Assembly: GCA_034521495.1 (NCBI GenBank)
Contig: JAXHMK010000019.1
Location: 62,001-126,000, forward strand
Length of the DNA: 64,000 bases
From: Balneolaceae bacterium
Lineage (GTDB): Bacteria > Bacteroidota > Rhodothermia > Balneolales > Balneolaceae
Reading direction: 5' to 3'
Each line of letters begins with the position of its first letter. The first letter of the stretch is position 1. Below are positions 1 to 64,000 of the stretch, piece by piece. Under the pieces are notes generated by a model. It had not been told where the DNA came from, ran no database searches, and worked only from the letters and a program-made list of their open reading frames with translations. The translations under genes and the position numbers were made by a program.

Positions 1-268
1 TTATGTATGAGCCGACCACACCTTTCCGGCCATTCCGGCCAATTCCATATTCAGCAATAATGAGCGGAATAGACCAGATAAACAGAAAAGTAACCCACGC
101 AATCAGAAAAGCACCAGCACCTGTTTCCCCTCCATTTTGTGCTGCGATTCGGGGAAAGCGCCAGATATTTCCCGTACCTACGGCAATCCCCAAAACACTT
201 AGAATAAGTCCCCACTTTGTGCTAAACCGCTCTTTGGGCCGTTTACTGCCTTTTAAATGTGAATCCAT
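1..268 (-). CDS. Neurotransmitter:sodium symporter (NSS/SNF) family transporter, N-terminal part
   Basis: The reverse strand from ATG at 268 reads MDSHLKGSKRPKERF and then runs off the window edge in frame, giving about 89 residues. The segment GTGNIWRFPRIAAQNGG (around residues 30-46) is the TM1 signature of LeuT/NSS transporters, where the unwound helix binds sodium and substrate. A second hydrophobic helix follows, ending in a glycine-rich stretch. Family knowledge: these inner-membrane proteins carry amino acids or similar substrates with Na+. The substrate cannot be told from this fragment. The plus-strand reading of the same bases is a shadow. It is divergent from the DUF2723 gene, with about 270 bp between them. 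Confidence 0.85.
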   Translation of the reverse strand, partial: MDSHLKGSKRPKERFSTKWGLILSVLGIAVGTGNIWRFPRIAAQNGGETGAGAFLIAWVTFLFIWSIPLIIAEYGIGRNGRKGVVGSYI

Positions 269-453
269 TTTTTGGAATTGATGATCTTTTCGGACACAAT
301 TCAGTTGATAACCATCTTTCCAGTCATTTGCAAGCACTTCATATCTTGTTTATACAATTCAGTCATAATATTTGAACTACAAAATTTTTCAATTGTGCTT
401 TCAAAGTCTGATTCGGTATCTTTGCCCATTCAATGAATATGTTGAACTATAAT

Positions 454-476
454 CCATGATAACAGAAATATCATGG
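454..476. promoter_or_regulatory. Inverted repeat upstream of the DUF2723 gene
   Basis: CCATGATA (454-461) and TATCATGG (469-476) are perfect 8-bp arms around a 7-base centre. They lie about 65 bp before the 542 start, in the intergenic space between two divergent genes. This could be an operator or a small hairpin in the leader. There is no T-run, so a terminator is unlikely. Function is not established. Confidence 0.35.
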
Positions 477-541
477 AGACCGTCTCGTTATGAACTGTTC
501 AAAAGTGCAGATCAAACATTAGATAACTTTAAATCGATTTT

Positions 542-3500
542 ATGGATTTATCGTCAATTTTCGCTAACCACCGGAAGCGAAACTTTTTCTTTGCTACAAT
601 TAGCTTCATATATGCTTTTGTAATCTACACGATGACAGTTGCTCCTACCACCTCTTTTTGGGATGCAGCTGAATATATTGCTATATCTCATACACTGCAG
701 ATTGCCCATCCACCTGGATCACCGTTTTTTGCCCTTATTGGCAGGGTAGTATCTATGTTTATACCTACAGAATATGTGGCTTTGAGCATCAATATGATTA
801 GTGTTACTGTCTCGTCATTTACAATCATGTTATTATATCTGATTATTGTGAGACTGATTGAAGAGTGGCGCGGACCTGCTGACGAGATGGATTTTATGGA
901 TAAGATTGGTTTGTATGCCGGCGGACTCTTCGGGGCGTTCACTTTTACAGTTACACACACACAGTGGTTTAATGCGGTTGAGGCAGAAATGTACGCGTCT
1001 TCTATGTTCCTGACGGCACTTGTTGTTTGGCTCTCCTTAAAATGGTCGGCGAATCACAAAAAACCTTATGCCGAGCGATGGTTAATCGTTATTGCCTACC
1101 TGTTTGGTATAGGCATTGGCGTTCACCTTCTTAATTTACTGGCAATCTTTTTCGTAGCCATGATTATCTACTTTAAGAAAGTAGAACTTTCCGCCTCCTC
1201 ATTTTTACTAATGGCTGGTATTGCCGTCCTCGGGTTCTTTTCTGTTTATCCTGTAACAGTTATTTGGCTGCCGGATATTGCCGGGCAGATCGGGTCCTAC
1301 ACATACGGCTTAATAGGCCCAATGACATTCGTTATTCTTGTCATTGCAGCATTAAGTTACGGAATATACTATACGCATAAGCACAACCACAGAATTGCCA
1401 ATATTATATTACTTGCATATGCAATGATAATGATCGGGTATTCAAGTTATGCATTAATTATGATTCGCTCTCAGGCAGAACCGCCAATCGATGAGAATGA
1501 CCCATCTACTGTTCAGGATTTTGTGAGCTATCTCAGCCGGGATCAATATGGAAAATCTCCCCTTCTGATGGGAAATACATACGATAATTCCATCGGAGCA
1601 ATTGATCGTGAAGAGGAGGTTCTTTTCCCGCGACGCCACTCTGCACAACCCCGGCATATGCAGTATTATTCACAATTCGATTCCGATCTATCCTATTTCC
1701 TGAACTACCAGGTCAATCACATGTATCTGCGTTATTTTAACTGGAATTTTATTGGCCGCGATGCAGATGTACAGGATGCAGGGTGGTATGCCGGATTTTC
1801 AGAGACCCGCCACTCTAATAATCCTGCCCATTCGGGATATTTTTACTTGCCGCTGCTCATTGGTTTGTTCGGGTTTCTCTACCATTTCAAGAATGACTGG
1901 AAAAGGGGTCTCTCTATTTTAGCATTGTTTTTACTAACAGGCCTTGCCATCATTTTCTATCTCAATCAAACACCGTTTGAACCGCGCGAGCGGGACTATG
2001 CCTACGTGGGATCGTTTTTTGCCTTTACCATCTGGATTGGTTTAGGCGCAACCGGTATCGTTGAAATGATTAAAGACGCCACCGGAAAAAGTAAGCAGGT
2101 GGTTTTTGCGTCCCTAACATTAATGTTTTTAGCTGTTCCCGGCTGGATGCTCACTGAAAACTGGCACAGCCACGATCGCAGTGAACGATACGTAGCCAGA
2201 GATTATGCTTACAATCTTCTTCAATCGCTCGAGGAAAATGCCATTGTCTTTACAAATGGTGATAATGACACATTCCCACTTTGGTATATCCAGGAGGTTG
2301 AAGGCGTAAGGACGGATGTTCGGGTTGTAAATCTTAGTTTGTTAAATACGGACTGGTATATCAAACAGCTTCGCGACAGAACCACTCACGAATCCCTGCC
2401 TCTCCCGATTACTCTTACCGATGAGGAGATCGACGAGATGACGTCTCAACTTGAATTACATGAACCAGAACAAATTACCATTCCGGTTGATAAGGATCTT
2501 TTAACATCTGTATTCGAGGCCACCCCCTCGCAACTCGAAGATTCTACCAGCCAGTTTTTCAGACAAGGCGGTTTGCCCGAAGATGTTCAATTGACACCAA
2601 TGCTTTACAATCAGCTTCAAATGGCTGAACCATTTTCTATACCTGTTGAGGAACTGGACGACGAAGTGAGTTGGTATCTCGAAGGCCGGCCGGCAGGAAG
2701 AGACAGAGCCGGAAATGATCGTTTTTATTTACAAACCCAGGATAAATTAATTCTCCACATGCTGCGGAATAACCGATGGCTGAGGCCGATTTACTTTGCA
2801 AATACAGTTTCTAATTCGGGTCAGCTTGGCTTGCATGACTTTTTCCAGTTTGAAGGCAAAGCGTTCAGAGTGGTACCGAAAAAAAGGCAAACCGGACCAT
2901 TTGGATATGTTGATCCCGAGGTGCATGCACAACGCCTTGAAAATTTCCGTTTCGAAAATTGGAACTCTCCCGATGTCTACTTTGATGAAAACATTCGCCG
3001 AATGCTTGGCAACTACCGGTACAGTTTTTCTCAACTGGCAGATGCCTACATGGAACGGGGAGATTCAACAAACGCCGCTAAATGGCTGGCCTATGGAGAA
3101 GACAACATTCCATTCCGGCATATTGAACACGACTGGACTGTGGCAACCCTTTACGCATATAAATATTTGCAGTCAGGCGAAACAGAAAGAGCTAAAGAGC
3201 TTGCTTCTTTTGTAGCCAACCAACTTAAGCGTGAACTACGGTACGACATGAAAGATCTGAATGAATTAGAGAGCGAGCTGCAAACTCTTCAACAAGATAT
3301 CCAGATGGCACGCTCCCGGGCTCAAACACAAGAAGCCCGGACTTTGCAAAATCGTCAGCAGCAGTTGTCTGACAGAAGAGAATCAATTGTTCAGAATATT
3401 AGTTTTTCGGTAAGCCGCCTAACAATTTTACAAAATATTTTTTACGAAAATGACGATATTGAATCTGCTGAGCAACTTCGTTTCGAAGTGAATTCAATTA

Positions 3501-3577
3501 CTGACGGGCGGTTAGCACTGCCCGATTCCATAGAGGAGAGCAGGCAGCGAGTCAGTCAATTTGGTCTTGGTAACTGA
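542..3577 (+). CDS. DUF2723 family multi-pass membrane protein (glycosyltransferase-C-like) with C-terminal helical/TPR-like region
   Basis: 1011 residues. The N-terminal half is strongly hydrophobic with about a dozen membrane segments, and the segment FWDAAEYIAISHTLQIAHPP (about residues 39-58) is the conserved acidic first-loop region of DUF2723 proteins. The soluble C-terminal half has an alpha-helical, TPR-like character (around residues 830-900) and a Gln/Arg-rich coiled-coil stretch (around 905-960). Family knowledge: DUF2723 proteins resemble protein O-mannosyltransferase/GT-C enzymes and are typical of Bacteroidota and Balneolota, where a role in protein glycosylation or envelope assembly is suspected. 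The donor and acceptor are unknown. The gene is intact, unlike many genes later in the window. Confidence 0.85.
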   Translation: MDLSSIFANHRKRNFFFATISFIYAFVIYTMTVAPTTSFWDAAEYIAISHTLQIAHPPGSPFFALIGRVVSMFIPTEYVALSINMISVTVSSFTIMLLYLIIVRLIEEWRGPADEMDFMDKIGLYAGGLFGAFTFTVTHTQWFNAVEAEMYASSMFLTALVVWLSLKWSANHKKPYAERWLIVIAYLFGIGIGVHLLNLLAIFFVAMIIYFKKVELSASSFLLMAGIAVLGFFSVYPVTVIWLPDIAGQIGSYTYGLIGPMTFVILVIAALSYGIYYTHKHNHRIANIILLAYAMIMIGYSSYALIMIRSQAEPPIDENDPSTVQDFVSYLSRDQYGKSPLLMGNTYDNSIGAIDREEEVLFPRRHSAQPRHMQYYSQFDSDLSYFLNYQVNHMYLRYFNWNFIGRDADVQDAGWYAGFSETRHSNNPAHSGYFYLPLLIGLFGFLYHFKNDWKRGLSILALFLLTGLAIIFYLNQTPFEPRERDYAYVGSFFAFTIWIGLGATGIVEMIKDATGKSKQVVFASLTLMFLAVPGWMLTENWHSHDRSERYVARDYAYNLLQSLEENAIVFTNGDNDTFPLWYIQEVEGVRTDVRVVNLSLLNTDWYIKQLRDRTTHESLPLPITLTDEEIDEMTSQLELHEPEQITIPVDKDLLTSVFEATPSQLEDSTSQFFRQGGLPEDVQLTPMLYNQLQMAEPFSIPVEELDDEVSWYLEGRPAGRDRAGNDRFYLQTQDKLILHMLRNNRWLRPIYFANTVSNSGQLGLHDFFQFEGKAFRVVPKKRQTGPFGYVDPEVHAQRLENFRFENWNSPDVYFDENIRRMLGNYRYSFSQLADAYMERGDSTNAAKWLAYGEDNIPFRHIEHDWTVATLYAYKYLQSGETERAKELASFVANQLKRELRYDMKDLNELESELQTLQQDIQMARSRAQTQEARTLQNRQQQLSDRRESIVQNISFSVSRLTILQNIFYENDDIESAEQLRFEVNSITDGRLALPDSIEESRQRVSQFGLGN

Positions 3578-3716
3578 TAATATTTAATATGATTCTTTCA
3601 GATCGTATATTACAGGTTCAGAAGCTTATGGAATATTCCGTCTGACCGCAAAATCAGTGTGCGGACGGGGTGGTTTAGCACAGGCTTCATCAAATAAAGT
3701 TTCAATTGAGTACTCT

Positions 3717-4184
3717 ATGATACACGAATTTACGGAAGAGAACATTCTGTCCATTGGAAAAGTGTTGGAATCTACACCCAAAAAACTGGGTAACGATGTT
3801 TACCGCCTGGAAATGACAAACCAGGAAGACGGAAGTAAACTTGCATTCGAAATCCATCTGGGGCTTGAGGTTAATGGAAAACGCATGAACCTGATATCCG
3901 TTTATTCCGGAAATACCTTTTTACAACTTCACAACTGTACAGCTTTCATTGCCAGCGAAATGCTGAAACAGGTTACATTTTTCGGTAAGCAGAATGGAAT
4001 GACTTCCGGCCTGATTATTGAACAGGGGGCCGGGTGCAGCTTGTATTCTAATGTAGATGATTCCGTACTGACAGGTGATTTCACACAACTTCCTGAAGAT
4101 ATGATGATGTGTGGTGTAGCTCTCTCGCTGACTGATACACTCGATATCGATGACTTTTCTTTCGACGATGACAACGTTTCCTGA
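3717..4184 (+). CDS. Hypothetical protein upstream of ybeY
   Basis: The ATG at 3717 (MIHEFTEENILSIG) is preferred over the upstream start in the open frame, because the preceding 20 residues look like read-through of leader sequence. The product is about 155 residues, soluble, with an acidic C-terminal tail (DIDDFSFDDDN). I do not recognise a family. Its end overlaps the start of ybeY by about 17 bp, so the two are probably translationally coupled and belong to the same transcript as the topoisomerase-like gene that follows. Confidence 0.65.
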   Translation: MIHEFTEENILSIGKVLESTPKKLGNDVYRLEMTNQEDGSKLAFEIHLGLEVNGKRMNLISVYSGNTFLQLHNCTAFIASEMLKQVTFFGKQNGMTSGLIIEQGAGCSLYSNVDDSVLTGDFTQLPEDMMMCGVALSLTDTLDIDDFSFDDDNVS

Positions 4185-4650
4185 ATTTCCGGATCTACCT
4201 GAAGAAACTGTACTTTCCGTAAATAATCCCTCCCATTTTGATCTCCCCGTAAATCAAAAAACTCTTGAGACGATTCTGCAGCTTATCCAGAAAGGCGAGA
4301 ATGTGACATTTCAACTCGTGGAACTTGTGTATGTAGATGAGAAAGAGATTGTTGAGATCAATAAAAAATACCTGCAGAGAGATTACGTAACCGATATTAT
4401 ATCGTTTAATTATAATGATGATGCTGAACCATCGGATTCCTCAAAAAAAAGCATCGAAGGTACCCTTTATTGTTGTGCCCCTCGAATAGAGGAACAAAGC
4501 TATGAGATGGACTCTGACCCTGAACAGGAATTTTATCGTATATTTGTGCATGGTTTGCTCCATCTTGCGGGATATGAAGATTCATCAGCGGACGAAAAAG
4601 AGACCATGACAAAACTCGAAAACCACTACCTGGAACAGATGGACAACTGA
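4168..4650 (+). CDS. ybeY: Endoribonuclease YbeY (16S rRNA maturation)
   Basis: About 160 residues from ATG 4168. The metal-binding motif HGLLHLAGYED near residue 130 is the YbeY signature; the third metal ligand position, usually His, reads Glu-Asp here. My recollection is that Bacteroidota-type YbeY proteins carry a similar variant, so I do not take this as loss of function. The upstream strand-helix region (DEKEIVEINKKYLQRDYVTD, then IISF) also fits the family. YbeY acts in the cytoplasm on 16S rRNA 3' end processing and ribosome quality control. It overlaps the preceding hypothetical gene and is separated from the next gene by 2 bp. Confidence 0.88.
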   Translation: MTTFPEFPDLPEETVLSVNNPSHFDLPVNQKTLETILQLIQKGENVTFQLVELVYVDEKEIVEINKKYLQRDYVTDIISFNYNDDAEPSDSSKKSIEGTLYCCAPRIEEQSYEMDSDPEQEFYRIFVHGLLHLAGYEDSSADEKETMTKLENHYLEQMDN

Positions 4651-4652
4651 TT

Positions 4653-6017
4653 ATGAACACGTCCGTCTATACTCTCCTCATAGTAGAATCTCCAACTATT
4701 GCCGGAATTATTCAGAAAATATGTCCGCCATCGGTATATGTTCTTTCCACCGATGGATTCTGCTGGCGTCCCAAATACGATTCAGGTACTCATCAAATAA
4801 AAGCGATTGCTGATCCTGAAAAACGAGAGATCCGAAAGGAGATAAAAGAACAGTCAAAAATTGCCAATACCATTGTGGTAGCTGTTGATTCTGATGCTTC
4901 GGGTGATTTTATAGCATGGTCTATAAATCGGTTTATCAAATCATCTAATGTAAAAAGAGCACAACTTCAGGGGTTGAGCCGAACGGGGATCTACTCCATG
5001 CTGAGTAACACCGCAGAACTGGATGAATCTCATCTCGAAACCCGTTTGAAAAACAGATTTCTGATACAACATCTCTGGTCTAAATATTCAGATACTCCTG
5101 ATCTTCAATTTGCAGGTTTAATCTCCGTGTTTGGTGCAAATAAATGGTTTCAAACCTTTTTAGACCAAAATGATTCTGTTTATGAAAGCTCAGCCCATGT
5201 ACAATGTGATTTTGACGAATGGATTAGCGTAAGAACAGAGCACAGCAACAATCATTATCGATCATCAAAACCTCTCTCTACATTTGATGTTTTAGAGTAT
5301 TTAATCCATCAACAGAAAGTTCCTTCAGGATATGATTCTCAACTTCTCCTCAATCAGCTCTTTCAAACAATTTTACCTTTTTCTGAAGAGTCACTGATCA
5401 GTTATCCGCGTACATCTGCGCAGGCATTTTACAGTGATACCTGGACAGATCTTCGAAAACAGTATCTAAAAAGAGGATCTGTTAACGACTTAAAAACGAC
5501 CTATTTGCAGGAAATTGCGGATTCAGAAAGTCCGCATGAAAGCATTCATCCCATTGATCTTTCACTGGCACCTGATTCCGTTTCAGGAGAACTACCAAGT
5601 AACACGGGGCAATTGTACCGATGGATTTATGATCAAACAATTAAAAGCTTATCAATGCCGAAACCGGTAGATCAAATTTTGGTAAGCGATCTGAACCCGG
5701 ATATAGTGTTTTTTCAAGATTCAGAGAAGAGTGTAACATCTGCTGAGTCACTTCGTCCATGTGTAACTCTTAGCGATTTTGGAATTCAACTTCATGAACT
5801 GGGAGTGATGAAACCATCCGGTTTTGGAAAAACTGTTGATGAATGGATCTCAAAAGGATGGATAGAACTAAATGGCAGAATTGTTACTCCGGGTAATCAA
5901 ATCTTGGGAAAACTGGATCAGGCACATTCTTTACGTAAAAAACTAATGGAACTGAAACGATTAAAAGAGGAACCCACACTGAAACGTGAAACTGTTGTCA
6001 ATATCATAACGTCTTAA
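4653..6017 (+). CDS. Compact, divergent type IA topoisomerase-like protein
   Basis: 454 residues. A TOPRIM domain opens the protein: LLIVESPTIAGIIQKI (about residues 8-23) matches the usual IVESPAKAKTI strand with its glutamate, and VAVDSDASGDFIAWSI (about 73-88) supplies the D-x-D-x-x-G metal site. The segment LISYPRTSAQAF (about residues 249-260) aligns with the catalytic tyrosine motif (typically YMRTDS), and SPHESIHPID (about 293-302) matches the HEAIRP motif of the active-site domain. Canonical TopA is around 700-900 residues, so this lacks the long C-terminal zinc-ribbon region and much connecting sequence. It sits 2 bp after ybeY. All core catalytic motifs remain, so it may be active; substrate and role (DNA or RNA topology) are unknown. 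Confidence 0.72.
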   Translation: MNTSVYTLLIVESPTIAGIIQKICPPSVYVLSTDGFCWRPKYDSGTHQIKAIADPEKREIRKEIKEQSKIANTIVVAVDSDASGDFIAWSINRFIKSSNVKRAQLQGLSRTGIYSMLSNTAELDESHLETRLKNRFLIQHLWSKYSDTPDLQFAGLISVFGANKWFQTFLDQNDSVYESSAHVQCDFDEWISVRTEHSNNHYRSSKPLSTFDVLEYLIHQQKVPSGYDSQLLLNQLFQTILPFSEESLISYPRTSAQAFYSDTWTDLRKQYLKRGSVNDLKTTYLQEIADSESPHESIHPIDLSLAPDSVSGELPSNTGQLYRWIYDQTIKSLSMPKPVDQILVSDLNPDIVFFQDSEKSVTSAESLRPCVTLSDFGIQLHELGVMKPSGFGKTVDEWISKGWIELNGRIVTPGNQILGKLDQAHSLRKKLMELKRLKEEPTLKRETVVNIITS

Positions 6018-6167
6018 AGAGTACTTTCCCCTTTTAAGGAGGAAGTGAGCGGAGTAAACTGGTGGATAACAAAAGAACATTACTCTTTTTGACTTTAAGT
6101 AGATTTGTACGAATCATCCTCCTTTGTCCCCTTCAAAGAGCAATTCACATTAGAAGTAAAACAACAT

Positions 6168-7292
6168 ATGGAAGCAGAAGAAAAAAAATCTGTATCTCCT
6201 GAATCAGCCGGGGAGAAGAGCCATTTCAAAAATCTTGGCCAAATACTGTCCAAATACCTGGAGTTTGATTCAGATACAAACATAAGGGACGCCCAGATTC
6301 ACTCCTCTCCTGACACTGCAAAGCTTCCGATTTTAAAGTTTCTAAAGCCGATCCCCTGGATTCTTTGCGGACTGTTTTTAGGATCCTTTCTTTGGGATTT
6401 TCCCGGCGTCTCAGCCGAAATTTTTGCACTCTCTCTTCAATTTGAAGGAATCATACGTATTATCTCCGTCAGTGGTATGATCGGTTATCTAACCAACTGG
6501 ATTGCCATCACCATGCTTTTTAAACCGGTTAAAAAACGGCCCCTGCTGGGGCAAGGACTGGTTCCTGCCCATAAAGACAGAATTGCGCATCGTCTCTCGC
6601 ATGCAGTTTCGGAGGATCTCATCAATCCGGAGCTGATTAAACAGAAAATCCGTGAATCAAAAGCGATCAGCCGCTACCGGTTGCAAGCAATTGAACATAT
6701 TGAACAGATCACCCAGCGGGATGATTTCCGGGAAGATCTAAAAACCTGGCTCCTTGAATATGTTGACTCGATGGTTCAGAATCCTGAATTCAGGAAGAAG
6801 GTATCCGATCACATCTTACTGGAAATTGAGGATGCACTTCAAAACCGGGCGCTGGAGAAAGCCGCATTAAAAACCTATTCTTTTCTCAGCGGCCAAACTC
6901 TGCAACAGTTTATCGAAAATCTACTGGAGCGCCTGCCGGTAACAGCAGAACGAAACATTGGGTACATAGAAGAGTACCTGGACGAATTCCCTGACAAAAT
7001 CCACCGCAACAGCGATAAGATAGATGAGGTGATTACCCTGCTCCTCTATAAACTGATCAACCAGTTAAACGTTCAGAAATTAGTGGAGGAAAATCTTAAA
7101 ACATATGATGAGCAGCGACTGGAAACAATGATTCGAAATGCTACAAATGAACAGCTTAAAACCATTCAGTATCTTGGTGCAGTTTTAGGAACCATCGGCG
7201 GATTTGTAATCTGGGAGCCGATTCTCAGCCTGGTGGTGTTGAGTGTTATATTTGGAACTGTTTACCTGATCGACTGGCGGTTGTATCAATAA
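6168..7292 (+). CDS. DUF445 family membrane protein
   Basis: The ATG at 6168 (MEAEEKKS) is a better start than the upstream TTG in the same frame. About 374 residues: an acidic N-terminus, a hydrophobic segment (PWILCGLFLGSFLWDF), a second (ISVSGMIGYLTNWIAITMLF) containing the DUF445 motif NWIAITMLFKP, then a long helical region and a C-terminal pair of hydrophobic segments. Family knowledge: DUF445/YheB-like proteins are widespread bacterial membrane proteins of unknown role. The gene follows the topoisomerase-like gene on the same strand with a gap of about 150 bp, so it may have its own promoter. Confidence 0.85.
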   Translation: MEAEEKKSVSPESAGEKSHFKNLGQILSKYLEFDSDTNIRDAQIHSSPDTAKLPILKFLKPIPWILCGLFLGSFLWDFPGVSAEIFALSLQFEGIIRIISVSGMIGYLTNWIAITMLFKPVKKRPLLGQGLVPAHKDRIAHRLSHAVSEDLINPELIKQKIRESKAISRYRLQAIEHIEQITQRDDFREDLKTWLLEYVDSMVQNPEFRKKVSDHILLEIEDALQNRALEKAALKTYSFLSGQTLQQFIENLLERLPVTAERNIGYIEEYLDEFPDKIHRNSDKIDEVITLLLYKLINQLNVQKLVEENLKTYDEQRLETMIRNATNEQLKTIQYLGAVLGTIGGFVIWEPILSLVVLSVIFGTVYLIDWRLYQ

Positions 7293-7297
7293 GAGTA

Positions 7298-7732
7298 TCA
7301 GTCAACAATCTCAATCTCCTCAATCCGATCTCCCTGCTCAATCTCATCAATCACATCCAGGCCTTCCACAACTTTTCCAAAAACTGTGTGATTTCCATCA
7401 AGATGAGCAGTATTTTTTCGATTAAAACAGATAAAGAATTGAGAACCTCCCGTGTTACGACCGGCATGAGCCATTGATAACACTCCACGCTCATGATGTT
7501 GGTTGTCACCATCCAGTTCACAATCGATCGTATATCCGGGACCGCCAGAGCCGTCCCCTTTCGGGCATCCACCCTGAATCACAAAATCCTGGATCACACG
7601 GTGAAAAGTAAGCCCATCGTAAAATCCTTTTTTCGAGAGCGTTACAAAATTATCAACTGTGTTGGGAGCGTCTTCAGAAAAAAAGTTGACTTCCATATCC
7701 CCTTTTTCAGTTTTTATGATTGCTTTCGGCAT
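7298..7732 (-). CDS. Cyclophilin-type peptidyl-prolyl cis-trans isomerase
   Basis: 144 residues with no signal peptide, so cytoplasmic. The cyclophilin signature is clear: [15 protein letters not shown] (about residues 43-57) holds the catalytic arginine, and SQFFICF with [11 protein letters not shown] forms the rest of the proline-binding pocket. It catalyses prolyl cis-trans isomerisation during folding. It is convergent with the DUF445 gene, with their 3' ends 5 bp apart. The start at 7732 ([11 protein letters not shown]) gives a normal bacterial cyclophilin length. Confidence 0.93.
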
Positions 7733-7833
7733 AATAGTATCTTCTGTTTGATTTCGTATTTGTTTGGCTGCAAATATACGCTATTCAATGGAATGATAAA
7801 GGTTTTAAAGTTTAACACGTTTACCAATTAAAA

Positions 7834-8007
7834 GACCTTCAAGCGTCCGTAGGTCCTTGAAGCGTCCTTTTTGGTGATTTACTATAAGAATACGTGACGC
7901 TTTCCCGACAGCTGTCGGGACGCTCTGCTTGTCTGCCGAAGCTCACGTCCAACGAAGCTTTGTGCATAGTTGGATTAGCGTAGGCAGGCTGCAGACGCTT
8001 CAAGGTC
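7834..8007. repeat. MITE-like inverted-repeat element
   Basis: GACCTTCAAGCGTC (7834-7847) and GACGCTTCAAGGTC (7994-8007) are perfect 14-bp terminal inverted repeats about 174 bp apart; similarity continues outward (GTTTACC on the left, GGTAAAC on the right). The interior has a perfect palindrome (CCCGACAGCTGTCGGG near 7904-7920) and a segment (GTCTGCCGAAGCT) that recurs in the element at 10528. No ORF. It fills the space between the cyclophilin and PBP genes. No target duplication was found. Confidence 0.6.
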
Positions 8008-8125
8008 ACTTTTTAGACTAAGCGGTAAACACGTAATGTTTAGTATTTCCAATGGAACTGATCTACCTTCTCGTTGTATACATCATTTGCGGACCCGCTT
8101 TTTCTAACGAATCCATATTCCAAGT

Positions 8126-10483
8126 TTGGCAAAAAAACAGATCAAATTCAGTAAAACCACAAAACGCCTCCTGATTGGTGTTTGCGCTCTTCCTTTTGTT
8201 ATCGCATTCATCTTTATCTCTATGGTTTACGGAGGCTTCTTTGGTCCCGTACCAGGATCGGATGAACTCTCATCTATCCAAAACTATGAAGCCTCTCAGG
8301 TATATTCGTCCGATGGAAAACTCCTTGGAACATATTACCTTCAAAATCGAACGGAAGTATCTCTCGGGGAGATCAATCCTCTGATGACCCGGGCGTTGAT
8401 AGCAGTTGAAGACGCACGATTCTACGAACACAATGGAATTGATGAACGGGCATTAGCGCGGGTTCTTTTTAAAACTATACTTTTAGGACAGGAAACCGGG
8501 GGTGGAAGTACCATTACCCAGCAGCTTGCAAAGAATCTATATCCAAGAGAGGAGAGCGGGTGGTTTCACCTTGTGGGTGATAAATTCCGGGAGATGATCA
8601 TCGCTCAAAGGCTGGAACGTGTCTATTCAAAAGAGAAAATCCTCTCTCTTTACCTGAACAGCGTTTCCTTTGGTGAGGAGATCTACGGAGTTGAAATGGC
8701 CGCCCGTCGGTTTTTCAGTAAAGATGCCGGCGATCTGAATCTGCAGGAGGCCGCTACCTTGACCGGAATGCTAAAAGGGACTTCCTGGTACAATCCAAAA
8801 AATCACCCGGAGAGGGCCAAAGAGAGAAGAGATATTGTTCTCGCACAGATGGTACGGTATGGATCTCTCTCACCCGAAATTGCCGATTCCGTTAAAGCTC
8901 TTCCCATGCAGGTCAATTACACACGAATCACTTCAAGTGAGGGACCAGCTCCCTATTTCCGCGAGCATATTCGCCAAAAAGTATCAAAAATTCTGGAATC
9001 TACTACAGCGCCGGGTGGAAAAAAATACAATATCTATACGGACGGACTGGAAATTCAGACCACAATTGATTCACGCGTACAAGAGGCGGCCGAAAAAGCA
9101 GTAGCCGTTCAAATGGAAGAGTTACAGGGACTGCTGAATCGTCAGATTGAAAGAGAGCCCATTTTTGAATCACAAGGCGATTCAACCATCCATTACGCCT
9201 GGCGGCAATCCGATCAATACCAGCAACTTAAAAATGCCGGCCGAACCCAAACTGAGCTTGACAGCATACTGTATACTCCGGAAAAAATGGATCTGTTCAC
9301 CTGGGATGGATATGAAACTAAATCAGTAACACCATACGATTCTCTGCGGCACTATTTATCTTTTTTGAACTCCGGTTTTTTGGCAATGAATCCTCAAAAC
9401 GGACAGGTATTGGCTTGGGTTGGCGGAATCAACCATAAGCATTTTAAGTACGATCATGTAAAATCAAAACGGCAGGTGGGCTCGGCTTTTAAACCAATTG
9501 TATATGCCGCGGCTCTCGAATCAGGTCTCAGGCCGTGTGAATATCGCAGGAATGTTCTTACTACCTACGAAGAGTATGAAGAGTGGACACCCCGAAACCA
9601 TGCCGATGAGTATGGCGGACGATATTCTATCTCGGCTGCTTTGGCCCACTCCTATAATACCATTGCTGTAGATCTTCTCATGGAAACCGGTATTTCTGAA
9701 GTTCAAACCACAGCACAAAAAATGGGAATCCATTCCTACATCCCGCCAGAACCCTCTATTGCTCTTGGAACAGCCGAAGTTTCCCTGATGGAATTAGTTA
9801 CTTCCTATACAACTTTTTTAAATGGAGGAAATCCATCTGCTCCCATTCTAATCACATCAATCAAAAACGCGCAGGGTGATGTTATATATCAGCCGGAAAG
9901 TGAAATTCCCGGTTATAATGAACAGATAGCTTCAGCTTTAAATAAAAAAGAATCAATTTCTCCGCGTACAGCCGCTACGATGGTTAAAATGCTTGAGAAA
10001 GCGGTAAACGAAGGAACCGGATACAGACTACGCTCTCGGTTTGGGATTAATCATGCACTTGCCGGAAAAACCGGGACCACCCAAAATTACACCGACGGTT
10101 GGTTTGTGGGTATGACTCCCGAAATGGTTTTTGGTACATGGGTAGGCGGCTGGAACTACCGGGTTCGATTTGATGGAGCGATGGGCTATGCTTCCCAAAC
10201 TGCTCTTCCAATTTCAGGTTATTTTCTTCAAAATCTTCAAACGTATCCCGATTTTGAACAACCCAATCAATTCTATGCTGAACAGACTCAGCTTTCCTAC
10301 CGGTTGAGTTGTCCCGACTTCAGGCCTGATAAATTTAGTGATCGTCTAAAAGACTTCTTCAAAGGCCGGGATGATGATGAAGCTGTTGTTGAAGATGGCG
10401 AGGAGAAAAAATCAATATTTGGCAGAATTCAAAATCTATTTACAAAAGATGACAAAGACGAGAAAGACAGTGAAGACAACTAA
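8126..10483 (+). CDS. Class A penicillin-binding protein 1A (peptidoglycan transglycosylase/transpeptidase)
   Basis: 785 residues from a TTG start (MAKKQIKFSKTTKRL). One N-terminal membrane anchor (VCALPFVIAFIFISMVYGG) is followed by a GT51 glycosyltransferase domain with EDARFYEHNGID (catalytic Glu near residue 95) and GGGSTITQQLAKNLYP. The transpeptidase domain has all three motifs: GSAFKP (SxxK, Ser near 452), HSYNT (SxN, near 508) and AGKTGTTQN (KTG, near 647). A short acidic Lys/Asp/Glu-rich tail ends the protein. It polymerises lipid II and cross-links peptides at the periplasmic face of the inner membrane. The gene is intact and appears to be transcribed alone. Confidence 0.93.
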   Translation: MAKKQIKFSKTTKRLLIGVCALPFVIAFIFISMVYGGFFGPVPGSDELSSIQNYEASQVYSSDGKLLGTYYLQNRTEVSLGEINPLMTRALIAVEDARFYEHNGIDERALARVLFKTILLGQETGGGSTITQQLAKNLYPREESGWFHLVGDKFREMIIAQRLERVYSKEKILSLYLNSVSFGEEIYGVEMAARRFFSKDAGDLNLQEAATLTGMLKGTSWYNPKNHPERAKERRDIVLAQMVRYGSLSPEIADSVKALPMQVNYTRITSSEGPAPYFREHIRQKVSKILESTTAPGGKKYNIYTDGLEIQTTIDSRVQEAAEKAVAVQMEELQGLLNRQIEREPIFESQGDSTIHYAWRQSDQYQQLKNAGRTQTELDSILYTPEKMDLFTWDGYETKSVTPYDSLRHYLSFLNSGFLAMNPQNGQVLAWVGGINHKHFKYDHVKSKRQVGSAFKPIVYAAALESGLRPCEYRRNVLTTYEEYEEWTPRNHADEYGGRYSISAALAHSYNTIAVDLLMETGISEVQTTAQKMGIHSYIPPEPSIALGTAEVSLMELVTSYTTFLNGGNPSAPILITSIKNAQGDVIYQPESEIPGYNEQIASALNKKESISPRTAATMVKMLEKAVNEGTGYRLRSRFGINHALAGKTGTTQNYTDGWFVGMTPEMVFGTWVGGWNYRVRFDGAMGYASQTALPISGYFLQNLQTYPDFEQPNQFYAEQTQLSYRLSCPDFRPDKFSDRLKDFFKGRDDDEAVVEDGEEKKSIFGRIQNLFTKDDKDEKDSEDN

Positions 10484-10527
10484 AAATCCAACATCTTCAT
10501 GTCTTGTCAACACCGGAATAACTGATA

Positions 10528-10685
10528 GAAGGCTTTGCAAAACTCTGACCGTCATCCTGAACCTGTCTGCCGAAGCTTAGCGCAGGCAGGCTTGATTCAG
10601 GATCTCCAGATACTGGCTATAAAGACGAATGGAGAATCTGAATCGAGTTCAGATTGACCGATAACCACGGTTTTGCAAAGCCTTC
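10528..10685. mobile_element. MITE family 1, copy 1 (5-bp target duplication TGATA)
   Basis: The element begins GAAGGCTTTGCAAAAC and ends GTTTTGCAAAGCCTTC, perfect 16-bp terminal inverted repeats. It is flanked by TGATA at 10523-10527 and again at 10686-10690, a 5-bp target-site duplication. It is 158 bp long, about 28 bp longer than the other copies because of an internal segment around 10560-10590 (GTCTGCCGAAGC...GCAGGCAGG) shared with the repeat at 7834. No coding capacity. Copies are at 26597 and 34780, with a shorter relative at 37089. Confidence 0.85.
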
Positions 10686-10903
10686 TGATACTCACAGACT
10701 TCCGAAGTCTCTCGAACCATTATTAAAGTTAACATGTCGAACCAATAACGTGAGTTTTGGATGTTGTTCTGAAAGAGTTCGGATGTCATATTCACCCAAA
10801 TTCTTATTCCTGACACAACATCTTATTTAGTTGCAATTTATGAATCAAATCTTAATTTGGTAGGAGTTACTTTCTTCAATATCAACTGCAATTTTTTTTG
10901 ACC

Positions 10904-11944
10904 ATGCACTCATTCAGATCTTTTGTACCTCTTTTAATCATTACTTTGATCACCGTTCTTTCCTGCACGTCAGATTCAATGGAAGAAAGCCGCACTATCA
11001 TGACAGTGAATGGACCCATTCAGGCTTCCGAAATGGATACCACTCTTGTCCATGAACATGTAATGGTCGACTGGATCGGTGCGGACAGTACCGGGTATCA
11101 CCGCTGGAACAGGGATGATGTTGTTGAAAGAGTTTTGCCCTTTTTCCTTGAGGCCAAAGAGAAGGGAGTGAATACCTTTTTTGATTTGACTCCCGCCTAT
11201 CTCGGCCGCGATCCATTTATCCTGGCAGAATTAGCCGAACAATCCGGACTAAACGTGATTACCAACACGGGTTTTTACGGGGCTGTTGATAATACCTATA
11301 TGCCTCAACTTGCTTATGAACGATCTGCCGAAGAAATTTCGAACATCTGGATTGATGAATTTGAAAACGGAATTGATGGAAGCGAAATCCGACCGGGATT
11401 TATAAAAATGTCCGTTGGATCTGAACAACCATTGTCTGAATTGCATCAAAAAATTGTGGATGCTGCCATCATAACTCATCTTGAAACAGGGCTGACTATC
11501 ACCTCACACACCGTTGGCAACATTCCTGCACATGAACAGATTGAACGACTTAAAAATAACGGAGTCTCTCCCACTGCCTGGGTCTGGACGCATGCACAAT
11601 CGGGTACTCTTGAAGGAAATCTTGAAGCTGCAAAAGAAGGAGCATGGATCTCGCTTGATAACGTAAATGATGAAGGCGACGGCACCGGAAATATTGAGAG
11701 GATTGCAGATCGAATCGGTAAACTGAAAGAAGCCGGTTTTCTGAACCAGATATTGATCTCTCACGATGCCGGTTATTATGAAGCAGATACCGAAAACGGT
11801 GGTGATTTCAGAGGATATACCGACATATTCGATTATCTGGTTCCTGAGTTGGAAGAGAGAGGTTTTTCGGATGAAGATATCGGTCAGTTACTTCTTCAAA
11901 ATCCCCAAAATGCATATGGGATTAGGATACGCAAGACAGAATAA
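10904..11944 (+). CDS. Phosphotriesterase-family metal-dependent hydrolase, lipoprotein
   Basis: ATG at 10904 (MHSFRSFVPLL) is preferred to the TTG two codons upstream. A lipoprotein signal ends in a Cys after LITVLS (near residue 20). The first metal-binding strand has the pattern LVHEHVMVDW (HxH), and later positions have ITSHTVGN and ILISHDAGY, the conserved histidine and aspartate of the amidohydrolase/phosphotriesterase fold; FIKMSVG near residue 167 places Lys where the family's carbamylated lysine sits. About 346 residues, the usual length. It is probably anchored to the envelope. Natural substrates are more likely lactones or esters than phosphotriesters, but the sequence does not say which. 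Confidence 0.82.
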   Translation: MHSFRSFVPLLIITLITVLSCTSDSMEESRTIMTVNGPIQASEMDTTLVHEHVMVDWIGADSTGYHRWNRDDVVERVLPFFLEAKEKGVNTFFDLTPAYLGRDPFILAELAEQSGLNVITNTGFYGAVDNTYMPQLAYERSAEEISNIWIDEFENGIDGSEIRPGFIKMSVGSEQPLSELHQKIVDAAIITHLETGLTITSHTVGNIPAHEQIERLKNNGVSPTAWVWTHAQSGTLEGNLEAAKEGAWISLDNVNDEGDGTGNIERIADRIGKLKEAGFLNQILISHDAGYYEADTENGGDFRGYTDIFDYLVPELEERGFSDEDIGQLLLQNPQNAYGIRIRKTE

Positions 11945-12209
11945 ACCTGGCTGTGGTTAACACTTCAGTAGATATTTGTATAGATTGTTTACTCAAAGAG
12001 ACGCCATGCATTTTTGCTATATCATTGGAGCGTAAGGCGATGTGCTTACTTTGATATCAACTCCGATTTTTTTCATCTTATCCTGATTATTTTAAGAATA
12101 ATATGAATAAAACTTGCATACGAAGTAGGGATAACCTCAATAGCGTTGGTGATATGCCAATGTTAGCGGGCATTGTAGAAAAACCGAAACGACAGAACAA
12201 AATATTAAT

Positions 12210-13013
12210 ATGATAACAATTCAAGAATTACTTTTTAATAGACAGCTCGACAGAAAATCCAAGATTAAACTTGTAAGACACAAAGACAGCCGACAAGATT
12301 TATACAATCTATACAAAACGAATAGAGAAGAATTTTTAGCATATCAAAACTCTCAATCAAAAGACGTTTTTAATGATGTTGATTTTATTGTTTCATTTAT
12401 CGGAGAAGAAGGCTTGCAATCTCGTTTTATAGGTGTTTACAGAATTAAGGATAGACAAAAATTAGCTGAAGACCACTTTGAATATAAAATGGAAGAAGTC
12501 ACAGAGTTGTTTGATGACTTAAAAGAACGTGTAATAATTCAATGGAGAAACGCTATTTCTTGGAATCAATGGATTAAAAATGAAATGGAAGTAATTCAAA
12601 TCCATCCTGGACTACATTACAAACAATTCACGGACTATTCAGACTTCATATTAAATTTTGACGAACTAAAAGAAATCATAAAAAATCAATACAGCGACTG
12701 GAAAAAAATGCTTTCAGCAACAAAAGGTGTTTACCTAATAAACGACACAAAAACAGGTAAACTTTATGTTGGTTCTGCATATGGAGAAGACTGAATTTGG
12801 GGACGCTGGTCAAAATACGTTTCAACAAATGGTCACGGAAACAATAAAACACTTAAAGAACTTATTGCAAATGACTCAAACTACGGACAAAATTTTCAGT
12901 TTTCAATTCTAATGCTTTTACCAAAAACAATAACAGCGGACGAAGCGATTAAAAAGGAAAGACTTTTTAAAAACAAATTAGGAACAAATTCTTTCGGACT
13001 TAACAACAATTAA
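12210..13013 (+). pseudogene. GIY-YIG nuclease family protein interrupted by an in-frame TGA
   Basis: The frame opens at ATG 12210, stops at TGA 12792-12794, and continues in the same frame to TAA at 13011-13013, total about 267 residues. The stop falls inside the GIY-YIG domain: upstream is GVYLINDTKTGKLYVGSAYG, downstream is IWGRWSKYVSTNGHGNNKTL. Relatives normally have a Gly at the stop position, so a GGA to TGA change is the likely cause. The last part (DEAIKKERLFKNKLGTNSFG) is the usual end of these proteins. The N-terminal part is an uncharacterised domain that often accompanies this nuclease. Probably inactive unless read through. Alternative: a sequencing error. Confidence 0.75.
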
Positions 13014-13016
13014 ATA

Positions 13017-13297
13017 TGAATTCACAAAGAGTAGTTACGCACGGTGGTGTAACATTAAATTTAGCTACGGTTAAATGTTTCAAGTTACAGACAAACATAG
13101 ACTTAGGGAAAACTAATGTGATGGTGGTTGAACACAAAAAACGTTAAGATTTTATTCAACACCCAAATACTGAAAAATATAAAAAACAAGAATATAATGA
13201 AGTGACAGAAGTTGAATATCCAAATTACGAATCAGCAGAAGCACACAGAAATAAATGAGAAGAAATCTGGCAAGAATTTTTAGATGACCAATCGTGA
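13017..13297 (+). pseudogene. Decayed small ORF following the GIY-YIG gene
   Basis: Starting at ATG 13017, one frame reads MNSQRVVTHGGVTLNLATV for 43 codons to a TAA, then continues DFIQHPNTEKYKKQEYNEVTE, a TGA, and EEIWQEFLDDQS before a final stop at 13297. The frame stays coherent over 93 codons with two in-frame stops, which suggests a small gene that has decayed by substitutions. I do not recognise a family. It lies inside the inverted-repeat-bounded module with the GIY-YIG remnant. Confidence 0.4.
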
Positions 13298-13375
13298 AAT
13301 AAACAACGACCCGCTAACAGCGTTAGAAACAAGCCTCCTTTAACTACATCTACTGAATTTTCGTATATTTAAATT

Positions 13376-13609
13376 ATGGAAAATCTAAAACATAGAGAAG
13401 AATTAATCAGAAGGATCAAAAATATTGAGGACAAAGATGTTCTTGATGAGATTTATCGTCTTCTGGATATAGATTTGGATGAATCGGTTTATGAATTAAA
13501 TGAACTTCAAAAATACGAGATAGAGCAAGCCCGCAAGGAACTTAAAAATGGCAAAGGTATTCCTTCCAATCAGGTGAACAAAGAAATCGATGAATGGCTA
13601 AAGAAGTAA
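13376..13609 (+). CDS. Antitoxin-like protein of a type II toxin-antitoxin pair
   Basis: 77 residues, charged, all-helical in appearance, with the C-terminal segment LKNGKGIPSNQVNKEIDEWL, typical of antitoxins that wrap a RelE/ParE toxin. The last 16 bp overlap the start of the toxin gene, so translation is coupled. No obvious DNA-binding domain can be named from sequence alone, although the N-terminal part could be a short helical dimerisation element. The assignment rests mainly on size, composition and the overlapping partner. Confidence 0.72.
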   Translation: MENLKHREELIRRIKNIEDKDVLDEIYRLLDIDLDESVYELNELQKYEIEQARKELKNGKGIPSNQVNKEIDEWLKK

Positions 13610-13890
13610 TTTGGTCGCCGTTAGCCAAACGAAAACGTAAAGAAATTCTCGAGTATTGGATAGAACACAATAAATCCAATACTTATAGTCTTAAGCTAAA
13701 CGAATTATTCAAACAAGCCGAGCATTTAATTTCCGAGCGTCCGAACATTGGCAAACCAACAAGCGACAAGTATGTCAGATTCAAAATTGTACGTGACTAC
13801 TTAATATTTTATGAGCAGGTTGACGAAAAAGTATATATTCTGACGATTTGGGACAGTCGGCAGAATCCCGATAAATTAGTTCTCCAGTAG
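13594..13890 (+). CDS. RelE/ParE-family toxin
   Basis: 98 residues. The start MAKEVIWSPLAKRKRKEILEY, the mid-region HLISERPNIGKPT, and the C-terminal strands VRDYLIFYEQVDEKVYILTIWDSRQNP fit the RelE/ParE superfamily fold; the RQNP ending is characteristic of the ParE-like branch. Family knowledge: RelE-type members cleave mRNA on the ribosome and ParE-type members poison gyrase. Which applies cannot be decided here. It overlaps its antitoxin by 16 bp and appears intact. Confidence 0.82.
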   Translation: MAKEVIWSPLAKRKRKEILEYWIEHNKSNTYSLKLNELFKQAEHLISERPNIGKPTSDKYVRFKIVRDYLIFYEQVDEKVYILTIWDSRQNPDKLVLQ

Positions 13891-13919
13891 AAATTAGAAC
13901 ACCAGAGAACTTTTGGACT

Positions 13920-14093
13920 ATGAAAATTAAAATAGAAAAGAAGAAAGATTTTGATGCAGTCGAATTGATGCAAAACAGGCGAACTCAGATCAGTAAAGAT
14001 ATTCAAGGTATGACCTTTGAGGAAGAGAAGAAATATTTTCAGGAATCAGCCGAAAAGCTCAAAAAGTTCAAGCCGGTAGGTAGCAATCGTTAA
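13920..14093 (+). CDS. Small hypothetical protein after the toxin-antitoxin pair
   Basis: ATG 13920 to TAA 14093 encodes 57 residues (MKIKIEKKKDFDAVELMQNR...), highly charged with a helical centre (QGMTFEEEKKYFQESAEKLKK). It starts 29 bp after the toxin stop on the same strand. Similar short Lys/Glu-rich proteins occur as antitoxin-like partners in Bacteroidota, but I cannot name a family. It may be a third member of the module. Confidence 0.5.
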   Translation: MKIKIEKKKDFDAVELMQNRRTQISKDIQGMTFEEEKKYFQESAEKLKKFKPVGSNR

Positions 14094-14108
14094 AAAATTG
14101 ATAGATCA

Positions 14109-14843
14109 TTAACTGTTATTGCCCGACCGATTGATCACATTCCCGTCCTCATCCCACTCAGCTAAGATATATCGCTCCTCTCGTTTGATATATTTGTCCA
14201 TCATCTCATCATCATAAGAGAAGCCGTGTTCTTCAAGAACATCCTGCGGCACACCGTCCCAAAATCCGGGAGTGTTCCCCTTATAGTCCATGTACTCAAC
14301 GCCCATTTCTGAGGTAAAAAACCCGGTCGACACCAAATCTCGCATTCGGTTGAAGAATCGCACTCCATACATCATTTCAGGCTCGGCTTCATCCGGCCAG
14401 GCGATCATATCAACCATCTCCATCTGTTCCTCTTCGGAACAATCAACAAATCTCTTACCGAACCGTTTATTGCATTCGCTGTCCAGCCACATCAACCCGC
14501 CGCGTGTTGGGTCCTGGAAAGGAGGGTAATCCTTCATCATAAATTCAATAAAATCGGGAACTCCGGCATCCGTGGCACTACCGGATTCCTCGTCAGCCGG
14601 AATAATGATATCCGCCAACACAGCTACTGTTGCCAATTCATGTTCTGTAAAAAAAGTTTGAGAACGGAATCGTGCATCACGCTTTTCTTCTTCTTCTGTT
14701 CGTCCGTAACCGGGACCGCCGCCATTCTCAGCAATTATTTCTTCACTTCTTCGGCGATCCTCTTCCGTACAGGAAGACGACATAAAAAGGGCCGCTCCCG
14801 CACCGCCTGCTAACAATAACTTTAGATGTTCTCGTCTGTCCAT
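14109..14843 (-). CDS. Gluconate 2-dehydrogenase subunit 3 family protein
   Basis: 244 residues. The N-terminus MDRREHLKLLLAGGAGAALF has a twin-arginine-like start and a hydrophobic core, followed by a Cys in SSSCTEE that could be a lipobox. The body has the family pattern FTEHELATVAVLADIIIPAD (about residues 65-84), then SATDAGVPDFIEFM and a mid-region around a GG-LMWLD segment. Family knowledge: this is the small, exported subunit of membrane-bound sugar or alcohol dehydrogenases. It lies about 100 bp downstream of the GMC oxidoreductase on the same strand, its natural catalytic partner. Confidence 0.85.
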   Translation of the reverse strand: MDRREHLKLLLAGGAGAALFMSSSCTEEDRRRSEEIIAENGGGPGYGRTEEEEKRDARFRSQTFFTEHELATVAVLADIIIPADEESGSATDAGVPDFIEFMMKDYPPFQDPTRGGLMWLDSECNKRFGKRFVDCSEEEQMEMVDMIAWPDEAEPEMMYGVRFFNRMRDLVSTGFFTSEMGVEYMDYKGNTPGFWDGVPQDVLEEHGFSYDDEMMDKYIKREERYILAEWDEDGNVINRSGNNS

Positions 14844-14944
14844 AATTATAATGTATTAATCTTTGAATTGAATTTAGTATTCGTAAATGCTGAATGGAAC
14901 AGATCATCCCCCTGCGCCCCCTTCAAAGGGGGATAACAAAAGTT

Positions 14945-16684
14945 TTAGAGATTTCCTTTTTCCATTTGATCGACGATATAATCTGATGTCCTCCACGACA
15001 AAGCCATAATCGTCCATGTGGGGTTTTTATCAGCCTGAGACACAAAACTACCGGCATCTACAACGAACAGGTTCTCACATTCGTGAGCCTGGGCGTACTT
15101 GTTCAAAACGGATGTTGAGGGATCATCGCCCATTCTTGTCGTTCCCACTTCGTGAATAATCCGTCCGGGGGCTGCAAGGTTATAATCCGTTTCGGGGCCG
15201 GGTTTATCCCCCAAAAGAATTCCGCCCATATTGGTAAGAATCTCTTCAAACGTATCATGCATATGTTTGGCTTGCTTCACCTCATGCTCACTCCACGTGT
15301 AGTTGAAGCGAAGCACCGGAATGCCATATTTATCCACAGTGTCGGGATCGATTTCGCAGTAATTATCGTAACGAGCGATACTCTCACCCCGGCCGGAAAT
15401 TCCAACCGTAGAACCATATAGTTTTCGAATATCCTGCTTCAATGCTGTACCGTATCCGCCGTTGGGTGATGGGTTTCCAAATTCATCTTTTATGTACTGC
15501 CGGGCCGAGTCCATACCAAATCCCGTACCGTAAAGCGGCATCCCCATACCTCCGTAATACTCAAGGTGGTACCCGCGCGGGAAATCAAGTTTGGAGTTAT
15601 CCCCCCACCAGGGTGTATAGACATGCATTCCGCCCACACCATCTTCATTATATCGCTTGCGATCAATCAGTTCCGGAATAATCGCCGATCGTGAAGTGCC
15701 CGTGGAATCATGGAGATATCGGCCTACCACGCCACTGCCGTTTGCCAGGCCATTGGGATGTTGTGCCGACTTGGAGTTCAACATTATTCGTGCAGTTTCA
15801 CAAGCGGAAGCTCCCAATACTACTGTCCGGGCTTTTACCTGGTACTCCTTCATATCTTCCTTGTTGATATAGAGAACTCCGGTAGCCAGGCCATCTCCGT
15901 TGGTTGTTACTTCACGGACCATGGCGTTGGTGTAAAGATCAACAGTGCCGCGCTCCATGGCAGGTTGCACAAGACATGTTCCGGCTGAAAAATCAGCATA
16001 CGCATTACAGGCCCGATTACACTGTCTGCAATAGAAACAGGCTCCTCTTCGATCACTTACGCGCCGGGTCAAAATTGAAAGCCGTGATGGAATTACCGGT
16101 ACTCCCGCCTGTTCTGCTGCTTTTTGAATATAGAGTTCATGAAGTCTCGGTTTTGGCGGAGGCAAAAAATATCCATCAGGATCATTGGGTAACCCTTCAT
16201 TCGTTCCAAAAACGCCAATCAGTTTATCAACACGATCGTAGTATGGGCTGATATCATTGTAGCTGATCGGCCAGTTCTCACCCAATCCGTCAATATCTTT
16301 CTTCTTAAAATCCTGCGGACCAAACCGTAGTGAAATTCGTCCCCAGTGATTCGTTCGTCCGCCAAGCATTCGGGATCTGAACCAATCAAACTCCGTTCCA
16401 TCATTCCGGGTGTAGGGTTCACCATCTATTTCCCAGCCACCCCACGCGGCATCGAAATCACCGAAATCCCGAACAGTACTGGCTCCTCTTCGGGGAGATT
16501 CCCACGGCCAGCGCAATTGGGTTCTGTATTCTTCCTGGGCAGGATCGAAATAGCCGCCGGCTTCCAAAACTGCAACAGAGAGTCCTGCTTCAGCAAGGAT
16601 TCTGGCAGCCATCCCGCCACCGGCTCCGGATCCAACAATTGCAACATCATATTTATCACCGGAAGATAGAATTTGAAAACTCAT
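14945..16684 (-). CDS. GMC family FAD-dependent oxidoreductase
   Basis: 579 residues. The dinucleotide-binding motif VAIVGSGAGGGMAARILAEA begins at about residue 14 (GxGxxG). SRMLGGRTNHWGRISLRF near 105-122 and the C-terminal FVVDAGSFVSQADKNPTWTI are the GMC signatures around FAD and the active-site His/Asn. A cysteine cluster CFYCRQCNRACN near residue 217 is seen in the bacterial sugar/cholesterol-oxidase-like branch. It oxidises an alcohol or sugar carbon and passes electrons to a cytochrome or quinone partner, probably with the subunit 3 gene next door. Substrate not determinable. Confidence 0.88.
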   Translation of the reverse strand: MSFQILSSGDKYDVAIVGSGAGGGMAARILAEAGLSVAVLEAGGYFDPAQEEYRTQLRWPWESPRRGASTVRDFGDFDAAWGGWEIDGEPYTRNDGTEFDWFRSRMLGGRTNHWGRISLRFGPQDFKKKDIDGLGENWPISYNDISPYYDRVDKLIGVFGTNEGLPNDPDGYFLPPPKPRLHELYIQKAAEQAGVPVIPSRLSILTRRVSDRRGACFYCRQCNRACNAYADFSAGTCLVQPAMERGTVDLYTNAMVREVTTNGDGLATGVLYINKEDMKEYQVKARTVVLGASACETARIMLNSKSAQHPNGLANGSGVVGRYLHDSTGTSRSAIIPELIDRKRYNEDGVGGMHVYTPWWGDNSKLDFPRGYHLEYYGGMGMPLYGTGFGMDSARQYIKDEFGNPSPNGGYGTALKQDIRKLYGSTVGISGRGESIARYDNYCEIDPDTVDKYGIPVLRFNYTWSEHEVKQAKHMHDTFEEILTNMGGILLGDKPGPETDYNLAAPGRIIHEVGTTRMGDDPSTSVLNKYAQAHECENLFVVDAGSFVSQADKNPTWTIMALSWRTSDYIVDQMEKGNL

Positions 16685-16890
16685 ATATACTGTGTTGAAT
16701 TAATTTCTGAGTACAACGTCTTATTCGTCGCACACATTACAATTTTTTCATTAAAAATTGAAACCGTTTATTTCAAATTTGGCTTGTTTCTGTTTGTGAT
16801 TGGAAGTTTTACAAATTGAAACATGTCAATCTCTGGATTGACAACAAAGCAAGCAACAAGTTTACTTTATAAATTATATCCTATCAACTA

Positions 16891-16919
16891 TTGACAACGG
16901 GCTGAATCCATTTTATATT
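16891..16919 (+). promoter_or_regulatory. Sigma-70-like promoter of the ars operon
   Basis: TTGACA (16891-16896) and TATATT (16914-16919) are separated by exactly 17 bp, close to the vegetative consensus. The start codon of arsR follows 25 bp after the -10 box, and a palindromic operator directly abuts the -10 on its downstream side. Seen directly in the sequence; use as a promoter is inferred. Confidence 0.72.
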
Positions 16920-16920
16920 C

Positions 16921-16936
16921 ATCGTAAAATTACGAT
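16921..16936. promoter_or_regulatory. Probable ArsR operator
   Basis: ATCGTAA-AA-TTACGAT is a perfect inverted repeat of 7-bp arms, 8 bp before the arsR start codon and directly after the -10 element. Family knowledge: ArsR/SmtB repressors bind palindromes of this type overlapping the transcription start. Binding would block initiation until arsenite releases the repressor. Confidence 0.72.
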
Positions 16937-16944
16937 ATACGATT

Positions 16945-17277
16945 ATGGCAATAACAAAAGCGAAATTATTTGAAGAAAACCAGGTTAAAACAGCCGAGTT
17001 TGCAAAAGCTTTAGGACACCCCGCCAGAATAGCCATTTTGGAAATACTGGCTCAGCGAGATACATGCATCTGTGGTGACATTACCGACCAGCTTCCATTG
17101 GCTCAATCCACAGTTTCACAACATCTAAAAGCGCTGAAGTCAGCCGGAATTATTAAAGGTGAAATTGACGGTGTGAGAACCTGCTACTGCCTGGATGAAG
17201 AAAACCTGGCCGAATTAAAGGCCATCATGGAAACCTTTTTAACAACTCTTTCAACTGAAAATTCAACATGCTGCTAA
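16945..17277 (+). CDS. arsR: ArsR/SmtB-family arsenic-responsive repressor
   Basis: 110 residues with a winged-helix core: [20 protein letters not shown] (about 24-43), then [20 protein letters not shown] (recognition helix) and a wing ending VRTCYCLDE. The Cys pair in DTCICGDI (near residues 41-43) at the start of the DNA-binding helix matches the arsenite-sensing site of ArsR, and two more Cys end the protein. It heads the ars operon and is followed after 1 bp by arsM. Autoregulation through the palindrome at 16921 is likely. Confidence 0.9.
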
Positions 17278-17278
17278 T

Positions 17279-18184
17279 ATGAAAACAACACAAAAATCTC
17301 CTGAAGAGCTCAAAGAAACAGTTCGTCAAAAATACAGCCAAATCAGTGAACAGGATTCTGGTCAAAATAATAGTTCCTGCTGTGGAGGAGGTGGAGAATC
17401 CACAGAAGTGTATAATGTTATGACGGATGATTACAGCGAGGTGAAGGGGTATAATCCCGATGCAGATCTTGGACTTGGATGCGGCCTCCCTACTCAATTC
17501 GCCAAAATCAAAAAGGGTGATACTGTTATTGATCTCGGTTCGGGCGCCGGAAATGATTGTTTTGTTGCCCGACATGAAACTGGTGCACAAGGCAAGGTAA
17601 TAGGAATTGACTTTGCCGAACCGATGATACAGAAAGCCCGAAAAAATGCCGAAAAATTAGGCTTTAATAATGTTGAATTTCGATCTGGTGATATCGAAGA
17701 GATGCCCGTTTCTGATAATATTGCTGATGTAATTGTTAGTAATTGCGTGTTGAACCTTGTTCCCAATAAAACGAAAGTGTTTGCTGAGATTCACCGTGTT
17801 TTAAAACCGGGAGGCCATTTCAGTATCTCTGATATTGTACTGGAAGGGGATCTGCCAAATGCGCTGCAAAGTGATGCCGAAATGTATGCAGGTTGTGTAG
17901 CCGGGGCGATTCAAAAAGAGGATTATCTCGGTCAAATTCGAAATAGAGGTTTTGAAAACATCACTATTCAAAAAGAAAAACCGATAGAACTCCCGGATGA
18001 GATTCTCAGACAGTATCTGAATGATAAAGAGATCGCAGAGTTCAACACAGGCGGAGCCGGCATTTACAGTATTACGGTATTTGCACAAAAGTCCGCCGAT
18101 GCAGAATCATCTGACAAAATTGAATTAAAAACAGATCTGCTGCATTCCGATATCGCTTGTAGTCCGGGTTCCGGTTGCTGTTGA
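17279..18184 (+). CDS. arsM: Arsenite S-adenosylmethionine methyltransferase
   Basis: 301 residues. SAM-binding motif I is VIDLGSGAGNDCFVA (about 83-97). The conserved cysteines of ArsM are present: LGLGCGLPT (about residue 66), SNCVLNLVP (about 154) and AGCVAGAI (about 205). A Cys-rich N-terminal stretch (SSCCGGGGES) and the C-terminal GSGCC could bind As(III) as well. It methylates arsenite to mono-, di- and trimethyl species, giving volatile or exportable products. It begins 1 bp after arsR and shares its promoter. A repeat-filled gap of about 560 bp separates it from arsC. Confidence 0.93.
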   Translation: MKTTQKSPEELKETVRQKYSQISEQDSGQNNSSCCGGGGESTEVYNVMTDDYSEVKGYNPDADLGLGCGLPTQFAKIKKGDTVIDLGSGAGNDCFVARHETGAQGKVIGIDFAEPMIQKARKNAEKLGFNNVEFRSGDIEEMPVSDNIADVIVSNCVLNLVPNKTKVFAEIHRVLKPGGHFSISDIVLEGDLPNALQSDAEMYAGCVAGAIQKEDYLGQIRNRGFENITIQKEKPIELPDEILRQYLNDKEIAEFNTGGAGIYSITVFAQKSADAESSDKIELKTDLLHSDIACSPGSGCC

Positions 18185-18218
18185 AAAATTGTCATATACA
18201 GAAATCTAAATCATAAGG

Positions 18219-18436
18219 ACTGTCCAAAAAAATCTGAGCTAAGCTAAATAAATCAATGTTGTCATACAGGTCCCCGACCTAACTACGCCAAGCCTGCTCT
18301 ACAAAGCTTTACGCGTAGTTAAGGCTGCAAAAGACAGACCCGGTATCTCCGGGCTTGATGAATGAATGGAGGTTCTGAATCCCAAAAAAATGCAAGTGGC
18401 AACGTTCAGAATGACATTTTTTAGACTCCTTTTAAA
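18219..18436. repeat. Degenerate MITE-like element between arsM and arsC
   Basis: The ends are imperfect inverted repeats: AAGGACTGTCCAAAAAAATC at the left and GACATTTTTTAGACTCCTT at the right. The interior has the same order of short segments as MITE family 1 (GTCAT...GTATCTCC...ATGGAGGTTCTGAATCC). An internal near-palindrome TAACTACGCC...GCGTAGTTAA forms a hairpin. No target duplication was found. No gene. Confidence 0.4.
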
Positions 18437-18442
18437 ATGAAC

Positions 18443-18734
18443 TACCTCGGGGCAGAGCCCACGAGGAATCAACTTATAATCCAAATTTTTAACAATCTAT
18501 GCACTTATTGTCAAGTGTCCCCCTTCGAAGAGGGCAATGGGGGATGATCAATCTCCCCTCGAGGGGAGTACGGCTTTAGCCGGGAGGGGTGTAATACTTC
18601 AGAATCAAGATATGGTCAATTCAGAACTTAAAAAGTCATCCCCCCTGCTCACTCCGCTCGCTTTCCCCCTTCAAAGGGGGACTTAAATCTTTTCCGACCC
18701 AGAGGGTCGGGAAATTAAACCACTTAGGATTAAA
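18443..18734. repeat. Long intergenic repeat, copy A
   Basis: This stretch (TACCTCGGGGCAGAGCC ... GGTCGGGAAATTAAACC) matches 39479-40323 almost base for base once the 521-bp insertion in the latter is removed. It contains several small complementary blocks (CCCCTCGAGGGG, CCCCCTTCAAAGGGGG) able to form hairpins and no ORF of note. It lies directly upstream of arsC, so it may carry that gene's promoter or separate it from the arsRM transcript. Confidence 0.75.
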
Positions 18735-18749
18735 CATTCCAAAAAATCT

Positions 18750-19364
18750 ATGTACCCCAAATTAAACTCCTACATTTCAAAACTGGAATCTGATTTAGAT
18801 TCCATTCCCTCAGACAGAAAAGATAAACTTGGTGAAGTAGCTGAATATATTCAGTCGAAATTAAATACTTCGGAGACAGCAAAGCTGAATTTTATCTGTA
18901 CTCATAACAGCCGGCGGAGTCATCTCGCTCAGATCTGGACAGCGATAGCTGCCAACCACTATGGCGTGGAAAATATAGAAACGTATTCGGGTGGAACGGA
19001 AGCTACAGCTTTCAATCCCAGGGCGGTTGCAGCGTTAGAACGCGCCGGATTTGAGATTAAAAATCCGGGGGGAGAAAATCCGAAATATGAGATTCGATTT
19101 GATGAAAAAGAAGAACCGATGATCTGCTTCTCAAAAACATTCGACGATCCTGCAAATCCTGATAAAGAATTTGCAGCGATTATGACCTGTTCAGACGCTG
19201 ACGAAAATTGTCCGTTTGTACCAGGTGCCGAGTTTCGAAAGCCGATCACCTACCGTGATCCAAAAGAATCGGATGGGACAGACCGGGAGAAAGAGGTGTA
19301 TGATGAACGCTGCCATCAAATTGGTACAGAAATGTTTTATATGATGAGCTGTTTATCGGAGTGA
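18750..19364 (+). CDS. arsC: Arsenate reductase / low-molecular-weight protein tyrosine phosphatase family
   Basis: 204 residues, longer than the 130-150 usual for LMW phosphatases because of an N-terminal helical extension and an insertion. The phosphate loop C-T-H-N-S-R-R (C50 to R56) fits CX5R, and it is followed by SHLAQIWTA. Further Cys residues in IMTCSDADENCPF and the C-terminal MSCLSE could form the redox relay of thioredoxin-coupled ArsC. It probably reduces arsenate to arsenite, the substrate of ArsM. The position after arsR-arsM supports this, although an independent promoter is likely because of the intervening repeats. Confidence 0.85.
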   Translation: MYPKLNSYISKLESDLDSIPSDRKDKLGEVAEYIQSKLNTSETAKLNFICTHNSRRSHLAQIWTAIAANHYGVENIETYSGGTEATAFNPRAVAALERAGFEIKNPGGENPKYEIRFDEKEEPMICFSKTFDDPANPDKEFAAIMTCSDADENCPFVPGAEFRKPITYRDPKESDGTDREKEVYDERCHQIGTEMFYMMSCLSE

Positions 19365-19464
19365 CTTTAACTTTTTATGATTTTTGCCTTCTTCCAGAGA
19401 TGATTGAGGTTCCAATTATGATGTCTCTTGTAAAATTTGCCAACAGCCGCAGAAGCACGCATGG

Positions 19465-20229
19465 CTAAAAAAGAAGGTACAACCCGGCAGCAATAGCGGC
19501 ACCCACAAGCGGTGCTATGACGGGCACCCATGAATAGGCCCAATCGCTGCTGCCTTTATTAGAAAAAGGAAGTACGGCATGGGCAATTCTCGGCCCAAGA
19601 TCCCGTGCAGGATTGATAGCATATCCCGTGGGGCCACCCAACGCCAGGCCTATCCCCAAAACCAGAAGCCCAACCGGCAGTGCTGAAAGAGCTCCCAAAC
19701 CAAATCCTACTTCTTGTCCTTCAATCACAATCGTTGTAAGCAGTTCGCCATTCGCACCGATAAAGCCAGGCGACGGCAAAAGAAGAACACCATAAACCAG
19801 AATAAATGTCCCAATTACCTCTGTCAAAAAATTAGCAGGGTAATCTCTGATCTCAGGGGCGGTGGAAAAAATAGCCAGTTTAGTTGGCCCATCTTCCGTT
19901 GCTTCAAAATGATCTTTATAGGCAAGCCAAACCAGCACCCCACCTAAAAAACCACCGATTGTTTGTGCTATGATGTAGGGAATTACCAGTGCCCATTCAA
20001 ACAAACCTGCTATGGCCAAACCAACCGTAACAGCCGGATTGATATGTGCCCCACTGAACTGGCCCATTGTAAAAACGGCAATAAATACTCCCATTCCCCA
20101 TCCCCAGGTGATAACAATCCAGCCACTGCTATTTCCTTTTGTATTATTTAAAACAACATTAGCAACTACCCCGCCACCAAATAAGATTAATATTGCGGTA
20201 CCAATAATTTCTGCAATGATAGGAGACAT
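19465..20229 (-). CDS. MIP-family aquaglyceroporin, likely arsenite channel
   Basis: 254 residues with six membrane helices and two half-helices. The NPA boxes are SGAHINPAVT (NPA at 64-66) and GYAINPARDLGPR (NPA at 207-209). Asp right after the second NPAR marks the glycerol-conducting subgroup, which also passes As(OH)3. The gene is convergent with arsC, 100 bp apart, and no ArsB or Acr3 pump is visible. Aquaglyceroporins replace arsenite pumps in some ars operons (the AqpS arrangement of Sinorhizobium), and that role is inferred here. A plain glycerol facilitator is the alternative. Confidence 0.88.
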   Translation of the reverse strand: MSPIIAEIIGTAILILFGGGVVANVVLNNTKGNSSGWIVITWGWGMGVFIAVFTMGQFSGAHINPAVTVGLAIAGLFEWALVIPYIIAQTIGGFLGGVLVWLAYKDHFEATEDGPTKLAIFSTAPEIRDYPANFLTEVIGTFILVYGVLLLPSPGFIGANGELLTTIVIEGQEVGFGLGALSALPVGLLVLGIGLALGGPTGYAINPARDLGPRIAHAVLPFSNKGSSDWAYSWVPVIAPLVGAAIAAGLYLLF

Positions 20230-20417
20230 AATTGACCTTTTTTGTTGTTTTAATTTTTAATTGGATTCTCAAAATGCATTTCTAAACAGTTAGGCTGTAA
20301 TTACTGTTTAGGAATTAGATTTAATCTGAATTAAAAAAACAGAAAAATGAATGAATAGCAATAGAAGTACAGTGAAGACTTACCCTATTTTCTAATGAAA
20401 AATGAACTGTAATATAT

Positions 20418-20560
20418 TCTCGTCTCAGTACTCTGCTCCGGGATGGTGTTCAGGGCTGCTCTGCTGCCTGTATTTAGCCAAGAGACGGTGGGCATAGCAC
20501 CGCCTGCATCCTGTTTACAGCCGAGCGGTGAAACAAGGGAATAAGGTTTTCCACTTCATT
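20418..20560. ncRNA. GC-rich structured intergenic segment, candidate RNA
   Basis: A GC-rich island of about 140 bp in an otherwise AT-rich gap. It contains several self-complementary pieces: GGTG-GGCATAG-CACC, GGATG with CATCC, and CTGTTTACAG. It lies about 190 bp upstream of the aquaglyceroporin start on the minus strand and could be a leader element of that gene or a free-standing RNA. It does not match RNase P, SRP RNA, tmRNA or cobalamin riboswitch motifs that I can check by eye. Confidence 0.25.
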
Positions 20561-20635
20561 AAAGCGTTATCTATAAATTTTTATATCATTGATAGTTCAA
20601 ATAAAATAATTTTCTGGGTAACTTCTCAAGCACAG

Positions 20636-21658
20636 TCAGTTGTCTTTGGTTTGTTGTTGATTGCTATTACATCGGGTCATTAAATCATCAAGCTCACCTT
20701 GTTCAATCAAATGAGATTCTTTGTTTTTCTTTAATTCTCTCATGATTCGATAGCGAAGTAAAGTTTTTTGGAAGTAGATTTCCAGAATTTCAATATTCTC
20801 ATCAACAAAATTTTTTGTAAATGTTGTCATACTTCTTCGTTGAACCTTCTCCTTCAGATGATCAAGGAGATTCGTCGAGTTCCCCAATAACCAGTTGTCT
20901 AACATGATTTCCAGTGATTCTAATTCGGTTTCATTTTGATGTTGCATGGGAAGTTGAAATCTCATTGGAGTCAGGTTTCGGCTGAGCTGAACCGGTAAAA
21001 AGTGTGGCGACAGAGATCCAAATTGATCCATCCAGATAAGTTGAAGAAGTGATCCAAGAGATATTCGAACCGTTCTGTGCCCTTTAAAACAACCATATGT
21101 TTTTGAGCAAATATGGTTGTTAAATGAATGAGGAAATTTATGATAGAGAGGCTTGTCTTTCTCGGGTAATAGTTGTCCTGATGGATTCATAGAAAGTCCA
21201 AAAATAAATGAGGTTTCGGACCTCTGAACCGTAATAAAATAGTAGGTCTCGGTATACTTATTTGCGTGATTAAACTCGGGTCGATATTTACGAATCCAGC
21301 GATTCTCCTGCAGGATGGCTTCCTTTTCTGATTCAAAAAGATCAAACTCAATCCGGTTGATTCGGCTAATCAATTTCGATTCTTTTCGGGACGTTTTGCC
21401 GGGTTTGGCTCGTTTATAGGTGAAGAGCCGGCGCCTCAGGTTTTTGGCTTTCCCTACATAAAGCAGAAGATCGTCTTCATCATAAAACCGGTAAATACCA
21501 GGCGATTTCGGTACATCATCAAATACCTCCGTACCAAGTCGTTTTTCCAGGAATGGAGGGGTTTCAAAGAGTTCACAGGTTTTCACATTGCTAATTTTGA
21601 TTGAGTGTTTTGAAAAGTATATAAGTTTGGGCTGACAACATTGTGTCATTGGACCCAC
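20636..21658 (-). CDS. UvrC/Cho-like GIY-YIG endonuclease
   Basis: 340 residues in the longest frame; an internal GTG or later codon could be the real start because the first 25 residues look unlike the family. The GIY-YIG domain is SPGIYRFYDEDDLLLYVGKA then KNLRRRLFTYKR (about residues 51-85). It is followed by the UvrC-type segment EKEAILQENRWIRKYRPEFN. The UvrBC-interaction and RNase-H-like C-terminal domains of UvrC are absent, so it resembles Cho or the DnaQ-linked UvrC-like proteins. It probably makes a single incision near DNA lesions. It may act alone, as no uvr gene is adjacent. Confidence 0.8.
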   Translation of the reverse strand: MGPMTQCCQPKLIYFSKHSIKISNVKTCELFETPPFLEKRLGTEVFDDVPKSPGIYRFYDEDDLLLYVGKAKNLRRRLFTYKRAKPGKTSRKESKLISRINRIEFDLFESEKEAILQENRWIRKYRPEFNHANKYTETYYFITVQRSETSFIFGLSMNPSGQLLPEKDKPLYHKFPHSFNNHICSKTYGCFKGHRTVRISLGSLLQLIWMDQFGSLSPHFLPVQLSRNLTPMRFQLPMQHQNETELESLEIMLDNWLLGNSTNLLDHLKEKVQRRSMTTFTKNFVDENIEILEIYFQKTLLRYRIMRELKKNKESHLIEQGELDDLMTRCNSNQQQTKDN

Positions 21659-21815
21659 CTTAAATTCCTCATTATCCAGAAAGGAATTGGATAAAGAATG
21701 GCTATACTTTTTACCAGAAGTGGAGATTCCTATCGCAGTGTTCCGAAGGAGAGTATCTGTTTAGCGGGTCGATCAAACAACCTGACTGCACCAACCGCCC
21801 CGAAGAGATCCCAAT

Positions 21816-22397
21816 GTTCACATTACCCATATAATCTTAAACCCTTGAAGATTCCGGGTATGGGTGGACCAGACATTGAGTTCATCTAATTTTTTGATCA
21901 AAAGATTTTAAAACATCCTATGGAGTCATGAAAGGCAGACATCCGACTCTGAAAGAGTCCAAAGAGCACAGCCCCAGGCAGAGTGAGGAGATATTCCGAA
22001 CGCCGCCTGGGGGTAGGAGGCAGCAAATCCCAAACCCGAGCCGCCGGATGTTGAAAAGCTTCGTACGAGTTCGAGGGTTGGATTGACCGGCGTATCCGGG
22101 ATTCGGAGGGTATCGTCTTTACCATGGTATTTCCGAAAGCCCCTCGATAATAAGTGTTGCCCGTACGCGGTCCACCGCCTCGGGGTCTCTTCTCATGCTT
22201 CTTTATCCCCGGGCGTCGTTCGTAAGCTCACTCTGCCCGGGGCTATGTTCTTGCGCTCTTTTAGAGCTTTTTGTATTGGCTCCAAATCAACAGATCTCTA
22301 TTTGTAAAATCGCATCAAGACAACATAAAAACCTAAAGGCCTTATATAATGGCCAGCAATAGCTTATATCAAAAAAAATTACATGGGTAATGTCAGC
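21816..22397. mobile_element. MITE family 2 relative (no target duplication visible)
   Basis: The left end GTTCACATTACCCAT (21816-21830) and the right end ATGGGTAATGTCAGC (22383-22397) are inverted copies with two mismatches, and they match the ends of the element at 39569. Inside, 21950-22030 and 22190-22265 are long imperfect inverted copies of each other (AGCCCCAGGCAGAGTGAG versus CTCACTCTGCCCGGGGCT). No convincing ORF. Flanking bases do not show a duplication, so this copy may be old or rearranged. Confidence 0.55.
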
Positions 22398-22586
22398 CCT
22401 ATGGGGGGTCTGTCAGCGTTGTGGACCAAAGGCAATTCCCTTCGACGCTGACAGGAGATCCGAAAAAGCACCGGACCACGCTGTCAGGTCGCTAAACACG
22501 TACGAAGGAGGACCTTCAGAACAAGTAAAATGCTCCCCTTCCTTGTGCCGTACTTTTCCGGTATAGGAAAGCGGCCGGGGGATGAG

Positions 22587-23385
22587 TCACTCACTAACGT
22601 GCGCAACAATCCGCAACGGAGCGCCACTGCCATCTTTAATTTTCATCGGTAGTGCAATCACATATGCGCCGGTTATTGGCAGTTTGATCGAGGTTCGCTA
22701 CATTTTCGAAACCGGCAATATTATGCTCAAATAGTATTTGATGCGCTTCATACAGTTCTGACTGACCATAATCCAGGCTCGGAGTGTCCAGGCCAACCGC
22801 CTTTACATTCCTGTTATCAACAATCCATTGAGCCGCATCGGGATGAATACCCGGAAAGCTGAGTTCAGACAGTGCCTCCTCTCCCCTGTTGGCCGTTCCC
22901 AGGTACTCTTCGGCATCCGGCCAATATGCTCCCATGCCGGTGTAAAAGAGCACAATTGAACCCTCAGGAATCGCCCCATGCTCTTCTTCCCAAAACTCAA
23001 TATCTGAAGGTTGTATTTGGTAATCCCGGTTTTCTGCAACCGGCTCACTGACATCTATTACAACCGCAGAACCGGTCAGTTGATTGATCTCGATCTCTTC
23101 CACAGATTTTCCTCCTTCATAAAAATGGATGGGAGCATCCAGGTGGGTTCCGCCATGCTCTGCTGAGGAAAATGAATAGGCTTCATAATAATATCCGCCC
23201 TCGGCTTCCCCCGAAAAAACCGTATCAAGCTGAAATGTATCAGAGGTTGGCCAGTAGATCGTTTCTTCAGAAAATTCATGGGTCAGATCGATCCAGATTC
23301 CATCTTCCCAATCTACTTGCTCAACGCGGGTACAAGATGCAGTAAACAGTAAGCAGAAAAGCAGTAAAATATTTGATAATTTCAT
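22587..23385 (-). pseudogene. Cyclase family protein (kynurenine formamidase-like) with 3' frameshift, lipoprotein
   Basis: ATG 23385 (MKLSNILLLFCLLF) gives a lipoprotein signal with Cys after LLFTAS. The metal motif HGGTHLDAPIHF is the HxGTHxDxPxH signature of cyclase/formamidase proteins. The open frame ends after ENVANLDQTANNRRICD at 22636, but a +1 shift at about 22683 restores LPITGAYVIALPMKIKDG then SGAPLRIVAHVSE, the normal family ending, with TGA at 22587. One extra A in an A-run (CAAACTG for CAACTG on the minus strand) explains it. Either a fresh mutation or a sequencing indel. The metal site is unaffected, but the frameshifted tail removes a conserved part of the fold. Confidence 0.82.
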
Positions 23386-23582
23386 AGGAGTAGATTTAAA
23401 GTTAACGGGATTATAAAAAAAGCAGAAAACCAATTCTTTGCATAGTTTCAACCAAAGTAGATTCTTTTGCCTTAACAAGAAAAAAAGTTCAGATAATCTT
23501 CCAACATTTGATTAAAATCCAACCAATTGATTACTACTACTCTTTGTGAGAATTAATCACCAACCATAACAGATCAAACATT

Positions 23583-24023
23583 ATGATATATAGAAATTTT
23601 TATCCTGCACTGCTCGGTGCAATACTGACTGCTGCCATTTTCTTCCTGAATGGAGAGTTTACGAATACAATCAAACCGGCAGAGTTTACGCAGGATCAAC
23701 AGAAAGTTTTTGAGCTCAGAACCTACACAACCCATGATGGCAAACTGGATGACCTCCATGCCCGTTTTGCCAATCACACCATGGAGCTTTTTGAAAAACA
23801 CGGAATGGAAAACATCGCATATTGGACCCCGATGGATATGGAAAATACGCTGATCTACATCATAGCTCACGACAGCCGGGAAGCCGCTGAGGAAAGCTGG
23901 GAAGCGTTTCGCAATGATTCCAATTGGCAGGAAGTCTACCAGGCATCACGCGAAGATGGCCCAATCGTAGAGAACGTTGAATCTGTGTTTATGACGAGTA
24001 CAGAATTCTCCCCGATGAAATAA
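23583..24023 (+). CDS. NIPSNAP family protein
   Basis: 146 residues: a hydrophobic N-terminal segment (LGAILTAAIFFLNG) suggests export or membrane anchoring, then the NIPSNAP pattern VFELRTYTTHDGKLDDLHAR (about 41-60), MELFEKHGMENIAYWTP and the closing EAFRNDSNWQEVYQAS. Family knowledge: NIPSNAP domains have a dimeric alpha/beta-barrel (ferredoxin-like) fold with no single known activity. The gene is divergent from the cyclase gene, with about 200 bp between starts. Confidence 0.82.
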   Translation: MIYRNFYPALLGAILTAAIFFLNGEFTNTIKPAEFTQDQQKVFELRTYTTHDGKLDDLHARFANHTMELFEKHGMENIAYWTPMDMENTLIYIIAHDSREAAEESWEAFRNDSNWQEVYQASREDGPIVENVESVFMTSTEFSPMK

Positions 24024-24029
24024 ATTTAT

Positions 24030-24180
24030 TTAACCGCTGAGGCCGCAGGGTTGCGCAGAGAATATAAAACACTTTTTACTCGTACCGAAGTTCGTACCTG
24101 AAGAAGTCCAGCGACTCTGGCAGAGTACCGCCGGCCTGCGAAGCTTCGTAGCCTGACGAAAGCTCCGCTTCTACACACAA
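24030..24180. repeat. CGCAGAG-type and REP-like repeat pieces
   Basis: A short block (TAACCGCTGAGGCCGCAGG, then GCGCAGAG) of the kind found after several genes at 55-59 kb is followed by degenerate relatives of the REP-like palindromes seen around the RAYT gene (ACTCGTACCGAAGTTCGTAC, AGCTCCGCTTCTAC). It replaces what would be the 3' flank of the DUF1456 gene. The minus-strand frame reading across it is not real coding sequence. Confidence 0.5.
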
Positions 24181-24252
24181 AAGTGACAATGCAATATCTA
24201 AAATTACTCTCCCATCCCTTGTAAGAGATTTCCGGTTTTCCCGAACTTTTTA

Positions 24253-24721
24253 TTAATCCTCCCGAACACGATTCGCCAATCCCTTCAAAAAATATCGAAG
24301 AACCTGGTCTCCTGCCTCCATGTAGTTGGAGTGTTTCTCCTTTTGAAACAGCGCATTTACTTCTGATTTTGAAATTGAAAAACCGGTCGATTTCAGAATA
24401 TTCAAGGATATCATCATCCCGCAGTTTAAACGCCACCCGGAGTTTCTTCATGACCATATTATTAGTGACCGGCGTTTTGATGGGACGCGGCGGATGTTTA
24501 TCACTCTTGCCCCGTTTGTAGTAGATCAACCCATCCAGAAAATAAGCGGTAAGTTCGTGCGTCGTATCTACCTTTCGGTCTTCCGGGATCGTATCGTCAA
24601 AGATATATTCGATCTCCTTTCGTTTCGGTTTATAGTCGGTTAGCTTTAGAATGTTGGCAATTTCGCCCTCGCCAACGTCTAAAATATATCGGATACTTTG
24701 AATGATGTCGTCGTTTCTCAT
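24253..24721 (-). pseudogene. DUF1456 (YehS-like) protein with an internal frameshift
   Basis: From ATG 24721 the frame reads MRNDDIIQSIRYILDVGEGE, the first of the two DUF1456 repeats, then the second begins KTPVTNNMVMKKLRVAFKLR. At about 24403 the frame shifts: the open frame continues into unrelated residues and repeat sequence, while a one-base correction gives ILKSTGFSISKSEVNALFQK, then SNYMEAGDQVLRYFLKGL and a stop at 24253, the normal family ending at about 156 residues. One extra T explains it. The apparent 231-residue ORF is therefore artefactual beyond the shift. Confidence 0.8.
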
Positions 24722-24841
24722 GAAGAGATGTTAAGCTATTGAGTTTTGATTTTTGATCGATAGAAAGGTACGGGAAAGGAAAGAGAATGTTGAATGGGGA
24801 TTTGGGGGAATTTTGATTGATGAATGTTGAATGATGAACAC

Positions 24842-24876
24842 AAATCTCAAATCTCAAATCTCAAATCTCAAATCTC
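24842..24876. repeat. Heptamer tandem repeat (AAATCTC) x5
   Basis: Five exact head-to-tail copies of AAATCTC followed by an A-run, between the DUF1456 remnant and the DUF1080 gene. Such arrays change length by slippage. It lies beyond the 3' end of DUF1080 and upstream of DUF1456, so it could affect the latter's promoter. Confidence 0.9.
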
Positions 24877-24917
24877 AAAAAAGCTTCCAATTTTATGTCA
24901 AAAATCAAACTTCCTAT

Positions 24918-25637
24918 TCACTCAATGTCCCTAATCGGAGTCAATTCCACTTTTCGGAATTCCACTTCGGCACCTTCCGCCTGGAGGGCAATGTGCCCCT
25001 TTTCGGCTGTGGAGTTGTATCCAAAGTTGACCAGGTCGCCGTTCACCCAAACTTTCAGAGAATCGCCCAGTGTTTCGATGGTCATTTGATTCCATTCTCC
25101 CAGCGGATTTTCAGATCCGTCCGTCAGGTTTAGAATGCGCCTGTTCTCTCCCTCGCGGATTCCCCAATCCTCTTCCGGTCCGCGTCGCTCCACCATATCC
25201 GGCACCGTAATATCCTCCACAATCACCCAAAAATCGCCGGCATTTTCATGCATCATCTGTACCTCGATGGACTGCGGAAACATCTCATACAATGCTCTTG
25301 GCTCAGAAGCATGAACCAACACGCCACAGTTGCCCGGCTCTCCCGGAAAACGATACTCCACCTCGAGTCGGTAATCGCTATACTCCTCATCTGTGATCAG
25401 GTGGCCGCGCGGATCGCCCAGGCTGACCAGCATCCCGTCCCGCACGATAAACGGTTTTGTGGTATCTGGATTTTCATCCATCGCCGGAACGTCCATATGC
25501 CATCCGGTCAGATCTTCACCATTGAAAAGGGAAATGGTTGGTGAGTCTTGCTCTGATTGATCCTGAGATTGGGATTTGGGTTGGCAGGCAGAAAAGATCA
25601 GAAATAAAAATAAAAGAAATAACAGGTGATTTTTCAT
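24918..25637 (-). CDS. DUF1080 (3-keto-disaccharide hydrolase-like) lipoprotein
   Basis: 239 residues. A signal peptide with lipobox (LFLIFSACQPKS) is followed by ISLFNGEDLTGWH, the typical start of DUF1080, then GHLITDEEYSDYRLEVEYRF and GNCGVLVHASE. The C-terminal strands (EWNQMTIETLGDSLKVWVNG, GHIALQAEGAEVEFRKVEL) complete the concanavalin-like beta sandwich. Family knowledge: members hydrolyse 3-keto-glycosides or bind carbohydrates at the cell surface. Intact and apparently monocistronic. Confidence 0.88.
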   Translation of the reverse strand: MKNHLLFLLFLFLIFSACQPKSQSQDQSEQDSPTISLFNGEDLTGWHMDVPAMDENPDTTKPFIVRDGMLVSLGDPRGHLITDEEYSDYRLEVEYRFPGEPGNCGVLVHASEPRALYEMFPQSIEVQMMHENAGDFWVIVEDITVPDMVERRGPEEDWGIREGENRRILNLTDGSENPLGEWNQMTIETLGDSLKVWVNGDLVNFGYNSTAEKGHIALQAEGAEVEFRKVELTPIRDIE

Positions 25638-25669
25638 TGTATTTATGAGTGATAGTTTTAAAGGAAAAT

Positions 25670-26116
25670 TTAGCTTTCTTTAAGTTTTTTAACATCCAAC
25701 ATATCCTGCTCTCTGCCGGATGTCTTCTTATTTTTAATCAAATCTGATTTACTGATTACGTATATCGTCTGATCACCATACCTCGATTCTTCTTTGTTAT
25801 CCCAGGCATCTCTAAATGTAAGTCCATCAATCTCATTGATCAGATCTATCCGAAGGGGCTCATAGCCTATTTGAATAATTTGTCCCTGGGTTGTAAAATC
25901 ATCGACCGTTAAACTCAGCGATTCCATTCCAAACTGCTGTAGAGTTTGTAGTAACCGGCCAGCATTTGTTTGACTCGGTTCATAAAAAATATCCAGATCC
26001 TTCGTATATCTTGGTTCCGCATGAATTGCATAAGCGTATCCACCAACAATCAAATAACGAACCTTATTCTCGTTCAATAATTTTATAAACTCTTCGAAGT
26101 CTTTGTTCGTCTCCAT
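25670..26116 (-). CDS. Nucleotidyltransferase-fold protein (DUF6036-like)
   Basis: 148 residues. VRYLIVGGYAYAIHAEPRYT then KDLDIFYEP (about residues 19-48) has the GGYA and D-x-D features of the minimal nucleotidyltransferase fold. LRIDLINEIDGL supplies the third acidic position, and the C-terminal KKTSGREQDMLDVKKL is typical of the group. Its start overlaps the stop region of the small gene at 26065 by about 50 bp, a tight two-gene arrangement like toxin-antitoxin or AbiE-type pairs. Which partner would be toxic is not known. Confidence 0.75.
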   Translation of the reverse strand: METNKDFEEFIKLLNENKVRYLIVGGYAYAIHAEPRYTKDLDIFYEPSQTNAGRLLQTLQQFGMESLSLTVDDFTTQGQIIQIGYEPLRIDLINEIDGLTFRDAWDNKEESRYGDQTIYVISKSDLIKNKKTSGREQDMLDVKKLKES

Positions 26117-26265
26117 TCTGTTTTATTCCGAGTTTATCCCCTGCATGTCTAATTATTTCAAGAGCGTGCAATTTCTCTTCCGGAGTTTTGTTTTGCCAAT
26201 ACTCTTTGTCATCTTCATATTGTTGAGGATCGTGCACGTCATATATTTTTATATCTCTGTCCATA
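26065..26265 (-). CDS. Small partner protein upstream of the nucleotidyltransferase
   Basis: ATG 26265 gives 66 residues (MDRDIKIYDVHDPQQYEDDK...). It is charged, ends in RLRRVYKIIERE, and has a short helical segment (TPEEKLHALEIIRHAG). The 3' end overlaps the nucleotidyltransferase gene in a different frame, so the two are likely co-translated. Similar small proteins precede DUF6036-like genes in other Bacteroidota from memory; no molecular function is known. Confidence 0.6.
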
Positions 26266-26596
26266 TTCACGTATTGTTTGATCTGCCCGACTACATAAAC
26301 AATATAAAATTTTCTCTATGAAGTATGAAAGGATATCAGAGGCGGGAGTGAATTTGTCGCTTTAGAAAGGCTTTTGTTTCATGCAACTCTTATTAAGATA
26401 GCGGGGTTTGCCTCTCTTTACCAAATTGATATTGGGATACTTAAGTAATGTTAGATAATAGTAGTTAAAAGCACTCCAAACCTTTCTAGATAATACATTA
26501 ATGACAGCTAACTGAGTCCATCATGATCAACAAATAATGGGTCAAATATCACTTTACTTGTAAAACTGTGGAATGAACCCGTCATGATTCTCAAGA

Positions 26597-26726
26597 GAAG
26601 GCTTTGCAAAACTCTGCCCGTCATCCTGAACTTGATTCAGGATCTCCAGATACTGGCTATAAAGACGAATGGAGAATCTGAATCGAGTTCAGATTGACCA
26701 ATAACCACGGTTTTGCAAAGCCCTTC
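26597..26726. mobile_element. MITE family 1, copy 2
   Basis: Starts GAAGGCTTTGCAAAAC and ends GTTTTGCAAAGCCCTTC, with one extra C in the right end. The flanks share AAGA on both sides, consistent with a slightly altered 5-bp duplication. The 130-bp body matches copies at 10528 and 34780 (CCGTCATCCTGAAC, GACGAATGGAGAATCTGAAT). It lies 94 bp before the serine hydrolase gene. The preceding stretch from 26271 holds no gene that I can see. Confidence 0.8.
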
Positions 26727-26819
26727 AAGAATGATTCCAGGTTTCATCAGGTTGATCCCCTTCGCCTGTTTCCAAAAATTGCCTATTTTAACCTGAAACA
26801 GGAACTCCATCCGGTATCT

Positions 26820-27981
26820 ATGAATGTTCGAATTACACCCATCTGCCTCCTTTTCTCTTTTTTTCTCATTCCAATATCTCTCACTGCACAGAATCCATAC
26901 TACCCGCCCGCCGGACCGGAGTGGAAACAACGGTCACCTGAAGCTCTCGGCTTTAATAAAGCAACTCTTGATGAGGCGGTGGATTTTGCCGTTGAAAACG
27001 AAAACAGCGTTGAGCGGGATCTGCGGATTGCTATTCTGAAGGGGTTCAGTCATGAGCCGTATCATGAACTCCTGGGGCCGGTCAAAGAACGAGGCGGTCC
27101 CGCCGGAATCATCATCAAAGACGGGTATATTGCCGCAAGCTGGGGTGATCTCGAACGCGTGGATATGACCTTCAGCGTTACCAAAAGCTATCTTTCTACA
27201 GTGGCTGGCCTGGCGTGGGACCGCGGATTGATCCGTTCTCTGGACGATAGCATGACGAACTATGTATGGGACCGAACCTTCGACGGCGAACACAACTCCA
27301 AAATCACCTGGGAACATCTGCTGACCCAGTCATCGGACTGGCGCGGAACCCTGTTCGGACTGGAAGACTGGGGCGATCGTCCGCCGCAAGACGGAGATAT
27401 CGACGATTGGCGGGACCGCGAACTCCACGAGCCCGGCACCCACTTTAAATACAACGATGTACGAGTAAATCTCCTCGCCTATTCCCTCCTGCAAGTGTGG
27501 CGCGAACCGCTGCCGGTGGTGTTACGAAATGAAATTATGGATCCCATCGGTGCCTCCAGAACATGGAGATGGCATGGATATGATCAGTCGTGGACGGAGG
27601 TTGACGGACGAAAAATTCAAAGCGTAAGCGGCGGCGGACACAACGGTGGGCGGAATGTTTATCAATACGCTGGACCAGGCACGGTTTGGACTGCTTTTTG
27701 CCCGGGAGGGAATATGGGACGGAGAGCAGCTCATCTCAAAAGAGTGGATTGACCGGGCCCAAACCCCCTCCGAAGCCAATCCCGAATACGGCTACATGTG
27801 GTGGCTGGTGAATGACGATTCCGGCTGGACTGGCGTCCCCAACCATCTCTATTACGCCGCAGGATTTGGCGGTAATTTTATTATCGCAGACCAGGAAAAC
27901 GATCTTGTGATCGTCACCCGCTGGCTCGACAGCTCCAAACTGGGCGAGTTTGTCGAAAAAGTGTATGAGGCGATGAATTAA
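26820..27981 (+). pseudogene. Beta-lactamase-family serine hydrolase with a frameshift
   Basis: ATG 26820 starts MNVRITPICLLFSFFL, an export signal ending near LTAQ. The active-site motif is VDMTFSVTKSYLSTVAG (SxxK, Ser near residue 119) and HFKYNDVRVNLLAY gives the Y-x-N-type motif. The frame breaks at about 27648, where GGTGGGCGG has one base too many; after correction the protein continues GGMFINTLDQARFGLLFARE to the usual end at TAA 27981, including AAGFGGNFIIADQENDL. Total length would be about 387 residues. Single-base gain in a G-run: mutation or sequencing indel. Confidence 0.85.
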
Positions 27982-28044
27982 ATGGCGTGTTTTTGATATA
28001 CGATATTTGATATGCGATATGCGATCTATGATTTTAGCCGGAGT

Positions 28045-28104
28045 CATCGGATGAGTATAGGCAGCAGAAAATAAAAGAGCAGCCCAAATCACTTATCTGA
28101 TGAC
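28045..28104. repeat. Hairpin repeat unit (TCATCGGATGAG / CTTATCTGATGA)
   Basis: A stem with arms TCATCGGATGAG and CTTATCTGATGA around an AAAATAAAAGAGCAGCCC-type loop. The same unit is at 30322-30381, with half copies at 34618 and 35042. It usually accompanies the GATATGCGAT repeats, one of which is at 27995-28030. Not coding. Confidence 0.6.
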
Positions 28105-28210
28105 TGACCAATAAAGTTTGCAGATCTATATATTAAACCAAATAAGTTAAATTTTGATATTTATAACTATATTGGTTAATTATTAGTCAATTAAACCATT
28201 ATGGTTCGTG

Positions 28211-28840
28211 ATGAATACATATATCGTTATAATCGGAGATATTGAACAATCTAAACAGTTGAGTCCGAATGACCGAAGACAGGTACAGAATGAACTCGAA
28301 TCTGTTTTTGAGGAACTAAACCGGTCATCAGCCAATATCGTTTCTCCATACACTATTACTTTGGGAGATGAATTTCAGGTAGTGTATGATTCTGCCGGAG
28401 AGATATTTAAACATATCTGGACAATCATGGCCGCTGTTCATCCTGTTTTTGTACGATTCTCAATTGGAGTGGGTAAGATCACAACGGGGGTCAACAAAAG
28501 GAACTCCCTTGGAATGGATGGTCCGGCATTTTACAAAGCCCGCGAATGTATAGAGCAGATGAAAAAACAAAAAATCCTGTTATCTGTTTCTACTGAAAAA
28601 GCAAAGTTTAACCGGCTGGTTAATAGCGCCTTTCTCATACTTGAGGCCGATCTGCGAAGCTGGAAAAAAAACAGATTCCTGATACTGCAAAAAATGTATG
28701 AAGAAAAAGAAGTTAAACAGATCGCAAAAGAGATCGGACTGTCCGATGTAGCCATATATAAAAATATAAATGCTGGTACACTGAAAGCCCTCCGGGAGCT
28801 TACGGAATCAATCTCTGAAACAATTGAGGAGATGCTTTAA
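28211..28840 (+). CDS. SatD family protein
   Basis: ATG 28211 (MNTYIVIIGDIEQSKQL) is preferred over GTG one codon earlier. About 209 residues; the N-terminal IIGDIEQSKQL and TITLGDEFQVVY segments are SatD signatures, and the C-terminal part EVKQIAKEIGLSDVAIYKNI is a helix-turn-helix. A palindrome (AACCAT-T-ATGGTT, about 28194-28206) directly precedes the start and may be its own operator. SatD was first noted in the acid-tolerance operon of Streptococcus mutans; the biochemical role is unknown. The stop codon is directly followed by the start of the membrane partner gene. Confidence 0.82.
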   Translation: MNTYIVIIGDIEQSKQLSPNDRRQVQNELESVFEELNRSSANIVSPYTITLGDEFQVVYDSAGEIFKHIWTIMAAVHPVFVRFSIGVGKITTGVNKRNSLGMDGPAFYKARECIEQMKKQKILLSVSTEKAKFNRLVNSAFLILEADLRSWKKNRFLILQKMYEEKEVKQIAKEIGLSDVAIYKNINAGTLKALRELTESISETIEEML

Positions 28841-29578
28841 ATGGACTACATTATCTTTTTTTCTATCGTAAACCTGATTCTTATTTCAAGGCTTCGTCTT
28901 ACCATGCGGGATGATGGAATCTCCGGCCGAAAAGATCTTTTTTGGCTGACGATAATACCACTGTTGATTCTTCCATTTCTTAGCGTCAATCTAAGTTGGT
29001 TTTTACTTGCACTTTATCTTCTGATCCGACCACTCGTCTTAACGTTTCTTGAAAGATCAAATAACAGGCTTAACCGGAACCGTATTTTTACGTTATCTGC
29101 AAATATTTTGGTGATTGGTTTGTTGGCAAGCCCTCTTTTTGAAATGCGGTTTGCATATTGGTCTGAAACCGCAAGTGAATGGCTTATTGATATTTTTTTG
29201 ATGGAAGAATCTTTCGTCGACTGGCTATATTTCAATGCAGTTTTATTCGGTTTATTGATGGTACTGAATGAGAGTAATATTGCGATCCGCTTTACTCTTG
29301 AAAAACTGAATTTAGCACCTTTGAGCAACGATCATCACAAAATTGATGACGAGCAATTCCAAACAGGGCGTGTAATCGGTTTTCTTGAACGAATATTTGT
29401 ATTCCTCTTTATTCTGCTAAATCAATATACCGCCATTGGCTTTATCATTGCCGCAAAAGGAATTGTGCGCTATCCTGATTTTGGAAAGAAAAGCTTTAAT
29501 GAATATATCCTTATCGGAACACTGATTTCTGTTCTTTTTGCGATGTTTTCCGCATACGCTACTAAAATTTTCCTTTGA
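28841..29578 (+). CDS. Polytopic membrane protein, DUF3307-like, partner of SatD
   Basis: 245 residues with about six hydrophobic segments and a short cytoplasmic loop (RRLRLTMRDDGISGRKD-type sequence near residue 20-35). The second half, GFLERIFVFLFILLNQYTAI then GFIIAAKGIVRYPDF, matches the closing part of DUF3307 proteins, which regularly follow satD. The start codon abuts the satD stop, so the two form one translation unit. Function unknown. Confidence 0.72.
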   Translation: MDYIIFFSIVNLILISRLRLTMRDDGISGRKDLFWLTIIPLLILPFLSVNLSWFLLALYLLIRPLVLTFLERSNNRLNRNRIFTLSANILVIGLLASPLFEMRFAYWSETASEWLIDIFLMEESFVDWLYFNAVLFGLLMVLNESNIAIRFTLEKLNLAPLSNDHHKIDDEQFQTGRVIGFLERIFVFLFILLNQYTAIGFIIAAKGIVRYPDFGKKSFNEYILIGTLISVLFAMFSAYATKIFL

Positions 29579-30321
29579 ATCCGAAAACCACTGAATGAGT
29601 GTTCAATAACGTCTGCCGATCTCACTTCCGCTGCCGATTTTTGGCATTAATTTTCCACCGTTTTGAGGTTGTCTGGATTCTTGGCATTATTTCGCAATTC
29701 GTGCTTTTTGATAAGCGATTTCTCATCCCAACATTTCCTATCGTGTGGACACATCTTATAAATCATTCAGTACATATTAAGATCTAAATGTAGTCGCGCA
29801 ATAGCGCTTATAGCTTTTATTATTGAGATCTCTCCGTGCGTTCGCTGCGCCTGGCCTGTGCTAAAGCTTTGGCAGGCAGGCTCACATGGCAGGAATGACA
29901 GGGCAGAAGTCAAAAAGCGGCGGGCCTGTCCTTCATTAACGAGATTCTTCGTTCCGCCTCTCTATCGGTCGGCTGCACTCTGAATGACAGGTGGGCCGGG
30001 GTATTATCGACGGCGTATAACGCACCTGCCAGATTCACACTTATCACCACGCCGTCTGTGGTAGCAAACAGCCATAGCGGCGTAAGACAAAATGGGATTA
30101 TGCTTCTTTACCTGAAACGCCTGTCTCGACACACTTGTCGGTGGCCGCGGTTGATTCACCACTTCACTGTCAACCCGACCAGAAATCCGTTCTTTTTTAA
30201 TTGTAGTGGAGGGATCTCCAGAAAACCATTGATCATTCATTTGGGTAGATTTTTTTTTAAATAAACTTGTGTTCCATACGATAAGACGGTTCAGGTGGCA
30301 GTCGCTGATCGATAAGCCAAA
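29579..30321. other. Gene-poor stretch with repeat fragments
   Basis: About 740 bp without a credible gene. It contains a GC-richer block around 29825-30060 with pieces seen elsewhere (AAAGCTTTGGCAGGCAGG, GAATGACAGG, CACTCTGAATGACAGG). Short open frames here have no recognisable composition or family. Confidence 0.5.
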
Positions 30322-30445
30322 CTCATCGGATGAGTATAGACAACAAAAAATAAAAGAGCAGTCCAAATCACTTATCCGATGACTGATATGTTTTACTTCG
30401 CATATCTGAGATCGAATATCTCCAATCGCATATCATCTTTTACAC
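30322..30445. repeat. Composite repeat: hairpin unit plus GATATGCGAT-type half
   Basis: The hairpin unit (TCATCGGATGAG ... CTTATCCGATGA) is followed by TACTTCGCATATCTGAGATC and ATATCTCCAATCGCATATC. This is one half of the interspersed family that recurs about a dozen times between 28 and 41 kb. It lies about 100 bp upstream of the AAA ATPase gene. Confidence 0.7.
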
Positions 30446-30491
30446 TCTTTCTCCTTTCACAAACCAAGAATATTTAAATTTATATTTTAAT

Positions 30492-30526
30492 ATTTCATGT
30501 TAAAAAATATATATTACCCATGAAAT
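30492..30526. promoter_or_regulatory. Inverted repeat before the AAA ATPase gene at 30551
   Basis: ATTTCATG (30492-30499) and CATGAAAT (30519-30526) are perfect 8-bp arms separated by 19 AT-rich bases, ending 24 bp before the start codon. The other two AAA_14/DUF4143-type ATPase genes in the window also have inverted repeats at this position, though with different sequences. Likely operator for autoregulation; not proven. Confidence 0.5.
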
Positions 30527-30550
30527 CCTTAAATACAAGTTGCAATTTTC

Positions 30551-31720
30551 ATGGAAACATTCATTGACAGGATCAAACAAAATGCCATCATTGATCTGCT
30601 TCAGGATTATCCCGTTGTGGCACTTACCGGTGCCCGGCAGGTGGGTAAAACTACACTTGCAAGGCGAATAGCAGATAGAATAGATGGCAAGACTCTACAC
30701 CTTGATCTTGAATCACCACGGGATGACGGTAAGCTTTCTGAACCGGAACTTTTTTTTGAGCGATTTTATGATCATTTGATCATCATTGATGAGGTACAGC
30801 GAAGACCCGATCTGTTTCCTGTTCTTCGGTCTGTGATCGACCGGAACCGCCGGTCCGGAAGGTTTTTGCTTTTAGGATCCGCCTCGCCGGTACTTATACG
30901 CGAGTCATCCGAATCTCTTGCCGGACGGATTACCTATGAGGAGCTGCAACCACTTACCTGGCCTGAAATCTCAAACCATTATGAGATCTCCCGGCTGTGG
31001 ATCAGGGGAGGATTTCCGGAACCTTTTCTAAGCGGGAAAAAACAACACACCTTTCGCTGGCTCGGCGATTATACACGTACACTCATCGAGCGGGATCTTC
31101 CATTACTCGGTTTGAACACGGATCTTTCGAAGCTGAAAAACTTCCTGAAAATGCTGGCCCATCAAAACGGTCAGCTACTGAACCAGGAGAACCTTGCACG
31201 ATCGGTGGGCGTAACCTCACCAACAATTTCAAAATATCTCGACTACCTGGAGCATGCCTACATCATCCGGAGACTGCACCCGTGGCACAGAAATGTAAAA
31301 AAAAGGCTTGTCAAATCTCCTAAAGTCTACATCCGCGATACCGGCGTGCTGCACTCCCTGTTGGATATTCACAGCGAAGATGCACTGCGGTCAACCCCGG
31401 CTGCGGGCGGATCCTGGGAGGGATTTGTTCTGCAGCAGTTACTCGCAACTGCACCCAATAACTACTCCTTCTATTTTTACCGAACTCACCAGGGCGCCGA
31501 GGCCGACCTTGTTGTGGTTAAAAATGAAAAACCTCTGTTCTGTATCGATTTTAAGCTCAATCGGTCCCCCAAACCTACGAAAGGGTTTCATAACGTAATT
31601 GAAGACAACCAGACGGCCCGTAACTTTATCATTACTCCGGGACATGACCGGTACCCGGTTCACAAACAAATTGACGTGGTTGGGCTGGAAGAGTTTTTGA
31701 AAGAGTGGAGTGCGATTTAA
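30551..31720 (+). CDS. AAA_14/DUF4143 ATPase
   Basis: 389 residues. Walker A is LTGARQVGKTTLARR (about 25-39) and Walker B is LIIIDEVQRRPDLF (about 76-89). A winged-helix-like segment (ARSVGVTSPTISKYLDYLEH, about 217-236) and a C-terminal DUF4143 nuclease-fold part (FYFYRTHQGAEADLVV, FCIDFKLNRSPKPTKG) complete the usual layout. These ATPases are abundant and dispersed in Bacteroidota; their role is unknown, with suggestions of defence or selfish behaviour. The C-terminal E-x-D ... K pattern resembles the PD-(D/E)xK fold. Confidence 0.87.
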   Translation: METFIDRIKQNAIIDLLQDYPVVALTGARQVGKTTLARRIADRIDGKTLHLDLESPRDDGKLSEPELFFERFYDHLIIIDEVQRRPDLFPVLRSVIDRNRRSGRFLLLGSASPVLIRESSESLAGRITYEELQPLTWPEISNHYEISRLWIRGGFPEPFLSGKKQHTFRWLGDYTRTLIERDLPLLGLNTDLSKLKNFLKMLAHQNGQLLNQENLARSVGVTSPTISKYLDYLEHAYIIRRLHPWHRNVKKRLVKSPKVYIRDTGVLHSLLDIHSEDALRSTPAAGGSWEGFVLQQLLATAPNNYSFYFYRTHQGAEADLVVVKNEKPLFCIDFKLNRSPKPTKGFHNVIEDNQTARNFIITPGHDRYPVHKQIDVVGLEEFLKEWSAI

Positions 31721-31835
31721 AATCCCCAAGACCTGGTAGAGTTCTCGCGTAGTTTGCGGGATCCTCCCAGAGCCTGATTCCCGGGCTCAGGACACGAGGT
31801 TCAGGGTTCAGATTTAACAAATGATTGGTTTTTTG

Positions 31836-31945
31836 ATATGCGATTTCTAGATATGCGACTCTGATCGACTTCTGCATCTGCTGATCGGACTTGTCCTGCG
31901 ACATATCTGACGATCGGCACGATCTCCAATCGCATATCATCTTTT
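31836..31945. repeat. GATATGCGAT-type repeat
   Basis: TTTGATATGCGATTTCTAGA then TATGCGACTCTGATC on the left and CACGATCTCCAATCGCATATC on the right form a loose inverted pair. It occupies the gap between the AAA ATPase gene and the Fic gene, whose 3' ends face each other. Confidence 0.65.
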
Positions 31946-31956
31946 AATTTGCGAAC

Positions 31957-33093
31957 TCAGTATGATAAGATCTCCACCAAAGCCGGGTTGATGTAATAGT
32001 GCCTTCCTTTGATCTCCCGTTTTTCCAGGACCTGCAATTCCGCCAGTTCATTCAGGTAGTTTCGGGCGGTGTTTTCAGCGTACAGGCCGCGGTCAACCAA
32101 ATGGTTTACTTTCGTGTAGGGCTGGGTAAAAATCGCTTCGGCCAGGTTTTCGGGCCGGCGAATATCCGTCTGATCCCGGATCACCTGCAAAATCTCCTCT
32201 TTGTTTTCGATGATGTCGTTTACTTTCCGCAGGGTCAGCCTTGCTGTCCACTCTACCGCTTTCAGCATATAGAGAATCCAGCTTTTCCAGTCGCCCCGCT
32301 GCGAAACTCCGGCAAGCCTCTCATAATAATCGGTTTTGTGTTCCAGGATGTAACGGCTCAGGTAGAGGATGGGCAGGCCGAGCTGGTGATTTTGTGTGAT
32401 AATGTGCAGATTCATGATTCGTCCCACCCTTCCGTTGCCATCGCGAAACGGGTGAATGGCTTCAAACTGAAAGTGTGCGATACTCATCTTCAGCAGAACA
32501 TCTTTAGGTTCCGAATTTTTATCATTCAGATATCTGATCAGATTGTCCAGCCTGGCTTCTACAACTCCATTCCCGCGTGGCGGAGTATATGCCGGCTTGC
32601 CCGCATTCGGCCCGGTTCCGCCCATCCGGATATATGTGCGTGCAAACGGCGGACGAATACCATCTCCGCTTTCCATAATGGTGCGGTAGAGCCGAATAAA
32701 ATAGTCGCGGTCGAACTGTCCGTGTTTTTCCAGGTAGTGATGGCCTTCCCACAACGCCTCGCGGTAGCGCAGCACCTCTTTGACCGGAGCAGGCGTTTCG
32801 CTCTCTGTCCTGGAATCACTCACCGCCTTGTAGAGTTCATCATTGGTGGTGAACACATTTTCTATTTCGCTTGATACTTTCGCTTCCTGTAAGGTAATGG
32901 AGTTGATCAGCACCGACGGATTGGGGATAGCAATGCTGCGGCCCGCCAGCAAAGCAAGCGCCTCTTTTGCATGGCCAAGCTGCTCATAAATCTCCACGTC
33001 CCGATAGAGCGAGGAATCCACCGGAAGCTCCGGAAGTTCGTTCCATGGACGATTACGGTCGGGGTTTACCGGATAAACCTGTTTATTTGGCAT
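31957..33093 (-). CDS. Fic family AMP-transferase, class II (N-terminal inhibitory motif)
   Basis: 378 residues. A Fic_N domain comes first, with SSEIEN (residues 74-79) matching the inhibitory motif (S/T)xxxE(G/N), which places the autoinhibitory helix before the catalytic core. The active site HPFRDGNGRVGR has its catalytic His near residue 214. The C-terminal part (IFTQPYTKVNHLVDRGLYAE, then NTARNYLNEL) is a winged-helix domain. Family knowledge: such proteins transfer AMP to hydroxyl groups of target proteins, often with self-AMPylation. Target unknown. Isolated gene, intact. Confidence 0.9.
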   Translation of the reverse strand: MPNKQVYPVNPDRNRPWNELPELPVDSSLYRDVEIYEQLGHAKEALALLAGRSIAIPNPSVLINSITLQEAKVSSEIENVFTTNDELYKAVSDSRTESETPAPVKEVLRYREALWEGHHYLEKHGQFDRDYFIRLYRTIMESGDGIRPPFARTYIRMGGTGPNAGKPAYTPPRGNGVVEARLDNLIRYLNDKNSEPKDVLLKMSIAHFQFEAIHPFRDGNGRVGRIMNLHIITQNHQLGLPILYLSRYILEHKTDYYERLAGVSQRGDWKSWILYMLKAVEWTARLTLRKVNDIIENKEEILQVIRDQTDIRRPENLAEAIFTQPYTKVNHLVDRGLYAENTARNYLNELAELQVLEKREIKGRHYYINPALVEILSY

Positions 33094-33224
33094 TAATATT
33101 CCATCGTTTTAAGGGTTGATAGGAAATCTAACCTTAAAATAAAGCATACAATCGAAACAAACATTAAAAATTCCGTTTTTTAATGTTTGGCAGGATTTAT
33201 GGCCTTAATACGTATTGATCTTTT

Positions 33225-33292
33225 TTGATATGCGATATCTGATCTATTCCCACTTCGCATATCTGCGATCGAATATCTCCAATCGAATATCG
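33225..33292. repeat. GATATGCGAT-type repeat, short copy
   Basis: TTTTGATATGCGATATCTGA is followed after about 15 bases by CTTCGCATATCTGCGATCG and ATATCTCCAATCG, the two inverted halves close together. It sits about 40 bp upstream of the regulatory palindromes of the next ATPase gene. Confidence 0.7.
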
Positions 33293-33327
33293 GTTTTGAC
33301 TCGTTAAGAAGTCGTAATTATGTATTT

Positions 33328-33379
33328 TTGACTTGTGTATAGGTCAATAATTATTAATATTGATGTGTACTCAAGTCAA
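33328..33379. promoter_or_regulatory. Nested inverted repeats before the AAA ATPase gene at 33385
   Basis: Outer arms TTGACTTGTGTA (33328-33339) and TACTCAAGTCAA (33368-33379) pair with one mismatch. Inner arms TCAATA (33344-33349) and TATTGA (33358-33363) are perfect. The outer right arm ends 5 bp before the start codon. The layout would let a dimeric regulator cover the promoter and start. Confidence 0.55.
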
Positions 33380-33384
33380 CTATC

Positions 33385-34584
33385 ATGGAAAAACTATTTG
33401 AATACCAAGAAGAGGTACTGGAATCGATAACCGACCACTATTTTCGCAGCCTTTTTCATCGGCTCAACTGGAATCAACGGATGTTCGGGATCATCGGTTT
33501 GCGCGGCACCGGAAAAACGACAATGTTGCTGCAACACCTGAAGTTCTCCGCACCCGACAAAGACCAGGTGCTTTATGTTACTGCCGATCATACATGGTTT
33601 TACGAACATTCGCTGTATGATCTTGCCCGCCAATTTGTAAAGTATGGAGGCAAACTACTGCTGATTGACGAGATCCATAAATACCCTCATTGGTCTCGAG
33701 AGTTAAAAAACATCTACGACGGGTTGCCGGATCTAAATGTAGTATTCACAGCTTCCTCGGCATTGGAGCTGGTAAAAGGAGAAGCCGACCTTAGCCGCAG
33801 AGCGCTAACCTACGAACTTACGGGCCTTTCATTCCGTGAGTATTTAGAATTTGTATATCAGAAATCGTTTCACCCCGTACAACTGGAACAGATAACGGGG
33901 AATCCAAAAGAGATTGCGGAACCCATTCTCGATAACATCAAACACCCCCTCCCCCTCTTTGAAAAATATATTCAGCACGGATACTTTCCATTTTCGATAA
34001 CCGAACAACAATCCACGTTTCGGCAAAAGCTTAATCAAGTGATCAATACCGTCATCGAGGTAGATCTTCAGTTGATTGAAGGGTATTCGGCGGCCAATAC
34101 CATTAAAATAAAGAAATTGTTGGGAGTAATTGCAGAATCCGCTCCTTTTGAGCCCAATATTTCTAAAATTGCGGGCAGATTGGAGATGGGACGAGATACC
34201 GTAAAAACATATCTGAAGAATCTTGAAGATGCCCGGATGCTGAATTTGCTGACGCGTTCATCCAAAGGAATTGCATCCCTGCAAAAGCCGGATAAGATAT
34301 TTATGGAAAACACAAACTTTAGCTATGCCCTGAAAAATGATCCCGAGGTCGGCACACTTCGTGAAACGTTTTTCATTAATCAATTGCGAAATGCAGGTTA
34401 TACTATAGAGCTGGCCGGTGATGGAGATTTTTTGGTAGATGGAAAATGGACATTTGAAATCGGCGGGCCTTCCAAAAGCGACAGGCAGATTCAACAGACC
34501 GAAAACGCGTTCCTGGCTCTGGATGGACTTGAACATCCCTATCTGAATCGAATTCCTCTTTGGTTATTTGGTTTTCTCTACTGA
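33385..34584 (+). CDS. AAA_14-type ATPase with C-terminal nuclease-fold-like domain
   Basis: 399 residues. Walker A is GLRGTGKTTMLLQ (about 38-50), Walker B is KLLLIDEIHKYPHW (about 91-104) and sensor-type VVFTASSALELVKG follows. A helix-turn-helix-like region (KIAGRLEMGRDTVKTYLKNL) and a C-terminal strand region (YTIELAGDGDFLVDGKWTFE) resemble the DUF4143 end. It is a paralogue in architecture, not in close sequence, of the genes at 30551 and 57642. Function unknown. Confidence 0.85.
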   Translation: MEKLFEYQEEVLESITDHYFRSLFHRLNWNQRMFGIIGLRGTGKTTMLLQHLKFSAPDKDQVLYVTADHTWFYEHSLYDLARQFVKYGGKLLLIDEIHKYPHWSRELKNIYDGLPDLNVVFTASSALELVKGEADLSRRALTYELTGLSFREYLEFVYQKSFHPVQLEQITGNPKEIAEPILDNIKHPLPLFEKYIQHGYFPFSITEQQSTFRQKLNQVINTVIEVDLQLIEGYSAANTIKIKKLLGVIAESAPFEPNISKIAGRLEMGRDTVKTYLKNLEDARMLNLLTRSSKGIASLQKPDKIFMENTNFSYALKNDPEVGTLRETFFINQLRNAGYTIELAGDGDFLVDGKWTFEIGGPSKSDRQIQQTENAFLALDGLEHPYLNRIPLWLFGFLY

Positions 34585-34779
34585 TGTCAGGATTGATCTT
34601 TGATCTAAGCCGAAGACATCGGATGAGTTTTGAGAATCTTATTAAAACTCTAGCGTTGAGCCTACTCCGAAAAGTCTATTTTAAAAAAAGAAGCCTTTAA
34701 AGCCAATGAAAGGGGGTATAATTCCCCAATATCGCCTTTTCGGAGTGGGATCAGCGTTATAATCTTTAAAAAAAGTATA

Positions 34780-34908
34780 GAAGGCTTTGCAAAACAATGA
34801 CCGTCATCCTGAACACGATTCAGGATCTCCAAATACTGGCTATAAAGACGAATGGAGAATCTGAATCGAGTTCAGATTGACGTATACCAACGGTTTTGCA
34901 AAGCCTTC
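34780..34908. mobile_element. MITE family 1, copy 3 (5-bp target duplication GTATA)
   Basis: 129 bp, starting GAAGGCTTTGCAAAAC and ending GTTTTGCAAAGCCTTC. GTATA is present immediately before (34775-34779) and after (34909-34913). The body agrees with copy 2 over its length. This is the cleanest copy of the family. The rest of 34585-35041 has no gene. Confidence 0.9.
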
Positions 34909-34927
34909 GTATAGTCAATCAGATAGC

Positions 34928-34959
34928 CACAAAAACACAAAATATTTAGTGTTTTTGTG
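34928..34959. terminator. Strong hairpin, possible terminator
   Basis: CACAAAAACAC (34928-34938) and GTGTTTTTGTG (34949-34959) are perfect 11-bp arms with a 10-base AT loop, followed by CTTTTGTGGCC. It lies 340 bp after the ATPase gene and directly after the MITE. It lacks a GC-rich stem, so a repeat or regulatory hairpin is also possible. Confidence 0.35.
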
Positions 34960-35041
34960 CTTTTGTGGCCACTTTCCAAGTTGACTATTAAATTGATGGA
35001 TTGATCTAACACTATATTAATTTACTGGTTGCTATAATAGC

Positions 35042-35240
35042 CCAAATCACTCAACCGATGACTAATATGTGTTTTACTTCGCATATCTGCGATCGCATAT
35101 CTCCAATCGTATATCGTCTTTTAAAACACAACATTTTTTTGATGACATTTCAGCCAATAAAACAATCCGTTTCCTAAACAATGATTTCTCTTTTTTGATA
35201 TGCGATATTTGATATACGATATGCGATCTCTGATTTAAAA
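35042..35240. repeat. GATATGCGAT-type repeat, full composite copy
   Basis: Order: part of the hairpin unit (CCGATGACTAATATG), then ACTTCGCATATCTGCGATCG, ATATCTCCAATCGTATATCG, a spacer of about 70 bp (ACATTTCAGCC..., ATGATTTCTCTTTTTTG), and the inverted half GATATGCGATATTTGATATA...TGCGATCTCTGATT. The two halves are inverted relative to each other, so the unit looks like an element with imperfect terminal repeats. Confidence 0.7.
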
Positions 35241-35251
35241 CCCTTTTCATA

Positions 35252-35617
35252 TCAACGAAGCTTCTTTTTAGCTGTTTGTATGCTTTTAACAAAAATTGAA
35301 ACCAATTCGTCGCACTCCTTTGTTGCAGCAATCATCTCCGAATTCGTCTTATATTTTTTTGATCTCTGAATGATGATCAGACACATCAGAGTCTCTCGCA
35401 GTTCTTTTAGTGAAATGCTCATCTTATGAATAAAATCTTTTCTGGACTCTGCACTTTGAGATTCTGCATAATTTAGAGCCGGAGATGTACCAGATCGGGC
35501 AAGTTGGCCTATCAGATGATTTCTGCCTTTCGATTTTGGAATTTCATCTACGAGATCCACAATTATCACTGCAAAATCGATAAGTCGGTTTTCAAGGTCT
35601 TTTCGGTTCATTTTCAT
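35252..35617 (-). CDS. Four-helix-bundle protein (23S rRNA intervening-sequence type)
   Basis: 121 residues, entirely helical: RLIDFAVIIVDLVDEIPKSK, HLIGQLARSGTSPALNYAES, DFIHKMSISLKELRETLMCL and a C-terminal helix KECDELVSIFVKSIQTAKKK. This is the IVP/avd-like four-helix bundle family, often encoded in rRNA intervening sequences or next to diversity-generating retroelements. No rRNA or reverse transcriptase is nearby. Here it stands alone between two copies of the GATATGCGAT repeat. Confidence 0.88.
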   Translation of the reverse strand: MKMNRKDLENRLIDFAVIIVDLVDEIPKSKGRNHLIGQLARSGTSPALNYAESQSAESRKDFIHKMSISLKELRETLMCLIIIQRSKKYKTNSEMIAATKECDELVSIFVKSIQTAKKKLR

Positions 35618-35667
35618 AGGTTTTTATCTGTATGAACCAAAAATCACAGATCCCTTACAGTATTTTT

Positions 35668-35900
35668 TTCGATATATGATCTCTGATCTGTTTTAACTTC
35701 GCATATCTGAGATCGAATATCTGCGATCGTATATCATCTTTCGACACACCAGCATTTTTAATAGCAATTCAGTTAATAAAGTATCTTAGTCTTTATCATG
35801 TTAAGTTCTGCCCTTTTGATATGCGATTTCAGATATGCGATATGCGATCTCTGATCTATTCTTACTTCGCATATCTCACGTACTTCGCATATCATCTTTT
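35668..35900. repeat. GATATGCGAT-type repeat, composite and adjoining copies
   Basis: 35668-35745 holds the TTCGCATATCTGAGATCG-type half, 35817-35900 holds GATATGCGATTTCAGATATG-type and another CTTCGCATATC half. The spacer repeats the ATTTTTAATAGCAATTCAG theme found in other copies. It fills the space between the four-helix-bundle gene and the amidohydrolase. Confidence 0.7.
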
Positions 35901-35910
35901 ACCCGGATTC

Positions 35911-36918
35911 TTACCTCAAATATGGCGCCTTATTTTCCCGAATTGCATCCCAGAGATCATCCGGCAGCCGCCATTGAAGTTTTGACATGTAAACCTGCGG
36001 CGGACCGGCAATCCAGTCGGTTCCCCATAACACGCGATCTGTTCCCAATTCCCGGATCAGGTCCGCCAGCTCCCGGTTCGCCTGTTCTCTGCGTTGGCGT
36101 TCCTGTTCATCCGATGCCCGTTCCGGCCTTTCGGGAACCTCGGCGAGATCAAAATAGAGATTACTGCCGTTTACCTCTCCGTTTTGGATCGCCTTGCTAA
36201 AGGTGCCGGCTACCTCGCGGGTTACCTCCGAATAGGTTCCGGGACCTCCCAAGTGAGCAATTTGAACCGTCACATCTCCGGCTTCGGGCAGAATTTCCTG
36301 TATAAAAATCTCTGTATCCTTCGCTCCAAAATCCGGGTGGCGCGTCCAGAGATGCACAATCAGTGCCAGGTCCAGTTCCCCGGCTCGTTTAAAGACCTCC
36401 TGCAGTGCCTTTACATGTTGTTCATTTCGAAAGTCCAGATCAGAATTGGCGAGGTGCAGCTTCAGCCCTGCAAACCGTTCATCCTCTCCGCACCAGGTAA
36501 TCTCCTCCAGTGCGTACTCGCTGAGGGGATTCACGGCACAAAAGGGAATCAGCCGGTCGGGGTTGTGTCCGGCCTGCTCCGCCACATACTCATTTTCCCG
36601 GCGGAGCCGCTCCCGTTCGTTTTCAAACTCCAGGTCGGGCATTGCAAAAAAGTAGGCGGTGGAGAGAAGAACCGCTTTCTCCGTACCGGTTGAATCCAGC
36701 AGAGCCACCACATCTCCGGCTTCCACTGACGGCTGCAGCTTCACTCCTTGCTGGCCTTGCACTTCATCCAGGATTCGAACCAGCGCCTGGGTCCCGTCTT
36801 CACTGCGGATATGTAAATGGTGATCCACCGTTGGCGGCTGGGCGATGAGAGTGAAAAATGGAGAAAAAAGAAGAGCAGAAATGAGAAGTAACAAAATTCG
36901 AAATCTTTTCATGATCAT
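35911..36918 (-). CDS. Amidohydrolase-family protein (Amidohydro_2-like), exported
   Basis: The start is ATG 36918 or 36912 (MKRFRILLLLISALLF), with the signal peptide right after it; the longer open frame upstream is read-through of repeat sequence. About 335 residues. PPTVDHHLHIRSE gives the HxH metal pair at the start of the mature protein. AGLKLHLANSDLDF, LIVHLWTRH and ITVQIAHLGGPG-type strands follow, and VLWGTDWIAGPP supplies the final Asp. This fits the TIM-barrel metal-dependent hydrolase fold. Substrate unknown. Confidence 0.85.
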   Translation of the reverse strand: MIMKRFRILLLLISALLFSPFFTLIAQPPTVDHHLHIRSEDGTQALVRILDEVQGQQGVKLQPSVEAGDVVALLDSTGTEKAVLLSTAYFFAMPDLEFENERERLRRENEYVAEQAGHNPDRLIPFCAVNPLSEYALEEITWCGEDERFAGLKLHLANSDLDFRNEQHVKALQEVFKRAGELDLALIVHLWTRHPDFGAKDTEIFIQEILPEAGDVTVQIAHLGGPGTYSEVTREVAGTFSKAIQNGEVNGSNLYFDLAEVPERPERASDEQERQRREQANRELADLIRELGTDRVLWGTDWIAGPPQVYMSKLQWRLPDDLWDAIRENKAPYLR

Positions 36919-37004
36919 AGAGTTCAGATGAAAATGAGTTCTCTTAAGATTACGATCATACCGTTTTGGTGTTACGCACAACAGATCTTTGATTGAAGGA
37001 GTTT

Positions 37005-37345
37005 GATCTTTGATCTGTTCCTTACTTCGCATATCTGAGATCGGATATCTCCAATCGCATATCATCTTTTGACACAAAACCATTTTTAGAGGGCTTTGCA
37101 TTACTGCCCGTCTGCACGCTGTATGTGCGGGCTGACGGGTTGGGGACACCCATCAGCCGGTAAAAACAACCGACAGATGGGTATTTCAAAGCCTCCTTTT
37201 AATGACAATTCAGCCAAGAAAGAATCTCGCCTATCTCAACATGATTTCTCTTTTTGATATGCGATATTTGATATGCTCCGACTATGCATATCTGAGATCA
37301 GATACTTGTCCGACCACCGCTAATCTCCAATCGCATATCATCGAG
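37005..37345. repeat. GATATGCGAT-type repeat interrupted by a MITE
   Basis: The left half (CTTCGCATATCTGAGATCGG, ATATCTCCAATCGCATATC) and right half (TTTTTGATATGCGATATTTG) are present, and the spacer between them (CCATTTTTA ... ATGACAATTCAGCC) is split by the 108-bp element at 37089. A further half copy runs to about 37345. Comparison with 37930-38010, where the spacer is uninterrupted, shows the insertion directly. Confidence 0.75.
37089..37196. mobile_element. MITE family 1-like element nested in a repeat (5-bp target duplication TTTTA)
   Basis: Ends GAGGGCTTTG and CAAAGCCTCC are near-perfect inverted repeats resembling MITE family 1 ends. TTTTA flanks it at 37084-37088 and 37197-37201. 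The interior differs from the other copies (CGTCTGCACGCTGTATGTGC, CCCATCAGCCGGT). The target site is the spacer of a GATATGCGAT repeat, so the insertion is younger than that repeat. Confidence 0.8.
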
Positions 37346-37518
37346 ATCAAATTACATGCATGATACCGACAACCTCAGTGTCGATTCTCACAATCGCATA
37401 TCAGAGGCTCCCCTCCTTGCGCAAAAGGACCATTGGGTGATCTATGAGACTTTGACAGATTAAAATCGACCAGGTTTACATCAAACAAAATAAATCCCTC
37501 AACCTAAACCTCTCAGTA

Positions 37519-37836
37519 ATGAAACCAACAAAACGGGACTGGAAAACCTTCTGTGATATGCTGCCGGAGCTGCGCGAACGATATCTCGCCGAACGCAATC
37601 CAACATTTATCAAACTTCTGAACAGCGATAAACGAACACCAACGGAGCAATTTTGGGATACGCTGGATGCTATGAAGGAAGAGGCAAAAATCCTGCGCGA
37701 CTGCCTGGATGGATACACAAAATCTAATATGGATATGCATATCCTGATGATGCTGCGCCACGGCCTCATGAAAGAGGAAGATCTTGATTCATTTAGTGAA
37801 GAACTGCGCGAATGGGTACATCGGGTAAGGGAGTAA
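37519..37836 (+). CDS. Hypothetical protein, 105 residues
   Basis: ATG 37519 (MKPTKRDWKTFCDMLPELRE). Helical, charged, with no signal or membrane segment; the middle reads TPTEQFWDTLDAMKEEAKIL and the end FSEELREWVHRVRE. I do not recognise a family. Its composition and codon pattern look like real coding sequence. It lies alone between repeat blocks, and the overlapping minus-strand frame is read-through from the truncated nucleotidyltransferase. Confidence 0.65.
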   Translation: MKPTKRDWKTFCDMLPELRERYLAERNPTFIKLLNSDKRTPTEQFWDTLDAMKEEAKILRDCLDGYTKSNMDMHILMMLRHGLMKEEDLDSFSEELREWVHRVRE

Positions 37837-37854
37837 AGAAAAAATGAAATTTGT

Positions 37855-38060
37855 GAAGATATGCGATATGCAATTTCTGATCTGTCCCGCCCTTCGCATA
37901 TCTGAAATCAAATATCTCCAATCGAATATCAGTCTTTTTACATAAAACCATTTTTAGGGACATTTCAACCAAGAAAAAATCTCGCCTGCCACACCATGAT
38001 TTCTCTTTTTGATATGCGATTTCTGATATGCGATATCCGATCTCTGATCTGAAAATCCCC
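37855..38060. repeat. GATATGCGAT-type repeat, full composite copy truncating a gene
   Basis: Left half GATATGCGATATGCAATTTC, then CTTCGCATATCTGAAATC and ATATCTCCAATCG; spacer with CCATTTTTAGGGACATTTCA; right half TTTTTGATATGCGATTTCTG. Its right edge at about 38053 coincides with the point where the nucleotidyltransferase reading frame loses sense. Confidence 0.75.
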
Positions 38061-38344
38061 TTATCCCACCCCGGAGGCAATTTTGCAGATTCAACAGAAA
38101 CGCCATGAACATAAAAACCATGAGTCTTGTGAAAAGCAGACATTTCTCCCAAAGCACCATCTATTTTGTCGACGTTTCCGGGCTTGTTTTTAGGAACCAT
38201 ATCCACTTCAATCGACCTTCTTAACCTGGAATCGGCCTCGGGGAACATGCCCAAAATAGCTTGTGATCCAAAGACAATCATTTCATTGTCGTTTGCCACA
38301 TTACAAGCGGCCCGAATGGCGTGTTTCAGTTGTTCAATATTCAT
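38054..38344 (-). pseudogene. Nucleotidyltransferase-fold protein truncated by a repeat
   Basis: MNIEQLKHAIRAACNVAN starts at 38344. MIVFGSQAILGMFPEADS then LRRSIEVDMVP carries the G-S-Q and (D/E)-x-D features of the nucleotidyltransferase fold. After about 95 residues (ESAKLPPGWD) the frame enters the GATATGCGAT repeat and continues as meaningless translation to 37793. The rest of the gene is not found beyond the repeat. It overlaps the preceding small gene by 11 bp, so this was a translationally coupled operon. Confidence 0.7.
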
Positions 38345-38630
38345 TTTGTACTAATTTGGACAGGATTTTCTCATATTCCTCTTTTTCTTCATCTGATACC
38401 ACCAGCCAAAAAGGATTTGATTGCCGCATTTGTGTTGCCCGCTCAGATTCAGACTCCAGGAACTTCGCAAGCCGCTGAACAGATGTTGATTCCAGAAAGT
38501 CTTTCCATTCTTTTAATTCATTTTTTGTATGGCTGTCTCCTTCCTCTATTCTTTTTTCTAAAGATTGAATGGTTCTTGAGATCAATTCAGGATGTTGGTG
38601 CACAAACAGTACCCCAGGCCTTTCCTGCAA
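38334..38630 (-). CDS. Small helical protein between the regulator and the nucleotidyltransferase
   Basis: 98 residues from 38630, strongly charged and helical: ISRTIQSLEKRIEEGDSHTK then ELKEWKDFLESTSVQRLAKF, ending DEEKEEYEKILSKLVQNEY. The start overlaps the regulator gene by about 44 bp and the end overlaps the truncated nucleotidyltransferase. A shorter start inside the frame is possible. No family is recognised; position suggests an antitoxin or partner. Confidence 0.6.
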   Translation of the reverse strand: MQERPGVLFVHQHPELISRTIQSLEKRIEEGDSHTKNELKEWKDFLESTSVQRLAKFLESESERATQMRQSNPFWLVVSDEEKEEYEKILSKLVQNEY

Positions 38631-39315
38631 GTTGCGAGCGCTTATCTAAATTTTGATGATTTTCTGCTTTTTCTGTAAAAAAACCACGCCCCTCCGCATA
38701 GATAATGGGATCCATTCCATAGAGATGAATGATTCTCCCTGTCAGAGTTTTTTTACTCACTTCAAGATCCGCTGGCGTCATTCCGTTAAGTTCAATCGTA
38801 ACATCAAAGTCTGCTTCAATATCACTTTTGAACAGGTAATTTCGAAGTTCTTCTGCAGCACGATCAACCGTATCTGCCTTTCCAAGAACGGCAATTTGTA
38901 ACGGATCGCCATACTCATCACACCCGTCTGCAACTTTACCATAGATCCATGCTGCAAATATTTCAACCTGTAATCTGTCTATCTGGTTTTTGATGCTTTT
39001 TTTGAGCTTCTTAAAATACTCATCTTCCTTTTTGAACAACTCAGTGATGATTCCCGACAACGGGTGTTCGGTTCGCAGAGTAATCAATTGCTGTTTCCCG
39101 CTGCCGGCATAGACGATAATTCCCGTTTCTATCAGTCTTTTCACGGTTTTGTGAATTCCCGGAAGAGTGATGCCTGTCTGCTTTGCCAGTTCGCTATAAC
39201 TCACAGATGCAGGATGTATCGTCAAATACCTGAGCACACGAATATTGGCCTGGTATCCCAGGATATCATTCAGCGGAACCTTTAATGAACTATTTGATTT
39301 TGCTACAGATCTCAT
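38587..39315 (-). CDS. Winged-helix regulator fused to a nucleotidyltransferase-like domain
   Basis: 242 residues. The N-terminal half has a MarR/GntR-like winged helix: YSELAKQTGITLPGIHKTVK (about 59-78) and GIIVYAGSGKQQLI. The C-terminal half, EIFAAWIYGKVADGCDEYGD, has the nucleotidyltransferase-like layout (strand, G-x-V, then D-x-L at GDPLQIAVLG) and a later DFDVTIELNG acidic strand. Proteins of this design regulate their own operon in TA-like or AbiE-like modules. It is the first gene of a three-gene minus-strand operon whose last member is truncated. Confidence 0.72.
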   Translation of the reverse strand: MRSVAKSNSSLKVPLNDILGYQANIRVLRYLTIHPASVSYSELAKQTGITLPGIHKTVKRLIETGIIVYAGSGKQQLITLRTEHPLSGIITELFKKEDEYFKKLKKSIKNQIDRLQVEIFAAWIYGKVADGCDEYGDPLQIAVLGKADTVDRAAEELRNYLFKSDIEADFDVTIELNGMTPADLEVSKKTLTGRIIHLYGMDPIIYAEGRGFFTEKAENHQNLDKRSQLAGKAWGTVCAPTS

Positions 39316-39478
39316 AAACAGTAGTTAATATTAGTAAACAATTGTTAATTTATAACAACTACTGTTTATATGCAAAAGTGTGGAATGTATCTGAGAATGG
39401 TCGAGATGAAATGATCCCTGACTTCGCCTCTGCCGGGAGCCAGGCTGGTGCCAGCAATCGTATTTCAATTTTAATGAC

Positions 39479-40323
39479 GTACCTCGGGGCAGAGCCTACG
39501 AGGTATCAACTTATAATCCAAATTTTTTTAACAATGGTTGCACTTATTGTAAAGTGTCCCCCTTTGAAGCTGACAATACCCATGTAATTTTAAATATGGC
39601 CAATTTAGGCTATGTAAAGGGTTGGTAATTCTTGACTTAAAGCTGTTATGTATACTTTTTAAATATATCCGATTAACATTTTAAAAATAGATCTACAATA
39701 AGCTTTTTGAAAGAGGAATAATAGTTATTTCAACATCCATTTATCGCCGTTTTAGAGTTGATTTATTTTAGGGTAAGAACAACTCCGGCCTCGAAAGAAT
39801 TGGCGGATTGAGGAAGCCTGAAGATCTGCGGGGACCTTTTATCATACCGGCTCTGAACTAATTTAACGAGCTATAAACGAGGCGGACCATTGATAAAAGG
39901 TAGCAGAGATTCAGTGACCGCCGCCAATTCTTTCACCGCCTTGAATTTTTGGTTCTTTTGTTTCAAGACAAAATGAACAAGGTAAACGATAAGGTTGATA
40001 AACTATTTTTATAAATGATACTCAACCTTTCCAATAAACCTTAATAAAGAGATCATCTCAAAAATTGAGGTTTTATGGGTAATGTCAACCCTTTGAAGGG
40101 GGCAATGGGGGATGATCAATCTCCCCTTGAGGGGAGTACGGCTTTAGCCGGGAGGGGTGTAATGCTTCAGAACCAAGACTTTGTCAATTCAAAACTCAGA
40201 TAGTCATCCCCCTGCTCACTCCGCTCGCTTTCCCCCTTCTCCCGAAGGGATCACTTCGTGGGAAGGGGGACTTTAATCTTTTCCGACTCAGAGGGTCGGG
40301 GAATTAAACCACTTAAGATTAAA
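39479..40323. repeat. Long intergenic repeat, copy B, split by an insertion
   Basis: 39479-39568 and 40090-40323 together match 18443-18734 (TACCTCGGGGCAGAGCC at the left, CCCCTTGAGGGGAGTACG in the middle, GGTCGGGGAATTAAACC at the right). The break lies in the CCCCCTTTGAAGGGGG block. An additional small hairpin (TTCTCCCGAAGGGATCACTT...) is present only in this copy. No gene. Confidence 0.8.
39569..40089. mobile_element. MITE family 2 element (8-bp target duplication CCTTTGAA)
   Basis: 521 bp with inverted ends GCTGACAATACCCAT (39569-39583) and ATGGGTAATGTCAAC (40075-40089). CCTTTGAA flanks it on both sides (39561-39568 and 40090-40097). Its target, the repeat starting at 39479, exists intact at 18443, which fixes the boundaries. 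The interior has two complementary blocks (CCGCCAATTCTTTCACCGCC and GAAAGAATTGGCGG) and no transposase, so it depends on a helper. An element with similar ends is at 21816, and its interior resembles 56255-56470. Confidence 0.88.
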
Positions 40324-40325
40324 AA

Positions 40326-40346
40326 GGCAGCCTTCATCCGGCTGCC
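40326..40346 (-). terminator. Rho-independent terminator of the 40382 gene
   Basis: GGCAGCC-TTCATCC-GGCTGCC, a perfect 7-bp GC-rich stem. On the minus strand it is followed by a run of five T. It lies 36 bp after the stop codon of the gene ending at 40382, the expected position. Confidence 0.82.
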
Positions 40347-40381
40347 ACTAATTTAGCATTCACTTTATAATTTTAGATTTA

Positions 40382-40834
40382 TCAGGACTCCTGATAGATC
40401 TTCAGCAACTCTTTGCGTTTATAAAGCCGTTCACCAATGTGAACTTTTGAACTCCCAAACGTTGCAGATGCTTGTGCAAGAAGCGTTTTCTCTTTTTCTG
40501 AGAGGTTATTTTCCAGGCGTACTGAACCTGCAGATCCCTGATCCTTATACATAAGTAAAAGAATCTGTCGCACGTCATCTATAAAATTAAAGGCACGGCA
40601 GTGCAAGAAAATTTTAAGGACCAGGTCGGGTTCCGGAGAGTCACTGCTTCGCTTTGGAAATGTGGCCAAAATGGTGACCTGTCCGTTTTTAACCTCTGCC
40701 ACTTCAGCCCAAATCCCTTTAAACATGGCAATCCATTTTATACCCGCCTGTGTAAAGGAATGATTGAGATCTTTAAGCTCTTCGGCATTGAGCGTTCTAT
40801 TGTATTGGTTTTTTTGATCGTTGTTTGATTGCAT
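40382..40834 (-). CDS. Hypothetical protein, 150 residues
   Basis: Starts MQSNNDQKNQYNRTLNAEEL at 40834 and ends RLYKRKELLKIYQES. A central strand region (WIAMFKGIWAEVAEVKNGQV, TILATFP) is followed by helices and a basic C-terminal tail. No family recognised. It has its own terminator and appears intact, so it is likely expressed. The upstream flank is repeat sequence. Confidence 0.65.
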   Translation of the reverse strand: MQSNNDQKNQYNRTLNAEELKDLNHSFTQAGIKWIAMFKGIWAEVAEVKNGQVTILATFPKRSSDSPEPDLVLKIFLHCRAFNFIDDVRQILLLMYKDQGSAGSVRLENNLSEKEKTLLAQASATFGSSKVHIGERLYKRKELLKIYQES

Positions 40835-40887
40835 AAGATGTAACGTTTTATGAAGGTTTTGGTTCGTTACATCAAGACCGATAAGAT

Positions 40888-41250
40888 GGGACTCGTATCA
40901 TTGGATATCGTATCTGCCTATCCCACATCGCTGAAACCACCGTGCCCGAGAAGGCCGGTTGGTAATCCGTCGATTGACGAATTTCTTGATGCAATTCAAT
41001 TATAGAGATATTGAGACAGTTAGTCAAAATGCTCTTTTGGAAGTGGATGATCTGGTTCCCAAAAGAAGCTGAGGAACAGACGGACTGCAAGAGTTCGAAT
41101 GATGATATGATGTTTGGGGTGGTGAAAAAAACAAAGATTAAAGAGGATATGCGATTTCTGATATGCGATATTCGATTTCTGATATCTGAGTTACCTACTA
41201 TCGCATATCTGACGCACCGGCATGATCTCCAATCGTATATCATTTTTGCA
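40888..41250. repeat. GATATGCGAT-type repeat halves and gene-free stretch
   Basis: 41140-41250 has GATATGCGATTTCTGATATG, GATATTCGATTTCTGATATC and then TCGCATATCTGACGC, ATCTCCAATCGTATATC. A degenerate half (TGGGACTCGTATCATTGGAT...) is at 40885-40930. This is the last copy before the decayed island and may mark its left edge. No gene was seen in 40835-41354. Confidence 0.6.
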
Positions 41251-41354
41251 AAGTCCTTGTACTTTGGCGCAAGCCAGGCATTCAGGTCGGTAAGTTATTG
41301 CTGGACTTTTCCAGCGAGCCTTTGAGCTGGTAGAATTTCGGGAGCTTTTCCGAA

Positions 41355-42268
41355 TTAAGCCTGCCGGAATTTTCCATATCTCCAATCAAGCCTATCACGA
41401 TCTGGCCATGAACTTTTTGATTTAGGCAGGATGAGTTTTTGGTCATGGAGTTTTTGAAAACCATAAGTGAGCATTGGACCGTCAATTTCATTTAAAATAT
41501 CATTTCGAATTTTAATTTGATAATCAGGTGTGACGCCAATAATGTATTGATCAAATGCTGAGTGATGAATTTTACAAAGTGCGAGACCGTTATCAACTGT
41601 TGGTGTGCCATCGGGTTCTCCATCGGGAACAATATGGGCGGCATCTGAAAGTCTGCACCATGTTTCATTGACGGGCAATGCACACTGTGAGCGGTATGCT
41701 GCAATAACTCTCTCTTCGAAATCCATGCTGATGGACCTCTTGTTTAACTTGCCTTGTGATGTAAGACCTTACAGACCTTCATTCTTTCACTGCTACAAAA
41801 TCAGAAGTCTTCAACGTATCTGGATTAATGACTTTTTCATCGGCAACTATGGTAAAAAAGAAAGGTCATTTGGGTTCTGCTGCTCGATTATATATACCGG
41901 AAATATCGGCAAATATCGGCCAGGTATAATTCCGTGAAAATATATGAGTGGGAGTTCTCGCTTCATGACCTCTCTCAGACCTACATTATCTCTATGTTTC
42001 GGATCAGTGCCCCGATATTTGTAGAGAAGCTGATCTTTATAGTTGAAACTATCTTCGTACGGACCTTGGGACGTGTCGTAATCGCTAAGGGATAATCCAT
42101 CTTCTTTTGGCTTGAAGGTTCCTTGTGGAGAAACCAAAGGAATTCGCAAACCTTTGAATTCAAACCCTTTTCGAAGTAAATCTCTTGACAAACATCTTCC
42201 ACGTGATTAATCAGTTTATTTAACCAGCTTGAAAGCGGCTGTTCTGATTCTAATGAATCTGTTGACAT
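41355..42268 (-). pseudogene. HNH endonuclease, frameshifted
   Basis: Three frames must be joined. From ATG 42268: MSTDSLESEQPLSSWLNKLI; then SRDLLRKGFEFKGLRIPLVS with LLYKYRGTDPKHRDNVGLRE and PLIYFHGIIPGRYLPIFPVY; then, after a stop near 41755, RSYITRQVKQEVHQ and the HNH region (CRLSDAAHIVPDGEPDG, NGLALCKIHHSAFD). This is the familiar order of a restriction-type HNH endonuclease of about 290 residues with an N-terminal recognition domain. At least two frameshifts and one stop make it inactive as given. It is the last gene of the minus-strand decayed block. Confidence 0.8.
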
Positions 42269-42419
42269 ATAGTAATGATAAGCAATATTTAATCATTAGC
42301 AACCAGGACTTACCACTATCGAGAATGACATCGGTTTTTGTGGTGAAGAAGTGTGGGTCAGGTGCACAACAGATGTTTAATCTAAATCTACAATCTTTAT
42401 CCTTTGTGAATGACGAGGC

Positions 42420-43292
42420 CTATCTATTTGAAACTTATCTCCCCCTAACTCTTCAATCCACTTGTAGAGTACCTTTACTTTTTCAGTTAATTCTCTCCTT
42501 TTAGGAACTGGCACAATCTAAGACATCATTTTGAATCCAATTGCTTTGACAGCTTCACTAAACACATGAAGCGCGATCAATGTATTGACTTCTTCAATCA
42601 TATCTATTTAATAAAAGGATGACTAAAAAAAGCATGAGACAAAGCATCTGAGAACATTCATCAATTTAATTTCTCGAGAATTTCATAAATTGATACAGTC
42701 GTGAATTGCACAATTTATTAATCTTCATCAGTAAATTTCATGAAAGATGCAGCTAGCTACTAGAAGCTATAAAGTCCTTGTAGAAGATGTTTGAGGAAGT
42801 TGTGAAATATAAAATGCTTTATCTGTCATGAAATCAAATTCTTTAGGTTCAGTAACTTCATAAGAATCCAATTCTACTAAACTTTTTTTAATCTCTCACA
42901 TCTACCGTTTCATTTCACCATCAATTTGAATCCTGTACAATCCTTTCAAAATATCTTAAAATCTTGGATGCTACTTGTTCTGAGGATTCCAGATAATTCA
43001 TAGTTGTATACGTTCAGGAGAGTCTATATTTAAACCTCTTCCTGTTAGATTTGCTGTGAAGAGAATGAATAACATTCGACTTCATATTTTTAATGGTAGC
43101 TTTCAGATGAACTCTTGGATTTAAATATAAATCAATCCCATGTAGAGAACATAAGTCATATATCCTTATATCTGCATATCCATTTCTAAAATCAGATAAT
43201 CTCCATCTCGTTATAACCCTTGTTGTCCTCTCTGTCTTATTGATTATTTTCTTAAAAACTTCAAAAAGATATGACTGGACAAAAAATTTCAA
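42420..43292 (-). pseudogene. Phospholipase D-like nuclease, decayed
   Basis: One frame (43292 to 43014) reads TTRVITRWRLSDFRNGYADI and LYLNPRVHLKATI, the first HxK half of a PLD motif. After a frameshift the text continues SANLTGRGLNIDSPERIQL, where PLD proteins have the residues following HxK, and later EVTEPKEFDFMTDKAFYISQ and KVLYKWIEELGEISF. Boundaries are approximate. PLD-family nucleases occur in several defence systems, DISARM and Dnd-associated loci among them. Its start probably lies just above 43292. Confidence 0.65.
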
Positions 43293-43700
43293 TTAATCCT
43301 CTTATCAATGAACTTTAGATACTCATTTTTTATAATTTCCGAAGTGATCAAAGGAATTATTGTAAAAGATTAAATTTTACTTACTAGATATTGCTGACCA
43401 TTCATTTATATACAAATTCAAATTATATCCCAATTAATTGAGATCTGAAAGTATTTGAAGGACCTTGTCTAGATTCTGGACAAATGCCAATTCTGATTGT
43501 ACCATAGCACCAAAAAGACTTAACAAAAGGATCTATTTTACTATAATCCTCACTATTAAAAATTGGCACAATAAATCTATTGGCAAAATTCGTGGTTGCG
43601 ATTTACCGCAATAATCGTTTTGATCTCCTAATTTTTGTATAGCTTAAGTAAGTCATTATCGCCTAGTTGCCTAAACACGATAAACTGTTCAAAAGGATTT

Positions 43701-45168
43701 TTATTGAAGAACCAGTCTAAAGCAAGCATTTAACTTCTGCGGTTCACTGCTGTGACTAGGATACCGATTTAAAATCCATTCTTTGGCTTCTTTTATATCC
43801 TTCATTGCAGTTACCTCTTTATCTCGCTTTCCATCCGTTGGTGGAATTCTAATCGGTTCTAACTTCATCCTCAAGTTCACCTGCATCTTCAGTCTCTTTT
43901 TCCTGTTTTGATCTACTCCCTTTCTTCATCTCATCAATATCTTTTTTCATTTCTTTGATATTGGGATTGATGAGTTTGGCAAGTTCATGCATCAACTTAA
44001 AAGCAGTTGGGCTATCCTCATCATTAAGAACATCAATTGCATCATCGTTGAGTACATTTTTAAAGTTGAATACGTTTTGCTTACTGTTATCAAGACCAAA
44101 CAAGTGATCTAGAAATCGGCTCAAATCTAACTTCAAACTCCCCACCATCTATTTTTGGGATCACTTACATCTGTGCATAAACCCAAAGTCAGTCTAAATG
44201 CAATTTCTCGCCCAGCTCTTACAACTGAAACTCCCTGCATTTCTCTATAAATCTCACCGAGTTCAGAACCACCATGAATATTTTCTCTGTTTTCAACTCT
44301 ACTAAATTTAACGTTTACTTTATGTTCTATTTCCCCATTATCAGTTTCTTCTCTCACCTTAACTGTGAAATATTCATTACTCGCCATTCCTTGCGGATGA
44401 ACAATATCTGTCGCTTCATTGCCATAGGGATCAGGTAACTGTGTACCAGTCATCAAAAACATAGGGTCCAACGGTTTAACTTTACTTATACATCTCCTTT
44501 TTCTTAGCTAATTTTATCACCGTTATCTTGATAAACATCTATTTTAATGTTTATTAAACCATCGTTAATAAAATGTCTGAAAATTCTACCAACAGGTTTT
44601 TCTATATGTTTAGCTAAACGTCCTCCAGTTTTAAAAGACAAACGATCGCAATCAATCCATCTTATCACAGTATTATTTTTATTTACATCTATACCCAAGT
44701 GACTAAATGAACCAGGTAAACTATTACTTTCTTCTACTTCAGGAAGAAATTCAGTTTTTTCTTTATAGATTTCATTAAAATCAAAATAATTGCGGTAGAT
44801 TACTGACGGATTTTGCCATGTATAAACTTCAAACCTTGGGCATTGTGATGCTGAAGAGTTAGGAAGACCAAAACCAAATTTCCCAAGACCTTTTTTAGCT
44901 CCATGTCTCGTACCTCCACCGAATCTTAAACAGCGCATGGTCTCATCTTTGCTCATACCATGCCCATCATCCACGATTAGTATTTCATCAACATTCCATG
45001 TTCTTCTCTTACCCTCTCTAATTCTCTCTATGAGAATGATTCTAATATTTTCAGAATCAGCCTGAATTGAGTTATCAATTAATTCAGCCAAAGCCATCGT
45101 ATCTCGATATCCATTTTTCTTAATGATAAAATACCTTCTGGATCAAAAAAGTGTACTCCTTGTGCCAT
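43701..45168 (-). pseudogene. GHKL (MORC-like) ATPase, decayed
   Basis: From ATG 45168: MAQGVHFFDPEGILSLRK, then one missing A in an A-run shifts to ALAELIDNSIQADSENIRII (the N-box with E and N), ILIVDDGHGMSKDETMRCLR (G1 box, D-x-G-x-G), and GGGTRHGAKKGLGKFGFGLP (G2). A stop near 44504 and another shift lead to GSELGEIYREMQGVSVVRAG, then a C-terminal coiled region KEMKKDIDEMKKGSRSKQ. This is the Bergerat ATP-binding fold of MORC/HSP90-like proteins. Its likely role in a defence operon is an ATP-driven clamp. The lower boundary is uncertain. Confidence 0.78.
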
Positions 45169-45182
45169 AATATTTTATATGA

Positions 45183-46833
45183 TTAATTCCAAATCTTATT
45201 GAAAAATGAGAACATTTTGCCTGTGGTCCCTTTATCAAAATTATCTTTTATATCCACGACAGTATTTTGGTAGTTACCACCATTTCTTGGACCCGTAAAG
45301 CTCTACCTAACATCTGACTATAAAGAACAATTGAGGTAGTCGGTCGAGTAATAATAACTGTATTTAAATTAGGAGCGTCAAAACCTGTCGTAAGTACCCC
45401 ATAAATTAATTAATACACTAAGCTTATTTCTTTGAAATCAGTAATAATTTTATTCCTTTCTGATTTACTTGTCTGACCCAATACACTTTTTGCCTCAATA
45501 TTGATTTGAGCTAAAAGTGATTCCAAAATAATACAATGATCAACACTACAACCAAAAACTAAAATGAGACTCACCACTATTTACTGATTGTTCAATTCGA
45601 GTGATAATTTTTTGATTCCTTCCCGGATGGACAGCTAAAGCATTTAAAATTTTACCCAGTTTTTCATCACCATATAGTTTCAGTTGTCTGAGCTCCTCTT
45701 CCGTAAATTTTATTTCAATATTGGAATAAAGCTTCTACGATTAAGCTTTGCCAGAATTTCAATATCCTGTAAATACTTAATTGGATTCTCAACCTCTATT
45801 CCAAACTCATCTGTTAAAGTTATTTTATTGGATCTAAAAAAATTGGCAAGCATTTTATTTTCAATATCATCATCAGCAGTTCTTCCTGGCGTTGCCGTTA
45901 ATCCAATTAATTGTTGATCTACATTCGCTTTAGTTAAATAATTAATTGACTCACTATATGTAGTTGCAAGAGATTTATGTGCTCTCATCCACAATGACTA
46001 AGTTTGTGTCATTCCTTAGCTTTCTTTTAATCTTTTTTTGTAAATCTTTATTAGAATTTCTTAGAGCATGCATCTTTTGAAAACCAGCAAAAACAATGAA
46101 TTTTTCGGAATCTAATAACTTTTCAGGATATTCATTATCTCCATATAAATCATAAACATCGATAGCAGTATCTCCTCTTAAATCCCATGTTAATCTAAAG
46201 CTTTCAGAGGATTGCTGACAAAGTTCTTTTGTATGTGCTAACCAAACTATACCAGTTTTCTTCTCAAACCCCGTATTAATTGAACGGCATCTGAGATAAT
46301 CTGATATAATTTCCATTGTTGTTTTAGTCTTTCCGGAACCGGTTGGCATATGAATTGAAAAGTCTTTGAGAAGTTTGTGGATCTAATAAATATTTAATTG
46401 CTTCATCCTTTACATTCTTTTGATACTGATGTAATGGAAATTGCGGATCTTTTAACATCTTCAAAACTTTTTTCTACCGTTTCACGTGGTGGGAAATATT
46501 TATCAACATCGAGATTTAAAGCTCTAAGAACAGATTGAGAAAATTTATGGCTCCCGTATCCAAATCGTTTTATTAGATAGCTTTTTTCTTAGCTTTTCAA
46601 TACTTTGGTCTTTATTCCAATTCAAAAAATCTCTAATAGCACGTAATTTCAGAATCACTTAGAAACCAAACTAAGTTTTGGAATACATCCTTTCGGAATA
46701 AGATTTTACGACCATATTTAATTAAAAAGTATTTTTGCATAGTCAGGCTTTTTTCTTATCCGGTTCATTGACATAATAATGATTCAATAGCCCTATGTAC
46801 ATCTTCACCAATTAATTCATAATAGAGTTCCAT
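45183..46833 (-). pseudogene. SF2 (DEAD/DEAH, ResIII-like) helicase, decayed
   Basis: ATG 46833 (MELYYELIGEDVHRAIESLL) probably starts it. Recoverable helicase motifs: QYQKNVKDEAIKYLL (before motif I), MPTGSGKTKTTMEII (motif I), VWLAHTKELCQQS (Ia), LVIVDES (motif II, then a frameshift into THKSLATTYSES), LIGLTATPGRT (motif III), and the C-terminal RecA part with VLTTGFDAPNLNTVIITRPT and YSQMLGRALR across further shifts. The end at 45183 (FSFFNKIWN) is 15 bp before the GHKL start. Expected length about 545 residues; at least five frameshifts or stops. Confidence 0.8.
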
Positions 46834-46871
46834 CTGGTATTTTATTTATATAATAATAAGCCTCTTTCATA

Positions 46872-47102
46872 CTAATGGTTTGTTATTGTAAAGTGTTGCT
46901 GATATAGCTTAAATAAATTCCAAAAATGGTTCACGTGTTTATTATTTGTGTACTCAAACTTTGTCGATATGAGCGTTATTATAAAAAATTCAATTACTTC
47001 AACCTGTTTGTTGTTCTGTATGAAGAGAGGATGGTCAATATTTATCTGTATAATTACTTCATCTCCTTTTACCTTATGAGTAAATAATTCATTGGAGTTC
47101 AT
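46872..47102 (-). pseudogene. Short gene remnant between the helicase and the TerB-like gene
   Basis: MNSNELFTHKVKGDEVIIQI then NIDHPLFIQNNKQVEVIEFF and NKHVNHFWNLFKLYQQHF. 76 codons open. The strand-rich start and helical end suggest a real domain. I do not recognise it. Because all its neighbours are broken, it may be a fragment of a longer gene. Confidence 0.4.
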
Positions 47103-47149
47103 AGATTTATAGTTAAGCTGGTATAAAAAACCTTTAAACTCTTTAGTAG

Positions 47150-48195
47150 AACTCGTGTATCTTTTTCTGAAAATCTTCTAATGTCCTCCCTTCAATATTT
47201 GATTTGTATCTTTTTATAGCTTCATCTCTCGATAGGGTATTTAATCCTAAATTTCTTAAGAATACATTCACATTATTTATTTTAATATCAGTATTCAGAT
47301 AAGTACAGAGCGACTTCTCGATGGCTTACAATACATCCCCATGAATGGCTTCGAATTGAAGAACTTGTAACACTGTCAACGTTGAATATTTTTTCAGTTA
47401 AATTTTCATCAACTATATTTTTGCCAATTGATTTCTCAACAAATCTAAGCACAAAAAAAGAAACTATATACAGATAAAAATCTTCATCTACAGATTTCTC
47501 TTTTAGAATCTTTACCTTTGCTAATCCCTTTTTTAATAATTTAGAGACTATTTCTTGGGTACATTGTATTGATCTGCTTTTTCTAATACAAAGGAGTGTT
47601 CTCGATCTGTTATAATACCATCTTCACAAACTTGATCTACTAAAATTCTAAAAGTTTTAATAACCAATGAATCTTTTATTTTGTAGATGGTCAATTTTCT
47701 CGACAGGTAAGCCTAATTCATTAGCCCGTTCAATTAATAGTTCTTTTTCATTTTCAGTAACTACGTTATCTCTGCTAACCTCATCCAACAATTCAGGAAA
47801 TTCTTCCAATAACTCGTTTTCCACTATATCCCCTTCATGATCATGCTTCATCAGAAAATAATGGAAGGGATTCTCTAATAGTCACAAAGCTGCTTAAATT
47901 GTTCTTTGAATAAATTTTTGATGTCTTTTTTGAATAGAAACTTTTAATTGAGCCGAATAAAATGAACGTAGCTCTTGATGTGTGAACTTACTCCCCTTTA
48001 AATAAGATAATTTGCTCAAGATCCTGGTTATCATCATTGAATAATCTAACTTGTTCAAAATCTGATAATCAGTATGGTAGGCTCACCTGAGAGAACACTC
48101 ATATTGGAAAGACGAGTGGAAAGAGAATAGGATTACAGTCTTCATAATTGAACAAGTTCACTGTATCTATTTCTTCTATTGATGAGTTCACTCAT
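47150..48195 (-). pseudogene. Unrecognised island gene with tandem TerB-like helical segments, decayed
   Basis: It begins at ATG 48195, 8 bp after the end of the PAPS-reductase-like gene (MSELIN, then across shifts EEIDTVNLFNYEDC, DFEQVRLFNDDNQDLEQIIL, FTHQELRSFYSAQLKVSIQK). Two similar segments follow: LLDEVSRDNVVTENEKELLI with NELGLPVEKI, and ILVDQVCEDGIITDREHSFV with LEKADQYNVP. The pattern (acidic helix, V/I-T-(D/E)-x-E, LG-P-type turn) resembles the acid-rich helical repeats of TerB-like proteins. The last part reads GLNTLSRDEAIKRYKSNIEG. Multiple stops and shifts. Probably a regulator or scaffold. Confidence 0.45.
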
Positions 48196-48202
48196 AATTT
48201 AT

Positions 48203-49409
48203 TTAGAAACAAACCGTACACCCAGCATAATCCTCATCCTCTTTATCGAAATTATTTCTCCTTTTTCTTCATCCTCTAAAGATTATTCAACAGAGTTTTA
48301 GATTTTTTGCTGGACCCGTTCTGTTTCTTTTTTAAGTGTTGTCGTTTTATTTCGTCTCGTCGCTCAGGTGTTGGCTAACTCAAGTAGAGGATTCATCTTC
48401 CAGGCAGGTAAATCCATCCTTTTCATACTTTACCGCCTGATCAAACTTTTCGCGGTTGTTTTCAGTACGAGCCACACCCACTCAATTTTTTGCTGGTAGA
48501 AACAGTAAGAAGCACCCTGAACGTGTTCGGGAACAGGTTCGCGTTTGCCCGTCCACCTCGTGTTCTAATCTTCTTGAGGATCTCTGCGAAACCCTGATCG
48601 GTTCGTTCCAACATTTTAACACTACGTGACTCGTACAATCACCTGTTCATCCGGCATCAGATGGCTTTTGTCCAGCAATGGAAAATCATCTAATCGACCC
48701 AAGGGATAATCGGTTTTTTTTAAGAAATGAAAACGGGCATAGTTGAAACGCCGTCTTGGCATCTAAATCGATGAGTGTTTTCGTTTTTCGGTTTAAATTG
48801 TGTTCAACCGAAATCGGGACGTTCAACCTCTTCCTGAATCCGGTTCAAGTTGGTGTGGCTTAACTTTCTTCTCATAAATTTCTTTTAACTGACCAATATT
48901 GTGCTGGTCCAGTACTAATGAGATCACGTCAAAACTCCAGATGTTCTTTTTGAAAGGAAAAATAGTTTGAACGTTTTGTTGCGTTGAGACATACGCCTCT
49001 CGTTCTTCATCTCCACGAATTGCTACATACGATGTGGTCGGGTCGTCTCCGATATGTACTCTTCAAACGGTTTCAACTTCAGATTTTTTGTGTACGCCAC
49101 CGAGCATAGGATGAGGGAAGGGACCCCATCATAGTCTTTTAGATAATAATCAAACGGGGAGATCTCTTCCTCTTCTTCAAAATTTGGTTTGGCCATGTTA
49201 TCGGTATCAACTGCCTTAAGCCGTTTTACTTCTTTACCCTAAGTGAGCCTCTTTAATTTTTCAAATTAGCTCATAGGTTTCTATCAGTTCGCGTCCCGTA
49301 TCACAGCAATAAAGCTCTAAGTCAGAGAGATCGGAAAATGCTCTTGAAGATAGATTGATGAGCGCTGCACCATCTTTGCCGCCGCTAATACCAATAACTT
49401 GTCGTACAT
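48203..49409 (-). pseudogene. PAPS-reductase-like (DndC-like) sulfurtransferase, decayed
   Basis: The first frame after ATG 49409 is shifted: VRQVIGISGGKDGAALINLS is the PP-loop (SGGKDS in active members; here Gly replaces Ser), followed by DLELYCCDTGRELIETYE. After stops: YVAIRGDEEREAYVSTQQNV, QTIFPFKKNIWSFDVISLVL, GASYCFYQQKIEWVWL (the RxGCyfCFyQQ-type metal motif, partly lost) and a C-terminal CTVCF. Expected about 400 residues. PAPS-reductase-fold proteins of this kind supply sulfur in DNA phosphorothioation (DndC). Its start overlaps the ATPase stop as TGATG, so the two were translationally coupled. Clearly non-functional as read. Confidence 0.78.
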
Positions 49410-52400
49410 CACTGATTTATTTTTCTTACGTCCTCAATCAGTTTTAGCAATAATGCCATATTCGTTTTTTTGTCGTCAGTTAATAGACGTTTCAACTCTT
49501 TAATGTCGATTTGTCTCTTGAAAGTTTCGGCTTCATCGATAATGAGATTCGCTAATCAATCGGCGTCCTGTCAAAACCTTGAAGTGTAACCCTGTGCATT
49601 CATTCTTTCTAAAATCAGATATTCAAACTACTTAAATCACGCAAATTGTCAAGTTCTTCAATTCGGGTGTATAATCTGTCAAGGAGGAGTGGTTCTTCCG
49701 TCAGTCCTCCAGTTTTGTGAGTGGTTTGTCGAGGATAGCAAACGCAACCGAACTCACCCATTTTTCACGATCCGAAAGTGCGTACAATAACCGTCCCAGT
49801 AACTTCTTTTGAGATGAGTGCCAGCTTGTAGGTTTTCTTGTCAGTCATATCGAGATCTAATTTTCTCTTGGTATGTTTCAAAATCTATATCTTGGCTAAA
49901 GTCTAAAGCATCTAAAAGACATCGCTCCACTCGATCAATTAAATGCGTGTAGGAATGTTTGATCTCTTCGATCGACTTATGTAAATCATCTACAAACTGT
50001 TTCAAGCTTTTATCGGATCGAAGAGCTTCTAAGTTTGTATATCCAAGCGCTAATGGAAAATCTTCGAAGAACGCTTTTTCTGGTTCTGTCGCTGTTTTAC
50101 ACCGTGCTCCCGTAATTTCTGTGCCGCCTGGCTTATTTTTGTGGTCCGGCGGCCAATATCCAGGTCAGTGAATTATAGAGCTAGCAACAAACGGACGGAT
50201 TGTTTCGACAAAGCTTTGATTCGAAAAATCCGTCGTCTCGTCATGATCATGATAGGCTCGATATTTCGCGTAATACTTTTTTCTTTACATCACATGAATT
50301 TGATAGGATTTAATTTCAAAAAGCTTTGGATTTCTGTAGACCAGATTTACGATGTCATAGGTCAATTCGGGTATATACGCCTCTTCTTGAAAAAGTGCAT
50401 AATCATTTTCTTTGATGACTCTAGAAAAACGGGCACCCACAGCTTCGATAGATCCATTCTATTAAACCAAGGGGCGGCTTCTTCAAAATGGACACCTGAT
50501 ATCGTTATGGGCTTCTTGCCTGTTTTTGTGCTTCAAAAAACTTCTTCACAAACATCCCAAAGCTGATTGAATCCGACTGATCCTCATCAGCGTAGCTCCT
50601 AATCTCCCAGGTTTCACCATCTCCAGCATGAACGCCATTTTGCTCGAACAGAGAAAGATAGATCGTTTTTTCTGCAGGAAAAGTATCTGGATCTAATCCT
50701 AAATTCTCCTCTTCAGAACTTTCGATTAAAAGTTTCAGGAGAGTTTTTCGCGGCTTATAAATTGCAGGACTTACCTTCTCCTTATTAATCAGTTCATTAT
50801 CAAAGATGGGGGTTTTGTGATAAATCCTTTCACAAATCTTAGAAAGCTCATTATTCAGAGTTTTGCTATTCTTAATTTTAAACTCAAACCCATTATGGGT
50901 CCAACGCAAATCTTCGGCAGCCGAATAAATATTATCCATAATCATGCTGTTCAGCTCATCAATTTGAACATCAAGCAGCCCCTTCAACTCCCGTTCAGCT
51001 ATTTTATCTGATTCAATCTCTCCAATCACGAACTTCGTACGTTCAATCAAAAAGATCTGATTTTCAATTTCAGAAGTATTTTCAAAAACTCCATATAGGA
51101 TCGGCCCCTCAACATCTTTAGAAAGTTCCCGATACTTCATCGAAGGAAGTGTTGAACACCAGATTGATATAACCATCAATCGGGCTGTACCGGGGGTTCT
51201 CTAACGAGGTTTTTCCATAAAGCACGAATTCAAAGAAACGGGGAGTTCCTTTTTCATAATAAGCCCGCTTTGCCGGTCTGTATGGAAACGCAAAGTATTT
51301 TTTTTAAAGGAGTTACAATTCCTCCGTTACGGGGTCAATTTTGCTTGACGCCTGCTGAAGTTCAGATTATATTAAAAATCGGTACCCTGAACGAAATATA
51401 TCGCTGTAAAATAAACAATATCTTTTTGAGATCTTTAATAGAATCGACATCAAAATCTAGGATGCTTCTTTCACCATCTTCTATAAGAAAACTATTATCA
51501 ACCTTAGCACCTTTCCGTGGCAAAAATATAAAAACCAAATAACTTTTCACCAATACTTTTTAAACTTTCGAAAACATTCTCTTCAAAATTACTTCAACCC
51601 GTTCAAGAGCTTTCTTTAACACCTTCCCCACTGCACGTAATGGGGATTGTACTTTGAAGAAAGAATGAATGGTGATTATGAATTAAATAGTCATAAACAC
51701 AAGCCAAGTTGTAGAATGGATTTGTCTCAGTATCATAGTCGTTAATACCGAGAAATTCATCTGACTGTAAAAAGGTGAATAGTGAACGTTCATTTTGACC
51801 ATATTTCTGGAGTGCTAATGATAGCACAGCACCAGAAAGCGGGTCTAAAGGATAAAGATTTTTTGCCAAATCAAGATTTAGCTCACTCTTTAACGGAAAA
51901 ACTTTTGCAAGTTCAATCGCTTTAAGTAGTCCATTAATCTTTTTCTCAATGGCAAAACGGCTTCTTCTACAGCTTCGTATTCGCTTGCGATAAAAAGTAA
52001 TTGTTCGACAGGTTCATTAAAGGTTAGTTCTTTTAATCTTCCCCTAACCTTATCCCACTCCTTTCTCTGTTGTAGATCAAGTCCATGTGCGTATGAGTCG
52101 AATGCCTGATGCAAAGTGGTAATAAAAAAGATGTTTTTATCCTCTTCATTTGCATACTCAGCCAGCAATTGAATAAAATAAAGCTCCTGTTCAGGATTTT
52201 CTTTAGCAGCATATTCAAGATGCTCCAAATACATCAATAACCAAAACCAAAATTTTTCCTTTTTTAATTCCTCATGTTCCGATCAATCAGTGCTATGATC
52301 TCTTTTTCATTCCGAAAGTCATCAACATCAAAATGAAGACCGAGTTCTTCAATAAGTGAGCCATATTGCCCGACAATGTAATCAAACTCAAATCCACTGA

Positions 52401-52590
52401 GATCAGAAAATTCTCCATTTAGTGGTTCAAAATAGAGAGTCTCTCCGATGAGATTTTTCCGAAATGCTACCAAAAAAGAAGATTTCCCTGTACCATAAGA
52501 ACCGATAATCGAGAAGGAATGTGTACCCGTTTTTAAACTCCCCACTAATTGGTTGTAAAATATCTGGCAAGAAGTTGGGACTAACGACAT
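49409..52590 (-). pseudogene. Large AAA-type ATPase (~1,060 codons), decayed
   Basis: ATG 52590: MSLVPTSCQIFYNQLVGSLK then FSIIGSYGTGKSSFLVAF (Walker A, about residues 25-42). Successive fragments in different frames: YFIQLLAEYANEEDKNIFFI (Walker B region), NLYPLDPLSGAVLSLALQKY then GQNERSLFTFLQSDEFLGIN, PRFFEFVLYGKTSLENPRYS then PIDGYINLVFN, LLKLLIESSEEENLGLDPDT, and the end VERCLLDALDFSQDIDFETY, ELKRLLTDDKKTNMALLLKL. The order and length resemble the big ATPases of BREX/BrxC-like and phosphorothioation-linked systems. At least six shifts or stops. Confidence 0.72.
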
Positions 52591-52605
52591 AATTAGAACT
52601 TGTTC

Positions 52606-53534
52606 TTACAAAGATTCCGTTCTATATTTACCAAGAGATTTCAACCTTCTAATTTTCTGCATCATCTGGTCTAAAATCTCTTCTTTATCAAATTCAGTAT
52701 TAATTTGGAGTTCACGAACGCCTCCATCCTCTTTTAAGAGAGTCCATAGTACTTACTGACCAACTTATTTATTTTCGCCACAAGCACGCCGTCTAAATTG
52801 TAAGTGCAAATATATTACCTGGACTGTTATCTTCATTCATTAACTTATGAAATGAGATAGATTTTCCATGAGTTTCTGCATTTTCTAAAATCACATAAAA
52901 AAAGATCTCAATTGGCAGCATTTCCCTGTCAGAACTTTCAATTTTATACCATTCACTTTCATCCGTTCCGTAATTTTCAAATTTCTTTACGAGGTTTAGA
53001 TCAATCAACAGAGACAAATAGATACTCAATATTTATCCTTTTCTTTCCTGATTGGGTGCACATTTGACTTTTTTAAAAAACTCCTATATCTTCTCAATAG
53101 AATTTCAATGGGTTTCATCTACTCTCTCACATTCATTTATCAAAAAGTTGAGAGATGATCTTTTGTCAAATTCAATTCGCTGTTTGCGAATCTGAAGACC
53201 AAGTGATGGATACTGATCAACTTTTCGCCGATTTGTAATGCAGAAGCCAAAGCGTTCCTAAATCTTCTAAATATGGATCCGCCAAGCTTACCCAAATAAA
53301 AATCGAGCTAATTTTGTAGGCCGTTCATTTTCGTCATCAACCATATCAAATGCTTTCAGCCAAAAACAGGATGGAAGAAACCATATTCTTTCCAACTCCA
53401 AGATCCAACAGCAAGATCATGAGTAAAAATCTCTTTTGTTTTCATCTTGATTAACAACGAAATATAGAACCTTTTTTTAGCCAAAGATTTCAACATGGAA
53501 GGATTCATGACACTGAAAAGCGTAATGTACCCAT
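52606..53534 (-). pseudogene. DUF4007 family protein, decayed
   Basis: From ATG 53534 (MGTLRFS) the fragments are HESFHVEIFG, KNMVSSILFW-type sequence (DLGVGKNMVSSILFW in another frame), LKAFDMVDDENERPTKLARF, DPYLEDLGTLWLLHYKSA, MSIYLSLLIDLNLVKKFENY, PIEIFFYVILENAETHGKSI, SFHKLMNEDNSPGNIFALTI, and the end QMMQKIRRLKSLGKYRTESL at 52606. The FSGHE(S/T)F start, LGVGKNMV and DPYLED...LWLLHY motifs identify DUF4007. These proteins tend to sit next to PAPS-reductase-like genes. First gene of the decayed block; at least five shifts. Confidence 0.82.
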
Positions 53535-53697
53535 TTTTTGATAGCAGTCTTTACGTTCTCCTTAGTTGGATGAATATACTGATGAACCATTCAAATCAAA
53601 AATTCTACTCAACTGTTCATACTAAAAAATGAAGTGTCTCACTGCCAGCGTCTTGTCATGCTTCGAGATTCTCTGTCTTGTATCTCTAACATCACAT

Positions 53698-53945
53698 TTA
53701 ACAACAAAAACGGTTTTTGCGAAGCACGCCCGTTGGTCTCCTCCGGCCAATTAAGGAAGGTGTACGATCCCAAGAAGTTAAACAATTTATGATGGGTTCT
53801 GTCTGATGCATTTGTTCAATATCCAATCGCGGGTGATGAAATTCAACCTCCGCATTCTCTATCTGCGTTTTTCCTCGGAGGTCGCAAGGAGAGCGCCATG
53901 TGAACGTGCCAATCATTTAATTTTGTAAGCATTCGCACAATTCCG
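53698..53945. repeat. Direct repeat R1 at the island edge, copy 1
   Basis: ACAACAAAAACGGTTTTTGC then TGGTCTCCTCCGGCCAATTA, TTCAACCTCCGCATTCTCT, and ATCATTTAATTTTGTAAGCA. A related copy in the same orientation is at 54783-55075. Together they bracket the decayed ORF at 54071 and the small helix-turn-helix gene. The overlapping minus-strand ORF is not convincing. Confidence 0.65.
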
Positions 53946-54070
53946 AAATAGCCACATAATGATTAGAAAATAGGGATAATTTTAATATCAATCCAATTCA
54001 ACAGTTGAACTGAGTGACATTATGAATCACCCAAATTTCGATTTTAAAAACCTTCTTAGTTTTATTACAG

Positions 54071-54512
54071 TCAATTAGCTAAAGATTTCCAGTTTATTTC
54101 GATTTTTCTAACCTCAATTAATTTGTGAGGCTTGGTGATACTGTCTTCATAAAAAAGCTGGTCACCCGATAAAAGAATACACTCTTCATCCATTACTACT
54201 GCATTTATAGCAATATTCATATCAAGATGTCTGAGAAACTTTTTTCCTCTATTCGAATCTATCTTGCAATGACCCCATAGAATGCCAAATCCGGTATTCT
54301 TTCGGCACTTGATACAATTCAAAAGCCCACTCTCCTTCTCCTTTAATGGATTTTAAAATTTCAGGAAATTTCTCGCTAAGTTTCTCAAAGTTTTTAAACT
54401 CGTAAATATCCAGAAGCAAAAAAGTTGTCCGTATTCATCCCAAATGAATCCGAAAGGTTTACTTTTAATCTTCTACTCCATTTTCTTATCTTGATATCAT
54501 CTCCATATTTCA
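54071..54512 (-). pseudogene. Unrecognised decayed ORF upstream of the island
   Basis: ATG 54512 starts MKYGDDIKIRKWSRRLKVNL. After a shift: LLDIYEFKNFEKLSEKFPEI then GEGEWAFELYQVPKEYRIWH, and after another shift RHLDMNIAINAVVMDEECIL, LSGDQLFYEDSITKPHKLIE. Three frames carry sensible residues over about 150 codons. No family recognised; size and composition could fit an immunity-like or SMI1-like protein, but this is a guess. Confidence 0.4.
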
Positions 54513-54562
54513 TATCTAAATCCTTTGTGTTCAGAATCGGGTAATTTATTGATATCATTTAA

Positions 54563-54578
54563 TGTTACAGTTGTAACA
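54563..54578. promoter_or_regulatory. Palindrome before the small helix-turn-helix gene
   Basis: TGTTAC-AGTT-GTAACA, a perfect 6-bp inverted repeat with 4-bp centre, 14 bp before ATG 54593. TAATATATC downstream could serve as a -10-like element. A binding site for the gene's own product or a related regulator is likely. Confidence 0.5.
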
Positions 54579-54592
54579 TAATATATCTAACC

Positions 54593-54772
54593 ATGCAGAT
54601 TGATTCAAATAAATTACAGACAATTTCAAATTTCGCGGATGAGAAAAACATCACCAGGCAGCATGTCTACCGTCTCATCAAAGGAAATGAAATAAATTCT
54701 CTAAAAATAGATGGTGTGCTTTTTGTAATTCTGGATGAGAAAGCAAAAAGTTTTCAAAAGAAGCGTGATTAA
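54593..54772 (+). CDS. Small helix-turn-helix (excisionase-like) protein
   Basis: 59 residues: MQIDSNKLQTISNFADEKNI then TRQHVYRLIKGNEINSLKID and GVLFVILDEKAKSFQKKRD. The segment from 'FADEKNITRQHVYRLIKGNE' followed by a short strand I-D-G-V-L-F-V is the MerR/excisionase-like winged helix used by many Bacteroidota mobile elements and phages. It is intact, next to a palindrome, at the edge of the decayed island, as expected of a mobile-element or island regulator. Confidence 0.6.
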   Translation: MQIDSNKLQTISNFADEKNITRQHVYRLIKGNEINSLKIDGVLFVILDEKAKSFQKKRD

Positions 54773-54782
54773 ATTGATCACA

Positions 54783-55075
54783 CTCAACAACAAAAACGGC
54801 TTATACGGAACCCGCCGCCCATGTGGTCTCCTCCGGCCAGTTGTGAGAGGTATCCGAGTAGAGAGAGGCCAAGGATTTTTTGATGGATTCTCTCAGATGC
54901 ATCTGCTTCGAGAGTGCGAATCGCGCCTAATGGTTTTATCAACCTCCGCGTTCTCTGCAGTACCCAGCGGTAAATAAGAAAATGAACCGCCGGGAACGAT
55001 TCGGAGAGCAGGCCGGAGTTGGGGAGGGATCACCAAGAATGGACCTCTATCAATCATTTTATTTTGTAAGTATTC
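54783..55075. repeat. Direct repeat R1 at the island edge, copy 2
   Basis: ACAACAAAAACGGCTTATAC, TGGTCTCCTCCGGCCAGTTG, TCAACCTCCGCGTTCTCTGC and ATCATTTTATTTTGTAAGTA parallel the copy at 53698, with an additional internal piece around 54970-55045 (CCGCCGGGAACGATTC...). It ends about 45 bp before the RraB start. The open frame running from 54982 into RraB is partly repeat sequence. Confidence 0.65.
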
Positions 55076-55119
55076 CTGCAATCCCGGTTCATACAATAAA
55101 CAACCCAAATGTATGGCCT

Positions 55120-55452
55120 ATGACTTCACCAAAGAAACAAGCCAGTAACGGCGCCGTCGATATTCTCCAAAACCTCGATGCCGATCTTAACAAAAAACGG
55201 CCCGTCACATTCTGGTTCTACTCCGATTTTGAAGAGAACCTGTACAGGACGGCTCATCAATTACAGAAAGATGGGTATGAAATTGTCCATTGTGACAGGT
55301 CAGACATCTCGAATGATTGGCTGCTGATTGCAGAAAAAGAGATCTCTCCAAGTCCTGAAAACATTGAACGTCTCTTTTATCATTTTGAAGATCTCGCCCA
55401 ACAAATGGAAGTTACGTTCGACGGATGGGAAACGAGAATAGAGATGGAGTGA
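55120..55452 (+). CDS. RraB-family ribonuclease E inhibitor-like protein
   Basis: ATG 55120 (MTSPKKQASNGAVDILQNLD) is preferred; upstream in the same frame lies repeat sequence. About 110 residues. PVTFWFYSDFEENLYRTAHQ then LQKDGYEIVHCD and a final strand MEVTFDGWETRIE fit the RraB fold. Family knowledge: RraB binds RNase E in enterobacteria, while many RraB-like proteins elsewhere have unknown targets. Balneolota normally use RNase E/G-like enzymes, so a regulatory role is possible. Confidence 0.8.
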   Translation: MTSPKKQASNGAVDILQNLDADLNKKRPVTFWFYSDFEENLYRTAHQLQKDGYEIVHCDRSDISNDWLLIAEKEISPSPENIERLFYHFEDLAQQMEVTFDGWETRIEME

Positions 55453-55558
55453 GCTGCAAATCTCTGCGTTCCACTGCGATCTCCTGCGATCTCCTCGGTT
55501 TAATAAAGAAAAAACCGCCCAGACGATTCAGGACAGGCAGAGAACTCAGTGGAAATCT

Positions 55559-55753
55559 CTACCCAACTTCATAACTTACACTTGCCGGATTGCCGGTTTT
55601 TTGGGAGGCATCGAGAAGTTCAATCCCCACAATATTACCATCCTTATCATAGTCAATGATAATACCCGGCTTTTCCTCATCACTTTCAGCAATTTCGCCA
55701 TCTGATAATTTCAGATAAATGGCATCAGCTTCTTTATCAAACTTAATGTTCAT
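55559..55753 (-). CDS. DUF2283 protein
   Basis: 64 residues: MNIKFDKEADAIYLKLSDGE then ESDEEKPGIIIDYDKDGNIV and GIELLDASQ. This is the standard DUF2283 beta-rich domain. It starts within the last bases of the DUF4258-type gene, so the pair is transcribed together. DUF4258-DUF2283 pairs behave like toxin-antitoxin modules, with DUF2283 as the proposed antitoxin. Confidence 0.85.
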   Translation of the reverse strand: MNIKFDKEADAIYLKLSDGEIAESDEEKPGIIIDYDKDGNIVGIELLDASQKTGNPASVSYEVG

Positions 55754-55986
55754 ATTTATCGATCTTGGATGTTTTATAGGCGGTGATAATCAGTTTGGGT
55801 TCTTTACAAATATTCATAAAAACACGAAGTAAAACTTTTGACTGATTTTCAATCAGAATTTTATGATAGATTCGCTTACATGATCGTATCGGGATTGAAT
55901 ACTGCATTTTCAACCAAACAATCAGAAATTCCACGGCTTCTCATCCGCTCTTTTGCGTGTTTTGAAAACGTAAACTCTTCTGTCAT
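55743..55986 (-). pseudogene. DUF4258 protein with a frameshift
   Basis: From ATG 55986: MTEEFTFSKHAKERMRSRGI then LVENAVFNPDTIM and a stop; the next frame gives KRIYHKILIENQSKVLLRVF, KEPKLIITAYKTSKIDKYEH to 55743. The HAKERMRSRGIS and LLRVF...LIITAYKTSK parts are the DUF4258 hallmark. A small indel near 55880 breaks it. Proposed toxin half of the pair with DUF2283, probably silenced. Confidence 0.75.
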
Positions 55987-56254
55987 TCGTACAAAATAAT
56001 AAAAACTAATCTTTCTCAATGCTTAAATATGATTTCGCGATTTGGGATCAACAGATGTGAGAATCGAAATAGATTGAGCAAAAAATCACCGCGTTCTCGG
56101 CGGTTAAAAAAGAACCGCAGAGGGCGCGGAGGGACGCAGAGTGGGCTTACACTGACATTCCCAATATTCGCTATTCTGAGAAGTTACCCCGAAATTATAA
56201 GTTTAAGTATGCTAAAGTATTAAATAACAGTAGTTTAATACATTTAACAAGTGG

Positions 56255-56470
56255 AAATGGGATTTTGGGAAAATAACCGACCTTGAATAGTTGGCGGGAA
56301 AAAGGACAACGAGTGAACCGTGAGAAGAATCCTTTCATACCGGCGAGGAGCGAAATTTAAGGGCTGAAAGCCTGATGGACCATTGAAAGGATTCCACGGT
56401 GAACTCGTGTCCGCCGCCAAGTATTCACAGTCTTGATTTTTTCGTTCTTTTGTATCAAGACAAAAGGACA
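56255..56470. repeat. Repeat related to the interior of MITE family 2
   Basis: CCTTTCATACCGGCGAGGAG, GATGGACCATTGAAAGGATT, GTCCGCCGCCAAGTATTC and TTGTATCAAGACAAAAG parallel the interior of the 39569 element (CATACCGGCTCTG, GCGGACCATTGATAAAAGG, CCGCCGCCAATTCTTTC, TTGTTTCAAGACAAAA). The block forms a loose hairpin. No gene was seen in 55987-56562. Confidence 0.6.
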
Positions 56471-56562
56471 TACAACATGCAATAAGTTTACACTTACAAA
56501 AATGGGGTAAGTCCTCTTACTATTCTACATTTAATCTTTCTTCGAAATCAATATATTGAGCC

Positions 56563-57027
56563 GTGGCTCGATTTATTCTCATAGCAGTACTGGTTTTTTT
56601 GTGGACAGATGCCCGGTCTCAATCCATCGGGATCTCTCCCGCTTCTCACAAGCTTTGGGGGGAAACGGTGGGGTTGACTGAGTTTTATGTGGAATACAAA
56701 TTTTTGGGTGCTCACTACTTTCATAACTGGGATAAGACTCTCTATTCACTCAACGGGTCGGATAAAATCATAAACCAAACCTCCTCACTGGCCCTCTCGT
56801 TCACCCCCCTTGATCTGGACTATTTCCGGGCGGGCATGATGGTATTTCAGCGCCGGTTTCCGGTTACAGTGGCATCCAGGGTGCATTTTCTGCTGGAAGC
56901 CAGCATTCCCATCCACAGGTTTACCATCAGCTACCGGCATATCAGCAACGGCTTTGGGTTGTTGAATGAGATCAATCCCGGCGTAGATTCGTTTTCGGTG
57001 AAGGTGCATTTTGGAAAAATAAATTAA
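56563..57027 (+). CDS. PagL-like lipid A 3-O-deacylase / acyloxyacyl hydrolase
   Basis: 154 residues from GTG 56563 (MARFILIAVLVFLWTDARSQ), an export signal ending near the Gln. The C-terminal RFTISYRHISNGFGLLNEIN (about 120-139) carries the catalytic His-Ser pair of PagL (HxSN), followed by a closing membrane strand. The body alternates like a beta barrel, as in outer-membrane PagL. It would remove an acyl chain from lipid A. The acidic catalytic residue (Glu in NEINPG) is plausible. Intact. Confidence 0.75.
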   Translation: MARFILIAVLVFLWTDARSQSIGISPASHKLWGETVGLTEFYVEYKFLGAHYFHNWDKTLYSLNGSDKIINQTSSLALSFTPLDLDYFRAGMMVFQRRFPVTVASRVHFLLEASIPIHRFTISYRHISNGFGLLNEINPGVDSFSVKVHFGKIN

Positions 57028-57100
57028 CCGCGGAGAGCGCGGAGGAACGCAGAGTTTTTTCATCTCTGCGTTGCCCAGCGTCCTCTGCGGTTTAAAAAGT

Positions 57101-57478
57101 TTAAAGATTATTGGCTATCCGCCTGATTCCGTCTTTCATCAAAGGGACATTAAAATTGAGCAAGTATCCCAATTTATTATCTGATAATTTAAGATAGGTC
57201 AAAATCTGGGCCATGTGGATATCATTCAAGCTGTCCACTGACTTTATTTCAATAATTACCTTCTGCTCAATCAGCAAGTCAATTCTATACCCACAATCCA
57301 GTTTTACATCTTCATAAATAACCGGGAGGGCTACTTCCTTCTCCGTACAAAGTCCGAATCTCTTTAATTCGTATTCCAGGCAAGCTTGATAGGTTGATTC
57401 CAGCAATCCTGGCCCTGTATTTCTATGGACCTGAATGGCAGCACGTACTATTTTATTTCCAATCTGATTTTCAGTCAT
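57101..57478 (-). CDS. GxxExxY protein
   Basis: 125 residues: IGNKIVRAAIQVHRNTGPGL then LESTYQACLEYEL holds the G-x-x-E-x-x-Y motif that names the family, followed by LDCGYRIDLLIEQKVIIEIK (a D-x(n)-(E)xK nuclease-like core) and LTYLKLSDNKLGYLLNFNVP. Family knowledge: PD-(D/E)xK-like fold; no established biology, common in Bacteroidota. Flanked by CGCAGAG-type repeats. Confidence 0.9.
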   Translation of the reverse strand: MTENQIGNKIVRAAIQVHRNTGPGLLESTYQACLEYELKRFGLCTEKEVALPVIYEDVKLDCGYRIDLLIEQKVIIEIKSVDSLNDIHMAQILTYLKLSDNKLGYLLNFNVPLMKDGIRRIANNL

Positions 57479-57641
57479 ACAGTTTTAATTTGTTAGAGTT
57501 CAGCTGTATGAACCAAAAATTCAGGGTTCCTTACATTTTTTATTAACCGCGGAGGGCGCTGGGAAACGCGGAGATTACAACTTTTCATTCCCCTACGGTT
57601 CAATATATCAGGGATTCCAGAGAAACAGGCAGGTTCAATAC

Positions 57642-58847
57642 TCAGAACAGATGGATAGGATCAACTGCTAAAAAATCCTCAATTGGCAATCCCGAATCTC
57701 CAACCATAAGAACTTTGTCCGGATTAAATTTGTCGGAGAATGCCTGCATTCCGCTTGTTAGATTCGAAGTACTGCTTTTTACTTCAAGCCCGATCACCTT
57801 CTCCCCCTTTTGCATGACGAAATCCACCTCATTATTACTGTGGCGCCAATACGAAAGTTCAAAATCAGTAACTAAACTCTGGTTGAGAAGATGTACGCCA
57901 ACGGCTGTTTCAACCCATCGCCCCCATTTTTTCGGCTGTGTATGGATCTCCTCAAACGAGTTGGCCTGTTGCGCAGACATCAACGCGCTGTTGTGTACCT
58001 GAAGTTTTGGGCTGGAAGCACGTTTCCGGATTTTATTGGGAGAGAATTTTTCGAGACCGGCTAACAGGCCGGCCGTATCCAACAGATGCAAATAGTGGGA
58101 AAGAGTCGTTGTGTTACCGGCATCGTGCAATTGTCCAAGCATTTTATTGTAGGATAGAATCTGTCCGGAATAATCACAGCCAAGCTCAAATAGCTGCTTT
58201 AAAAGCGCCGGTTTATCCACGCGGGTCAGCATTAAAATATCTTTTGATACCGTTGTTTCAATCAGGGCATCGCGGATGTACTGTTTCCACCGTTCTTCAT
58301 CCTTAATAAGCTGCGCTGCTCCCGGATATCCGCCGAACCAAATAAATTGCTCAACAGAAATTCCAAATGCCTTTTTCATCTCTGAAAACGACCAGTGCGG
58401 CAGATAGATCGCCTCATACCGGCCGGCAAGTGATTCTGTTAAACCTTGCTGGAGTAATAACCGTGATGATCCCAGAAGAATGACATGAATCGGGAGATTT
58501 TCAGTACTGTCTTTATCCCACTCCTTTTTAACCTGTTCGCTCCAGTTATCAATTTTTTGAACTTCATCAAGAATCAATATGGATTTTCGGGATTCATTTG
58601 TACGCGATTTAATCCTGATCGTCTCCCACTGCTGAGAAAGCCAGGAGGCTCCGGTACCCGCAATACCGTCTGCCGATGCATAGTGATTCGGCATTTTTGT
58701 CTGATTTAATAACTGCTGAACCAGCGTGGTTTTTCCCACCTGCCTGGGGCCATATAAAACCTGGATAAATTTCCTCTGCTCCCCTTCCGTTCTTTTTTTG
58801 AGAAGGTTGTATTGTGATCTTTGAAATGCCATAATATAATTACTCAT
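57642..58847 (-). CDS. AAA_14/DUF4143 ATPase
   Basis: 401 residues in the longest frame; the next ATG (58832, MAFQRSQYN) leaves more room for the upstream palindrome. Walker A is YGPRQVGKTTLVQQL (about 32-46), Walker B is KSILILDEVQKIDNW (about 88-102). QILSYNKMLGQLHDAGNTTT is the winged-helix region, and the C-terminal SYWRHSNNEVDFVMQKGEKV then IGLEVKSSTSNL is the DUF4143 nuclease-fold part (E-V-D-F, E-V-K). Third member of this type in the window. Function unknown. Confidence 0.87.
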   Translation of the reverse strand: MSNYIMAFQRSQYNLLKKRTEGEQRKFIQVLYGPRQVGKTTLVQQLLNQTKMPNHYASADGIAGTGASWLSQQWETIRIKSRTNESRKSILILDEVQKIDNWSEQVKKEWDKDSTENLPIHVILLGSSRLLLQQGLTESLAGRYEAIYLPHWSFSEMKKAFGISVEQFIWFGGYPGAAQLIKDEERWKQYIRDALIETTVSKDILMLTRVDKPALLKQLFELGCDYSGQILSYNKMLGQLHDAGNTTTLSHYLHLLDTAGLLAGLEKFSPNKIRKRASSPKLQVHNSALMSAQQANSFEEIHTQPKKWGRWVETAVGVHLLNQSLVTDFELSYWRHSNNEVDFVMQKGEKVIGLEVKSSTSNLTSGMQAFSDKFNPDKVLMVGDSGLPIEDFLAVDPIHLF

Positions 58848-58850
58848 TTA

Positions 58851-58883
58851 ATTGAGTAAATTTACTCAATACATTGAGTAAAT
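58851..58883. promoter_or_regulatory. Palindromes before the AAA_14/DUF4143 gene
   Basis: ATTGAGTAAA (58851-58860) and TTTACTCAAT (58861-58870) form a perfect 20-bp palindrome, and ATTGAGTAAAT repeats at 58873-58883. TTACTCA on the other side (near 58840) adds another half-site. With the start at 58832 the palindrome would lie about 19 bp upstream, a typical operator position. Confidence 0.6.
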
Positions 58884-58984
58884 TAAAATAATGTTGTTTA
58901 ATGTGGAATAAGAGCATTCTTCAAGACTCCCCCAAGCCTGTCCCCGATCCGAATAAGTGTTAGAAAACGATGAATCGCAGGAGA

Positions 58985-59215
58985 GATTTAACCGCGGTGC
59001 GCGCGGAGGGACGCTGAGTTTTTACTCGTTACGAAGGTCCTCCTTCGTAACGCACATTCGGAAGCTCCGCTTCCCTTCTGCGACAGCCCCACAAACATCA
59101 AATTCAACACACATTTTGTTAGAAGCAGAGCTTCAGGGGAGGGGTGTTCCGAAGGAGACCTTCGGAACAAGTACAAGGAATCTCTGCGTTTCCCTGTGTT
59201 CCCTGCGGTTTAATA
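58985..59215. repeat. CGCAGAG-type and REP-like palindromic repeats
   Basis: CGGTGCGCGCGGAGGGACGC, then ACTCGTTACGAAGGTCCTCC with TTCGTAACGCACATTCGGAA, GAAGCAGAGCTTCAG, TTCCGAAGGAGACCTTCGGA and a final TCTCTGCGTTTCCC block. The palindromes TTACGAAGG...CCTTCGTAA and TTCCGAAGGagaCCTTCGGAA are the same as those flanking the RAYT gene. They occupy the gap between two convergent or tandem genes. Confidence 0.75.
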
Positions 59216-59217
59216 AA

Positions 59218-60244
59218 TCACGGAACCAAAATAACCTTCCCGATATTCTTCCTCTCTTCGATATATCGATGCGCCTCTCCGGCATCCTCAAACGAAAACG
59301 TCGTATCCACATGCGGGTTGATCCAGCCTTCCTCCACACCATTCAGAATCTCCTTCATCCAGCCTTGTGCTTTTTCTCCTTCATGCCAGAGGTGGCCGAG
59401 ATTGACGCCATATACGCCTCTGTTTTTGCTGATAAGCGGAACAGGATGATAAAACGGCATGCCGATCACCGTTTTTAAAAGATTGAAAGTGGCTTTGAGT
59501 CCGCCGCCGGAACCGGAACTTGCCGTTGAGATCCCGAACATTCCCAGCCGGCCTGTTGAGCGCAGGGCTTTGTAACTTTTTTTCCAGTGCTTGCCGCCCA
59601 GCGGGTCGGTGATCAGCTCCACGCCGCGGTTATCGGTCAGTTTCATCAGTTCGGAATACCAATCGTTATTGCGGTAGTCGATAGCGTGGTTCAGTCCGCG
59701 GCCATTTAAGAATTCGTGCTTACGAGGGCTCGCCGTTCCAAATGTTCTCGCCCCGATATGTTGGGCGATATCGAGCTGGGCGAGTCCCATGCCACCGCCC
59801 ACATTGTGTATGAGAACGGATTCATTTTCGCGAAGTCCGCCCATCACCACAATCAGTACCCATGCGGTCAGATAGTTGACGGGAAGCGTGGCTGCCTCCT
59901 CAAACGAGAGCCGTTCCGGTTTTTCGTGAACCTGGTTTTCTTTCACGAGAACCTGTTCAGCCTGACCGCCAAAACGTGTGATGGCAACCACCTCTTTTCC
60001 GATCCAGTCATTATCAATTTCAGAACCTACTTCCGTAACCACGCCCGAGACTTCATATCCCATCACGCAGGGTTTATCGGGACCATCCTGGTACTGGCCT
60101 TTCCGCGCGAGGATGTCGGCGAAGTTGAGTCCCGCTGGCTTTGACTTGGATGAGGAGTTCGTCATCGGCAGGGATTAGATCGGGGACTTCTTTGATTTGA
60201 AGTACGTCGTAGCTGCCGTTGGTTGTGTTTACGATTTGGCGCAT
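59218..60244 (-). pseudogene. Zinc-independent medium-chain alcohol dehydrogenase (quinone oxidoreductase type) with N-terminal frameshift
   Basis: ATG 60244 reads MRQIVNTTNGSYDVLQIKEV and QVKASG, then the frame must shift near 60130 (AGCGGGACTC has one extra G) to continue LNFADILARKGQYQ, KPCVMGYEVSGVVTEVG, LTAWVLIVVMGGLRENESVL and VGGGMGLAQLDIAQHIGART (the NADPH-binding A/G-x-G-x-x-G turn). The rest to 59218 is intact: GVYGVNLGHLWHEG, RYIEERKNIGKVILVP. About 340 residues after correction. Catalyses NADPH-dependent reduction of quinones or enones. Mutation or sequencing indel. Confidence 0.85.
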
Positions 60245-60269
60245 AATAAGTGAATTTTGTGAATTTGAT

Positions 60270-60670
60270 TGTCAACTCGTTACGAAGGTCCTCCTTCGTA
60301 ACGCACATTCGGAAGCTCCGCTTCCCTTTACTTGTTCCGTAGCTCTGCTGCGGAACACCGGTTGGAAGGAAGCTCTGCTTTTCTTAAAACAGACGAATAC
60401 AAAAACATATTCAAATACGCCGTTCCCGCAACCCCTCGATTCCGATTGTATCTCTACCACGCTCATCAACTCGGGGTTTCTTTTTGGGAACTTCGTTGTC
60501 CCAGGGTTACGATCGCTGTGCTCACTCACCCCGGGCTGTTTGATTTCAGCTCTTTCAGAGCGTTGGTTTTTACTCGTTGCGAAGATCCCTGGTCTACGAA
60601 GCCTCGGCGTAGTTGACCTCCTTTCTACTCGTTCCAAAGGTCTCCTTCGGAATGCCAAATACGAAGCTCC
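60270..60670. repeat. REP-like palindromes upstream of (3' to) the RAYT gene
   Basis: ACTCGTTACGAAGGTCCTCC with TTCGTAACGCACATTCGGAA and GCTCCGCTTCC; a GC-rich hairpin block around 60480-60570 (CCCAGGG...CCCGGG, AGCTCTTTCAGAGC); then ACTCGTTCCAAAGGTCTCCT with TTCGGAATGCC and GAAGCTCCGCTTCC. The blocks directly abut the stop of the transposase gene. Confidence 0.8.
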
Positions 60671-60678
60671 GCTTCCTT

Positions 60679-61215
60679 TTAAACCTCATATACTGTAACG
60701 GGAATCAAGCCCTCCATTTCTAAATAATTCATTGCTGATGAATACCTCCAATGTTCAGGAAGATTCACATAACCACGCTCTACCGGATTATTGTGAATAT
60801 ACTCAATCTTCTGAATCATCATTTTATGGGTGGTTATCTGTTTCGGATGAGAACCTTCCTGCCAAACCTGATATTTACTTTGTCTTTTAAATTCTAACTT
60901 CGCCAGTTTGATCTGATTCAACAATCGATGATAATTTCCTCTTTTAAGAAAGTCAATCATTTGACGGGCAGTATAAGATTTAAAATTTTGCAGAATTTTA
61001 GATAGATCATCATGGCAAGCAATGAAATGGATGTGGTTTTCCATAATCACATAGGCATACAGATCAACATCTCTTGAATTTTGAAGAAATTGGAGTGCTT
61101 CGAATATTATTTCCGTGATTTTTGGATTTGCAAAAAGTGGAATGCCATCAACTATACTACTGGTAAGAAAGTAGGGGTATTCTGTTTCATATATTTTGTA
61201 GCGGCTTCTGCTCAT
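60679..61215 (-). CDS. REP-associated tyrosine transposase (RAYT, Y1_Tnp)
   Basis: 178 residues. The HUH motif is VIMENHIHFIACH (H-I-H at 61-63), preceded by the strand DVDLYAYVI, and the catalytic Tyr lies in the helix IEYIHNNPVERGYV or the nearby KFQ-type helix, as in RAYT proteins. VWQEGSHPKQITTHKMMIQK is a conserved mid-part. Single-copy, intact. Family knowledge: these domesticated-like transposases mobilise short REP/REPIN palindromes in trans rather than themselves. Palindromic repeats flank it directly on both sides. Confidence 0.88.
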   Translation of the reverse strand: MSRSRYKIYETEYPYFLTSSIVDGIPLFANPKITEIIFEALQFLQNSRDVDLYAYVIMENHIHFIACHDDLSKILQNFKSYTARQMIDFLKRGNYHRLLNQIKLAKLEFKRQSKYQVWQEGSHPKQITTHKMMIQKIEYIHNNPVERGYVNLPEHWRYSSAMNYLEMEGLIPVTVYEV

Positions 61216-61259
61216 TTTAAAAAGAGTTCTTTATAGTATGAACTCAATTGAGCGGAAAC

Positions 61260-61470
61260 CTTACATAATTTTGTAGAAGCAGAGCTTCAACTGGGTGTTC
61301 CGAAGGAGACCTTCGGAACAAGTAATGTCGAGAAGTCCTCAATAGCAATATTCGAAGTCTCGACTTCGCTATCGCGCTTTGACGAGAAACGACTACCCTG
61401 AAGCTCCACTTTCCAACTCGTTACGAAGGTCTCCTTCGTAACGCACACCCCGAAGCTCCGCTTCTATTTT
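61260..61470. repeat. REP-like palindromes on the other side of the RAYT gene
   Basis: GTAGAAGCAGAGCTTCAACT, GTGTTCCGAAGGAGACCTTC, CTCGTTACGAAGGTCTCCTT with CGTAACGCACACCCCGAAGC and TCCGCTTC. Orientation of the first unit is opposite to that of the last, as in a REPIN (inverted pair of REPs). About 45 bp lie between the transposase start and the first unit. Confidence 0.8.
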
Positions 61471-61521
61471 ACGAGCACAAGCGGGACGCTTGCGCTATCT
61501 CATATCATCGCGACAACTCAG

Positions 61522-62886
61522 TTATTCACCCGGCTGTAATTCCTCGATCTCACGAATGTTCTCGGTCAGCCGTTCCTCGGCAATCTCGTGATCGCTCAGT
61601 TTTCCGGCAAAGTAGTCTTCGTAGGCCGACATATCCACAAATCCGTGGCCGCAGAGATTGAACAGAATCGTTTTCTCCGTTCCCTCCTCTTTGGCTTTGT
61701 TGGCTTCGCGAATCACCTGGGCAACAGCATGCGTCGCTTCAGGGGCGGAGATAATTCCTTCTGCTTTGGCGAACATCACACCCGCCTCAAAACACTCAAG
61801 CTGCTGGAGAGCTACGGCTTCAATCAGTTCATCTTTCAACAACTGACTGCACAGTACACTCGCTCCATGATATCGGAGTCCACCCGCATGGATCGCTGCC
61901 GGCGTAAAATTGTGCCCCAGCGTGTACATCGGCAGGAGCGGTGTATATCCGGCAGAATCACCGTGATCATACATAAATTTGCCGCGGGTCAGTTTCGGAC
62001 AGGATGCGGGCTCAACCGCTACAAACCGGGTGTTCTTGCCGTCGATCAGATTATTCTTCAGGAATGGAAACGAGATCCCCGCAAAGTTGGATCCGCCGCC
62101 GAGAGGTGCAACAACTATATCGGGATAGTCTCCGGCATACTCCAGTTGCTGAATCGACTCCTGGCCAATGATGGTTTGGTGCAGCAGAACATGGTTCAAC
62201 ACTGAACCGAGTGAATATTTCGTTTGATCGTCACTCACCGCCCGTTCAATCGCTTCAGAGATGGCAATACCCAGGCTTCCGCTTGTATCCGGTGTTTCGG
62301 CGAGAATTTTTCGGCCCGCCTCCGTTCTGTCACTTGGTGATGGATACACATCTGCCCCAAACGTATTCATCATCACTTTCCGATAGGGTTTTTGATCGTA
62401 GCTGATCCGTACCATATACACCTCACAGCTCATATCAAACTGGGAGCACGCAAACGCCAGGGCCGTTCCCCACTGACCCGCGCCGGTCTCCGTCGTGATA
62501 CTTTTTACACCTTCTTTCATATTGTAATACGCCTGGGGCACGGCCGTATTCGGTTTATGTGATCCGCTGGGGCTCACACCTTCATATTTGTAGTAAATTT
62601 TTGCGGGTGTATCGAGCATCTTCTCCAAACCGGTAGCGCGGTACATCGGGGTGGGGCGCCAGATTTTGTAGATCTCGCGAACCTCATCAGGAATTTCAAT
62701 GTATTGCTCTGCCGAAACTTCCTGTTCAATCAATCCCATCGGAAAAATCGGGCTCAGATCATCCGGTCCGGCCGGCTGCCGTGTTTTGGGATTCAGCGGC
62801 GGCAGCGGTTTATTCGGCATATCAGCCACAATGTTATACCAGTGCGTAGGGATATCTGATTCATTCAGTGTAATTTTTCTGTTCAT
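61522..62886 (-). CDS. trpB2: TrpB2-type tryptophan synthase beta chain
   Basis: 454 residues, longer than classical TrpB (about 400) at the N-terminus, as in the TrpB2 branch. PLP-binding Lys111 is in [25 protein letters not shown] and [14 protein letters not shown] are the substrate-side loops; [19 protein letters not shown] binds the PLP phosphate; and the end [16 protein letters not shown] is the family terminus. It condenses indole with serine, often without an alpha subunit. No other trp gene is adjacent, so it may act on free indole. Confidence 0.9.
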
Positions 62887-63035
62887 AGCTCCGTAATTTT
62901 TTTTGATGAGATTGAGATTATAAAAAGTCGACTGCTAAAAATAAAAAGGACAGGGATATAAACAAGAGGAATGAGTGAGGAATATTTGATAAGTGATGGA
63001 GTCTTTTCCGGCACTCAATACTCATCATTGTATAC

Positions 63036-63182
63036 TCGTACCGAAGGTCCTCCTTCGGTACGCACATTCGGAAGCTCTGCTTCCTTTATCCCGGCAGGCC
63101 CACAATCATCAATTTATACTGAGATTCAACTGAAGCAGAGCTTCAAAACCCGGTGTTCCGAAGGAGACCTTCGGAACAAGTA
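63036..63182. repeat. REP-like palindromic pair
   Basis: ACTCGTACCGAAGGTCCTCC with TTCGGTACGCACATTCGGAA and GCTCTGCTTCC, then about 50 bases, then GAAGCAGAGCTTCAAAACCC and TTCCGAAGGAGACCTTCGGA with ACAAG. The two units are inverted, forming a REPIN-like arrangement between TrpB2 and the DUF3127 gene. Confidence 0.78.
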
Positions 63183-63185
63183 AAG

Positions 63186-63545
63186 TCAAAACGGCACATC
63201 GTCCTCATCAAAATCGACCTCCTGGTTGCCTTCCATCGTGAGGCCGGGGGCACTGGGCGGGGCTTCGCGATCGCCGGAGCCCTGCTCTACTTTCCACGCT
63301 TTTACATCGGTGTACCAGTTTCCTTTGTATTCGCGGCTCTGGATATCAATGTAAACCGTAATCTCGGCATCCTCTTCCACCGGCTGTTTGTCGATGTTAT
63401 CCCCCCATTGGGTAATGCACACTTTTTTGGGATATTTGCCTTTTGTTTCAAGGATAAAATCACGCTTCCGCCAGGGACCGTTTTTACTTTCTCCTGATTG
63501 TTCTTCAAGTATTTTTTCTACACGACCGCTTATTTTGAGATCCAT
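63186..63545 (-). CDS. DUF3127 protein (OB-fold, probable single-strand DNA-binding relative)
   Basis: 119 residues. MDLKISGRVEKILEEQSGES then WRKRDFILETKGKYPKKVCI and AEITVYIDIQSREYKGNWYT make a five-strand OB-like pattern. The C-terminal tail is disordered and acidic (QEVDFDEDDVPF), very like the acidic DDxPF tail of SSB that recruits repair and replication proteins. DUF3127 is typical of Bacteroidota and relatives. Exact ligand unknown. Confidence 0.85.
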   Translation of the reverse strand: MDLKISGRVEKILEEQSGESKNGPWRKRDFILETKGKYPKKVCITQWGDNIDKQPVEEDAEITVYIDIQSREYKGNWYTDVKAWKVEQGSGDREAPPSAPGLTMEGNQEVDFDEDDVPF

Positions 63546-63649
63546 AAGTTTTACTGTTTTTGTCTTTCTGATTTTGGATTAAGATATGAAATGATTTAAT
63601 GAATGTTGATTGGTGAATGGTGATTGTATAGTCATTGCGAGCTCCTAAT

Positions 63650-63960
63650 TTTGCCCAAAAGGCCTGCTCTACGAAGTTTTAACGTAGTTGAGCGGCAACA
63701 CCATTGAAAAAGTGACAGATAATTTGCCCATAGTTCCAACTTTCAATTATAAGAAAGATCTCTCATCCTTCGGCCTTGATTGGTGGAGGGATTGCATGGT
63801 TTGCACCACAGCACGGGAGAAATCGCTCTGCGCGCTCACCTTGTGAGCATTCGCAGAGTGTACCCGTGCGGGTAAACCATGCCCCGGAAGCAATCACAGC
63901 CGGGAGTTTTTGATTCCTTTTGGCGGTCCAAAAGGAATAGGGAAATGCAACTATGTGCTA
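63650..63960. repeat. GC-rich intergenic repeat block at the window end
   Basis: GGCCTGCTCTACGAAG...AACGTAGTTGAG is a small hairpin also seen near 18290. From about 63770 the block contains GCATGGTTTGCACC, GCGCTCACCTTGTGAGCATT, GGTAAACCATGCCCC and GATTCCTTTTGGCGGTCCAA with AAGGAA, all self-complementary in parts. It resembles the interior of other repeats in this genome. No gene was seen from 63546 to the end. Confidence 0.4.
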
Positions 63961-64000
63961 TGAGGCTTTTTATCGTGGTAGTGAACGACCGGTATTCTCG

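Follow-up and report, generated by a model that had tools for sequence, protein, structure and literature searches.

An Ssp-type DNA phosphorothioation locus with frameshifted genes in a Balneolaceae genome and its putative restriction arm of helicase, GHKL ATPase and PLD-fold nuclease

Genes of the island

The DNA analyzed here, referred to as the window, is a stretch of 64,000 nucleotides from contig JAXHMK010000019.1 (C19) of a Balneolaceae bacterium. It contains an island of genes on the minus strand, the reading frames of which are interrupted by many frameshifts (Table 1). As proposed in an earlier, sequence-only reading of this DNA, the operon is headed by a DUF4007 gene, here identified as sspB. 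Its product aligns over 291 codons, with 72% identity, to the SspB of an intact locus in another genome of the same family (locus L032, genome G211). Directly downstream, and between sspB and sspD, lies the gene for the large ATPase SspC on the same strand. It is followed by a gene for a protein of the PAPS-reductase fold, which the sequence-only reading had correctly located at positions 48203-49409. The bases TGATG, taken in that reading for a translational coupling to the ATPase gene, actually fall inside codons 2-3 of sspD (AGT GAT G..). The junction between sspC and sspD reads TAATG in L032, and a disturbed version of it is found in the window.

Table 1. Positions of the genes of the island in the window
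Product	Positions	Strand	Basis
SspB (DUF4007)	52651..53561	(-)	PF13182 in own genome at 8.9e-14 and 5.2e-13, in two frames; frameshifted
SspC, BrxC-like ATPase	49421..52640	(-)	74% identity to L032 SspC over 1024 codons; frameshifted
SspD, PAPS-reductase-like phosphorothioation enzyme	48200..49416	(-)	87% identity to L032 SspD; frameshifted
Accessory protein, weak trace	47091..48219	(-)	score 23 (L033) and 51 (L174) vs. at most -32 and -53 in shuffles; 24% identity
SF2 (ResIII/DEAD) helicase	45182..46689	(-)	score 497 vs. at most -133 in shuffles; 36% identity to L177 helicase
MORC-like GHKL ATPase	43373..45195	(-)	score 438 vs. at most -155 in shuffles; own-genome match at 8.5e-22
PLD-fold (HKD) nuclease	42386..43372	(-)	score 665 vs. 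at most -19 in shuffles; 55% identity to L174
HNH_2 endonuclease, last detected gene of the island	41356..42268	(-)	score 1110 vs. at most -58 in shuffles

The assignment of the first three genes was supported by intact relatives. In the PADLOC models for SspB, SspC, and SspD, the proteins of the intact operon L033 scored 5.2e-110, E=0, and 1e-81, those of Caulobacter (L131) 3.1e-100, 0, and 5e-131, and those of Streptomyces (L117) 4.5e-121, 0, and 3.3e-121, respectively. The SspB of L033 also matches the solved SspB structures 6juf/6lb9 at 1.7e-25; the alignment of SspD proteins matched no solved structure at E 0.01. The expected association of DUF4007 with PAPS-reductase-like genes is strong. 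DUF4007 was detected in 26 of 395 genomes of the phylum, and in neighborhoods of up to 20 kb taken from 20 of these, SspC was found in 20 of 20 and SspD in 19 of 20, as scored with profiles partly built from the same loci. That DUF4007 corresponds to SspB and the PAPS reductase to SspD is already in print (PMC12839542, PMC8092258). No gene for the cysteine desulfurase SspA is present in the cluster, and none of the four matches in the genome, the best of which is located on contig C8 (1.6e-90), lies on the contig of the window. However, Vibrio anguillarum FF-93 is described to employ IscS together with sspBCD (PMC8092258); therefore, an unlinked sulfur donor does not disqualify the locus as an Ssp system.

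The SspD of the window aligns over 375 codons to the intact SspD of L032 when frameshifts are tolerated, a match far beyond chance. It has kept the P-loop motif SGGKD and the C-terminal CTVCF already pointed out in the sequence-only reading; the C-x-x-C pair in the latter is invariant in 13 aligned SspD proteins. A tree was built of 35 PP-loop proteins, including 25 SspD rows (one of them the protein of the window), six DndC, two BrxP, and the two CysH proteins of the same genome. As the other 24 SspD proteins had been selected by profile, this tree tests the placement of the protein of the window, not the unity of the family from scratch. The protein joins that of L032 (100/96), and all 25 SspD rows are found on one side of a branch supported at 99/97, from which DndC (100/99) and BrxP (93/81) are separated. 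Neither a DndC nor a BrxP was detected in the genome at 1e-30, and the intact SspD of L033 scores only 2.5e-4 and 4.4e-4 in the models of BrxP and DndC, respectively. An intact relative does match the PAPS-reductase family PF01507 at 1.9e-07, as would an assimilatory CysH or another PP-loop enzyme without a role in defense. Yet, the CysH proteins of the genome itself, which exceed the cut-off of the NCBIfam model at 4.4e-77 and 3.7e-72, form a separate group (100/100), whereas the SspD of L033 reaches only 0.0087 in the NCBIfam PAPS reductase model as compared with 1e-81 in that of SspD. The tree rules out CysH, and such an identity is now hardly conceivable. By its sequence, the PP-loop protein is the SspD of the known Ssp DNA-phosphorothioation system and not a CysH, DndC, or BrxP. 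Since SspB, SspC, and SspD all belong to the corresponding families, the addition of sulfur to DNA by the products of the island is well supported. The route without other Dnd proteins that had been envisaged is therefore not a new one but that of the published SspABCD system, which operates without them (PMC8092258, PMC12839542); a role of the sulfur in a nucleotide signal found no support.

The genes downstream of sspD were traced by frameshift-tolerant alignment to intact relatives, and each score was compared with those of eight shuffles in two-base blocks. The accessory protein encoded between sspD and the helicase gene is 454 amino acids long in L033 and 447 in L174. In intact relatives, the domains found in the subsequent proteins are ResIII/DEAD/Helicase_C in the helicase (PF04851 at 1.9e-24 in L033), HATPase_c_3 in the GHKL ATPase (PF13589 at 2.4e-21 in L033), a PLD-like domain, and HNH_2. 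The PLD-like domain remains below the Pfam cut-off in L033, L043, and L177 and exceeds it in L178, L180, L131, and L184. The HNH protein of the window is 78% identical over 288 codons to that encoded at L177:11034-11930, which matches PF13391 at 1.1e-11. The gene for a NERD-type protein present in L033 and L174 was also sought in the window, and its score (-53, as compared with at most -89 in eight shuffles) is too weak to claim its presence. Elsewhere in the window, another AT-rich stretch (12001-14000; GC content 0.33) contains few long reading frames.

State of the reading frames

Relative to L032, the sspB, sspC, and sspD genes together contain 67 frameshifts, 49 of which are insertions of one or two bases, and only five in-frame stops in 1690 aligned codons. 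The frameshifts and stops are distributed as 13 and three over 291 codons in sspB, where deletions prevail (8 of 13), 34 and two over 1024 codons in sspC, and 20 and none over 375 codons in sspD, where 19 of the 20 are insertions. When codons near indels are left aside, the numbers of differences at codon positions 1/2/3 are 42/31/87 in 197 codons of sspB, 147/77/418 in 791 codons of sspC, and 26/9/124 in 254 codons of sspD, with one, one, and no stop, respectively, i.e., two stops in 1242 codons. Further downstream, 14 frameshifts and two stops were counted in the PLD gene and ten frameshifts and no stop in the HNH gene. In the helicase and GHKL genes, nine frameshifts and one stop each were found; these counts are likely underestimates, given that the references share only 33-36% identity. 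Five control genes at 33-39 kb and 59-60 kb of the window have 1, 3, 0, 1, and 0 frameshifts. Thus, the frameshifts cluster in the island or its immediate vicinity.

The sheer number of frameshifts and their confinement to this region would fit a truly decayed Ssp locus consisting of pseudogenes. However, bacterial pseudogenes usually carry more substitutions and stops per indel, and an excess of indels over stops in constrained genes resembles the errors of single-molecule sequencing. The few stops, the bias of the differences to third codon positions, which is typical of a constrained gene, and the predominance of insertions all argue against decay, which we therefore consider improbable. 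Because of this excess of indels in otherwise constrained genes, the dense frameshifts are most likely errors in an under-polished stretch of the assembly, even though a simple homopolymer error model is not supported, as no preference of the frameshifts for homopolymers was found. Consequently, the Ssp system may be intact in the organism, and the term remnant, used for the PP-loop gene in the sequence-only reading, is doubtful for a gene without a single in-frame stop.

G395, a genome placed in the same genus as that of the window, has open sspD frames, the products of which are 92-94% identical to that of L032. The order on its contig L174 is SspD, accessory protein, helicase, GHKL ATPase, NERD protein, PLD nuclease, and HNH nuclease. 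This genome is listed with 9% contamination, and the contig might stem from another organism; it is identical to LKNA01000133.1 (L079) from the Chitinophagaceae MAG T5-Br10_B2g13. A second contig of G395 with an sspD gene (L173) carries, facing sspD at positions 1565-6190, genes for an SF2 helicase, the PLD-like domain of which stays below the threshold, and for an ATPase of the ABC type (AAA_23). This arrangement resembles that of the Pbe/CxC systems and represents another candidate partner of Ssp.

Association of the helicase-GHKL-PLD genes with Ssp

Among the 395 genomes of the phylum, 26 encode a DUF4007 protein and 23 a relative of the GHKL ATPase of L033 (at 1e-5). The relative scores better than 1e-15 in seven of them (G069, G111, G042, G309, G352, G211, and G000), five of which are independent, G069 being the genome of the query and G000 that of the window, and in all seven the gene lies within about 10 kb of DUF4007. 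In the other 16 genomes, only one GHKL gene, encoding a remote relative in G030, is near DUF4007, and two more genomes carry DUF4007 on another contig.

A genome collection was also scanned with an alignment of six GHKL proteins, and the best 80 of at least 141 confirmed loci were evaluated. The six seeds had been chosen by similarity to one GHKL protein and are all adjacent to ssp genes, as are the sources of the neighborhood profiles, and the 80 include at least one locus (L135) from the genome of a seed; hence, the numbers concern this subfamily and not GHKL proteins at large. Among these best 80 of at least 141 loci, 64 carry sspB, sspC, or sspD, and 46 carry all three. When only the 45 loci flanked by 8 kb or more on each side are considered, the corresponding numbers are 40 and 34. 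The DNA examined lacks these genes at 16 of the 80 loci; 11 of these are flanked by less than 8 kb on at least one side, the other five being well flanked. A helicase gene is present in 74 of the 80, and in 63 it immediately precedes the GHKL gene on the same strand. The profile of the PLD protein, which was built from two sequences only, matches in 52, directly downstream in 48, and finds no match in the other 28. The hosts with ssp genes include, among others, Streptomyces, Nostoc, Caulobacter, Burkholderiales, Dehalococcoidia, Planctomycetes, a Pyrinomonadaceae MAG, and Algoriphagus. Two of the Ssp sets at these loci (L131 and L117) were also checked with models independent of the profiles, i.e., the PADLOC models mentioned above. 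In Caulobacter sp. 602-1 (L131), sspB, sspC, sspD, and the genes for the helicase, the GHKL ATPase, and the PLD nuclease succeed each other on one strand, with sspD ending at 8265 and the helicase gene starting at 8347. In L180, the reading frames of sspD and the helicase overlap. Complete, open copies of the three genes are available in this Caulobacter strain (contig NZ_RRYI01000005.1) and on plasmid pOM4 of Mesorhizobium onobrychidis.

Several loci deviate from this arrangement. Two from Chloroflexota (L096 and L141), which belong to the five well-flanked loci lacking ssp genes, contain the helicase-GHKL pair without ssp genes or a PLD match and, as judged by eye, between metabolic-looking neighbors. 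In L087, L104, L119, L121, L125, L142, and L147, a frame of 360-409 amino acids without a PLD match lies directly downstream of the GHKL gene and possibly represents a different nuclease in cyanobacterial and proteobacterial versions of the system. An 885-residue fusion of a GHKL ATPase and a PLD-like protein is encoded in L102 (9959-12616), followed by a cysteine desulfurase gene. In L178 (G042), a gene for a DUF262 (GmrSD_N) protein (5904-8156) is located between sspD and the helicase-GHKL-PLD genes; here, two restriction arms may share one set of modification genes.

Plasmids offered another view on this linkage. SspC is encoded on 63 of 72,556 plasmid records, 62 of which are named. All 12 close matches to the GHKL ATPase (at least 39% identity) are on plasmids with sspC, at a distance of at most about 14.6 kb, whereas this holds for 1 of the 13 remote matches, or for two at most if the unnamed SspC record is among them. 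On Mesorhizobium plasmid NZ_CP062230.1, genes annotated as DEAD/DEAH helicase, ATP-binding protein, and phospholipase D-like protein follow each other in this order and are convergent with those for a PAPS reductase, an ATPase, and DUF4007, with a cysteine desulfurase gene beyond.

Could the trio be an independent restriction system that merely shares defense islands with Ssp? Restriction modules in which a MORC-like GHKL protein is combined with an SF2 helicase and a nuclease, occasionally of the HKD type, have been described (Iyer et al. 2008, PMC2292703), and all these features, i.e., the GHKL protein, the neighboring SF2 helicase, and the nuclease, are present in the trio. The five well-flanked loci without ssp genes, among the best 80 of at least 141, would also suit such an independent existence. 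However, in separate phyla (L131 and L180), the trio genes adjoin sspD on the same strand with hardly any gap. This, as well as the difference between close and remote GHKL relatives on plasmids, makes an independent system unlikely. The trio differs from the MORC/paraMORC modules in that its modification arm is phosphorothioation and in that its HKD nuclease is encoded by a separate gene. In the searched text of PMC2292703, the terms PAPS and phosphoadenosine do not occur, and sulf occurs once, in the name of a species. The S5 motif given there for MORC proteins, GhXhhpXXRhl, is partly present, by eye, as GVSIVRAGREL in L055, with an E at a position where the motif has a hydrophobic residue. 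The association with Ssp is the preferred explanation.

Putative restriction arm and its mode of action

Ssp modification genes are known with other partners. In the SspABCD-SspFGH system of V. anguillarum FF-93 (PMC8092258), as in the loci discussed here, a three-gene partner adjoins sspBCD, but no similarity of SspF, SspG, and SspH to the helicase, the GHKL ATPase, and the PLD nuclease was detected. The proteins of Agrobacterium plasmid NZ_CP115927.1 (L182), encoded beside Ssp modification genes, match the PADLOC models of SspF, SspG, and SspH at 2e-246, 2.9e-219, and 0, respectively. No match to these models was found at 1e-5 for the trio of L131, and the trio profiles did not match the Agrobacterium proteins at E 10. 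Thus, the trio is not SspFGH under another name. SspG relatives are encoded on 33 plasmids, including 29 of the 62 named SspC records, and NZ_CP039925.1 is the only plasmid with genes for an SspG relative along with a close GHKL relative, a pattern as expected of interchangeable partners. On this Agrobacterium tumefaciens plasmid, the two genes and sspC lie within about 18 kb, and a known partner and the proposed one are thus combined.

Another partner of the same modification genes, SspE, combines DUF262-type and DUF1524 nuclease domains (PMC11662687), whereas a scan of the trio proteins from L033 and L131 revealed no DUF262 (GmrSD_N) domain. On a Vibrio scophthalmi plasmid (L183), a DUF262 protein occupies the place of the partner beside Ssp. 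It is referred to here only as a DUF262 protein, as no PADLOC match at 1e-5 carried the name SspE, and its sequence matched only itself among the 72,556 plasmid records.

Also PbeABCD and the CxC ABC-ATPase systems combine an HKD nuclease and an SF2 helicase with a phosphorothioation system, and HKD-helicase partners have been discussed for Dnd-related and BREX-related systems (PMC10853773, PMC12839542). Indeed, the helicase of the trio remotely matches PbeA (2.7e-15 for L033 and 3.8e-23 for L131). However, PbeA is described as an HKD-SF2 fusion that is accompanied by a CxC ABC ATPase and a relative of DndE (PMC10853773), whereas in the trio, which pairs with Ssp, the helicase and the PLD nuclease are separate proteins and the ABC ATPase is replaced by one of the GHKL type. 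Neither GHKL nor MORC appears as a word in the main texts of PMC10853773 and PMC12839542. BREX type 4 (BrxP-DUF4007, BrxC, PglZ, and BrxL) has DUF4007, a BrxC-like ATPase, and a PAPS reductase in common with the island (PMC12839542), but the SspD of the window falls outside the BrxP branch, and no match to PglZ or BrxL was obtained in Pfam and PADLOC for the seven scanned proteins of the L033 operon.

In the nuclease family, the pattern HxKxxxxD occurs in 31 of 74 examined reading frames downstream of the GHKL gene, and the stricter pattern HxK...D...GSxN in 18 loci. An alignment of 17 of the proteins shows three residues of the HKD motif, namely H83, K85, and N99, to be invariant. With an AlphaFold model of the L137 nuclease (mean pLDDT 86.7), Foldseek returned the restriction enzyme SauUSI first, followed by TrmBL2, Zucchini, NucT, and BfiI; TrmBL2, an archaeal chromatin protein, thus ranks above NucT and BfiI. 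The best PDB matches of the GHKL profile are MORC2, MORC4, and MORC3 (2.4e-10 to 1.3e-7). The structural model of the GHKL protein (pLDDT 82.8) most resembles SMCHD1, an HtpG model, MORC2, and MutL, the TM-scores by query length being low (about 0.3-0.4), and the label MORC should be taken to refer to its ATPase domain only.

Taken together, we hold with good confidence that the island is an Ssp locus in which the trio forms a restriction arm cutting unmarked DNA and in which the dense frameshifts are assembly errors. The Ssp proteins would mark the DNA of the cell itself with sulfur, the phosphorothioate serving as a self mark. The helicase, the GHKL ATPase, and the HKD nuclease would together form an ATP-dependent restriction complex. 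In such a complex, the helicase would be the motor that moves along the DNA, a dimer of the GHKL ATPase would act as an ATP-gated clamp or switch through which recognition is coupled to activation, and DNA without the sulfur mark would be cut by the HKD nuclease, whilst the HNH nuclease might be an accessory cutter. We infer each of these steps, including whether the mark protects or activates, from the nature of the parts. The binding of a ligand can switch the conformation of GHKL ATPases, and the trio could sense the sulfur mark and be activated by it rather than attack unmarked DNA, like SspE, a nuclease that is activated by the phosphorothioate of the Ssp modification (PMC8092258, PMC11662687). 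This alternative is possible but clearly less probable: the combination of a helicase and an HKD nuclease resembles ATP-dependent restriction enzymes, with SauUSI as the first match of the nuclease model, and the mark-reading part of SspE, i.e., DUF262, is the very domain missing from the trio proteins of L033 and L131.

The modification genes of the island are those of a known system, and the restriction arm proposed for them appears to be undescribed. The earlier reading of the island was right about chemistry of the Ssp type and left the downstream genes for the helicase, the GHKL ATPase, and the PLD nuclease unconnected with it. A search of the open-licence full-text literature revealed no description of a helicase-GHKL-PLD partner of Ssp. 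In the published survey, 2,211 of 2,678 sspBCD clusters (printed as 83.9%) have no adjacent sspE or sspFGH; these clusters were considered to be either orphans or to have further restriction partners, and additional partners were suggested (PMC8092258). It appears fairly probable that the trio, found in many phyla, is such a further dedicated module. It would be interchangeable with SspFGH and would employ a MORC-type ATP clamp to link the reading of the mark to a PLD-type nuclease. If so, it would explain a share of the sspBCD clusters without a known partner, and, as a three-gene candidate with complete open copies, it makes the question of these partners directly testable. Prokaryotic MORC-like ATPases, which are relatives of the MORC proteins of eukaryotic chromatin (PMC2292703), would then be tied to a defined DNA mark, i.e., sulfur.
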